From Styela clava (lineage: Eukaryota; Chordata; Ascidiacea; Stolidobranchia; Styelidae), in assembly GCF_964204865.1 (NCBI RefSeq), contig NC_135263.1:9283426-9347425 (forward strand): a stretch of 64,000 bases of DNA, given 5' to 3'. A program made the position numbers and the translations under genes. A model generated the notes under the pieces. It was not told the origin of the DNA and did not search any database. It saw nothing but the letters and a program-made list of their open reading frames with translations. Numbering within the stretch: the stretch's first letter is position 1; each line of letters starts with the position of its first letter. Positions 1-64,000 of the stretch are shown here, one piece after another.

Positions 1-3000
1 AGAATGCAACATTTAGCATACTGTTGCCATAGAAAACAATGATTGTAAATAAAATGATAAAGATGTTTTTGATATAAAGGGCCGTTTGTCATAAAATATA
101 GGAATGTGTTAAAAATAATCTGCTGCAAATACGACATACTTTGAAAGAATTCAAATCGCTGTAGATTGCTTTCTCAAAATTACTCAAAATTATGTCATAT
201 TTTAGGTTTGCTGCATATAAAAATTTAAATGATGAACATTGCTAAACAGGCACTAATTTTGGATATTGGTTATGAAAATATTAAAGCACAACAAATCTCT
301 ACAAAACCTATAGAATTAATGTTACATAAGAATATGATACCAGAGTGTCGCTGCTTATGAGTGATTTTATTCATGAGAGCGTCTCTTGCTGCATACTAAG
401 ACTTTATGCCATTCTTATAAAATGGCTTGGGCCCACTACGCCACATACAACGACCGAAAAACGAGAAAGTTAGACAAACATAGCGTGTGAAAATATGTTT
501 GTATGCTTCGTAATTTGGTGGCCGTAAATTCAGAGGTATTTAATGCAACGCCATCAAACTAAAAACTTAAAAAGATCAAAACCTTTTTATTTGTATACCA
601 CATCATAACCATTTGTCTGTAAAATGTTTTGTCAAAAGCGAGTATTTGCTAATAGCAAATACTACAAAATTGACATTAGACGGCGGAAGCATTGAAGTTT
701 CGGCGATTGATACACATGATATATTCTTGTATTGTACGATATTATAATTGAAATCATTTCAAAATCATTGAAAGTAATTTTTATTATTGAAATATTTGTA
801 GCTTGTCAAACACAGCCAATAAGCTAGCTTGTAATGTGAGCAAGGGTTCCACAAACAACATGTTTTTAAAGCGAAACGATCATTTACATCCGCCGACAAT
901 ATAACACACGATTATATTGTGTGAGCGTTTTATATCGTTTTACAATACGATAAGCATAAGTTTCAATAGAATTGACTTTTTACCTGTTTAAATCGAGCAA
1001 TATCATACTAGTGTATTATGTCGTTCAATTGCTGCTTAGTTCTATTGCTGTTCTATTCCATCTTTTTGACTGTAATGTTAAATACATTTTGAGTCATCTT
1101 TTCAAATTTTATAAATGTTTTAATTTTTATGCATGAGCTATATTACAAGACCGTATCTTTGAACTATAATACGCCTCATCTGGGGCAGTATTTCTCGAGG
1201 TCAACGCCCTATGTCACAAATATAATTACGTTTGGATAAACTTTTTGTGGTTGTATAAAATATTTATTTACGTAATAAAGTTTTATAGTCTGGGTATAAA
1301 CTGGGCTAATTATTGTGTTATACAGTCAATACAAAGAGTTTATATTTGTTGGTTTGATTATTGAAGCAATTTCTGGACCTCTTTGAAAAAATAACACATT
1401 CATATATATACAATAAATACTACTAACAATTTTATAACAATTAAATTAAAAAATGATACAGTGTGATGTCATTGATGATTACAAATTGTAATAAACTGCA
1501 ATCACTCAAACACCCAGTACAAATAGTTAATTACTTATATATACACTTCGATTCATCAAAAAACTATTTCATTTACGTATATCTACAGATCACATTAAAA
1601 AATCTGTTTAATTTTGTCCACTGTATATACTAAACATAAAGCATTTTATGCTACTAGGCGTGCGTGGAATGTATCAATCAGATTGACTGAACAATCAATG
1701 TCCTGAACGAGATAATATTAGTCGATATACTTTTGAAGAATTTTCGTAAGCCGTATTCTATTCTAGATAAAATGCCAAAAATTGTTTGTTTTTTCAGGGA
1801 TTAATTAAAAAATGAATGCTGCAATAAGGGTTGCAGTGGCACTCGTGACTGGTGAAAATCGATTAATGTAATTCGCCAACGCTTGTAATTTCATTACAGA
1901 AAAGTTTATTTGGGTTCGTTAGAACAAAAATGAGTGAATAAAAAAACTCATTATGCATGCTTCGCTGAAAATTACCCAGAATGACTTTAGAAATATTATA
2001 CATGAGATAATGGGAAAACGGCGTTTAACTTCACATCTCGGTTTTTTAACTATATATAATGTTATTAATAAGTTGTAATGTATTTCAAAATCGCAATTTC
2101 AAAAAAGCATTATCATACAGTTAACACTTCTAGGAAGACAACAGTTACAAAAATTATAATGTGTCTAAACTAATGTATTTTTTTGAATCATTGCGGAACA
2201 AATCCATTTCAATCGCAGCTGGCCGAAATCCGCCATTATAACAGGATAACCCGCCATGGTTCATGGGTTATATTTATAAAACCGTAAATTAATTGACATA
2301 AAATAAAAATTTAAAGTAAAATGGTGTATAAATTTTACAATCAGTTAAACAGTGTGGACTGTTACCAAACATTTCAATTTGGATTGCGTTTACGGTACCT
2401 CACGCTGCGAGTCTAATTTTGTCACACCTGTCATCCGGAGGTGTTAATGTGCCATCTTCACGCCGAATTAAAATATTCAAGTGTAAAATAATCAACTCAT
2501 ATCGATGTTTATGACTCCCACGGAGGATATTTTATAATCGTGACAATGTCCGGGGGTTTCAATGTTTACGTTTATATCATCTGTGATTTGTCACACGGGT
2601 GAGTAAAGACATGATTACGATTGTTAACCTGAAAAAACATTTATTTCAAATGTGTAAGTATTCTTGAACGTATGTCCCGATTTATCTTTTTTTATCATAT
2701 TGTTGAAACCCCCTTCAGAAAGCAAAAATAACAGTTAAGTTGAACAGATTGCTTTATTGTTATTTTTGCCGAGCTCATTGGTTTATGTTTGTAATTATGA
2801 ATTGTTCTGAACAAATCAACACGGTTGTAGCGTTGGCTGTGTTAAGTTACGATAGTTACTTAGAGTATTTTACTTGCGGGCCGTTTATTTGAGATAAAAA
2901 GTAAAAAGTTCCAGGCATACTTATAATTAATTAGGTATCTGTGTTCTCATTGAGATGTTTATATATGTCAAAATACTTTCATCTCAAACCAAAATAAGCC

Positions 3001-5553
3001 CGACAGCAGATGTTCATTCTCCGCATTGGTCGCTGTTTTCAAATATAATGTAGTGCTTTATTCTTAATTGTATCAAATTTGAAATCGGGGCTAGCTAGAG
3101 AACAACCAAGTATGATTGAGAAAAATTATCTATATTCTACACTTGACAACTGATTAACTTTTCGATACTAAACATCCACGCGTGTGAGCAACGAATATGT
3201 ATAAATATACAATTAAAATCAATAAAATTAATCCCCAACGAGGACCAGTAGACAAAGTGGTTCAAGACAAACGATCATAATAATGTAAAACAATATTTGA
3301 TGGCAAACATATGAGGACATAATTGTTCGAATTCCACCGAAGATATGGACAGAAAGCACTTAGTCATTTGTACACAATCGAGTGTTAACAATTTGGAACT
3401 CATCGCCCAATGTTGGTCCAACTACGTCAATACCTGTTACTAAATACTTACTAAAGCCTTCCTTATTATACACGGAGTTTGTATTATGTTTGTATTTCAC
3501 AACCGATTCGATAAAATCTAATTATGCTTGGCAAATCACTTTAAAACACTAGTAACGTCAATTTTCAGCATTCTCGAATAACCTCTCTTATAGACGAAAT
3601 ATACGGATATTAGTATGCAGTTGCTTACGTATACTAATCGAAACATTTCGATTTTCATTTGAGGTGAAAAAGGGAAAACAGACACATTTATTCACTGTTC
3701 ATAATGGTCGGCAACCGATGCCATCGCCATGATTGTTTAAAATATAAAATCATCGTGGCATGATCATTAAAATAACACTCTGAGCAACTAAAAATGCTCT
3801 TTATTGATACATCATTAAATGTTCCTAATTCATCATGTAGCCATTTTGTAAAGCTTTCGGCATGGACCCATTTTACTATGATTATGCAGATTATATGGGT
3901 GTAAAAATTGACCAAATAATAAACTCCTAGTTAGGACGGAATTATTTACTCGTAATTACAGAATTTTCATTTTTCAGTCAATAATTTTCGAAAATTTAGT
4001 TGTTTATGTTGTGATAACGTTAATCTAAATATCAAATTTTATTTTGAAAACTTTTTGATTTTCAAAGTGTATCAGGAACTGTTTGTATTCATAAGATGAC
4101 AGGTATATTTATCTCAATTTTAACAACATGTTCGAAATCAGGAAATTTCAATTACGCATCCACCAGTGAACTGTTTTATGTATTACATAAAAATAAGAAA
4201 TAAAATGAAGCAACAAATTCGAAATTTTCGTATTTTCAATTTTTAAAAATTGCTTTGCCAAAAAGTAAACGTTTTTTTTCTTCAAATGAAAGCAAAAAAT
4301 ATTGTAGTGTTTAAAATTTCGCATCATATTGAACAGGCAGGACTATATCTATTAACAAATATTTTTTTGTTTAGTCGTTTTGTAGTGTTTTCAATGAGCG
4401 TAACATAAATATTTTTTTAAACAGCTTTAATGTGTTTTGATAGTCATGAAAACATAACTTAATAATAGAAAAGTGGATTCTATTTTTAGTAACTTCAAAT
4501 ACTCAGCAAAAAATGTATCCACGAATCTAAGTCTGAAATGTTTGGAACAGTGATAAAAATAATTTTTTTATGGCTGCCAGTGCACATTCGCCTGCGAATT
4601 GTGTTTGCAATTTGGATCGATTTTCATATGGCTTTGGAGTTATGATAAAACAATCTAATATATGTATCGGATCTTTGCATAAACGAGGGACATTATTATG
4701 TTATTAACGTGCAAATAAAATGCTATTATATCCATGACGTAATTAACAATGACGAAATAAACAAACATTAGCGTCGAAATTAAAATAGTAGAAAAAGGGG
4801 ATGTTTTACCTATTTAGATTTTATTCATTACGTCTAGATAATGTAAAAATAATCCGAAATTCCAAAGACCCATTTAAATTCCTACATTCAAGTTAACTCA
4901 TCAATTCGTAACTTTTCTTCTAAGATCTCTCCGAACGGTCATTTTAAAACTTTGTGAGGTTTTATGCCTTTTGAAACCATAAGGGTTGATTTTAATTCCT
5001 AACACACCTTTTTACCACGAAAGATTGGTATTTTTAAAGCACGCCTGGCTCGGGAAAATATTTTTGAGCGACATGAGCAAATAGTTCGCGAATAACTTTT
5101 CTGATCGTACGGACATAAGCTACCTGAAAACTAAATGGGCCATATCGTACCGACATCACGAACGGATTATCGCCAGCGTTTCATGTTTGGGGGTAACTAG
5201 AGTTTCAGTCTAAATATTGGCATTTGCTGCCTCACATAATACTTTGGTGAATTATCGTCTAAACAAACATTGATATAGAAAATACTTGTGCACTTTATGT
5301 CTGTGGCCAATTAGGACTGATTTACAAGAAGTGCACTTTGTAATTTTTGCCAATGGTAATTAGTGGTCCTGTGTTATAATTGCAATGCTGTTTTTACCCT
5401 TTAGTCACTTAAACATTGCTTGAACATTAACCGCCATATTATGAGGGTACAGAATCCTTATAATGCCTTATTATATGGCTAGTTAAAAATTCATTTATGA
5501 TCGGTCAAAATGGCCATTTTTGCCTCATTTTGATGTTATAAATATTGCTTCAG
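1..5553. other. No recognised gene; upstream region or 5' intron of the Wnt gene
   Basis: AT-rich sequence with stops in all frames. I see no exon with homology to a known family and no clear repeat. The first coding exon of the Wnt gene, carrying the initiator Met and signal peptide, should lie here or before position 1. A short ORF at 1018-1092 has a signal-peptide-like start, but its only plausible donor leaves the wrong phase for the next Wnt exon. Confidence 0.4.
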
Positions 5554-8500
5554 GTTTTTCAGCAAATTCCAAGGGCTTCCTCATACAATAGGCCCAAGAA
5601 TATGTGATCAAATGTCTTTAGTTCCAAAGCAAAAAGAAATGTGTCTGGAGTAAGTATAGCTAGAATTGTATTACTGTACTTTACTATAAGTTGAACAAAA
5701 TAATAAATTTTCTTTCAATTTAGTGATCCTAAAGTGATGGTGAGTGTCGGAGAAGGAGCTTTTAATGGAATTGCAGAATGTCAATATCAGTTTCGTACAG
5801 AGAGATGGAATTGTTCAACAATTGAAAAAGGACAAACCGTTTTCGGGAAAGTCATAAATCCTGGTAAATACCATTTTTATTGAACCATATTTCATCGATT
5901 TTTAACATTAAGATTCTATATATTTTCAAAACATCACAAAGAAGACAAACTTTTTCGTTTTGTTATCATTTCTTTCATGTGTTACCAGGTATAATTGAAA
6001 GCTCGAAATCGACTTATTTTTGAGACAATTTTAAGTTCATACAATACATAACCTATAATATTCCTAACATCTCAGGTGAGGTTAAAAGAGTCGTTGAAGG
6101 TGAGAGACAATTTGTGAAAAGAAATAATTGGCTTTGTAACAATTCAAACCGATTTTTCCGGCTAATCAACTTGAGCTGGGTGCAAATTACTTCGCTAAAT
6201 CAAAAAGTAATCGAATAGCTCAGAGCATGATTTTAACAATTCTTTTGATAACAGACATAAAAGTCAAGGCTTTCACGGTGCTAATTAAAGCTGACTAATT
6301 AGATGCTTAGAAATTATTAATGTTTCGACACGAGTCCCTATGATATTTAGCACGCGTTTGTCCAAAAATAGATCAAAGTACCTTAAAATTAAATTTAGTG
6401 GTAACGTTTGTATGCGACCTACGAACTAACGTGATGAGTCTTGGCGCAATTCAATGCATTCATTAACCTGTCCTATTATTTTTTCATATTTGAGTTACCA
6501 TCTTTGTTCAATCCAACATATTTCAACGGAATATGTATTACGGCACCCCTATAAAACGTAGTTAATTGCGAATAAAATGACCATTTATACAATTTTAAAA
6601 TTTGCAAATTCAAATAAAAAATACAGGGTGTTCATAAAATCTCTTTATAATTTAGGACATAGTGTCATGAATTTTAAATTGACTTCTTGGACACCCTGCT
6701 GTATATTGCTAAATTTCTCAAGGAGTTTTACTTACCATCCAAATTTTTCAAGCAAAATCAACTTCCAAATAATCAATTTAATCTTGAAAACATTAAAAAA
6801 ATCACACAAAAACGAGATTTGTAATGTTTATAATATAAATATATTTATGTATTTTAAACTTAAGAAACTGAATGAATAAGTGCGCACCTGAAACATCCAG
6901 CAGGAAGTTTTAATATGATATTGTCTCAATTATAAGACAATTCAAATCGTTATAGGACCAACTTATTATGACCAAGTGTATAATTGAACTAAAAAGCAGC
7001 TCATGATTGTACTAATACAATGAAAATGAAACATCTTTTGTCACGAATTACGATGGTGAAAATTATCGAACAATTCATTATTAATTATGTTTTGGAAAGT
7101 TTATCCGAAACCACCATCCAAGTTTCTGTTGCGCATTCAAATTTGCCAATAAGTGAAATACCGGAAAAAGTCGCGCCGGTTACCCGCAATAATAATGTGA
7201 TAATATTCAAACCTTTTCAGAATCCGATTTTCCGTGTTGATAATTTTAGGATTCAGAATTAATTGGAGTATAAAATATTTTGATGAAAATATAAAATTCT
7301 TGGAAAACAGTCGTATAATCCAGATCTTGATGTCAAAAGAAAAGTTAACATAAAGCAGACTGTTAGATGCCATCTATTAGAACGTGCAGGAATGTCGGAA
7401 CGTTTCAATCAACAAGTCTTTGCCATGAACCTTTTATTTACACGTTCAAAACTCATTTCCAAACAGATAAAAACATTTCGCTTTGTAATCATGGATTGTT
7501 TTGAAAAATTAAATTCAACAGTAGACTCAGTTGTCAGAACGTTTATATATTCTCCTTCGTCCAAAATGTAGCATTCAATTTTCACATGCAACATCTTTAA
7601 TATATATTTTTTTTATTGATATTTTTTTTAAAACGCAACCAATTAACCAACGTTTTACCAATTTGATAAAAAGTGTATAAATTGGAATATTGCCGAGTAA
7701 CATTTTCAATCTTTTTACCTAATTCAAGAAATTAGAGTAAACGCGGAACCATTCGCATCATACGTAACACGATGCCAATGACGTAATACGATTGTGTCAA
7801 TTGGAAAACTAAATTATTTTATTGGAATCTGCTATTAATTGCATTTTCTATTGTTCGCTTTATATTCAACAGTCCTATTACATTGCTAATTTTCTTTTGA
7901 TTGTGACCACTAATTACGTTCCAATACGTTTCTAGTAATCTTACTTGGAAAGTAAATTGTCCTAGACTGATACCTTAACAAGCCTGTAGAATAGATATAT
8001 CGCACTGTATCCACAGTACATACTTTGTACAAGTGAATACATTACGAATCTTGGAATATCTAATTACTATGAAATATGAAATATTTTGGTGCATCTTTTA
8101 TAGTAATGTGGCTTGTAACTTACGTCAAACAAAATTTGTGTATCCGCGATTTAAGTTATTTAATAACGTACAGATTCTAAGAAGTAACAATGACATAAAC
8201 GTGGAACTGTGTGATCGCAATCTTTCTTTTAAAAATCATGTGTGCATTGTTTTACCATATTCAGAAGTGATTGAACTATTTTGATATACAAAAACAGTTT
8301 AAAAATATAGCTATTAACAAATGATGATGTGGTCGCCTTTTCGTAAACTAGTTCTATGTTATCAAATAGGCTCGATATATAGCGATTTTGCCCGCTTATT
8401 ATGCACTTCGGATATTGCTAAGAGTGACTAAGCTATGACGATGAAAAGATAAATCGTTGGCTCGGTTTGCTTTTCATTTATTTTATTAGTTAGTTTGATA

Positions 8501-11500
8501 AATAGTCAACACAAATAATATTATGTAGGCTCTGTATTTTTTCAATTAGGTAGTCGGGAGGCATCGTTCGTTCACGCTATCACGGCAGCAGGAGTAATGT
8601 ATTCGGTAACGAGAGCCTGCAGCAGAGGTGATATCAATTCTTGTTCTTGTGATCGAAGAAAACGTGGAGATGATGAAGACAGAGAAGGTAAAGAAATACA
8701 AAAAATTTGAAGCTATTAATTGAAGGTTTGATGTGAATATCAGAACATATCAGAATGAACTAAATGTAATTAAAATTATAACACATCACACTTAATATAC
8801 ACTTGACATGGGAACGATGAGAAGAGGATTTTTTTCATATATATTTTCAATACGTTTATTATTATAATTTAGGAAAATTTACCTGGGGAGGCTGCAGCGA
8901 TGACATCGGAAACGGCACTTACTTTGTTCGAGAGTTCGTAGATGCAAGTGAAATTAATGTTCACGATGCAAGAGCAGAGATGAACCTTCATAATAATAGA
9001 GCTGGACGACGAGTGAGAATTTTTTTAACATTTCCATTTGAATAACACAATAATGGATTTCTAGTCGATCTGATATAGAACCTTCATATTGCGTGAAGAA
9101 GCGTTTGTTGCTAGGTCTGCAGCCAAGTTGATCAACTTAATATCGTATCATGCATTATGTATGCTGTCTACATCAATAAAATGCAAAACACTTCGTTGCA
9201 TCCAATGTGAAACAAAAGTATATATTATTTTACTAAAAGAATATAACGGGCAATCATTTATCTGAAAACAAGCCACCCCGAGGTGTTGATTGTTAATTAA
9301 AAAATTTACCACGATCTTTATTTAAAGAAATATACTGGGATGCGAAAATTATGAAATATTTACAAAAAAAAAACGGGCAGTTCTTTTTAACTCACTTGGT
9401 CGTCGTTTCAACCAATTTATTTTACTTGTTTTCTGGAAGAGATTGCTCATACTTAAAACGTGATCAACAGAATATGTTGTATCATATATAAAATACATCC
9501 ATGTAAATATTCTAGACTAAATACGACTTGACGGTCACTTGATGTTCAAAACTTAAGATAAGGGGCTGAAGTAAACTATGTTTGGGGTGCGGTAGCCAAA
9601 CCTATGTCAAACAATATTTTTGTGACTTTTGTGTATTCACATTAAAAGAAATTAGATAATACATCTTCAAACCTTGCTCAGAGTATTATGGGAATATTTC
9701 TCACGGTGGGTAACGTGTTTATTACAAACGAATGAACGTCGCAAAAATCAATCATAATTATTTTGGTTATATAACGAGAAGAGAAAAAAGAATCAAAATT
9801 TATCAGAATCAGAAAGTACTAAGAGAATTTCCTTACGCATTGCTGGGATACGGTTTCATACTCTAATTAGGTATTTCTAAGGGGAATTTGTTGACTTGTC
9901 AGCCTATACGCGACAAAGTGTCTCCACTGGTTTCGATTACAAGTTTACTAATGGTAAGTATAATACACAAATTAAAGGAAAATTTTCAATTAATTATGTA
10001 CAAAAATATGTCCTGAATGCCAGGTATGTTTACTTGCCACCAGAAACAATATTAAATGGGACATCCCGATTTATATATTTAAATCAACATGGAAAATATT
10101 AATACACATGAAAAAACGTGTATTTTATTAAAATAAAACGTTACAAGCATGTATTTATGTAATTGAAGATCTTATTTCTTTCGTTAACTAAAACAGAATA
10201 TCCGCACCAAAACTTACTTAGTCCGTGAGAACTGTCAATCGCTTATTCGATGGTTCAAATCAAAACATTCTTACGTCGCTTTGTATCAATGCATAAGTAG
10301 AAATGTTTCTAAATTTAAAACAATATGACGTATGTTACGAATCTGTGATGATTGCGGATTACAAAACATATAATCGGTGTTTTACTCCTTTTAATACGTA
10401 TCGGAATACCTGCGGTTTGCATTTTGTAATTTGTTTTAATATTAGAACGACTCATGCAAGATGTAAGCTTGCAAGATGATCGTTTTCACGTTTTGAAACA
10501 GAATTCACTGTTGTATTTAGTTCGCAAGAATTACAAGTTCAGTGTAATGAAAAACAGCAAAATGAATATGCTTCAATTGACGATTTTTTTTCCAAACATT
10601 CCAATTGTCTAAAAAAAATTAATGGAACTTAATCTAGTTCCAGTTTCCACACATTGCGTCATTTGAAATAATGAAATTTCCACAAAGAAAGAATCTTTCA
10701 AATATTTGATTTTGACAAACTTGTTGTCGGGATTGCTTTGATCTTTTATTGACAATGTACAATTTTCTTTTATCTTTACTTTTCATTGAATGCTTCGAAA
10801 TTTCAACATGGAAAGTAAATAAATGTAAGGATTATTAGATTAGTTCACTGAACTCAAGAATCAAATACGATCATATTGAAAGCCAGGGTTAACTATAAGG
10901 TAACAGGAGCGATAGAATAAGAGATATAGCCCCCTGTGTGGCCCGATGTGTTTGATTAATTTTCACCTCCAGTGAGTGACTGTGTAAACCCGAAAGACTG
11001 TTTTGGAGCTGTAATGTTAAATCATATAATTTGTATTTTTTGTATTCTGACAGGCTGTGAAAAAATTCGTGAAGCGTCAATGTAAATGCCACGGAAAGAC
11101 TGGCTCGTGTTATTTACGAACATGCTGGGAAGCAATGGGTGAATTCAGGCTTACTGGAGACTATTTGAAAGCGAAGTACAATAATGCCGTTCGGGTCACA
11201 GTGACACATAATGGACCGAATACAGCAGTGGAGACAGGAGGCGAACTAGTATCTGCTGATAAGCTCAATCCGCCTTCAAAGAATGATCTCGTTTATTTAG
11301 AGAATTCTCCTAATTATTGCACAAGAAACGCAAAAATAGGTGAGAATGTCATATTATTTCCTGAAAATGGGTAAAGTTTCTTTCCAAAGCTGATTTAATC
11401 GATGAGGTTTATGAAAAATAAGGTATAACGTCCAATCCCTTACGATAATAATGAGATCTGTGTAAACGACGATCATTTGGAGCGCCTAAATGTTATTTTT

Positions 11501-12736
11501 GGTATGTATACATATATAACATCTTATGGAATAAGTATTTTTAACAATCATATTAGCTACACCGATTACGTATTACTGATTTAAATTTGAGTAAAAAAAG
11601 CGCAGAACGTTGAAGAAGTTTGCCTGCTAATGTAGACAAATTGAAGTGGATGAATCTTCATAGAATTTCGATATCTTCGATTTCTGTGTTTCATAGCTTT
11701 AATTATAATGTTGGAACAATTATTAGATTTATTTCTCGAATTCAACTTAATAAAAACCATCTTTCATATATATGTTGCGTATTTTGACGACATTTTTTCG
11801 CTTTTATGAAATCTATTTATAATTATCCAGGTACTTATGGGACTGGTGGTAGGGAGTGTAATGCAACATCGACTGGCAACGATGGGTGTGACAAACTCTG
11901 TTGCGGAAGAGGGTATACGACTAAAAAAGTAACGAGAATCGAAGACTGTATGTGCGAATTTCATTGGTGCTGTGAAGTAAAATGCCAGAAATGCAATCAG
12001 GTATAGAATATCTCTCGGGTTTATTAATCTTGTGTTTTATATTATAAAAGATTAAAAAAGCACATATAAAAAAGCACATATATTTCGGTTTACAATTTAT
12101 TTTTTGTGTGTGTGCAAAAACAAGCTTCTGTCAATAATTATAATTATTTTGGCTCATTTTTGATTGTTACGTTACAGTTTATTTACGTCAAGTTTGCTTG
12201 TCACGTCTGGATGATTCATGGCGACATTAATTCTGATGATGCTCATCTTTCTGTTTAAAATGTAAATGCTCTTGTTGGTTTTGTACTGCTATATTTAATG
12301 TACCAGTAAATTGAGTGCAGGCTGGTTCCGGTTAGCATATAATCTAGTAATGCACAATTTACTTCTTTTTTTAATAACAATCGATCTTTTGTAGACGATC
12401 GATATCCACACTTGCAAAGAAGAAGATGAATTTGACATCTCACACGTGGATGCAATACCTTCAACAACATCACCATCAACAACCACAGTATCTACAACAA
12501 AAGCAAAGCGCAGAAAGGGGAAGGGACGAAAAGGAAAAAGACGAAAAGGATCAAAAAGAAAAAGAGGGAAGGGGCGCAGAAAGGGTAATAAATCGAAAAA
12601 ACGCGACAAAAGAGATGTCAAAAACTTTTATAAAACAGACAATTACCGTACGCGATTTTTTTCACGAGCAAAACAAGACACAGGTTCTCAGAATCAGAGA
12701 ATTGTATCAGAACGAGGCGGCACTGTTTTAAGATGA
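5554..12736 (+). CDS. Wnt ligand, Wnt2-like, with unusual basic C-terminal tail (5' exon missing)
   Basis: Secreted Wnt family ligand for Frizzled/LRP receptors. Coding exons: 5554 (or 5563)-5649, 5724-5863, 8550-8687, 8873-9012, 11054-11339, 11831-12000, 12395-12736; all junctions are GT-AG and the phases agree. Visible motifs in order: ICDQ near the start, [75 protein letters not shown] followed by [36 protein letters not shown] and IDIHTC. The NNRAGR and KNDLVY-ENSP motifs and the introns after NNRAGR and before GTxGREC fit Wnt2 best, but subfamily assignment needs a tree. About 433 residues are visible. Two oddities: Thr replaces the acylated Ser (codon 11099-11101), and a Lys/Arg-rich extension follows the last conserved Cys. 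A possible AATAAA lies at 13081-13086. The signal-peptide exon was not identified. Confidence 0.93.
6624..6698. mobile_element. Possible 75-bp MITE in a Wnt intron
   Basis: CAGGGTGTTCA at the left end faces GGACACCCTG at the right end, so the ends are inverted repeats about 10 bp long. It lies in the intron between the second and third visible Wnt exons. No clear target-site duplication was found, so this may be a small truncated element or chance. Confidence 0.3.
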
Positions 12737-14274
12737 TGGCTTCTGTAAAATGCACATTGAAATGGTTTTAACAATTTTGATTGCATATGCTTGAGAGGCA
12801 AGGCGACGAAGATAAAATACTCGTACCATGACAGATGGATAAAATTATAGATTGCGTGCTTGAACGGATTGCAAATAGATTTTTCTTTAAAAATTGAGAT
12901 TTTTTGTGAAGCCAACCACATTGCGACACAATCTACTGCCATTTGGGTGTTACGAAGATATAGTATCATTAGCAGGACATTTAAGAACATTTTTACTTTC
13001 GATGTCCGATTCAACGTAACATATCGCCTGACCTGCCGAAAAAAAAATGCGTGAAATATGAATGCTTCCATAACGTGGCAAATAAATGAAATCATACTTA
13101 TTTCTCGTAAATTAATATTTCATTACATTTAATACGATTTATATACAATTGGGAAAATTTACAATTTAAGCCCAATTATTAGGATGAAGAACGCCGCTTA
13201 TCATCACATTATGCAAAGAATGCTTGCGTTATATTACTCTATATCGGATGCGTTTGAAATGTTCGCTGCCCAGGGCTTTCGCAATAGCTGGGTGAATTCT
13301 GATCGCAAAGGTTTATTAAGTTTATTTTTTTCAACTAGTGTTGTAGACAAATTAAATACTAATTTTGAATAAGAGTCAAAACTATAGCTCTATACCTAGT
13401 TTACTGACAGTGCGCATTGAGAATTTGAATAAACATACAGTCGTTAAAGACTGCATTTAGTGGAAAACAGGACATGGATTTCTGCTTGATAATATGATTT
13501 TTTTCCTTCTCTTGCGCTATTTTAGAGTAGAATTTCATTACTTTACTAACCAAAGTTCAAACGTCACAAAACTTTTAATATAATGCACTGTCTTTTTGTT
13601 TCTTGTTTTTGTTTGTTTATTACGGTTCCTTTCACAAATTGTAGTTCTATCCTAAATGTAATATAAGTTAGATTAGCACGTGACGAAAATATGACTGCTG
13701 AGCTAACATATTTTAAACTTTGATTATATCGTACTATAGTAAAACGTTAGATTAGTTTGAACTCAAACGGATAGCGCTTGAATGCCGTGCTTCGCATATT
13801 TTTAATTAAGACTCAATGTTCATGAAATGTAAATTGTGCTATTACATCACACGGCTTAATATGATCGTTTGATGTAACAGTACATTTATGTTACAAGCTG
13901 CGGCTCTCAAAATCTTTGTTTAAATCTTGAAAAGCTAGTTCATTCCGATGAACACATGTTTTATTAGAATCATCATTCATTTGCTTTTTCTTTTCAGTGA
14001 TAATATCTTTACTTTGCTTTTATTAATCTTGTTTTTATATTTGTTTATTTATTATGATTGATTATTTTTGCAAGTTGAAAGTGCTTTATCAAAAGTTTAT
14101 TGTTTCTTTACTGGGCAGAGGGGCAGGAAGGTTTAGAGACTACGGATTCATGATAGGATCACCTTTAAATGACAAGCAAGTGAATTACTTGATAACACAA
14201 AGCATTCAACGGCCTACGCACTTTAGTGTGCCTCTGGAGTTTTTTTTTATTGTGATTCGCCATAAAGTATCAGG
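12737..14274. other. Wnt 3' flank, no gene recognised
   Basis: Contains the likely Wnt 3' UTR with a candidate AATAAA at 13081. The rest is AT-rich with no supported exon or repeat. The ORFs here are short and resemble nothing I recognise. Confidence 0.4.
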
Positions 14275-16866
14275 CAGGGCTGGATTTATTTAGGTAAAAG
14301 TTAGTAAAGTGTAAATACAAATTTGTTTTCTATCGAAAAACCCAAATTTTCGGTATTATCCTTATCTCTACCTAGACTTCGCCCCGCGCCACCCGTTTCG
14401 TTTAGGCCCTTGTTTTGAACGAACAACGAAATATGGTGATAGATTATGTGTCGAAGGGGGCATTCGGCCTGGGCAGCAGTTCGCAATGTGTTTTTATTTA
14501 TTTAAAATCATTGAGTTAGAGTTTAGGCTGACATTAGGTTATAGTTTTGTGTAAGTCATTGTAGTGATGGCGAGTCAACAATGGATGTTTCCCCGACCCT
14601 TGACCCCAGAAAAATTCTCCATCTGATTTTTTGCCATGACGACAGTTTCGCACATGCGAGGCTGCAAAGTTTATGTTTGATTCCAGTACGACGATTACTG
14701 CCGAACACGACGATTGGTTTTACTTATTCTTCGGTTTTCTTCTTATGTAATTTGATATCTCCAAATTTGATCCCACGGACGAAGCGAATACAACCAAGCG
14801 GGGATCAATATCATCGCAAGAAAAGACGCACGGAAGCAGATGATACTGTCCTGAGAGGCTCTTTAGATGTGTGGTTGAAAAAGCAATACGTCGCGAAAAA
14901 TCAATTGGGTGCTGAAAATCATGAATTTGTGACTGTCGTCCAAGGTGAGGTCAGTAGTCCAGTTAACACTTGACATTGTTCGTGACAATCAATCGCACAA
15001 TTCGATTCCAGATAACGCTGGTGATTTTGCCGAGATGAGTGCTAATGCTGAGGCAAATGCTGTCACTTTGAACAACGACACTGAAGGTAACAATAACGAT
15101 GGAAATTTCATCGAATTATAGGTGACCACGACCTTGGGCGTTTAAGGAAGCCGATATCTACACATTTAGTAAAATTCTTAGTTCAGCAAAGGACCAGAGA
15201 AATTACAACACCAAGAAGATTCTTTTGCTAAAAGAGAAGAAAGATCTCTTTCTAAGCAGAAACTTTGTCAAGTAATGCAGAGTGTATGTAGAGAAAATGG
15301 CTGATATATTCGCAATGCAAGGCAGCCTTTTTCTTTGTCTGTTTTTTATTTTCAAAATGTGAATCACGTTTTTGCGAATAATCAATCTTATTGCCGGTAT
15401 AATTAAGAAGAATATTATTTCTGAAGTAAAGAAAGCTAAATATTACACTCTGATGTTAGATTCTACTACAGATATATCACGAGAGGATCAAATTACCGAG
15501 ATCTTGAGATACGTCCACATCAGTGAGAATAAGGATGTCAAAATTAAAGAGGTTTCTTTTGGTTTTTTTCAAGTTTCTGAGAAAAACGCCGTAAGCTTAG
15601 TAGTAACGGTGATTGAGAAATTGAATGATGATGGAATTGACATAAATGATTGTCGAGCACAAGCATACGATAACGCGGAGATGTTATGAGTGGTGTACGA
15701 ACTGGAATACAAAAACGAATTTTGGATATCAATCCACAGGTCCAGTTTGTCAATTGCGTAAACCACAGCTTAAATTTGGCATGTGTTCATGCAGCTGAAG
15801 TTCATCCAACAGTGGTTACATTTTTTGGTATTATGGACAAAATTTTTGTTTTCGTTTCATCTTTAACAACACGTTGGGAAGTACTGAAGTCAAAGGTTAA
15901 GAAAACTGTCAAGAAGCATAAATGATATAATGTCTCGAGTATTTTGAAGATGGCAAATTTTCAAGTGAGACCAAATCTGATGCTTGTTCACTTCGCCATT
16001 CGTTGCAGCAATTTCCATTCGTTTCTCTCTTGAAATTTTAGTACCCCATTTTGTCATCCGTTCAGAGAGTGACAAAACGCTTACAACATCCATAGATTGA
16101 TTTAATTCAGGCGAGTGATGATTTTGATGGGCTCAATAGAATTATTGATCTGAAATCTGAGGACATTATTAAGAATGCAGTCAGACCGGCATCCGAATAC
16201 TGCGAGGAGTGGGATGTACCCTTGACAAGAGTCGGGCGTAAAAATGTCTGGAGAGAGTGCCTGGAGAGAGTGTGAAAGACTGTGGCTTATCAGCAATTGA
16301 GGAAATGAAAATAATTAGGAATGAAATCGCAAACAGACTGGAGACCGAACTTTCAGAACGCTCAGGTCGCGTTAGTAGACTCGCTGACAAGTTTTCCTTC
16401 TTATTAAAGTTGAATTCAATTGATGTTGAAAATATGGAACATTTGAAAACCTTGAAACGACAGTGCGAGATTTTTTTCTAACCATTTTGAGACCGACGTA
16501 AACGCATTCTCCCTCTACGAAGAAATCGTTGATTGCATTACGCTTTCCCGAAGTGGAAACAGAAATTTTCCAAAAAATGCTGAAGATTTTCTTGCTTCAT
16601 TGGTTGAGCTTGGTTGGGATGTTTTTCTGAATTTGTGCATTGGATATCGTTTGTTACTCACAATTGGCTACTCAATTGCTAGTTGCGAACGATCTTTCTC
16701 AAAGTTGAAACAGATAAAAACATATTTGAGGTCTTCAATGTCAAATCAGCGCATGTCGAGTTTGTCTTTGATAAGCATCGAAAAAAAATTCCTGACAAGT
16801 GAGGTGAAAGAGGCTGTCGTTCAGACATTTGTTGACAGCAAAGTAGCGATTGGACATAGAAATTAA
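14275..16866 (+). pseudogene. Decayed hAT transposase (ZMYM-type/DUF4371-like)
   Basis: The left end CAGGGCTGGATTTA at 14275 looks like a hAT terminal repeat; no matching right end was found. The coding remains are split over frames. 14581-14973 ends in a basic segment like the N-terminus of ZMYM1-like hAT proteins. 15372-15689 carries MLDSTTDISREDQ, the catalytic-core region with its Asp. 15686-15925 carries VNCVNHSLNLAC. 16600-16866 carries the hAT C-terminal dimerisation segment (SCERSFSKLKQIKTYLRSSM). Several frameshifts and stops separate these parts, so the element is dead. Confidence 0.75.
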
Positions 16867-17337
16867 TAAGTGGCTTGCTGTTTTGTTAGGTTTGTTGCTT
16901 AGCTTGAAGATTTATTTAATAAATCAAACGTTCCTATCTTACTTGATCTTTATTTTATTTATTCTCATGTATAACGACATCTATAAGCTGTTTAACCCCC
17001 GAATTATTCATGAAGTTAGGTATAAGAGGCAGCCTTTTAGAAACTCGTCCCAGGCAGCAGAAGACTTTGGCGCGCCCCTGCGCGTGAACCCCCTCGATTC
17101 ATTACCAGAGAACGTACTACCTGAGATAAAGCGTACTTTTGTAAAATCAGAACAACCAGAGGAGCAACAATCAAAAATTTAGAAACAAGATCCACAGTCT
17201 GTCTTAGCTTTTCTTTTACGCTGTTCAAGTTTCGATCTGCGTAGTTGACGCGGTTGTAGATACTTTCACTAGCAATGTTGAAATATGTTATCAATTGGTG
17301 TTACACATGAATATATTCAAATGTTTTTCCAGTAGAG

Positions 17338-17772
17338 TCAGTGCCATATGCATATAGAGCCAATGTCATATGCACATACAGCCGTCTATTATGTACATAC
17401 AGCCAATTCTTTTGCACATACAACCAACTCATATAAAGTCAAAGTCGTAAACATATACAGTCAAGGTCATATAGAGCCAACCAAATGTGCACATATAGCC
17501 AATATCATATTCACCTTATATGCATATACAGTCAACTCATATGCATATACATCAAATGTTATATGCATATATAGCAAAATCATATACATATAGGGTCAAC
17601 TAAATATGCATATATATATATATAGCGAACTATCCTACATATATATTTAACCCTCATATTGAGTTGGCTGTATATGCATATGACAATGGCTGTATATATA
17701 TGAATGTGGCATTGGCGCTACATGTATATGATTTGGCGGTATATGTTTATCTTTGACTGTATTTGCATATCT
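17338..17772. repeat. Degenerate array that inverts at its centre
   Basis: The left half (about 17338-17600) is a degenerate tandem array of units like CATATGCATATACAGCCAA. After an AT-rich centre at about 17605-17650, the right half carries the same unit in reverse complement (TTGGCTGTATATGCATATG). The region can therefore fold on itself and resembles a MITE built of subterminal repeats. No clean target duplication was found. Confidence 0.6.
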
Positions 17773-17988
17773 TGTTACCAACCCCACTTCCACTAATCAC
17801 TCCCCCTGAACTCAGTTCGAATTTAACGAGTACTGATGTTTTTACTCTGTAGAACAGCTGAATTCACATCGTTCGTATATCACGTTATCAACCCCACTCC
17901 TACTGATCATTCTGCCTTAACTCAGTTGAATTCCACGGATTCTGATAATGCCCTGTAGCACTGCTGCTAAATTCACCGCGTTTGTATG
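17769..17988. repeat. Two-copy tandem repeat, about 110 bp per unit
   Basis: Two diverged units start at about 17769 and 17879. Shared landmarks are ACCAACCCCAC / ATCAACCCCAC, CTCAGTT, CTGTAG, AATTCAC and TTTGTAT / TTCGTAT in the same order. No coding potential is seen. Confidence 0.5.
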
Positions 17989-18216
17989 AGAAAGTTCAGG
18001 CGGGTTGATGATAGCTTTCCATCAGGTCCATGCAATTAACACTACTTAGCTAAGAATGGTAACCGGTGAAGGCTGTTGAACCGGCTGTTGTTCTGATTAT
18101 GATATAGGTCGTATTATAGGTTTCACTCCACGGTACAAATTTGAAAAGTCTTGAATATTTATTAGCAAAGTAATATTGCAAAATACATAAATTAATATGC
18201 AAAGTTATATTCTCAC

Positions 18217-18325
18217 CAGTGATTTCCAAAGTGGGCGATATCGCCCCCTGGTGGGCGAAAACGATACAGAAGGGGGCGAAAAGGCCGAAGGGGCCTTAGA
18301 GGGGCGATTGCGCAAAACCTGCTTT
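18217..18325 (+). mobile_element. Left end of a truncated hAT element
   Basis: Begins CAGTGATTTCCAAAGTGGGC and continues with GC-rich GGGCG-type sequence, a form common at hAT termini. No inverted right end was found nearby. Confidence 0.45.
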
Positions 18326-18425
18326 TGTGCGGTGGCTGGCGCATCGTGCACTTGATCCTGTACTCTGCGTGTGTTTGCAGGTTTGAATCCCGTGAGTGAT
18401 AATCACACGCGAGAGGATATCTGGA
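18325..18425 (+). mobile_element. tRNA-derived SINE-like fragment
   Basis: GGTTTGAATCCCGTGAG resembles a Pol III B box, and GTGGCTGGCGCATC some 45 bases upstream could be an A box. The sequence does not fold into a convincing tRNA, so a SINE head or relic is more likely. Confidence 0.3.
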
Positions 18426-18456
18426 TTCCTTCCCGCGTAAGGTAGTTCGCGTAGCC

Positions 18457-18530
18457 CAAGGGTTCGGCAACCTACGACCCGCGGGCCGGCTTCACTGAAT
18501 AAATAGCGACGAAACGGCCGCGCTATTACG
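18457..18530 (+). mobile_element. Left end of a second truncated hAT-like element
   Basis: CAAGGGTTCGGCAACC followed by CGGGCCGG resembles the start of the complete element at 23692 (CAGGGGTCGGCAACC). No right end was found. Confidence 0.4.
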
Positions 18531-19107
18531 ATGAATTAATTTTATAATCTAGTAGATTATATTTTTTACGTAACAGAATTTAGTGTGAGACACGTTTAGA
18601 CTGCGTTGGTCTGGCTTGCGATTTCCAAGAAAAAGGGGATGCATCGTATATTATTCCAAAATTTTTTGACATAAAGTTTTCCCACGAACAAGCTAAGAGC
18701 AACAAATAGTTATGAACATATGAACTTAATGAAGGATAATGAAATCGTTGACTTATCTAAAATTCGTTGAAATGTTGATGAAGCTCCAGGCCGTCTGGTA
18801 AGAACTTTTGTTTGTATTTACAAATTAAACTCCTTTTTTTAATGCTTCGGCTTAGATAACTGGATAAACTGTGGGTGATGAATCAAAAGTGGATGACAAA
18901 TGATCGGTGAAATATGAGCAATAAACCTGAACTGGTGATTATGCCGAGTGCGGACTCTTCACCACTCTGTACACTTCTACAGGAGACTGTAGCGACGCAT
19001 CGAGTATTTAAAAAGGTAATTTGATAATGGAGTTCATTTTGACGCATTGTAGTCTCCGTAGTTTGAATTCGAGATGTGAAAGTTGTTTGTAAGTAGGAAA
19101 CCAATTA

Positions 19108-19310
19108 GGTTCCATTACATTTGAACCCACGTACATTTGAACTCATGACAATTGCACCTGCATACTATTGCACCTATGGAAATTTTTTGTGTTTTACGGA
19201 TATTTGAACCCATACTAACTTAACCCATGGGTTTTAGCACCCGCATATAGATTAAACCCGCGGATATACACATGGGTTCAAATGTACATGGGTTCAAATG
19301 TACGGTCACC
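19108..19310. mobile_element. 203-bp non-autonomous DNA element with 9-bp target duplication
   Basis: The left end GGTTCCATTACATTTGAACC and the right end (reverse complement GGTGACCGTACATTTGAACC) are imperfect inverted repeats. The direct repeat AACCAATTA flanks both sides (19099-19107 and 19311-19319). The interior is made of degenerate units such as ACATTTGAACCCATGT that change orientation toward the right end. Mutator-like elements make 9-bp duplications, but the superfamily is not established. Confidence 0.75.
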
Positions 19311-19774
19311 AACCAATTATATTGTAAAATATTACTAACAATATTATTTTTGTTTTACAGATAAATTGTCTTGCAAGGCGCGTCGAAGTGACTGTCACAA
19401 TATAAATGCGGTTCCTCACTAAAGCATTTAATTCGATCTCAGCTAAAATCAAACTATAGTATTTATTGAACTTGAAACACTGATCAGACAATTAACACCG
19501 TCTGATTCTAACACTCTGGAATTCAGTGTGGCTTCAGATTATTGGTTTTAAGACTTAACTCGGGGTGTCAATGCCATCTAGCTCGAGAACTAAATGTCGA
19601 ACTCAGAAACATTAAACCGCGCCACATCAGTCTAGTAATGACGTCTAACTCAACTCTGGTCAGTGACTTTGGACTGTTAATGGCAACATCGAATTAATTT
19701 GTAATGAAGTGTGTTTTCACATGTGTTGGACCGCAGATGCATACCTTTATTCCTGCCTGTATTAGATTTATAGC

Positions 19775-22700
19775 CATGGTCGATTACATTTAACACCTAG
19801 CAATGAAGCCAACTGGGGCTGTTTGCGTCGCCTCAGCCAACTTTCTTCAAGTTTTACCGGGGGCTTTTCCCGTTTTAATTTATCGAAACATCGCGTTGTC
19901 AAGGCCAACAAAGAATACCTCAATAGTTATTCAAGATTTGCCTGGTTGGGGTGTTGCCGCCGATGTACTTTGCATGATCAGGCTACATCAATCGTTGATG
20001 TTTCCTATTCTATGTTTTATTCGAGCATATCTTGTGACCTTACCACTGGGTAAATGTTTACTGAAACATAAAACTGTTACCATTCTGTACAAAACACTTC
20101 CTTAAATTGTAGTACGTGATGGGGAGAACAGCTATAGCGTATATTTCAAGCCCACTCGCGCGTGTAATTTTTGAATTGATTGTTGAAATCGAAAACTTCC
20201 TGTGGTCCGCTCCCTGGTTAATTAAATTTGATACCAAAACTAAATCACTACCTGGGAAATCAAATAAAAATAAGTGAAATGAAACATGTATTACAAAAAC
20301 TTTAATACTAAATGTTTCAAAACATACCCAACTTGTATATATATATACTTCAAATTATGCATACTGTTGTCGATATTAATTTTTGAATAAATTTCATGAA
20401 AAAAATTGTCGTAATTCGTATCCAAAAGAAGTAATTATTTATCTTTTGCACTGTAAAAAATGTACAAATTAATTTAATTAACGATTGGCATTTTCACTGA
20501 AATTCAGCTTATCAATAATAAAAATTTGGTCTTTAGTCTTAAGAATATATAAATCACAATAGCATGAGAACTTTTATTTATCATTTAGTAACAACAAGAG
20601 AGCTATGCTCCAATATGTGGACACGGAGGGCAAAACGAAATATTTTATCATCAATTCCCCGAAAAACATATGCGGTAAATCACCAGTACCTGAATCAGGG
20701 TAACGGTACAGGGACCGTCACAGTATTTTTCCCAGGTCCTGTGACGATGATCTATTCTTCGTGATTCGATTTCAACGTGAATTGAAATACCAGGTGACCC
20801 GAGTCACGTCATAACACACAAAACAAATCCCATAGAGCTCACAGAAATATTGGAAATGAATAAAGCGAGAAAATACAATCTTTCACCACTGAAAATTTCA
20901 AAGCAATTGGCCCAGTAATCAAAAAGAAAGGCGATTGGGGGAAAATTCCAAGAACAACAACAACATATTAAAAAAAAACGATCCGCAGGTTTACTCCGTG
21001 TTCAATAAATCAGTAAGAAGTTTGCGATGGAATAGTTTATCCGATTATGTACACAGGACTCCACACATGCTCGACCATCTTCTATTCTTGGAGATCGTTC
21101 TCCCAGTCTCGTTGCCTTCGTTGTTGACCTGGAATTATAGGTCAACAACGTTGTTATTACAAGTTTTGAGGTTATTAAAGGTTTGTTGCAATATTTGCAC
21201 TTAGAGGGCATATAAAATATCTCGAGATTTATAGGGGAATAAAATTATATGTGTGTTCACCTTTCGAAACAATAATTTGTACTTGATAACTAATAAGCTA
21301 CTATCAACAATTCGGTTGGATGTAACAAAAGGATTTTTGTTTGTGAATTGTATATGTAAGTAGAAGACGGAAACTTTTAGAGTGGAAACATGTTCATTTC
21401 CTTGGAAATTGGTGTTGGATATACTACAACAGAGAATATCATTATCTTCCGAAAATTGTCTAATTATTAACTGCAACTTGATGTCGTGATTTATATTTGT
21501 TGTCTTGTGTTTAAGTTTACCTTCATTTCCAAATGTTTCTGAAGATTTGAACTCAACTTCAACTGTGTTTCCAGCTCCCAGTATTATTTTATCAGCTTCT
21601 ACATTATTAGTATTGAAGGTGTGGCCTGCAGACAGAAAAAGCCTTGTTATGAAAAAAACAGTACCGTTGTACAACATCTTATGTATGTATTCTCATTTGG
21701 TTTGCCCAGTTGAAGGGACAACCCAATGATTTTAGAAATCTATGATATAATTCGGAATCGAATAGGTTTACAAAATTGTTATTTCATAATGTCAAGATTT
21801 GAACTACGTAGCGCTAAAGCAATAATAGGGCTAAAAACAGTTCACACTAATCATAAGGAACACAGTTGAGTTCACACTAAGCACAATGAACACAATTAGA
21901 ATCTTCAGGATAAGGTCGGCCACGCGGAGAATCATGTTTTTTGCGGTATAGTTTGCGAATTCCAGTCAAAGCATTTTGCTAAATCATGGATTCTGTCTTC
22001 GTAATACTGCATAACTGGTCTTCAATTCATACAGGTGTAAAATTATTTTAATTTTCGAATCAAATTATGAGACGGTAAATGAGCGCTAGAGAATTGAGTA
22101 AGTACCGAAATGGCTTTTGCGAAGACAAACTTTTTCACTTACTTGACTTTGAAGGTTTTACTTGTGAGAGATCCACTTTCGGAAGAGCTAAATTGAAATT
22201 GAAAGCTAAATTACGGGTTCCTTTTCAAAGTTTAATTAAATCAATGACAATCAAGAAAAGCATATAGTTTATAATTTCAAAATATGTATATACATCAGTT
22301 GCAACGCATTGAATTGATAAAATTATTCTCAAAATGAACCATAGTACAGTCGGTGGTTTTACTCTGGTATTCAAACGAAATGAATCAGTTCAAGGTTAGT
22401 TGAGTTAAAGTATTTGTATAATGCCAAAGATTTTATCATTATTGCATTTGAAGAGAATGATAAAATTTTAATTCAGCAATAACTTTTCTACTATATATAT
22501 GCAACACCTGGTTTTTGCTCAGTGTTTTTGAGCGTAATATGGTTCCCACTGCCAGCAATCAATTCTTTTGTTTTCAGATCCCCGAGGTTGAATACTATGA
22601 CGTAAATTATTAAATAAACGATTGGTGTATGTACTGGTAAATTCCAGGTTACAGGTTTTGTAACGTTTTAGAAGTGACAGTAGAAATATATTTATGACAC

Positions 22701-23285
22701 AATATTCCACCAGTTGGATCGATTTATAAGTTTTCTTTTAAAAATAGGACTACAATTTTTTTACCATTTTACTGTGAGACAAGTTTTAGGCCCTGAACAG
22801 CACAAGAAGTAGAAAAATTAAAACTTATAATGTCTTCATACCTACGATACCACATTATAATTTAAAATTTGTTGTGCAATTGACGTTATAGAATACCCTA
22901 CATATTTACCATTATTTCCGGGTGTATTCGATTCTGCCATTGTTAATTCTGCTTTGCCGATCCTTACACTCAATACAGCCGATTGGGGCTAATGCTTATG
23001 ATGGCAGCCACCGCTACTTCTGATAAAATACAGTACATATCACGATATTTGACCCCGGACTTCCCCCGTTTTAGTTCTTAAAACACGGGTCGTCTATGAT
23101 CTTCACAATGTTTTTGCTCAGTTTTCCGTTTCCCTTGCGTGTGCCGCACATAACTAAACACTTCCTCAAAATGAGTACACAATGGGTAAGACAACACAAC
23201 GACTATTTACACTATTACACAACAGACTTGGAAACCTTAAACCCATTTGTGTGTGCTATTTTTAATACATACACTAGGCCTCAGA
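19775..23285. repeat. Segmental tandem duplication, copy A
   Basis: Aligns by eye along its length with 24710-28165. Shared tracts include TTGCCTGGTTGG (19939), the membrane-protein gene exons, and GTACACAATGGGTAAGACAA (23178). Copy A has about 500 bp extra around 20420-20920. Confidence 0.75.
21082..22940 (-). pseudogene. Copy A of the unrecognised small membrane-protein gene
   Basis: Counterpart of the gene at 25733-27819. Exon 1 (22910-22940) starts MAESNTPGNN. Exon 2 would be 22508-22719, but the acceptor AG is CG, and the exon is 7 nt shorter than in copy B, which breaks the frame. Exon 3 (21521-21625) and exon 4 (21082-21128, ending WENDLQE and stop) keep their splice sites and frame. 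Reading through exon 3 without splicing gives an open frame of about 158 codons (21201-21677). Copy A is probably a pseudogene, unless another exon 2 is used. No protein family was recognised. Confidence 0.4.
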
Positions 23286-23691
23286 TGATTAGTATGAAAC
23301 TTGTGACTCACTCGATACTTGGGTTGAACTTACCAAAACTGAATCACACAGACTCACTCTGTACACAATGTAAAATTATGTTCCAAATGTTAGACCCCTG
23401 TCTAATTCATCTACTACTAAATAATATTCCAATTTCAGAGTGTATCTAACTTCGTTACAGCAAAAATTCTCTAAGACTGAAGAAGCCATGGAAGTATACA
23501 AGTCCTACCTGGTTTTCCAGCAGTAAAAACAGTCACACAGGCATGCAAGCAGTTTAACTATAAATTAATATAAATAATTATGTGACAGCTTGTGGCACTA
23601 ACTTGTGATACTTCTGGTCGCATTTGAATATTAATTGTCCTCAGAATTTCACGCAGATCCTGGCAAATTGATCATCAACATTACTGTAGAT

Positions 23692-24141
23692 CAGGGGTCG
23701 GCAACCTTTTGTCGCTCGCGGGCCAAAATTAAAGGTTGCAAATTGGCGGGCCGCACATATTTTTAGAAAGTTAAAAAATCTAATGGATGACCGACGAATC
23801 ACATTTTATCACACAGATCAGAAGTTAAATTTTAAACAGCGCGCGAAGACTGACCATTTGAATATTTTTTGCGCCATTAAACCCTTTGCACTTAGCATCA
23901 ACTTTTCTGCGTTTTGTTGCCATTTGTCTAACTAAATTATAGACTCATTAAACGAGTAATTGTGAATTATATACTTGTTACGTTATAATACAATTCAGTC
24001 TAACGTAAATTCTTTTGCGTAAAGAATATAATCGTCAAAACAGCTATAATTTGTTACTATAATGAAGTGAAGCGTCGCGGGCCGGATTATATTGCTCCGC
24101 GGGCCGAATCCGGCCCGCGGGCCGTAAGTTGCCGACCCCTG
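23692..24141. mobile_element. Non-autonomous hAT element, 450 bp, complete
   Basis: Inverted ends CAGGGGTCGGCAAC and GTTGCCGACCCCTG are flanked by a perfect 8-bp target duplication, CTGTAGAT (23684-23691 and 24142-24149). The ends are followed by GC-rich CGCGGGCC sequence. There is no transposase ORF. It lies in the spacer between the two segmental-duplication copies. Confidence 0.92.
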
Positions 24142-24189
24142 CTGTAGATGTAGCTCGCCCACATTACTCAATTTACCTAATTCCGCGGA

Positions 24190-24530
24190 GGTGACAGCAT
24201 ATTTCCACCCACGTACATTTGTACCCGTAAACTGCACCCACGACATTTGCACTTTCATCTTTTGCACTCATCGACATTTGCACCCTGGTAAATTGCACCC
24301 ATGAACGTTTGCACCCACGGATATTTGCACCCATGTACATTTGCACCTACATACATTTTCACCCATGTACATTTCCCCTAATGGACATTGGTACCTACAT
24401 ACATTTGCATCCATGTACAATTCTACTAATGGACATGTGCACATACGTACAAATGCACCCATGCACATCTGCATTCACAGACTTTTGTACCCATGACATT
24501 TTCGCGAATATGCATTCGCCTCATAAACGC
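24190..24530. repeat. Degenerate minisatellite with ACATTTGCACCCATG-type unit
   Basis: About 18 degenerate units of roughly 16-19 bases (for example CATTTGCACCCATGTA). The array begins GGTGACAGCATATTTCCACC, which resembles one end of the 19108-19310 element. No inverted half or right terminus was found, so it may be a one-ended or expanded relative. ORFs here on both strands are products of the repeat. Confidence 0.65.
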
Positions 24531-24903
24531 ACCTATAGTCCTGTTTGCGAATACCCGTGTTTCAGACAAACTCACCAGCTTTGAATATAAATTCAAAATG
24601 AAGACGGATTACAAATTTTAAGTAACCCTTATTTATGGTGAGGGTTGCTATGTTTTACTGTCATTGCAAGTTACAATCCTATCCCACTTCTGATTACACT
24701 GCATAGATCAGTTACACCTAACAATAAAGTCAACTGTTTGTGTCGCTTCAGCCATCTATTTACAAGTTTTACTGAGAGCTTTTCCCGTTTTCGTTTCTCA
24801 AAAACATTGCGTTGTTAAAGTCAGCAAAGAATACCTTAATAGTTCACGATTTGCCTGGTTGGATGTTGTCGCTGATTACCCCTCTCGTGCATGGGACTGC
24901 ACA

Positions 24904-25083
24904 CAGTGGTGGGATTCAGCTGGTTCGCACCGGTTCTATAGAACCGTCTCACGGAATTTTACAAAATCAGCGAACCGGTTAGCATTAATAGTTACTGTCA
25001 AAGTTCTGTTTGTAACTGAACCGGCTGAAAAATATGACTCTTGTGAAGAAACCGGCTGACAAAAAAATTGAATTCCCCAACTG
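24904..25083. mobile_element. Non-autonomous hAT MITE, 180 bp, complete
   Basis: Starts CAGTGGTGGGATTC and ends GAATTCCCCAACTG, imperfect inverted ends, with a perfect 8-bp target duplication ACTGCACA (24896-24903 and 25084-25091). Interior CCGGTTC-type repeats are present. The matching site in copy A is empty, so it inserted after the segmental duplication. Confidence 0.9.
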
Positions 25084-25732
25084 ACTGCACATATACTTTG
25101 CATGGTTGAGCTACATCAATCGTTGATTTTTCTCATTCATTTTTTTATTCGAGCGTATCTTGTGACTTCACCACTAGGTAAATGTTTACTGAAACACGAA
25201 ACTGTTACCAGTCGGGCAGTCTGTATATTGCGTGATGAGGAGAACAGCTATAGCGTATATTTCAAGCTCAATCGCACCTCTTATTTTTGAATGGATTGTT
25301 GAAATCGACAATTCCTCATAGTCTGCTCCCTTGTTAAATTCGATACTAAAATTAAATCACACAAACACAGAATATTAGATTGAATACAAATGAGTGAAAT
25401 ATGAAATTATTACTGAAACTTCAATATGAAATGTTTCAAAACATACCAAACTTCTATAGATACTTCAAATTATACATAATGTTGTTGATATTAGCTTATG
25501 AATAAATGTCATAAAAATAAATTGTCGCAATACGACAATAAAAAATACTTGAAGAGAAAAGCGATTTTTTTCATTAGAATAGGAAGAAAAATTTCAAGAA
25601 CAACATAATAAGAGAACGAAATATAGGGCCACTCTGTGTCCAATAAATCAGGAAATAGCGTAAGTTTTGTATGTAAAGTTTATGACGGAAAAGTTTATCT
25701 TATTATGTACACAGGACTCCACATATACTCGT

Positions 25733-27819
25733 CTACTCTTGGAGAAAGTTTTCCCAACCATGTTGACCTCGTGGTTTACCTGAAAGTTGTTATTACAAGT
25801 TTCGAGGTTAAAGGTTTGTTGCAATATTTGCTATCTTAAGATTAATAGGAAAATATTTTATAAATGTGTCTAACGTTTAAAACAATTATTTGTACTCGAT
25901 AATTAATGAGTTACCATCAACAACTCGGTAGGATGTAACAAAGGATTTTTCTTCGTGAGTTGTATATTTATGTAGAAGATGAGAACTATTAGAGTCGAAA
26001 CGTTCATTCTCTTCAAAGTTGGTTTTGGATTTATTACGAAAGAAAATATCATTATTTTTAAAAAATGATTCAATTATCAGTTTTATAAGAATTTTGATAT
26101 CTGCACGTGGTGATTTATATTCATAGTCACGAATTTAGTTCACCTTCATTTCCAGTTTTTTTGGAAGAATTGTATTTAATTTCAACTATGTTTTCACACT
26201 CCATTTCTGTTTTATCAGATACCGCATCATTCCGCACAATAAAGATGTTTCCTGCAGGTGGAAGCCGTGTTAATAAAAATACAGAAAAATATAATACCAT
26301 TGTACAAAATCTGATAGAAACCAAAAATACTTATTTTGTCTTCTCAGATGAAAGAAATAAACAATGATTTCAAAAGTCTATGAATTAATTCGGAACCGAA
26401 TAGGTTTATAAAATTGTTATTTCACAATGTTAAAAGTTAACCTACACAAAGTTAAAGCAATATTGAACTCAAAAATAGTTTACACAGGCCACAGGAACAC
26501 AATTGAGTTCACACTATAAGCACGTACAACACAGTTAAAATCTTCACCAAAGGTCGGTTTTTGAGTTATCGTCTGCTAATTCCAGTCAAAGCGTTTTGCT
26601 AATTCATGGATTCTGTCTTCGTAACTGGTCTTCAATGCACTAAAGTGTCGGATTTTTTTCTATTGTTCAATTTAATTATGTGACGCTAAACGTGCTCTAG
26701 TCATGAAAATTAAACGAACTGATTGAGTACCGATAATAGCTTTTGCGACAATAACTTTTTTCACTTACTCGACTTTGAAGGTTTTACCTCAGGGAGATCC
26801 ACTTTCGAAAGAGCTGAATTAAAATTTAAAGATAAATGAAGGTTGTCTATTAAAGTTTAATTCAATCAATGACAAGCAAGAATAGCATATAGTTTATATT
26901 GCCAAAATATAATATACATCAGTTCCATCGCAATAAATCGATGAAATGAAACATAGTACAATCAGTGGTTTCACTTTGGTCTTCGAACGGAATAAATCAA
27001 ACTAAGGTTAATTGAGATAAAATATTGGGATCAAGACAAATAAAATAAAAAAAACAAAAATACTGATAATTTGATAATTACAAAAATCATATTTCACGTC
27101 AGATTTTTCTTAATGTGAGAAAACCATATAAAAGATTTTATTATGTGTAGTGTCCTAAGAGATGTGTTTAAAAAACGACTCCGTATGCATATTTAGCAGT
27201 CAATCAAACGATACATATGTCTGAAGAAAAGTAATATATATATAAAACATTCTTGCGGAGAGTACTACGGAAAATGATTCAAGTAGCAAAAATTTTATTA
27301 TTATTGCTTATGAATAGTATATGATAAAATTTCAATTCATCAATAACCGTTTCTAATATATACGATACCTGATCCTTGCTCAGTGTTTTCATGTGTAATA
27401 TGGTTCCTACTGCCAGCAATCAAGTGTTTTGTTTTTAAATTCCCAAAGTTGAATACTACGACGTAAATTAATAAACAAAATATAAGTCTATGCACTGGTG
27501 AATTCCAGTTCTCAGGTTCATTAACGTTAGGACCGTTAAAAGTGGCAGTAGAAATATGCTTCTGATACAATATTCTATCTGTTGGATCTATTTATAAGTT
27601 TTCTTTTAAAAAACGACGACACAGGTATTTACCATTTTACTGTGAAGCAAGTTTTAGATGTTGAATAGCACAAGAAGTTGGAAAATTAAAAGCCACACGG
27701 CGTCATATCTACGATTCCATATAGATAAAAATGAATTCTAAATTTGTAGTGCAATTGACGTTATAAAAGATATTTCTTACATACATACCATTATTTGCGG
27801 GTGTACTCGATCCTGCCAT
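25733..27819 (-). CDS. Unrecognised small single-pass membrane protein, copy B (intact)
   Basis: Predicted four-exon gene; all three introns are phase 1. Exons: 27789-27819, 27369-27587, 26144-26251, 25733-25779. The joined frame has no internal stop and gives 134 residues. Residues 1-44 are polar, starting MAGSSTPANN; about 45-58 (LIFCLLIYVVVFNF) form one hydrophobic segment; the remainder is polar and hydrophilic, ending WENFLQE. There is no N-terminal signal peptide, so type II topology is likely. The start codon, most splice sites and the stop are also found in copy A. Alternative: exon 3 may be read through, stopping at 26127. I do not recognise the family; a TNF-type ligand was considered but the diagnostic motifs are absent. 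The prediction is by hand, without transcript support. Confidence 0.42.
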
Positions 27820-28580
27820 TGTTAATTCTGCTGTGCTGATCCCTACACACAATACAACCGACTGCAGCTAATGATTATGATGGCCACCACTGGTACTTCG
27901 GATAAAATACGGTACATTCTTGAGATTGAACCCTGGACTTCCCCCGTTCCAGTTCTGAAAAAAACATGGGTTGGGTAAGCTTTTCACGATGTTTTTTTCG
28001 CTTCCCTTGCGGAACTAAACACTTAACTAAACGCTTCCTCAAAATTAGTACACAATGGGTAAGACAACACAACGACTATTTACAGTTTACACTATTACAC
28101 AACAGACTTTGAAACCTTAAAACCATTTGTGTGTGCTATTTTTAATACATACACTGGGCCCAGGTAGAAATTGTTGAAATAGGAAACTCTTTGTGACCTC
28201 CTTGGGCTGAACCCCCGTGCGCAAGACTTGATACATGCATGATATAAAGAACCAAAATTTCGATGTAGATGACCGAAACAATCACACCAAAATCACGAAA
28301 CATACTTCAAGCCCGAATAAAATACTAAAAATTTAAAAAAATCTGCTTATAAACTCATAAGAGCGGGACGCAGTAAACAGCCTGGCCACATTCTCAGCCT
28401 ATTAGAGTATTACACTACTTTGTCCAGTGGGTACCGCTAACAAAGTATCGAACTGCTACGAAAGGGTATTATGACTTTAAAATCTTTATAAGAAGCCATC
28501 AGAAAATGCCAGGCATACGTTATGCATGAATAGGTATAGGTTAGATAGATATTACATACCGTTGCCAATTTGAGCATATC

Positions 28581-28707
28581 ATGTGTTCTTGTGTACCTAC
28601 AAAATTCGGCACGGTACACCCCTGGTACACCCCCTATCGATGTGGTACCATTTTTGAACTTTTTGGTACACCCTGGGGTGTACTATACACCTGGTTGACG
28701 AGCACTG
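28581..28707 (-). mobile_element. hAT terminus (right end on + strand)
   Basis: Read on the minus strand it starts CAGTGCTCGTCAACCAGGTG, a hAT-like terminus, followed by GTACACC-rich sequence. No partner terminus was found. Confidence 0.45.
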
Positions 28708-28932
28708 CTGTAGAGTCTAGAAGTGACTTTTCTAAGCAACGTAAGAAGCACACGGCTTCTGCCATTTCCGCCTATGTATTCGTCATATACTCCGTATGCA
28801 AACGGAGCATACATCGCTAAACGTTTACCCAATGGAGACTGAAATTCATGATTTAAGCATTTCATTCCAGTTTATAAAGGGATATCACCGGATAAAGGTT
28901 GTGCTATATACTTAGTTCTGCTACTGCTACAC

Positions 28933-29010
28933 CAGTGGTTCTTAACATTTGTGAGCCTGCCGAACCCATGCGCTATTCTGCAAGCACCCGTCGAACCCCA
29001 TCGTACTGAA
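28933..29010 (+). mobile_element. hAT terminus, truncated
   Basis: Begins CAGTGGTTCTTAAC followed by GAACCC-type sequence, resembling Charlie-like hAT ends. No right end was located. Confidence 0.45.
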
Positions 29011-31036
29011 CGGTTGTTGTTGTTTTATTTTACAGAAATAGAGATAGGATATGACTCGGCGCAAGATCGAGATTGTCCTGAATGGATCATGATAATTTCG
29101 GGCAAAGCTCAGCATTTAAAAATCGAACGAATCATCTAAACATAAAGCGTCGACTAATCGAGAAAGAGACTTGACACGACACTATAAGATAATTTTGAGC
29201 GAGTCCTCGGAATAGCAAAAAAAATCCAGTGAATAAAGTTATACCACACCCTTCATTTTGTTTGGAAAAAATTCTCTAGTTTTTTTGCGGCAGTAACTTG
29301 AAAATGAGCCGTGCTGATGTCGATGTATAGTTGATAACAAATAAGCATAGGATTGATTTTCTCATTTATCTGGGGGGAGGAAAGTCGACATGGCGACTGA
29401 ATTATATGGCGTAACACGCCTTTCGCCGTGTTGATATTCTATGACAGTACGACAGTATTGTACGATACCTCCAAGTCCAGAGCATTTTATCTACAAGTCA
29501 TGCAAACCTAGATTTGTATTTCGTTGTTTAGATCTTTACACAAGCATCACTTGTATCTGAACTGAGTATATTTCTGGTACTCGATTTAATGAAAATCATG
29601 TGAGAAAACATGAGGTTTTAAAGGGTGGGGAGTTTGTAAGGGTATTTCACTTTGAGAGAATTGTGTTTTCTGCCAATCCATTTGGGCAAAATTATTCTAA
29701 CGACGAATTCTCTGAAAAAAATTAATTTTGCACAATCACATCTTAATCGTAGTTCCAAGGTAACTGTTTTACACGTAACATTGAAATGTTTTAGTCTAAA
29801 TTTATTTGAGCTATAATAATGGCGTTACAGAGAAGTAATTTGTAAACTGATTGTAAAAGTTTAAAGAGACAAATATAAACCCCCAAAGAAAATAACTTCC
29901 CGAAACAGGAGTCGTCTAAAATAGATGGTAACCCGTAGAAGTTGACTGACAAGTTCAATTGTATTGTTACGTTAGTAGAAGAACCTGCAAATCGACAGAC
30001 CTGAACTACTATAGTAGTTCACTTATTGTTAGAATGGAATTGATCACACAAATTATATCACACAAATCACAAGTATGTTTTTTGCAATAATTTGTGACCT
30101 GGTGGGCGACCGCAAAAACACGACTTTGTGAGCTAAGTATGTTCTTTATAATATCTACTTAATTATGAATTATTATTGTAGTTTCTGATGACAAATCGAT
30201 CTTTACGTTTTGTCATATCAACCAATTTGAAAGTAAATTTTGTTTACAATCAATTATCTTATTACACACCAATACTTTTGAAATACTCATCGTAATTTTA
30301 TATAAAAGAGTGATCGATAATACTACTAAAACGGGAATAGTCATGTAAAAAAGTCTCCTATGAACTGCCCACATTTGTGAAAAAGATACGAAGAAAGATA
30401 GAAAAACTTTTCTTTTAAATTTTGTGAATTCAAAACTATTTCACTTCAAAGCCTAGCGTTGGTAAACACGCTTGACTATTGTTATTGTCTAATGCAAATA
30501 CGGGACAAACAATTTGACAAATGCTTCCAATAAAGCTTGTTTAATTTGAAATGAGATCAGCCCCTACGACATACATAAAGCTAACTAGATCAAATATTCC
30601 CGTTGTATATCCATATTTGCGGGCGACAATGAGAAGCCGCGAGTAAAAACATTTTTCTACTATTTGTCACCACATAGATTCGGTTAACTCAGTATTGCGC
30701 TGAGGTGACAGAAATATTTAATATGTTGATTTTCAGCAACCAAATTTTTGAACGTTCGGAGCGTCAAAAATTTAGCATTTGATTTGTAATAAATAATTAG
30801 CAATGCAAATTTGCATTAAACTAGACAAACCGCAAAGAAGATTATATAGGTATATAAAAAGAAATATAAATATTATATTGTACCGAATTCTTTGTTTATA
30901 TATAGTATGGATTACTCAACAAAAAGTTTTCTTGATAAGTAATCAAGGCACGCAACTTGTTTCTTGTTCTCAATAGTGTTTGTACTGAAAACTCTGATAT
31001 CCTTTTTTTACAAGCTTACGTTTGTATTGCCAAGGC
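29011..31036. other. Upstream region of SLC7 copy 1, no gene recognised
   Basis: No supported exon. The block at 30001-30150 matches 35160-35330 upstream of SLC7 copy 2 (shared ACTACTATAG..GTTCACTTATTG, TTTTTTGCAATAATT and AAAAACACGAC), so it is a conserved promoter-proximal or duplicated flank. About 790 bp at 30165-30955 have no counterpart upstream of copy 2. Confidence 0.45.
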
Positions 31037-33821
31037 ATGGAAATTCGAGCGGAAGCCGTGAATAATGCAGCTTATTCTGGTACGAAAAACAAACAACCCA
31101 AAGAAGTATTCGAATTAAAGAAAAAGATTGGATTATGGCGCGGGGTTTCTATTCTTGCTGGAATTATGGTCGGTTCTGGCATATTTTTGTCTCCCGTTGG
31201 TGTGCTGGCCGGTACCAATGGTAGTGTTGGAATAAGTTTAGTACTCTGGGTTGTCTGTGGCTTATTCTCAGGTCTGGCGGCATTGTGTTATGCTGAACTC
31301 GGAACAACTGTAGTAGAATCTGGAGGTGACTTTGCATATTTTAATGCAGCTTATGGAGGACCCGTTGCTTTCGCCTTTTCTTCGGCGTATCTTTTTGTTA
31401 TGTACCCGACGGGGAATGCAGCTAAAGCCGTTGCGTTGGGAACATATATTGCTACACCTTTTTACAATGGAGATTGTGCTCCACCGACCACAGCTATCAA
31501 GTTTGCGGGAGCTGCAGCAGTTCTTGTGGTGACGTTCGTGAATTACTTCAGTGTTCGAAATGCTGCTAGAGTTCAGGTTGTATTCACCATTGCTAAATTT
31601 GTCGGGTTGGCGGCTATCATAATTGGTGGAATTACACGCCTGGCGGATGGAGACCCAGTTGCAAATTCTAATTTTGTGAATGCGTTTGACCCCAAAGCAT
31701 TAGCCGGTCTCACTGCAACGCAGATTGGATTAGCATTCTACCAGGTATACAATTCTTTGTGCGGTTTTACTATCAGTTTAAAAGTTCGACCATGCAAAAC
31801 TTACATTGTCTTGTTAAGAAAATTACATACAGTTGTCTCGAAACTTGTTGTTAGTGTAAATGTACATTAACAGGGACTTTTTTCGTATGATGGATGGGCA
31901 AATTTGAATAGAGTGACAGAAGAAGTTAAAGACGTGGGAAAAACTCTGCCAAGATGTATTATGATAGCCATCACTGGAGTGACTGCATTTTATGTTCTCG
32001 TTAACATAGCTTATTTTTCGGGTAATTTTTCATTCTAAGCTAAATAATGATAACTATAAATTGTTTTTGTGAAGACCTAAATATTTTGAGTGATGATTTT
32101 ATTTATATATAGCGTCGACAGTAAGCGATAATAATTACAACAATGCATGAAAATGTGGCCGTTAAAAATTGAATTAGTATGTCCTCATTGACATTTTCCT
32201 GATTAGCCAACGTCACGGAAATAGCACGTGCATAAATCCATTGGAATAAAGTCTATGGTTCCAAAAATAATTAGGTGTGTGATGGTCCCCAAAAATTTAC
32301 TTCCGAAGTCACTCATCTGACCAAATATTGAGTAGATTTGACATTTTTCAGTTCTCACTCCTGAAAACATTCTGTCTTCAAAAGCAGTGGCTGTTACATT
32401 CGGGTATCGAGTTTTTGGATCTTTTGGTTGGATAATGCCATTGGCTGTGTGCCTTTCTATATTTGGATCACTGAACGGATCTTGTTTAGCTGGTGGAAGA
32501 ATTGCATTTGCTGCAGCTAGGAGAGAGCACTTGCCTCAAGTAATCTGAAACGCTTTTATACCTTACTTGACAACAACATTCATTTATATATCTATTTTTA
32601 TGAATCCACTTTTATAATGAATAATTCTTATCGACTGGCAGTATCTCTATAAGATATTTAAAATATATTAGTATAACAAGATTTTGCTCTGATAACGCAA
32701 AATATGAGTGACAATAGTGATGAATATCATAAGTTTTAACTGCTACAAGTCACGTGAAAACTCTTGGCAAGAAATGTATATGATTATTAATATCAGATAT
32801 TCAGCAAATTTATATTCTATCAACATAAACTTTGCTTCTTTTTTTTTATAAAATTTGAAGACGTTTTTCTGTAATATAAATGGCAGAATATCTTATCATT
32901 ATTTTTTTTTAGATATTTTCTATGATTCACGTCGAGCATATTACTCCGGGACCATCTCTCCTTATTCATAACTTACTCGTTTTAATAATGCTTATACCTG
33001 GTGATTTTGACACTCTTCTCAACTCCATGAGTTTTGCAACTTGGATATTTTATGGTTTGGGAGCAGTCGGAGTTCTTGTTCTACGAAAAACAAGACCTGA
33101 CTTGCCGAGGCCTTACAAGGTTACATAAATATTTTTTTAGATTTAAATCTCACTTTTTGAAGTGATCACTCAAACTTATATCTATATCAAATATGGTGTA
33201 AATAAATAGTTACATGATTAAATACACTTCAACGCTATATACTACTCTGGTTGAAAGGACTAAATGTTTGAATTTTAAATTATAGTAAATTTTGGGACCT
33301 CCTGAAGTATGCGCACCAAGATGACGCACAACCTGAACTCAGATTGTGTACTAGGTTAGAGTTCAGTTCGTGCGACATCTTGGTGCGCATACTTCAGGAG
33401 TACCAAATTTTGTACTGTTCATGTATTTGCCTTGAATGAATAAAAGATTTTACATATACTTATACAAGGAAATTTGAGAAGTCCAAAGTACAAACTTCTT
33501 GAAAAATAACAAAACATAAAATCATTAAGAGTCCAATTCTTGTAATTTATTTAACAGGTTCCTGTTGTTATACCTGTCATTGTCGCTATATTTACAGTTT
33601 ATCTGACAATTGCTCCATTAATCGAAAACCCGGATATTTCTTACTTGTATGGTGGAATATTCATACTTTGTTCGCCGATTTTCTATTTCCTGTTTGTCTA
33701 CAAAAAGCTTCGTCTGCCAGGAATGGATCACTTCACAATATTTTTGCAAAAATTTCTTGATGTTTCACCAACGGATTGGGAAGACAAGTTGGCAATAAAT
33801 GCTTCTGATAAGAGTGAATAA
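31037..33821 (+). CDS. SLC7 amino-acid transporter light chain, copy 1
   Basis: Exons 31037-31744, 31874-32021, 32352-32539, 32913-33119, 33558-33821; the phases agree and the product is 504 aa, typical for LAT/b0,+AT proteins (SLC7A5-A13 branch). It is expected to be a 12-TM obligate amino-acid exchanger. TM1 carries the substrate-binding GSGIF (residues 46-50). CYAELGT near 84-90 and ESGG at 94-97 are LAT hallmarks. Cys147 in PFYNGDC is at the position that forms the disulfide with an SLC3 heavy chain. Exon 2 starts with the YDGW segment of TM6. The C-terminus ends SPTDWED then Ser/Asp/Lys-rich residues. ATG 31037 is chosen because it aligns with copies 2 and 5. AATAAA lies at 33864. Substrate cannot be decided from sequence. 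Confidence 0.93.
33285..33413. repeat. Foldback element in intron 4 of SLC7 copy 1
   Basis: An inverted repeat with arms of about 50 bp (left arm CTCCTGAAGTATGCGCACCA, right arm TGGTGCGCATACTTCAGGAG) and a short loop near 33340-33355. It could form a long hairpin in the pre-mRNA. Counterparts occur at the same site in copies 2 and 3. Confidence 0.8.
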
Positions 33822-35415
33822 TTAGTACATCGCACAATGTACATTTTCATAAACATTGACATTAATAAACAGATATTAAACATACTTTTTAGTTTGTATG
33901 TGCTAACTTGGCTACTTATATGCTTATGAACTATATTTCATTTCACTTTCAATTGTTCTGTGATTCCACTGATTTTGTATAAATGTGTATGGTGATTTTG
34001 TCGTCTGGAATTCTTCAGATCATAAATCAAAATATTAGCGCTATGTTCAGTTTGCGTTTACGTTAACTTAAAGAATATCTTTCAGATGAAATAAATCCAC
34101 GATATAGTTTTAGAGAGATTTCTGCTTATAAACTTAACTCTGATCCCACTTGTTAAAGTACCATAATAGGTAAAAAACACTAATCTTTGTTGGTTATTGC
34201 ATGAAACATTCATGCGAAAGCGAGGTAGTCAATTTGTACCCCGAAAGACGTGATGCGTCATTTTGTAAATGGATCTGTACACGAAATGTAAACAATTGTT
34301 ACTTCGTTACTAAACGCATATTTTTGTCTAAGACTTGTTTACAAAGTGGGGTGATTTTTCTCGTCAAAATGAAATATGATGTGTTAATATTTTATCTTGC
34401 ATAAGATAATGGTAAACTTTATATTGAATCTGTATACAGTATATAAATTTATATGCAGCCTTCTACAGAATGTGACGCACCGAATTTTATATGATTGCAG
34501 AAAACAAATATACTTCATAAGGCCACATTACCTATGTACACAAACTAATGCCATTATTTCAATACGGATGAAAAAGTGCTTCACAAATTAGAATTTCGAA
34601 AAAAAAAACTTGGCATTGATGTTAATATTTGTTTGACAATAAACGCAAAATTTAGTTCAAATACTGCTGTCCAATTATGTCCTGAAAGTATTGTTCAAAC
34701 AAACGATCTTTTAGCGTAGGAAGATAGATATAGCTAGAACATACCAGGCAACTATAGCAGTATTGGCAGAAGAAAAATTAATTTCAGAATCAGCAAATGA
34801 AATTTCCATTATTTCAAGATTTTAATCATTAAGAGACGAGATATTAAATGTCATTGAAAAAGAACGTTAAAGGTTCAACCTTAAATTAATATTTGTAACG
34901 ATAGTTTAATTTTTTTAAATAACCAAAATTTGAGGTCAAATTCATTTATGGAATCAGTTACTATATATTTCGCGTGTAAAATCACAACAAAAAAACTCTA
35001 TTCGGCAAAGTTTATCTTCTATACCCATATCATAGTTGTGCAGTTTCCGGTCATTATTTTCCAGAAAACTGATAGCTTTCACGAACTAAGGAGTTTTTCA
35101 CCTAAATAAGGAGTGGAAATAAAATCAATTTGCGATCCATATATATTATGAATAATAGAAAGGGTAGAACTACTATAGGAGTTCACTTATTGTTAGGATG
35201 GAATTGATCACACATATCGTATTATGTTTTTTGCAATAATTCATGCCCATGCGAAGTCCCCAAAAACACGACGGGTCACGGCTCTGTGGGCTCAGTATAT
35301 TCCTTGTAATTGCTACCTAATATAAATAAAGTACTTGTTCCTTGTATTTAATAGTGTTTGAACTGAGAACTCTGATATTCTTTTATTTACAAGATTACGT
35401 TTCTATTGGCAAGGC

Positions 35416-38225
35416 ATGGAAATTCGAGCAGAAGCCGTGAATAATGCAGCTCATTCTGGTACGAAAAACAGTCAACCCAAAGAAGTATTTGAATTACAGA
35501 AAAAGATTGGATTATGGCGCGGGGTTTCTATTATTGCTGGGATTATGGTCGGTTCTGGCATATTTTTGTCTCCCGTTGGTGTGCTGGCCGGTACCAATGG
35601 TAGTGTTGGAATGAGTTTAGTACTATGGGTTGTCTGTGGCTTATTCTCAGGTCTGGCGGCATTGTGTTATGCTGAACTCGGAACAACTGTTGTAGAATCT
35701 GGAGGTGACTTTGCATATTTTAATGCAGCTTATGGAGGACCCGTTGCTTTCGCCTATTCTTCGGCTTATCTTTTTGTTATTTACTCGACGGGGAGTGCAG
35801 CTAAGGCCGTTGCGTTGGGAACATATATTGCTACACCTTTTTACAATGGAGAATGTGCTCCACCGACCACAGCTGTCAAGTTTGCGGGAGCCGCAGCCAT
35901 TCTTGTGGTGACGTTCGTGAATTACTTCAGTGTTCGAAATGCTGCTAGAGTTCAGGTTGTATTCACCATTGCTAAATTTGTCGGGTTGGCGGCTATCATA
36001 ATTGGTGGAATTACACGCCTGGCGGATGGAAACCCAGTTGCAAATTCTAATTTTGTGAATGCGTTTGATCCCAAAGCATTAGCCGGTCTCACTGCAACGC
36101 AGATTGGATTAGCATTCTATCAGGTATACAATTCTTTGTGCCGTTTTACTGTCAGTTAAGAAGTTCGACCATGCAAAACTTACATTGACTTGTTAAGAAA
36201 ATTACATACAGTTGTCTCGAAACTTGTTGTTAGTGTAAATGTACATTAACAGGGACTTTTTTCGTATGATGGATGGGCAAATTTGAATAGAGTGACAGAA
36301 GAAGTTAACGACGTGGGAAAAACTCTGCCAAGATGTATCATGATAGCCATCACTGGAGTGACTGCCTTTTATGTTCTTGTTAACATAGCTTATTTTTCAG
36401 GTAATTTTTCATTGTAAACTGAATAATGATAACTATAAATTATTTTTGTGAAGATTTAAATATTTTTAGTGATGATTTTTTTATGGCGTCGAAAGTAAGC
36501 GATATTAATTACAACCACGCATGAAAATGTGGCCCCTGAAAAATTGAATCGGTATGTCTTCATTGACATTTTGCTGACTAGCCAACGTCATGGAAATAGC
36601 ATGTGCAATAAATAGCATGTATTCATTGGAATGAGGTCCATGGTTCCGAAAATATTTAGGTGTGTGATGGTCTCTAAACATTTAGTTCCGAAGTCACTCA
36701 TCTGACCAAATATTGAGTAAATTTGACATTTTTCAGTTCTCACTCCTGAAAACATTCTGTCTTCAAAAGCAGTGGCTGTTACATTTGGGTATCGGGTTTT
36801 TGGATCTTTTGGCTGGATAATGCCATTGGCTGTGTGCCTTTCTATATTTGGATCACTCAACGGATCTTGTTTAACTGGTGGAAGAATTACATTTGCTGCA
36901 GCTAGGAGAGGGCACTTGCCTCAAGTAATCTGAAACGTGTTTATACCTTGCTTGACAACAACATTCATTTATATATTTATTTTTATGAATCCACTTTTAT
37001 TAGAATGAATAATTCTTATCGACTGGCAGTATCTCTATAACATATTCGATATATTTTAGAGCTTAGTATAACAAGATTTTGCTCTGATAACGCATAATAT
37101 GAGTGACAATAGTGACGAATATCATAAGTTTTAACTGCTGCAAGCAAGTTATGTAAAAACTCTTGGCAAGAAATGTATATGATTATTAAGATTAGAGATA
37201 TTCAGCAAATTTATATTCTATCAACATAAACTTTGGTTCTTTTTTTTATAAAATTTGCAGCCGTTTTTCTTTAATAATAAATGGCAGAATATTGATCATT
37301 ATTTTTTAGATATTTTCTATGATTCACGTCGAGCATATTACTCCGGGACCATCTCTCCTTATTCATAACTTACTCGTTTTAATAATGCTTATACCTGGTG
37401 ATTTTGACACTCTTCTTAACTCCATGAGTTTCGCAACTTGGATATTTTATGGTTTGGGTGCCGTCGGAGTTCTTGTTCTACGAAAAACAAGACCTGACTT
37501 GCCGAGGCCTTACAAGGTTACATAAATATTTTTTTAGATTTAAATCTTACTTTTTGAAGTGCTCATTCAAACTTTATAGCTATATAAAATATGGTGTAAA
37601 TGAATAGTTACGTGAATAAATACACATCAACACTATATACTACTCTGGTTAAAAGGAGTGAATGTTTGAGTTTTAAATTAGATGAATTTTGGGACCTCCT
37701 GAAGTATACGCGCCAAAATTGCGCACAACCTGAACTCAGGTTGTGTATCATGTTGAGGTTCAGGCTGTGTGACATCTTGGTGCGCATACTTCAGAAGTAC
37801 CAAATTTAAATTCAAGTACTGTCCATGTATTTGCCTTGAATGAATAAAGTATTTTAAAGATACTTATACAAGAAAATTTGAGAGGTCCAACGTACAAACT
37901 TCTTAAAAAATAACAAAATATAAAATCATTAAGAGTCCAATTGTTGTAATTTATTTAACAGGTTCCCGTTGTTATACCTGTCATTGTCGCTATATTTACA
38001 GTTTATCTGACAATTGCACCATTAATCGAAAACCCGGATATTTCTTACTTGTATGGTGGAATATTCATACTTTGTTCGCCGATTTTCTATTTCCTGTTTG
38101 TCTACAAAAAGCTTCGTCTGCCAGGAATGGATCACTTCACAATATTTTTGCAGAAATTTCTTGATGTTTCACCAACGGATTGGGAAGACAAGTTGGCAAT
38201 AAATGCTTCTGATAAGAGTGAATAA
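35416..38225 (+). CDS. SLC7 amino-acid transporter light chain, copy 2
   Basis: Exons 35416-36123, 36253-36400, 36737-36924, 37310-37516, 37962-38225; 504 aa, the same exon lengths as copy 1. Nearly identical to copy 1, with scattered conservative changes (for example SIIAG for SILAG, YSTGS for YPTGN, NGEC for NGDC) and TGGRIT instead of AGGRIA in TM8. GSGIF, the heavy-chain-linking Cys in PFYNGEC, and the YDGW segment are intact. The introns also align with copy 1, showing a recent tandem duplication. AATAAA at 38268-38273. Same family role as copy 1; it may differ in substrate preference through TM8. Confidence 0.93.
37685..37810. repeat. Foldback element in intron 4 of SLC7 copy 2
   Basis: Same element as in copy 1. 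The left arm is slightly diverged (GAAGTATACGCGCCAAAATT), so the hairpin is less perfect. Confidence 0.75.
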
Positions 38226-39450
38226 TTAGTACATTGCACAGTGTACATTTTCATAAACATTGACATTAATAAACAGATATTAAACAATTAAACATACTTT
38301 TTAGTTTGTTTGTGCCAACTTGGCTACTTATATGCTTATGAACTATTTTTCATTACACTTTCAATTGTTCTGTCATTCCATTAATTTCGTATAAATGTGT
38401 ATGATTTTATCGTCTGGAATTCTTGAGATCATAAATCAAAAAATCGGAGCTATGTTCAGTTTGCGTTTACGTTAACTTAAAGAACATCTTTCAGATGAAA
38501 TAAATCCACGATATAACATTTTTTGTTGAATATGCAAAATAGAAAAAAATTTTGTGTTAGATTTTTTTACAAAATTAATTTTTTTTTATGCACAATCAAT
38601 AGTTTTAGGAAGATTTCTGCTTATAAACTTAACTCTGATCCCACTTGTTAAAGTACAATAATAGGCAAAAACACTAATCTTTATTGCATGAAACATTCAT
38701 GCGAAAGCGAGATAGTCAATTTGTACCCCGAAAGACGTGATGCGTTAATATGTAAATGGATCTGTACACGAAATGTAAACAATTGTTACTTTGTTACTAA
38801 ACGCATATTTTAGTCTAAGACTTATTTACAACGTGAGGTGATTTTTCTCGTCAAAATGAAATATGATGTGTTAATATTTTATCTTGCATAGATAATGGTA
38901 AACTCTTTATTGAATCTGTATACAGTATAAAAATTTATATGCAGCCCTCTACAAAATGTGACGTACCGAATTCTATATGATTGCAGAAAACAAATATACT
39001 TTAAAAGGCCACATTACCTATGTGCACAAACTAATGCCATTATTTCAATAAGGATAAAAAAGTGCTTCACAAATTAGAATTTCGAAAAAAGAAAACTTGG
39101 CATTGATGTTAATATTTGTTTGACAATAAACGCAAACTTCAGTTCAAATCCTGCTGTCCAATTATGTCCTAAAAGTATTGTTCAAACAAACGATCTTTTT
39201 TTTTTCCTGGCGGATGGAAACCCAGTTGCAAATTCTAATTTTGTGAATGCGTTTGAACCCAAAGCATTAGCCGGTCTCACTGCCACGCAGATTGGATTAG
39301 CATTCTATCAGGTATACAATTCTTTGTGCCGTTTTACTGTCAGTTTAGAAGTTCGACCATGCAAAACTTACATTGCCTTGTTAAGAAAATTACATACAGG
39401 CGATACAGCTGTCTCGAAACTTGTTGTTAGTGTAAATGTACATTAACAGG

Positions 39451-40072
39451 TGTAGGTAATAAACGGTGCTATCACCTAACTATGATGTGGAGTGATATCG
39501 TGTGATCCAATGTGCGAGTAACACCAGAAATACTTGAAAAGCCCGATCCCAAATAGTTCATTCAACATTTGTTGCTTTGACTTTATTGCATTATCGCAGT
39601 AGTAATGAACATCCATGAGTCAGTTTATTCCAGTTATTACACACAATTTAATCTAATTTATGAACATCACTCCAAATATTGACTAAATAAATAAAACAAA
39701 CATGAAAACATAACTTACAAAATAGCAAATTCCAAGAGCTAAACGACAGAAATGCGCTCACTAAAACCACTAAAAGAAGAGAGCGGCGTGCTGAAGAATT
39801 TACAGATTCCAGATTATTGGTCAGAATATACTGCCAAGTTGGCTCAATAAAATATATATTTGGGACTCCTCATGTATTAACCATGTGGAAATAATTATTA
39901 GTATCAAATTTTGGATAGGAATCACTTCATTTAACTGAATATGAATGTACCACGCTTATGAAATTGAACGACTATCGCAAGACTGGTATGATTGCGAAAA
40001 TAGATATTACGAAACACTTTCCTGGAACACAACCTAGTGCCCATAATTAATATAAAGGGAACATTTCTCACA
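39451..40072. mobile_element. Probable solo LTR in SLC7 copy 3
   Basis: A 622-bp insertion absent from copies 1 and 2. It begins TGTAGGTAATAAACGG and ends TTTCTCACA, so has TG...CA termini, and has AATAAA at 39846. Flanks ACAGG and ACGGA could be a decayed target duplication. No internal retroelement coding sequence is present. The precise family is not established. Confidence 0.65.
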
Positions 40073-41509
40073 ACGGACTTTTTCGTATGATGGATGGGCA
40101 AATTTGAATAGAGTGACAGAAGAAGTTAACGACGTGGGAAAAATTCTGCCAAGATGTATCATGATAGCCATCACTAGAGTGACTGCCTTTTATGTTCTTG
40201 TTAACATAGCTTATTTTTCAGGTAATTTTTCATTGTAAACTGAATAATGATAACTATAAATTGTTTTTGTGAATATCTAAATATTTTGAGTGATGATTTT
40301 ATTTATGGCGTCGAAAGTAAACGATAATAATTACAACCACGCATGAAAATGTGGCCCCTAAAAATTGAATCGGTATGTCTTCATTGACATTTTGCTGACT
40401 AGCCAACGTCACGGAAATAGCACGTGCAATAAATAGCATGTATTCATTGGAATGAGGTCCATGGTTCCGAAAATATTTAGGTGTGTGATGGTCTCTAAAC
40501 ATTTAGTTCCGAAGTCACTTATCTGACCAAATATTGAGTAGATTGGACATTTTTCAGTTCTCACTCCTGAAAACATTCTGTCTTCAAAAGCAGTGGCTGT
40601 TACATTTGGGTATCGGGTTTTTGGATCTTTTGGTTGGATAATGCCATTGGCTGTGTGCCTTTCTATATTTGGATCACTGAACGGATCTTGTTTAACTGGT
40701 GGAAGAATTACATTTGCTGCAGCTAGGAGAGGGCACTTGCCTCAAGTAATCTGAAACGTGTTTATACCTTACTTGACAACAACATTCATTTATATATTTA
40801 TTTTTATCAATCCACTTTTATTAGAATGAATAATTCTTATCGACTGGCAGTATCTCTATAAGATATTCGAAAAATATTAGATCTTAGTATAACAAGATTT
40901 TGCTCTGATAACGCATAGTATGAGTGACAATAGTGACGAATATCATAAGTTTCAACTGCTGCAAGTCATGTAAAAACTCTTGTCAAGAAATGTATATGAT
41001 TATTAAGATTAGATATTCAGCAAATTTATATTCTATCAACATAAACTTTAATTCTTTTTTTTTTATAAAATTTGCAGCCGTTTTTCTTTAATAATAAATG
41101 GCAGAATATTGATCATTATTTTTTAGATATTTTCTATGATTCACGTCGAGCATATTACTCCGGGACCATCTCCCCTTATTCATAACTTACTCGTTTTAAT
41201 AATGCTTATACCTGGTGATTTTGACACTCTTCTCAACTCTATGAGTTTTGCAACTTGGATATTTTATGGTTTGGGTGCCGTCGGAGTTCTTGTTCTACGA
41301 AAAACAAGACCTGACTTGCCGAGGCCTTACAAGGTTACATAAATATTTTTTTAGATTTAAATCTTACTTTTTGAAGTGCTCACTCAAACTTTATAGCTAT
41401 ATCAAATATATATGGTGTAAATAAATAGTTACATGATTAAATACACTTCAACACTATATACTACTCTGGTTGAAAAGACTAAATGTTTGAGTTTTAAATT
41501 ATAGTAAAT

Positions 41510-41630
41510 TTTGGGACTTCCTGAAGTATGCGCACCAAGATGGCGCACAGCCTGAACTCAGGTCGTGTACCAGGTTAGGGTTCAGGTTATGCGACATCTT
41601 GATGCGCATACTTCAGGAGTACCTAATTTT
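41510..41630. repeat. Foldback element in intron 4 of SLC7 copy 3
   Basis: Same position and arms as in copies 1 and 2 (GAAGTATGCGCACCAAGATG and its reverse complement). Confidence 0.78.
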
Positions 41631-43072
41631 GTTCTGTCCATCTATTTGCCTTGAATGAATAAAAGATTTTACATATACTTATACAAGGAAATTTGAGAAG
41701 TCCAAAGTACAAACTTCTTGAAAAATAACAAAACATAAAATCATTAAGAGTCCAATTGTTGTAATTTATTTAACAGGTTCCTGTTGTTATACCTGTCATT
41801 GTCGCTATATTTACAGTTTATCTGACAATTGCTCCATTAATTGAAAACCCGGATATTTCTTACTTGTATGGTGGAATATTCATACTTTGTTCGCCGATTT
41901 TCTATTTCCTGTTTGTCTACAAAAAGCTTCGCCTGCCAGGAATGAATCACTTCACAATATTTTTGCTAAAATTTCTTGATGTTTCACCAACGGATTGGGA
42001 AGACAAGTTGGCAATAAATGCTTCTGATAAGAGTGAATAATTAGTACATCGCACAATGTACATTTTTATAAACATTGACATTAATAAACAGATATTAAAC
42101 ATACTTTTTAGTTTGTATGTGCTAACTTGGCTACTTATATGCTTATGAACTATATTTCATTTCACTTTCAATTGTTCTGTGATTCCACTGATTTTGTATC
42201 AATGTGTATGATGATTTTGTCGTCAGGAATTCTTGAGATCATAAATCAAAATAGTGGCGCTATGTTCAGTTTGCGTTTACGTTAACTTAAAGAATATCTT
42301 TCAGATGAAATAAATCCACGATATAACATCTTTTGTTGAATATGCAATATAGAATAAAATTGGTTTAAATTACAAACTTTGCAAACTTGTGTTATATTTT
42401 TTCACAAAAAGAATTTTTTTTATGCACAATCAATAGTTTTAAAGAGATTTCTGCTTATAAACTCAACTCTGATCTCACCTGTTAAAGTACACTTCAATAA
42501 TAGGCAAAAAAACACTAATCTTTGTTGGTTATTGCATGAAACATTCATGCGAAAGCGAGGTAGTCAATTTGTACCCCGAAAGACGTGATGCGTCAATATG
42601 TACATGAATCTGTGAACGAAATGTAAAAATTCATCCTTTGTTACTAAACGCATATTTTTGTCCAAGACTTGTTTACAACGTGAGGTGATTTTTCTCGTCA
42701 GAATGAAATATGATGTGTGAATATTTTATCTTGCATAGATAATGGTAAACTTTATATTGAATCTGTATACAGTATATAAGTTTATATGCAGCCCTCTACA
42801 AAATGTGACGCACCGAATTTTATATGATTGCAGAAAACAAATATACTTTATAAGGCCACATTACCTATGTGTACAAACTAATGCCATCATTTCAATAGGG
42901 ATGAAAAAGAGCTTCACAAAATAGACTTTTGACAGAAAACATTCGGCATTGATGTTAATATTTGTTTAACAATAAACGCATTCTTCATTTCAGATTCTGG
43001 TGTCCAAATATGTCCAAAAAGTATTGTCCAAACAAACGAGTTTCTAACGTCAGAAGATCAATATAGCTAAAA

Positions 43073-43902
43073 CAGGGGTGGGCAACCTTTTTCGGCTCGC
43101 GTGTCAAAATCGGCTAAATTTAACGACAAATTCTCCCGCGTGCCGACCAAAATTAAAAACAACGCTTCGCTACTTTCAAAGCAAAAATACACAATAATAA
43201 ACCTTTTAAACATATACAGACAGATTCACTATTCGGGAAAATATAAGTCCGACAATTAGATTTGATTACTAATCTTATTCAAATCAGTGAGCCCTTTGCT
43301 GCTGTAATACCGCTGATAGAGATGTTACATTGGATTTATATTTTGTAACTTTCAAAGAAATACACGAACTACTGGTTTCATCTTTTAGGCTACACCTGTT
43401 ACAAGATTTGACAAAGTTCATAACGGAGAACAGAGATTCACAAGCATATGTAGATGAAACATGGAAAGTAATGCGGTTGCAAAGTTTTTAAGACACAAAA
43501 ATCGGGAATGGCATCCCAATCACGCAATAGTTCGTTCACGCAATAGTTCGTTTTTTTTGAAAAAAAGGGTGGCACAGACGAACTATATTACGTAAGAATG
43601 TAGCCAAGTGAATGATGCGCTCTTCTCGACAAAATTTTTCGAGAGCTCACTCATTTGTTACGTCATAATATATTTCTTTGTATCCAATGTCATGAAAGGA
43701 CAAAAAGAGTTTAAATAAATAACAGATTGTTAACCAACGATATATAATGAATAAACGAATACCGAGTTTCATCAGATAATCCAGAGTCTTGAAACTTTTT
43801 ATCTGAAGAAGTATGATCTCGTTTCTGAGGCCTCGCTCGCGTGCCGCATAAATGGGCTCGCGTGCCAAGTTTGGCACGCGTGCCAGGGGTTGCCCACCCC
43901 TG
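43073..43902. mobile_element. Non-autonomous hAT element, 830 bp
   Basis: Inverted ends CAGGGGTGGGCAAC and GTTGCCCACCCCTG, with target duplication AGCTAAAA (43065-43072) / AGCTAGAA (43903-43910), 7 of 8 identical. GC-rich subterminal GGCTCGCGTGCC repeats; no transposase. It interrupts the repeated SLC7 flank, because sequence on both sides continues the unit found at 34700-34760. Confidence 0.92.
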
Positions 43903-43985
43903 AGCTAGAACTTATCAAGTAACTATAGCAGTATTGGCAAAAAGAAAACTAGTTTTCAGAACCATCAGATTACACGCATACTATG

Positions 43986-44034
43986 TTCAGGTTGTGCGCC
44001 ATCTTAGTGCGCATACTTCTGGAAGTCCAAATGT
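43986..44034. repeat. Single arm of the SLC7 intron foldback element
   Basis: CAGGTTGTGCGCCATCTTAG followed by TGCGCATACTTCTGG matches the right arm of the intron 4 foldback, here in intergenic DNA with no partner arm. Confidence 0.6.
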
Positions 44035-44469
44035 TCTGTATTTTAAGTTTTTAATTATTGAGAGACAAGATATTCCTAGCAAAAATACCGAAAGAACTGA
44101 AAAAGTCAATATAAGGTTTAACCTAAAATTATTATTTGTTATATGATTGCTTACATTTTTAAAGAGCCGTAATTCGAGGAAGTCAAATTCATTGGAAGAA
44201 TCGGTTTATATATATTTCGCGTGAGAATTAAAAAACAAACTCTATTTGGCAAACTTTATCTTTTATAACCACATCATAGTTGAGCAGTTTCCGGGTATTA
44301 TTTTTCCAGAAAACTGATAGCTTCCATGGGCTACAGAGTTTTTCAATTTGCGATTCAATATTTATCATAAATAAAAGAAGAATAGTATGATATATATAGT
44401 AAACAAAATGCGACTTGTAAGCAACATGCCTTCGTCTATTATAACGAAGTCGAGACCGCGCAAAAAAAA

Positions 44470-46926
44470 GAGTTTGAAATGAAAAAGAAGATAGGATTAT
44501 GGCGTGGGGTTTCCATCATTGCCGGAATTATTGTTGGCGCCGGTATATTTATATCTTCCACTGGCGTGTTGGCAGGAACCAACGGTAGCGTTGGCTTGAG
44601 CCTTGCGTTTTGGGTAGTGTGTGGTTCTCCGGCATGCCATCATTATGCTATGTAGAACTCGGAACGACAATTGTGGAATCAGGAGACGAATTTGCGTACT
44701 TCAATGCAGCCTATGGAGGACCGGTGGCTTTCGCATTTTCCTCGCCGTATGTGTTTGTCATATATTCGACTGGTATGGCAGCTAGTTCAATAGCTCTGGG
44801 AACATACACTGCAAAACCCTTCTACAGTGAAGATTGTGTTATTCCCACAATAGCTGTCAAATTTGCCGCTGCAGCATCGCTTTTTACTGTAGCATTTATG
44901 AATTACATCAGCGTTCGATCAGCCACAAGAATGAAAGTCGTGTTCACCGCATCGAAATTTATTGCATTGGCAGCAATTATAGTTGGTGGTTTTATGCGCC
45001 TGGGAATTGGAAATTCTGTTGTCACTTCTAACTTTATCAACGCGTTCGATGGGAAGTGGACTTACAGTAACTCAAATTAGTGTAACTTTTCATCCGATAA
45101 ACCAGGAAAATTTCAATCTATTTCAACTTCATTTATGGAATTGAGAGAATACATTTATTTTCTGAATTTATATACAATGATAGGGTCTGCTCCCGTACAA
45201 TGGATGGGCTTATTTGAACAGAGCAGTAGAAGAAGTTAGTGATGTCGGAAAACCCTGCCCTGATGTATCCTATTAGCAATGACCGGAGTGACTGTTTTCT
45301 ATATTCTTGTGAATGTTGCTTATTTTTCAGGTAATAATATTTTTAATAATATTGCACAACATCAAATGTCCAATCAATTAAAGGGGGAAATTAAGTATGT
45401 TGCACTGTGCGGTAGAATTGTTTAAAAGAGAACGACGCAGCTTATGTAACAAAATTGATAGAATCTGTGTACATCTTAGAAATAAGTTTAATGATATTTA
45501 CAAAAGTAACGAAAATATATTAATAGTTTTATGTGACAATATCTCTTTGGCGCTATGTATGACTATCATGAGGCAGTAACGTCAGAATGATATTTTTCAG
45601 AAGTACTTCGTATCTATTTATAGTTTGTAATACCGTATATTATTAACATTATGATGAAATAGTTTTATCGTAGGAAAATCAAAGTTGTTGCATTGGTTAA
45701 CAACTTATAAATGCATTTGGCGTTTAATATTTTACTATGTATATCCAAATTACAAAAAAACAAGCATTAGTACTTTTGTTACTCCTACAGTTCTGACTCC
45801 TGTCGAAATATTATTTTCGAAAGCTGTAGCTTTAACATTTGGAGTTCGTGTGTTTAAATCTTTCAAGTGGATCATTCTATTAGCCGTCTGTCTTTCGATA
45901 TTTGGTTCACTGAACGGAGCTTGTCTTGCTAGTGGTAGAATAGCTTTTGCTGCAGCCAGAAGAGGACATTTACCTAGCGCAAGGCAATTTCAAAGCAACT
46001 TTCTGACTGGACTTAAATTGAATTTAATGATGAATATGAGTATTACTTTATTCTACTTTTTGTTTCAGATATTTTCCATGGTCCATGTAGATCACTACAC
46101 CAGGACCTTCACCCCCTATATATTCACTTGTACTGGGTGTGCTTATTCCAGGAATTTTTGACATCCTACTCGTTGCAATGAGTTTTGCTGGTTGGATATT
46201 TATTGGACCCTGGGCAGTCGGCGTATTACTGTTACGAAAAGGCCTGATCCTCCAAGACACTACAAAGTAAACATATACTTTTTTATTGACGTTTCTGTAC
46301 TCAATTACTAGTAATGGATCACTCTTATGTAAAGGATCTGTATGATTTTTAGATTTTGATGAAACATATCTAGTGGGAAGTCGAAGTCGAAGACCAAGAG
46401 ATTATGGACATGGACCTCACAAAATACTACAGCATGAATATTTTGACCAATTGTGAACCTGTAATAAATATTTGCCAACAAATAATATCAATATTCGATA
46501 AATCATAAAGCTAAAATATATCGGATGGTTTTAATAGATGTAAACCATCCTTATTGCCTCTTAATTATTGTGGATTTGTGGGTAAATAAATTTCAAAACA
46601 CAGAGCCAAATTATTGCTAAGCTGAAGTAAAAAAAACAGTAAGAGAAGCTTAATTATATATATCTTTTATTTTGTAGGTTCCTATCGTTATTCCTGTTAT
46701 TGTCTCAGTTTTTGCTGTCCATCTCACGGTCGCTCCTATGATCAACAATCCGGATGTTTCGTTCCTGCGCGGAGAAATTTCCATCATTTGTACACCAGTA
46801 TTGTATTTTACATTTGTGTACAAAAAGGTTCGACTACCAGGAACGGACAATATTACTATGTTTATGACTATGTTTATGCAAACATTTCTCAATGTCCCAC
46901 CAACAGATTGGGAAGACAACCTATAG
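44470..46926 (+). pseudogene. SLC7 copy 4, decayed
   Basis: All five exon equivalents are recognisable but broken. Upstream ATGs at 44408 and 44426 are out of frame with the conserved [11 protein letters not shown], next to an A8 run. TM1 reads GAGIF instead of GSGIF. A 4-nt deletion near 44622-44628 shifts the frame, after which 44610-45080 stays open. The end of exon 1 and exon 2 (about 45184-45330) contain further shifts. Exon 3 (45791-45978) is open, but its donor is GC-type (AGC/gcaagg). Exon 4 (from 46079) is frameshifted. Exon 5 (46678-46926) is open and ends DWEDNL. More diverged from copies 1-3 than those are from each other. Confidence 0.88.
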
Positions 46927-48154
46927 AAGAATTATTTCGATACAAGCGATTGATTATCAAATCGCGTTCCAATAATCACTCACAAATCCTGAATGTTTTG
47001 TCGTGGAGTCAATCGACAAATTACACCAACTGTTTAGCTGTCTTGAATTACAGCGTTTCGTAACTTGATGAAATTTTTGCTTTTTGGTTTATATCCAGTT
47101 TGAATAAAAAAAATTTGTCAATCATCTAATTTCAATATTGAAAAAAAAAACATGGTTGCAACAGTAAACACCACATAATATTATGATTTTTTTAGGATGC
47201 TTAGGGATATGCAGGGATATGCTTAGTTTACATTACGTCTAAGAAAAATGGTTAGCAAACTAGTTGCAATATTAACCATGAGTTTAGTTCAGATTTGATG
47301 TTTGGTATATTTTGTAGAAAGGCCCCGCCACTAATGCAAAAATGGGAGTTGGGAAAAACAGTCCCGCCACGTTTTAAAATAACAAATTAGTATAATTACC
47401 CAGTTGGGGTTAATTTTCTTATTTTGAGCTTTTGCGGGGATGTTTATTCGGTAGGTTTGTACGAAAGATCCGGTGTTTGTGTCAAATGCAGATACGTGTA
47501 TAGCATTAAAAGATCAAGATTATAAGATTACCAACTAGCAATTTCAGTCCACAGTGGCTAGTCTTAAGTGCACTAGTCTTAAGACAATCGGATTCATCGT
47601 TCAATTGAGCCAAATCCTCAATATAGACATCAAGTCAAATGTAGCTGTGCATCAGTGGTGAATTCGGCACCATTCTATCCCAGTCGTTCCGCAAAAGCAC
47701 ATTGAGGGAAATAATTATAAATCGGAAAATCCGGTTTTGTGATTTTGGTGAGGACATTTGTCTATGGCTTGGATGATTCAAGTAACTCACTTTATTGAAA
47801 GTCGAGTCAGTATATCTTTGTACCCAAAATGTCTCTCAAAATCTGTAACATGGCGACAACGCATTTTTCAAGCAGGCGTAATTTATGACGTAGATAGACA
47901 AACATGCCGGCTTAAATAAATATTTGCCATATGTAGTTTTGCATTGTCATACTTGTTTAGTTGACTCACTCAATACAGACTATTATAAAACTAAAATTAG
48001 GATGTATTCTATTGCTAGGCAAGCAGGTTATCGTATTCGAGTGAAGCGAACAATATTAAAAAAGCTCATAGAATTTCATTTATGTACATTTAGGAACTAA
48101 AATGTTTTAATTTAAATTGTCATTATTCTCTTATTCAGAGTAAACCACAGTATT
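46927..48154. other. Intergenic between SLC7 copies 4 and 5
   Basis: No exon or clear repeat. Contains the 5' flank of copy 5; no promoter motif can be called with confidence. Confidence 0.4.
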
Positions 48155-50739
48155 ATGGACGATTCAAATTCATTAGAAGATGACGTAGATTCACTCGATG
48201 TGAAATCCACACCATCATCAGAGACCTTCGAATTGAAGAAAAAAATCGGAATATGGCGGGGTGTTTCGATTATTGCCGGTGTTATGGTAGGATCAGGTAT
48301 ATTTGTTTCACCTGTTGGCGTATTAGAAGGAACTAACGGCAGTGTCGGATTGAGTCTCGTTCTGTGGATAGCATGTGGATTGTTTTCCGGACTTGCGGCA
48401 TTGTGTTATGCTGAACTCGGAACTACCATTGTGGAATCCGGAGGGGAGTTTGCTTACATGAATGCCGCTTATGGAGGATCCATTGCTTTCGCCTTTTCTG
48501 CCTCGTATGTTTTCATTTTATATTCTACCGGAAATGCTGCAAAAGCTGTGGTGTTGGGTACCTACATTGCAACGCCTTTTTATGAAGGCGATTGTGCACC
48601 GCCAGTGGTGGTTGTCAAATGCTCTGCAGCGGCAGTAGTTCTCATTGTAACTTTAGTCAACTACGTCAGCGTCAGGGCGGCGGCAAGAGTGCAAGTCGTC
48701 TTCACAGCAGCAAAGTTTATTGGATTGGCAGCCATTATTATCGGAGGATTGACGAGATTGGGAATGGGAGACCCTATTGGGATATCGAACTTCAAAAACG
48801 CGTTTGATAAGGAAACCATGGCTGGAATTACTGCAAGCCAAATAGGGCTTGCATTTTATCAAGTGTGTACATATATATATATATATATTTCTATAATTGA
48901 TGAATATGGGTTAACTAACTTTTTGGGATAGATAATTATGCTGTTTCACGGCATTAGAGAAAAAGCATGCTAGCGTGACACTGATTGATTTAGTACTCGA
49001 GTCCCAATAGAAGCTGTTTTATTCTTGTCTACTAATAACTAAACATAAATCTTTTTTTTTCTTATATATTTCGTGAAGTTCATAACGCCCAATTTTCTTT
49101 ATTTGCTGAATTACCTTATTGAGATTGAACTATATCATTTATTAGAACCATTATTATTTTGTCACTAACAGGGCTTATTCTCATATGATGGGTGGGCAAA
49201 TCTTAACAGAGTAACTGAAGAAGTTAAAGATCCAAACAAGACACTACCAAGATGCATAATCATAGCAGTAACCGGCGTTACTGTTTTTTACGTTTTGGTG
49301 AATGTTGCATATTTTTCAGGTATCAAACCATTAACGCTTTTGAATCTGATTTTTTTTCTGTTTCTATCGAAGTTGCATCTTGTTCGTATTTATTGCAGCG
49401 CCCATAGATTAATAAGAGTTGATATGAAAAATCACATGTACTTTAAGTCATGTCATGGCTGAGAGGAGGTGTGACTGTGTGTATTCTGGTTGTAAATCAT
49501 GTAGTGTATTTTTGAATATGATAAATTGTTGCGAATATGATAAATCTCACATCCATACGTTTAGGTGCTACCAGCGTTTAATGACAAATTATTGGATGTG
49601 ATTTTCCTAAAAAGAAATTGTCGTTTGCAGTGCTAACACCAAGGGAAATATTGTCCTCAAAAGCTGTGGCTATTACATTTGGAGATCGTGTATTCGGAGC
49701 GTTTTCTTGGACCATGCCTCTTGTAGTGTGTTTGTCAATATTTGGATCTCTGAACGGTTCTTGTCTAGTCAGTGCGAGAATTGGCTTTGCTGCAGCAAGG
49801 AGGCGACATTTACCGCAAGTAATGTTTTTACTTCTAGACGTTTCCGTTCTAAATTATGAAAAATAGATTAAAAACCCAACACTAATTTCAATTTTAGATA
49901 TAAATCCCACAACCTCTCATACTTTTCATGGCAATCATGTTTATTATTTTAGATATTTTCAATGATTCATGTGGACCATCTCACCCCGGGCCCAGCGATT
50001 CTTCTAGTAAATGTGTTCGTCTTAATACTTCTTATACCTGGAGATTTTGACTCTCTTTTAAATGCCATGAGTTTCACATCTTGGATATTTTATGGACTTG
50101 GCTCCGCGGGAGTTCTCGTTCTGCGAAAAACAAGGCCCGATCTTCCAAGACCCTATAAGGTATTTTGAATTCGTGAAGTCGAATTTACACTTGTTTAATG
50201 AGTTGCGGGGTTTATTGATATAAAATGACACCAGTCTTAGGAATTTCCACTCTCTTAATTTCCCACTGCAGTGCAGTATTACTAAGAATCAAAGCGGTAC
50301 GTCTGTTTTCTTGTAACTGGCTCGTGGATTTGGTAGACTATAAAACCTATTTTACAACAAAATTCTATGAAAGAAACTTTAAAACTGTTTAAAACATTTC
50401 AGATGAGGCAAAAAAAGTAAAGCATTGCCATTTAATTAGATTGTGAATATCTAAAATATATATATTTCTATTTCGAAGGTTCCACTGGTCATTCCGGTAA
50501 TCGTTACAATATTTGCCATCTACCTAACGGTTGCACCTATGATCGACAGTCCAGATTTTGCATGGTTATATGGCGGTATCTTTCTTTTATGTACTCCTCT
50601 GTTTTATTATCCTCTTGTTTATAAAAATATCCGTGTTCCTGGAATGGATTCTATAACCATATTCTTACAAAAATTTCTGAATGTTTCTCCAACAGATTGG
50701 GAGGATACATTAGCGATTGATTCTAGTAAGGAAGATTAA
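48155..50739 (+). CDS. SLC7 amino-acid transporter light chain, copy 5
   Basis: Exons 48155-48862, 49172-49319, 49631-49818, 49953-50159, 50479-50739; 503 aa, intact. The first four exon lengths equal those of copies 1 and 2 (708, 148, 188, 207), showing one ancestral structure. It has GSGIF in TM1, CYAELGT, the PFYEGDC cysteine for the SLC3 heavy chain, YDGW in exon 2 and SPTDWED at the end. The N-terminus is acidic (MDDSNSLEDDVDSLD), unlike copies 1-2. TM8 reads SCLVSARIGFAAAR. Its introns do not align with copies 1-3, so it is the oldest and probably the founding member or an independent lineage. Confidence 0.94.
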
Positions 50740-50894
50740 TACTGAAATCAATAACGTGGCTTCATTTTCAATATTCAAAAATTATAATTTCATATATATG
50801 TTGTAACAGTTTTCTGAATATTCGAAATGCATGACATGAATTATTCAAAGTTTATCCTAACATGTTTAGTTTTCACTTAGTTTTCGAGCCCATG

Positions 50895-50960
50895 ATATCC
50901 AAGCCTTTGGCCTAACTGAGTGCAAAGTTGCGCGTTCGATGCCGTGAGTACGAAAAATGG
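50895..50960 (+). mobile_element. tRNA-derived SINE-like fragment
   Basis: TGGCCTAACTGAG could be an A box and GCGCGTTCGATGCCGTGAG a B box about 35 bases on. The spacing and poor folding suggest a SINE relic rather than a tRNA gene. Confidence 0.3.
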
Positions 50961-53549
50961 AAAAGTCATGCGCCTGTCCCGCCGACTTCATTGGAGCAAA
51001 GTCGGCGGCGTAAAAATTGAGATTCGAGCACTTGCTCAGAATTTGTCACTCAGATAGATTTTTAAATATGGTTGTAAACATTGTCCCGATTTCCTAGTTT
51101 TAAATGTTATTTGTCATCTTTAGTGTAGATTTAAAACAAATGCCGCAGTCATTTCGTCTTGGAAGAGTTTTCGTTTAGTTTCAGTAATCAAAAAATGATC
51201 AAGAAAAAAGTCGGTTCAGGTCAAGATTCAGGAAAACGTCCGTTAATTATGGATACCTGTCATTGCTAATATTACGAGGATGCTTTATGGCAGAAATTTC
51301 TCTTTCCAAACCATTTGTTTCCCCCGACTTTAGTTCTTCGGTATATAGGTGGCGATACGTACAAGCATGCCAAAAACTGTCACCTGCTCAAATATCAAAA
51401 TTTTGATTTGACGGAAATTTCCCTACCATGGTGGCCGTGGCTGTGGTACCCAGCCTACGGGATCCTCCGCCAAAAGCCGTTTGGCGAGCTGTATTGGCGA
51501 TTCTCAAAACCACATATATATCATTGTTGTTGATAGTCTTGTTGCTTGTGTGACTGTCTTTGTTGTTGCTGTTTTATTTCATTTTCAATGGGGAGGGACA
51601 TTATTTTATTCCGTCACGCATGAACGCCCCCGTCACACTTGTCAGTTGTTTTGTTCGGCGAACTTTACCTTATCGCATACGCAAACACAATATTTGTCAG
51701 TAAAATGAGATCGTCTGGGAGTAAGACGATGAGAATAGTGCCATTTCATCCTGAGCTGTGCTCTTTGACGTATAGTTATTTGACTTTCGTGTTTATATAT
51801 TTGATCGTTGCCCGCTTGTTTGACATCATATCTGCGATTGATTTTATATAATAGGCCGTAACTACTCATGGTGTGTTGACATAATATTGTGTCCTTGTCA
51901 ACTTTTCGGCACACGCTGATCCTAGTTGGAGAATGAGTTGAACATTGCTGTGTGCATACGTGTATACTCAAGGAGAAATGTACAAACAATGAAGCGCAAT
52001 AGATTGCATGATATTAAATGCAAATATGTACTACATACAAACTACGTTTTAATCTTATGTCGAAGTATGTATTTATAATAGAGCACAGTCAATATTTCCC
52101 CATAAAGGGTAAAATATTGGGGTTAGTTGAAATATTTTTATGTCGAAATAAATGGAAGCCACATGCTACAAAGGAATATTGAATAATGCTAGCGTGATTA
52201 TTTCACCTTATACGCATTCAGGGTGATTGTGAAGTAACCCAACCTCAGACAATAAAAGCTTTGTATATATATTTTGCATTTATTTAGATACAAGACATAC
52301 CAGAATACCGTTTTAATTTATTTCTGCTTAGAATATACCAAAATTCTGATTTGAATTGTGTGGTATTTGAACAAAATACAAAAGTTAAAATGTCTTTAGA
52401 CAAAATTAATAACGTATTAGACCAACATACATGTTTTACTTAATACATTGAAGCGTTTATTCATATTATTTCTGCTTAGAATATACCAGAATTCTGATTT
52501 GGATTGGCTGGTATTTGAACAACATACAAAAGTTAAAATGTCCCTAAACAAAATTAGTAACGTCTTAGACCAGCACACATGCTTTACTAAATACATTGAA
52601 GCAAATATTACTAAATTGATCGTAAATCTTCATTTAAAATGTTATAATGACCAAAACATATTTGTATATAAATTAATGATTATAATAAAATGAAATATAC
52701 TTAGTGTCATGGCACATAACTCACTTTTATTTGGTGGAATATAATATAAATTTTATAGTACAAAGAACTTTGGAACTGCGCAAAAATTAATTAAGGAAAA
52801 ATTGGGATGGATTCGAGATATAACAAAGTAGGACGACCAATTCAGGGCGTAAGCTGCCTTTAACAATACATATTTAGATTTGAGCATCAATGTGATAAAA
52901 ATGCCAAAGCATTAATGTTAAATATGATAAACCGGTTTTATGAGCGCATGAGAGTTGTAAAATAAATTCTTATTTAGAGTTCAATGTTTTAATAAATAAA
53001 TCAAAGACCCGTGTCAACAAATAATGGAGCATATATATTGCTTGGATGTATTATGCAATATAACAGCTGAAATCATAACATTCTTAAAAAACAAAAACAA
53101 AATTATCTAAATACAATAATCTGCGCTAGGGGAATAAATTCGCCCTAGAGACAAGAATGACCTACTCTTATTGTATTATTGGAAGATACTCTGTAATATT
53201 ATGATAAAAATTAGATTAGGTTATATACAATGTTTCATTCAAGCGTTGACTGGTAAGTTGCAAAACTAAGTACATAAGAAGATAATAATTTTTCATCTCA
53301 TCCAGTGAGATGGCAAAGCGGAGGATGTAAAGTTCATGTTCACCAAATTTATAAAATTAGTAAATCCTTTCGCTGAGATTTAAGTGGATGATCATTGACT
53401 GTATACCTTTAAATATTTTCGGATTGCTATTTGATTTCCATTCTAATGAGTCTATGACTTCAAATTCATGTTTATTATTTTATTTAAATTAATATACATA
53501 ACTTCTTGCACTTAAAAAATTTCTGAATGTTTGTTCTTGAATTTCAGTT
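50961..53549. other. Intergenic between SLC7 copy 5 and Dachshund
   Basis: The two are convergent. Apart from the tandem repeat at 52321-52602 and a GC-rich patch at about 51425-51500, nothing is recognised. TTTATT at 53471-53476 could be the Dachshund poly(A) signal on the minus strand. Confidence 0.45.
52321..52602. repeat. 148-bp tandem duplication, two copies
   Basis: TTTCTGCTTAGAATATACCA at 52321 and 52469 starts two units. Both contain ATTCTGATTTG, GGTATTTGAACAA, AAAGTTAAAATGTC and end AATACATTGAAGC. A few percent diverged; no convincing coding function. Confidence 0.8.
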
Positions 53550-56500
53550 TTATTGTGACATTGTAGTTTGGAAAGAAGCTTTGAAAAACATGTGAGATCC
53601 TGAAATTAAAATAAAGAAAAATAATTAAGAAATATATGTAACTTATTTTGTCTATTTTATCCGTTGTGTTTTTTTTTTTGAACCCTTTTTCATCAAATCG
53701 ATTTTCGTTCAAATATAACGGAAGGCGGGTATATAAAAATTAAATTAAATTAATTGCAAACAAATTCCTATGTTTTTGTAGATATAAGATATATATAAGA
53801 TACTATAGATAGTTTTTACATTGTGAACAATTGTACTCGTCTTCAAAATTATGTTCACATTTCACTTAATACCAGAATGCAATGCCAAATATTAGTTTTC
53901 TCGACTCTGCACTACTACTTTAAATATGGTTTATTGTCTTTTTTTGAACGAAACAGCAAAAATCCACTAAGAAGTGAGTCGAAATATATTGTATGCAAAT
54001 CCTTACCAGGATGAGCTGACTGCAGTGGTAGATCTTTTTTCTGAGATATTCCTTTCACACTTAGTTCTTGTCCTTAAAACGGTAATTGGACCAATAAAAA
54101 CTAAAATTCTTTGTGAAAATTCTCAACTGAATTTTATTTTGTATTATAAATAAGTCAGGAAATCCTCATATTTTCATAATATTGAAAATTGACGATATTA
54201 AAAATCTCACCTGTTAATGTTGGCGAGGGAGAATCTCTAACAGATTGTATCAAAGTATTCTTGTTATTGTTATTATTGGAGCTTGAGATATTCATGAACT
54301 GACGTGATGAGAATGGCCCGCATTCTCTTGAGATTAAATGGGACGTATCATTTGACATACTCGATGGTGAGGCTATTAAAATATGGTAATTGTGTTAATG
54401 TAATTTTGCAATCTAATTAGTCTAAACATAGCGTACTAAGACTATGAATATGTGATTATTACACCTATATTTATCAGGGTTGTTGCATATTTTGTACTTA
54501 AATTATTTTATTATGGTAGATAATATATTATCACATTATCTGTGTTAAAGTATTGTCTATATCTGATTAGAATCAGATTGGATTGGAAATAGATGCCGTT
54601 AATGTATATCAAATTTTAATGTATCATGAGCTTTATATAAGATTAAAAACATGAAATTGCATTTTAATTACCTTCTGAAATAGTTTGTGCGATTGGACTT
54701 GAATTGCAGTCAGTTTCGGCTGTCAAAGGACTGGATACTTGCTCACAACTAGAGAATTCATTACACAAATATTTCTGACTTTGAGGCAGTGATTCAGATT
54801 GTGGTTCAGATGTATCTCTCTCCATACCAATGACGCCCCGGATTGGTATACTCGGCGCTGATGCAATCCCGTCGTGTTTTTCGCCTATTAAGTGCAAAGT
54901 CATATGATAAAACCACCATCTGCTTGCATTTGAAGCCAGGTGATTCAGTTTAGGAATTTAAAAAGGTCTAGTTTGATTAAAGGTTGTGTAATCAGGTAAT
55001 GCCTCTTGCTCGTTTTGTGCAAGAGCCCATGTACCCACGTAGTCGCCAGGTGGCGCTGTTTAATTACGGTAATACGTGACATTTTTGACCGGGTTATCAA
55101 AACGGTGTGTGTTCCAATTGTACTCATTATACTTATATTTTCGAACAATTTTTTGATATTACAATCGTAATCAGCTTTCACGACAGTTATATCAACAGCC
55201 AACGATATTTTTTGTCCTTCCTTTAAAAGAGATTATCAACAAAATAAAGATTCGAATGCAAACTATATTGGACTGAATAACAAAAGCGAAGCAATTTAAT
55301 AGGTACTATATTTGTAGATCTGCACCTATTCAGTTCACTTTAGCCAATACAAAAGTAACGAAATACCAAGGTGGGAAATCTCATATAAATATCAATCGAA
55401 TGATGGATTCAAAGGTCAAAATGTTGAACGTCAATATGTAAAATTTTCAATGCTGATAAAAACTCGAATTAGCAAGTTCTACTCTTAATCATACTTTTAC
55501 GTTTTTATTTATTTGCTACTGATGTTATCTATAACACGTTCTTGGAAAAACATTATCAGAAATGCGCTTTGAGGTTGTACAAGAATTTTTGTTCTTCTAT
55601 AAGCAGGCTTGTAAATAAATGCCATTGAAGCAAAATAAAATACGTGTTATAATTCAAGTTACTGCTGTAATTCATACAAATATTGATATCAAATCGTGAC
55701 TTCGGCAGACGGAAACATGTTTTTGTGGGAGCTTAGACGGATATGATATTGTCTGTTTATATTATTCACCCAAATAAGAGTTTCTTATTTATGTTATGAC
55801 CCGCAGATAATTCCCGCACCCGATCGACGACGATTTCATTTTTTTATTAATATATTTACAATAGGGGGTATGCGATATAAGAATTGTTTCGTTACCCATT
55901 AATTCATAGATTTTGTATGTAATATTTTACCCTTTTAGATTCGAAGAAGACTCAAAGCAAAAGTATCCTACGACTCTCCTACGATTGGTTGTAGGTCTGA
56001 GCAGACTGCATTCTAGATAACAGTCTTTAGTCGGTAGTTTTAAGAAAAATTTTATAAAAGTAGGAGAAGAATAAAGTTGAAACTTTATTATTTAGCATGA
56101 TTACTTTGATATAATACTATTCGGTTCAAACATATCAACAAATGCGAAAAAAACAAGTATACTATGTCAAGAATTTCAGTGTTTATAGTTCATTTCACAT
56201 TGATAATGACGACACCTAATTGTAACTGGTACCAAATATTTCCAAATTGAAAAACAATCTTTTATTTGATTGCCTCAGGCCTAGTCATTTACTTATATTG
56301 TATTTTGAGAAATTTCCGTAAATATAATGATTCTTAATTGTAATCGAACATTTGGATACTGACAAAATTGTCGACAGAAGACCTGCCATACGATTGTATT
56401 ATTTTAAGAGCCTGATATTGTTAACTACGTTGAGGTAACATCGAAAAATTTGAAATACTCGGAACCGCGTTTATTATTCTTACTTTTTTACTTTATACCA

Positions 56501-59500
56501 TTGTATATCATTGTTTAAATATTTATCGAAATTATTTTTAAATTTCTTTTCTGTGTGAAATTAAAAAGTATACGAGTAATCTGATTATCAAATCAATAAA
56601 CGTAATCACATGGGCGCGCCGCTTCTGGCATAATAAATAAATACTCAACCGAAATAACCACATATATTATTTCGCAGAAGTCGAAGTATTTTTCTATAAA
56701 TTAGTCTAGAAACAATTTAGAGCTTTTCATTGGTCAAATGGATGATAAATACAGTATTAATATCAACGAATAGGCAACACAGGAACATATCTAAGCTTAT
56801 ATCACGCACGAGGCTTGACATATAATAATTATTGAATATTAAAATCTAATTGTTTCCAAAAACAAATTCCATTGGTCGTGGAAACGAAAAATGGCGTATA
56901 AATGTCAAATCGCTACAAAATAGATTTTCAATGACGATTTCATTAGAAAGATGATGAAAGTCATCTAAATCTCATGGACGAATGCTATTTATACTAGCGC
57001 AAGACTTGATGCAATATCGCGAAATATTTCTATAGCAGTTGAATAACTATTTCTTATTTCTAAGATATACTCTATCTTGTAAGTTACTACAAAATCTTAC
57101 TTTGCCTGTTGTCAATCTTTTGCTGCATTGTTATAAGTTGTTCTTGAAGCAGCTTTCTAACTTTCCGTTCTTTCTTCAGTCTTCGTTGCATCAGAACTGA
57201 GAATTACAATAACTGAACTGAAATATATTAAATATTGACCGATTTTGATAATATTCAAAGTCTTAAAAAGGTGAGAATCTGAATATATTTGGATTTATAT
57301 CTGAATATCTGCTGTGATATGGCAAAAGTCCAATATATTTGTATTTGTACTATATGTCAAGTATTTATGCTGTTTTGCAGTTGTCTTATGGTGAAAATAA
57401 AGGTGGAAAAAACTTTGAAATAAATAAATATCCTTTTATCAAGTTATTACAATTTACCCCGAATTCGTTCGCTTTCTTCGAGTTTCTGTTCAACACTTCC
57501 TCTTATTTCTTTTTCGTGATTTATTCTGTTTTTCAGATCCGCTGTGTGAATAAAACGAGAAAATTTATTTCTCTTCTTGAAAGATTTTTGAGATTACAAA
57601 AACGTATTTGAATCTCTTTCAAACGTCCATTTTCGATTATGTAGCATAATTTGTTTCCACGTATATGTTTTGTTAGCTAATAATAAAAAGCCGGTAGCCA
57701 TCAAAGTGAGCAAAGCATGGAAATTAAAAAAAAATAGTTACGAAATAGAGTGATTGATCAGAATAATAATGTCTCCTGCTAGTTTTATTGTGAGAATCAA
57801 GAGCATATTATGCAGTACTCTTACCCATTTCAAAAGAACTATGTTTCTCCTGCAACTTGGCATTGTCAGCAGCAACCTTAAGTAATCCTTGAATATTTGT
57901 TAGCAATGTTTGCATCGATGATATGTTTCCTTGACTAGCAAGGACTTGCGTTATCCCAGTGGCGAGAAGTGAATTAGTGGTCTTTTTGGTATCGCTGTTG
58001 TTTTGAGTCACATCATCCACATCAAATCGTTCCTCCTGATTTTCATGGCGAGACGTAATACCTGCATCACTACCTTCCTTTTTCGTCGGAGAAGGAAAAT
58101 CCTTTATCAACGATTCTTCGTTATCTGTATGTTGATAAAATGTGGAATATGAAGATTATGTGAAGAAATTCACTCAAACTTTTGGTGAGGAATTTGGTAA
58201 AACAACTCGCTTTCAATTTTTTATTTCCTAATCCGGTCACGAACACTCTTGAATAGATAAGAAGATTGTGCACCACTTTAACAAGCAATAATCATGTGAC
58301 CCGTCAACCAAGCTCTATTTCCCTATTTAGAAGACAATTAGGACTTACTGCGCTTATTATTCTAACATCTCAATGAGAATCGAAGATATTAGTACGTTCG
58401 TTACTTGTATATCTTATAAATTTGATAGATTTCCCACAAATAAATTGCAGTAACGAGCACAGCTGTGCGATCATTGACTCGTATTTCAAATTTCACAACA
58501 TCACTCCGGCAATATAAGAATAGTAATAAACAGAAGAAACCACGATAGAAAGAAAAAAAACAATAAACTTTGCAGATGAAGGTCGATACACCGAGGAAAA
58601 GATTAAAACACGCAGTGTCAGATTAAAGTATAGATCGTTGTTGACAAATTTTCATCTTGATTTCGGAGAAAATTACGAAGCGTGAGAAACTCATTTTGAA
58701 ACAGATATTTACAAGTTCCCAAATTTATGAGTACTAATGACCCTCAAACCCAATAACTTGACAGACAAACAAACGGAAAAGAACAACATTCTTAGCGAAT
58801 ATTTTCTCCAATCAAGTAACTAATCCACTTACGCTATTTTTAAGTATATGCTCAGCTAATTTGCGATCAGAGGCGCCGCATAAATAGTCGTATTTACCCA
58901 TTACTGCGGTGGCATACCAACAAAACAACAAAGGGTACATTTAAAATCACAAGAATTTGAATTTATATATTGTTGTATAATTTTGCTTGTAAAATTTGAA
59001 GACGCCTAATCGAACTTAAACGCAAATGAACGCATGATCAATTGAGCTAGCGTGTGGCATGTTTTAGCATGGTATTTATGAGGAAGCGTTGAAATTTAGT
59101 CATGCGGTCTAAGACACTCACCCCTTTCACCGCATGAGGTTTTAAGCGTGGTCATGTTGGCTCAAGATCGGATAATTTTGTTTATGGAGAAATAGCACAA
59201 AACACATCACCAGATAATCAGTGCGAATACACCGCTGGCCATGGCATAAACAAACCTATATGGGATGTTGAAGTGAAAATGCCAAGTAGGAAGGGGATAG
59301 GATGAACGAGAAAATGATTGTTTCATACATTACCAGTGGTGCCAAATGTGCTATACAAGTTTATTATCTCACAGTGTGTAGAAACTTATCAGATGGGCTG
59401 TTTTTTGTTTTTTTTAAATACTTGTCGCAACAAACACTTTGAATAAATTTACCTTTGATATTTTTATCATTTACATATAGTTTTATTTAGAATATTTATT

Positions 59501-61372
59501 TGTAGTGTGTACTTTGTTTTCGATAAAGGATCGAATTGCATTGATGTTCGAATCCCTGATTTTTTTTTTGTAATTCCGTCGAGAGATATAATCGCTCCTT
59601 ATCAGCATATCGTCTCTCTTCGCTGCGTGCTCATAAGGATAAAAATGGACGCATTAGAACCCTCATTATTTTTCAAAATGCTATTATTCTCCCAACCTTA
59701 AAAATGGCTTATTTTCGAGAGTAAAGATTTTACTGCAAGAGAAACTTATTTTTCGTGTTTTTGCCTAAAATATTAACCTTCAAAGAATTTTACTGAATCT
59801 CTGCTGTCTGAATTCCCAGATAAGCTTCCGTTGCTAAAATTTTCATCTTCAAGAGGAGAGCTTATACTGCTTACTGGCGATACTCGTCCTTCGCTATCAA
59901 TACCATTCATGGAATCCGACTGAGCATTTTGAAATATACTGCTAGTGAATCTGTGTGAAATTAAAATCAATAACTGTAATTCATAAAATAGGTGAGAAAA
60001 TAGACAATGTTTACAATTCCCAATCTGGGCCATACTAACGGTTGCATTCTTTCCTCTCGATTACTAGATATCGGTCCGTCTTTCTGAGATGCGCTTCTTG
60101 ATCGATTTTCGTCTATAGGGGAATTTGACTTGGAGGTTCCAGTTGCAGCCAAAGATGCCTGAGCTGCAGACTGTGCAGCTGCTGCCACCTTGTCAACCAA
60201 ATATTTGAAAATTTGTTGAGACGATGCGCTATGCTATACGATATGCTAAATTCTTCGATAAAGTTCTTCATATTTTTTTTTATTCATACATATTTTTTTA
60301 TTTCTCTGTTTTTATATAACAAATACTGGATCAAGATATTTTATCGGTGTGTATTTTTATTCAAATTTATTACATCTCGTGTTAAAGGTGTCAAAGTTTT
60401 TTACGGAATTAATAAAGACATAAACATATGATTGCTATATTATGGTGCTAAACATGTACGACCAATTTGCTAACATGTTGATAAAATTTAATTGAGACAA
60501 TAGGCATGTACCTGATATACTGCAGCAGCCTGTTGATGCCTAGTGCCGCCGTTTGCCGCTATTTGTGCCGCTGCTGCTGCGGCTGCACTCGTAACTGCGT
60601 TTCCATTGACATGACTTTGAGCAAACTTAAAAAATAATTTCATATTTAGAGTAATCGGTAGAATTCGAAAAAATATTGAATAGAATATTTTAGGTCTCTC
60701 TTCTGAGATATTTATTGTAAATGAAGAAGGCATTCTTACTACTTCATCTTTTATATTACGTTTATATATATATATATAATAAGCAAGAAATATAAGTTGC
60801 AATTTATGTATTGGAAAATATGACATATTCAATTGCTATCCTACACAAAATAAGAAAGCTACATTTTTTGATCATTGTACAACTATACCTGATTTATATG
60901 GTTCAGCATGCTAGGTGGTATCCCACCAGAAAACAATGCTGAATGTGACATCATCATGAGTGGAGCTAGAGCGGGATTCATTCCGGCGGCTGCCACGGCT
61001 GCATGTGAGGTGTCCAATCCATTGTGTAATCCCGATGTTGCAACTTGTTGGTATTGCTGACGTAGTGCTTGTTGAGCCTAATACAGCAGAATATGAAATT
61101 TAGCTGTTATAAGGTCATAAACAGTCTGGCTTCTAAACTCTTTTTCTAGTAAATTCCCGAAGTAATAGTGAAATAAGTGGTATAGGTTTATCCAAAGGCT
61201 AACTATTAGTACTATGGTGATTATAAATTTTATAGGAATTGTAATTGTATTTGCGTTTTATGACCTACCTGCAAATACAAATTTGTTGCATTTGGATGAA
61301 TTTCATTTCCACCGGCCAGTGTGATATCTTTTCCCGGCACCAAGGAACTGTCTTTTGGTGGACTTCCGCTAA
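53550..61372 (-). CDS. DACH: Dachshund transcriptional cofactor (3' eleven exons)
   Basis: Nuclear SKI/SNO/DAC-family corepressor that works with Eya/Six factors. Exons in transcript order: 61269-61372, 60889-61077, 60512-60625, 60040-60188, 59778-59950, 57825-58124, 57458-57541, 57101-57196, 54672-54884, 54211-54372, 53550-53599. All phases join and about 543 residues are open. The linker is rich in Ala, Ser and Asn. Exon 57825-58124 holds MQTLLTNIQGLLKVAADNAK, almost the DACH signature (SIQTLLTNIQGLLKVA). The coiled coil follows: NRINHEKEIRGSVEQKLEES, then QRRLKKERKVRKLLQEQL, equivalent to vertebrate QKRLKKEKKAKRKLQEAL. Three more exons form a Ser-rich tail, with the last reading FFKASFQTTMSQ and stop. 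The DNA-binding DACH-box N is not in the window; the first exon here begins in phase 1, so upstream exons lie beyond 61372, probably beyond 64000. Confidence 0.93.
59097..59170 (+). mobile_element. Possible SINE-like relic in a Dachshund intron
   Basis: TCATGCGGTCTAAGACACTC followed about 30 bases later by GAGGTTTTAAGCGTGG resembles degenerate Pol III A and B boxes. Weak. Confidence 0.22.
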
Positions 61373-64000
61373 CTGAAATGATTATATAGTATTGAAAATA
61401 ACCAAATAGAACGTGATAAAGTGCAATTGAAACATTATTATTGGGCATGAAATAAATCTAAAAACGTTTTGTTAAATTGTTGTTGTCAGTATTTTTGGTA
61501 TTCTTCTTGTTGTTTTTGTTGTTGTTGTTGTTCTGAAAAATACACTTATATCTTTAAATACTGGAACAAATGCTTTTGTAGTTGAGAATTGTTGTTGTCG
61601 ATAAAATGATAATATTTTTATTTATTTTAAAATATCTGTGGGTTCTATGAAATTTGTTTTTCACTTTGAAGTTTTTTTGATGACGTCATTTATCATAAAT
61701 ATATATGTAAATGTTCATTGAGTAAAAAATCCGCGAAGTTTTTTATATATAAACTATTTTTATGATTACTGAAATAAAAAGTACGATTCAGATCTTTTCA
61801 TGGTTTATTTGTGTTTCCTAATTATTTTATTTCAATATAATTACACGTATTTCACAACAGAATTAGACAATGTAAACTAAGCATAAGTAGTTTGGGGACG
61901 GAACTTAGTGGTTTTAGACGTTAATCGCATTATAATATTTTCTTCGGTGGTAGCTATTTACAACAACTTAACAAGATATAGATTTGAAAACAAAATAAAT
62001 AAGCACAAACAAAAAAAAAATAAACTTCCACAAAAATATAAACCATGGAGTTTATTTTATAGCCTACCCGATTAACACGTATTCCTTACCACTTGGTTAT
62101 TACTTTCTCGTCGCGTTTATTCAGCGGTCACAAAATGACATAGCAATGGTTACATATTCAGTAAATAATTAGCTTTTTACGTCAGTATGAAGATATTGTA
62201 CAAGATTACTGATTACACCTCGAAAGGACAGGCGAACCCCTGGTCGGCACTCGGCAACCAGCCAGTGACGCATACAGTGTATGAGCAGCGAAGCGCTCAA
62301 TCCTAGTGGAGCGTAACACTCCACGATAAAGGAACTTCCAAAATGAAGTTGAGACTATATTTTTAATTCCAAATCTTACTAGAAGATGATGAACAAATTT
62401 TGAAATTTTTTCATCAATTACAAAACTTAGTATTTCATCGAAAGTATCACACAAGTAACACCTGCATAATTTTCAGTAGCAGTACAAAAAGGGAATACAC
62501 TTCAATACGAAAACTACACAAAAATCTTTGAAAAGAACATTTTTGCATATTTGCATAGTTTGGCCATTGCTCGAAAACTCATGTACATCACAAACATGAT
62601 TCCCTTTTCAATATTTCGTATTGTTCTAAATAGGTTTATAAATAGACAAAAAATTAGGTAGTTCCGCCAGAATATATTGTGAATATGTTTCAGTGAGGTG
62701 ATCATAAAGGGGTGAAAAATAAAGTCTCAAGCCAAAATATGACAATAATAGATCTGGCCTGATTAGGACACTCACTGTAGGGTCGTTCCAGTGGATAGTT
62801 GCATAAATCTAACTGCTGGTCGACCTAATCACTAAAGGATTTTTGTTTTGCAAAACTCGACTGTAACATAATGTTTCGACGTTCGACCGATTAATTATGT
62901 AAAATCCTATTTTCGTTTACAAGTAATGTTGTCTGATGCCTGATTTGAATATATGTCATTTCTAATTTTCTCTTTGTAATTCAACCGCACAAGACAAGAT
63001 TCGAAAATATAATTCAGTTCGAACTAATCATGAAGTCCGCTTCATTATTTCGACAACCCTTCGCCAGTTAAAACGTTGGAAGTACGGAACTTCTACAGAA
63101 CGAACAAGATCATTGGCGTTCGCCCTTCTCTTTGAAAATTAGCGAAGCAAATTCTTATGGCGGGGCACACTCCCCATGGAACAGATGCCACTATTCTTAC
63201 CGACGTGCGATTGAAATTGTCAGGCGAAATAATACCTTATAATTCGTCACACCGTTCGACCGCGGAAGAAAACTCGCTACCAGCAGTATTATTATGACAG
63301 TATGTTCCCACCGAAAACGTACAAAGGGATTAGTGAAACCTGGTATGCCAAATGATTGCGGATTTGACTTTTATGCCTGCATCGCGGGGGAATTGAAACA
63401 GACGTGACGGAAAGCATATTTTACAGCAATCGCCGAGCGGTCGGTACAAGCATTAATGTCGGCACACGAATTTGAAATTATCAAGTTTGACATAAAACAA
63501 AATATAATCTGCGTAGTAAATGATATTTAAACTTTAATTTCGCTATATTCAATCATTATAGTAAGGGTATTTTTGTATATATTTGACTTGGTAAACTGAA
63601 CACTTACCTTTGAGGTGAGCGCACATTAGGTCACCAGTTCGATTTGGAATAAAATTTTGTATTTTTAAATTTTTGAAAATATGTATATACATTTGTTTAT
63701 AAACAGATTATAAATAAATTCCGAAACCCTGCAGAAAAGGCCGTCGGTTATGTTTATAAGTAGAGGTAATAGTAGGAGGGATATGCTGTCAAATGATAAT
63801 ATAAATCTAAGACGAATATAAAGACAGTGTTATTTCTTTTAAACTTATGTTTGAATCTTCACTTAGTAACTTCGATTTCAGATCGCGGAATGGCACCAAA
63901 TACTTACACGGATATCCAATTCCGATCACATTTGTCATTTTACACTAATATGTGAAACGATGATACGGTAATAACTACAAATATGTTTTGGGTCAGAATC
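61373..64000. other. Dachshund intron, no further exon supported
   Basis: Between the first visible exon and the window end no DACH-box N segment was found. A TTG-rich tract lies at 61500-61535. A GC-richer patch at 62218-62330 may be a SINE relic on the minus strand (GGGGTTCGCCTGTCC as B box). Confidence 0.4.

Follow-up and report, generated by a model that had tools for sequence, protein, structure and literature searches.

A threonine at the Porcupine acceptor position of a Wnt2-like gene in Styela clava and its recurrence in other Wnt genes of the genome

Gene content of the window

This work describes a stretch of 64,000 nucleotides from the ascidian Styela clava (referred to here as the window), which lies on contig C18 and carries a Wnt gene read from 5554 to 12736 on the + strand. 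The gene comprises seven exons, all on this strand, that join into one open protein of 436 residues, counted from exon A to the stop; by splice-site reading of the window, all six introns are GT-AG and internal stops are absent. Exon A (5554 to 5649) is an open frame with a GT donor after 5649 and an uncertain acceptor (5554, 5563, 5574, 5592, or 5599). Exons B (5724 to 5863), C (8550 to 8687, ending in SCSCD), and D (8873 to 9012, starting with WGGCSDDI) correspond to matches of the Wnt family profile PF00110 at G000:C18:9289147-9289290, G000:C18:9291956-9292114, and G000:C18:9292300-9292440, respectively. Membership in the family is carried by exon E (11054 to 11339), which encodes the acylation hairpin CHGKTGSC, and by exon F (11831 to 12000), which encodes the cysteine-rich C-terminal domain: these match PF00110 with 97.7 bits (E 1.2e-27) and 81.6 bits (E 9.3e-23), both well above the cutoff of 20.3 bits. 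Exon G (12395 to 12736) holds the last Wnt cysteine, within HTCK, and a tail of 105 residues before the stop TGA at 12734 to 12736. A signal-peptide first exon was sought in positions 1 to 5500 of the window with no convincing candidate, and this exon may lie upstream of the window. No relatives were found in viral_contigs and genome_contigs, which are collections of viruses and prokaryotes.

Beyond the Wnt gene, the window contains a piece of a hAT-type transposon (15363 to 16866) that matches Dimer_Tnp_hAT and, below the cutoff, DUF4371. Tandem exons of an amino acid permease (SLC7-like), arranged as about five similar units in the list of open reading frames, occupy 30998 to 50739; Pfam comparison of three of these units gave AA_permease_2 in each case. 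Exons at 57808 to 60835 on the - strand, TNIQGLLKVAADNA, are taken here to resemble the C-terminal part of dachshund, and the piece tested against Pfam gave no match. ARAGORN found no tRNA in the window, and no Rfam family matched it at the gathering score.

Threonine at the Porcupine acceptor position

The serine acylated by Porcupine is regarded as a fixed point of Wnt biology. In the window gene, the codon at this position is ACT (11099 to 11101, +), which encodes Thr within CHGKTGSC; read in frame, the codon and its coordinates are as given in the preliminary description of this DNA. A Lys precedes the Thr, and the remainder of the hairpin is intact. The same description held that the Wnt cysteine framework is intact, and the alignment bears this out, with 23 of 23 conserved cysteine columns retained.

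For comparison, we used 12 reference Wnts, of which 3 were copied from PDB alignments and 9 are hand-entered human sequences; the set holds no WntA, no invertebrate Wnt, and no WNT2B. The acceptor column is Ser in 12 of the 12 reference rows of the alignment (9 of them the hand-entered human sequences), and this Ser is the sole column invariant in the references from which the window protein departs. Ten PDB chains matched, and the six whose alignments were inspected, those of Wnt3, Wnt3a (twice), Wnt5a (twice), and Wnt7a, all read Ser at the acceptor; the other matched chains are three of Wnt8 and one of WntD. The window protein thus lacks the Ser of CHGxSGSC that marks the family and keeps a hydroxyl in its place. 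We treat the Thr as a departure inside the Wnt family, because the PF00110 profile and the cysteines are matched and because WntD counts as a Wnt without lipid. The second Ser of TGSC was considered as a substitute acceptor and ranked low on the basis of reported data for Wnt3a S209A.

Placement in the Wnt2 subfamily

Among the 12 references, the closest to the window protein is human WNT2 (a hand-entered sequence), with 52.7% identity over 317 residues, and the next-best reference reaches 46.7%. A tree of 22 rows, consisting of the 12 references and 10 proteins of this genome and leaving out the tandem-array copies described below, groups the window gene with WNT2 at 86/67, which is below the strict support mark. 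For the rows of this genome, the proteins were assembled manually from exon segments, with splice junctions checked only in part. Wnt8A joins near the group of the window gene and WNT2 on a long branch; the branch of the window gene itself measures 0.62. Being closest to WNT2 by both identity and tree, the predicted protein is assigned to the Wnt2 subfamily. The cysteine pattern is common to it and vertebrate WNT2, whereas the Thr acceptor, the preceding Lys, and the long tail set it apart.

One explanation for the Thr is that the gene is decaying and that the replacement is an early neutral hit. The absence of a convincing signal-peptide exon in the window and the hAT element piece downstream of the gene would agree with decay, but seven open exons, six GT-AG introns, and a full set of 23 cysteines do not, nor does the Wnt profile search of the genome, in which no second clear Wnt2 was found. 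We therefore consider decay very improbable.

A basic C-terminal tail

Human WNT2 has a short tail after HTCK. The 105-residue tail of the window protein contains 35 Lys/Arg and is ordered as an acidic, Ser/Thr-rich link of 27 residues, a basic stretch of 38 residues, and 40 residues more. The basic stretch (12500 to 12613, +; translation of exon G) has 26 Lys/Arg among its 38 residues and ends in RDKR, which we take to be a furin-type site by its consensus. Compared with the PDB, the basic tail gave no match, and the last exon produced only a sub-threshold Pfam match (CCDC106, E 0.29). At the DNA level, the basic stretch is rich in purines and is spanned by another open frame (12378 to 12731); for these two reasons, the stretch may possibly have grown as a simple repeat. 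If the tail is functional, it might tether the ligand to heparan sulphate, lipidated or not.

Threonine and serine across the Wnt genes of the genome

A Wnt profile search of the genome (376.6 Mb in 379 contigs) gave 75 exon matches, and 30 of these were retrieved as loci. With each readable acylation-hairpin exon entered once, we obtained 19 hairpins. Ser occupies the acceptor position in 11 of them, comprising five copies of a tandem array (L001 to L005) and six nonarray genes that are Wnt7-, Wnt3-, Wnt16-, Wnt1-, Wnt9-, and Wnt10-like. Thr occupies it in 4 of the 19, all nonarray: the Wnt2-like gene of the window, L008/L033 (CHGLTGTC), the Wnt6-like L009/L034 (CHGITGTC), and L013/L037 (CHGATGGC). 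The 10 nonarray genes are accordingly split into 4 with Thr and 6 with Ser, and a hydroxyl residue is present in 10 of 10. All 11 Ser codons are TCN and all 4 Thr codons are ACN, which are one transversion apart. The three loci beyond the window lie on contigs C3 (two) and C16, and show the same replacement in the same codon class. Given this recurrence, neither a sequencing error nor a variant confined to one individual is likely, and of all the explanations we give the least credence to a fault in the assembly or in the base, or to a rare allele carried by the animal that was sequenced.

The subfamilies of two of the three loci are unsure. Among the references, L033 is most similar to WNT2 (40.9%, in a set without WntA), and it takes no settled position in the tree; a WntA identity of L032/L033 would be a guess. 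L037 has a very long branch and groups with WNT4 (93/92), a placement that stands against the reported loss of Wnt4, along with Wnt8, in tunicates (PMC8220140). L035, for its part, pairs with WNT16 at 92/84. The Wnt6-like L034 (C16:18.7496 Mb) carries a long Arg-rich insertion, ERRETERRRRRRKFKTKGLRRRRGG, between its hairpin and C-terminal domain.

The tree needs four changes of the Ser/Thr label, with a bootstrap range of 4 to 4, and the starred branches alone force at least two. Shuffling the labels shows no excess clustering of the rows with Thr: the shuffled mean was 3.7 changes, and 500 of 500 shuffles were as low. If L033 is a duplicate of Wnt2, the origins of Thr would number three. Under a model of random single-step replacement of TCN without selection, Thr is expected in 11 to 20% of cases, and the probability of finding it in all three genes beyond the window is 0.0013 to 0.0075. 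These three genes sit on long branches (1.9, 1.92, and 2.76), which fits relaxed constraint on their predicted proteins. The recurrence moves the balance towards Thr as a working acceptor and away from a lipid-free ligand. A caution applies, in that Thr is the mildest replacement for Ser and could persist for folding alone.

Loss of the acceptor hydroxyl in a tandem array of Wnt5-like genes

The array noted above lies on contig C10 and consists of Wnt5-like genes in tandem, whose copies were counted by the hairpin exon. Duplication of Wnt5 in stolidobranch and styelid ascidians is described in the available text of PMC5882950 and PMC8220140, and the array agrees with it. Among its nine readable copies, the hydroxyl at the acceptor is missing in four (L011, L016, L017, and L029; C10:8.89-8.93 Mb). 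The hairpin reads CHGLKDSC in L011 and CHGLKESC in L029, where the frame is broken, and is rewritten in L016 (CIDVPENMEIC) and L017 (CIDVPDKMEKC). In L011, L016, and L017 the exons are open and the last cysteine domain is changed. Among the 19 hairpins, these four are the ones without a hydroxyl, a WntD-like feature that the window gene does not share, and they are candidates for lipid-free Wnts that arose in tandem. Two partial copies fall outside the 19, namely, L019, where no hairpin was found, and L022, where the sole hairpin-like piece, CRYYGKDNGLKSC, is weak.

The array bears on the possibility that the window ligand is itself unacylated, with the basic tail perhaps retaining it close to cells through heparan sulphate. 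WntD of Drosophila is another departure from the canonical acylated Wnts, and the available text of PMC10112924, PMC8415634, and PMC7873896 describes it as carrying no lipid; the window protein differs from it in keeping a hydroxyl and the whole hairpin, and WntD (4krr) aligns with it over only 75 residues of the N-terminal part. Acceptor-less Wnt copies do exist in this genome, and the density of Lys/Arg in the tail, both overall and in its 38-residue core, would suit such a ligand. However, loss of the lipid would allow residues other than Ser and Thr, and the nonarray genes show none; the rest of the window hairpin is intact, and the purine-rich basic stretch may be simple-repeat drift. As such, a lipid-free window ligand appears unlikely. 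The preliminary description had read the gene as a Wnt carrying Thr at the lipid-acylation position and had offered a weaker acceptor or a lipid-free mode of action as explanations. Its reading of the gene stands, to which the genome-wide comparison adds the Wnt2 affinity, the long basic tail, and the three further genes with Thr. The lipid-free mode becomes less likely for the window gene because the hydroxyl is kept throughout the nonarray genes and its losses are confined to the array.

Lipid machinery and a predicted acylated threonine

A search of the genome for MBOAT proteins gave nine matches, with one clear Porcupine orthologue. This gene (C14:7744674) is a single open frame in which the WN and LHG motif regions are kept; 171 of 473 aligned columns are identical to human PORCN (a hand-entered sequence), and its PDB match is human porcupine 7ura (E 1.3e-85). 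A Wntless gene at C18:18261815 is likewise a single open frame, encoding GOLD and TM domains, and the Frizzled profile has 34 exon matches in the genome. Since the Porcupine and Wntless genes are open and Frizzled exons are present, the predicted Wnt lipid route is in place in this genome.

Taken with the open gene, its codon, and the recurrence of Thr in four Wnt genes, this route makes it probable that the window encodes a functional ascidian Wnt2 that Porcupine O-acylates on Thr. In the proposed mechanism, the acceptor of Wnt2 would have changed from Ser to Thr, and the Thr hydroxyl would be O-acylated by the product of the genome's own open Porcupine gene. The lipidated ligand would still be carried by Wntless, and the lipid on Thr would still insert into the Frizzled groove, although the extra methyl of Thr may reduce the rate or extent of acylation. 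Acylation is favored because Thr retains the hydroxyl that Porcupine esterifies and because GOAT, the MBOAT sister enzyme of Porcupine, accepts Thr instead of Ser for acylation, though at a lower level; in bullfrog ghrelin, the acyl group is found on Thr (both from the available text of PMC8316800). Amphibian ghrelin Thr3 is likewise a natural Ser-to-Thr change at an MBOAT acceptor that is acylated on Thr, with the difference that ghrelin is a short peptide receiving octanoate from GOAT, whereas Porcupine places palmitoleate on a loop with two disulphides (PMC8316800).

The reduced activity of GOAT on Thr also lends something to a different explanation, namely, that Thr is a hypomorphic acceptor and that partial acylation lowers the signaling or range of the four Wnts, either as tuning or as a step to loss of function. 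Long branches in three of these four also speak for it, but the window gene does not have one, and we regard hypomorphy as doubtful for these four genes.

A broader extension of the acylated-Thr reading is tentative. The Wnt-Porcupine system of this lineage may have drifted to accept Thr, giving a Thr-palmitoleoylated Wnt2, Wnt6, possibly WntA-like protein, and one more, with altered kinetics of acylation and de-acylation, beside lipid-free tandem ligands derived from Wnt5. If this were true, Ser-lipid, Thr-lipid, and lipid-free Wnts would occur together in one genome. The 4 of 10 nonarray genes with Thr and the 4 of 9 array copies without a hydroxyl constitute a natural experiment on the requirements of Porcupine, Wntless, Frizzled, and Notum, and the genome allows a direct test of whether Wnt signaling depends on Ser in particular, can use any hydroxyl, or can do without the lipid.

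In the literature searched, CHGKTGSC and its six sister motifs did not occur. No study of Thr at the Wnt acylation site (including S209T and S224T) was found in a search that lay outside the Porcupine substrate-mutant and structure papers. The available main texts of PMC6060547 and PMC8220140 contain none of the terms serine, palmitoyl, threonine, acylat, and porcupine, and neither palmitoyl nor porcupine occurs in the available text of PMC5882950.

Additional observations

The Porcupine and Wntless loci (L044 and L053) are both single open frames without introns. On contig C9, a cellulose synthase (PF03552, PF13632; L057) adjoins a GH6 exon (PF01341; L056) as a separate exon match, and a cellulose synthase with a GH6 domain is what we take to be a tunicate mark among animals.
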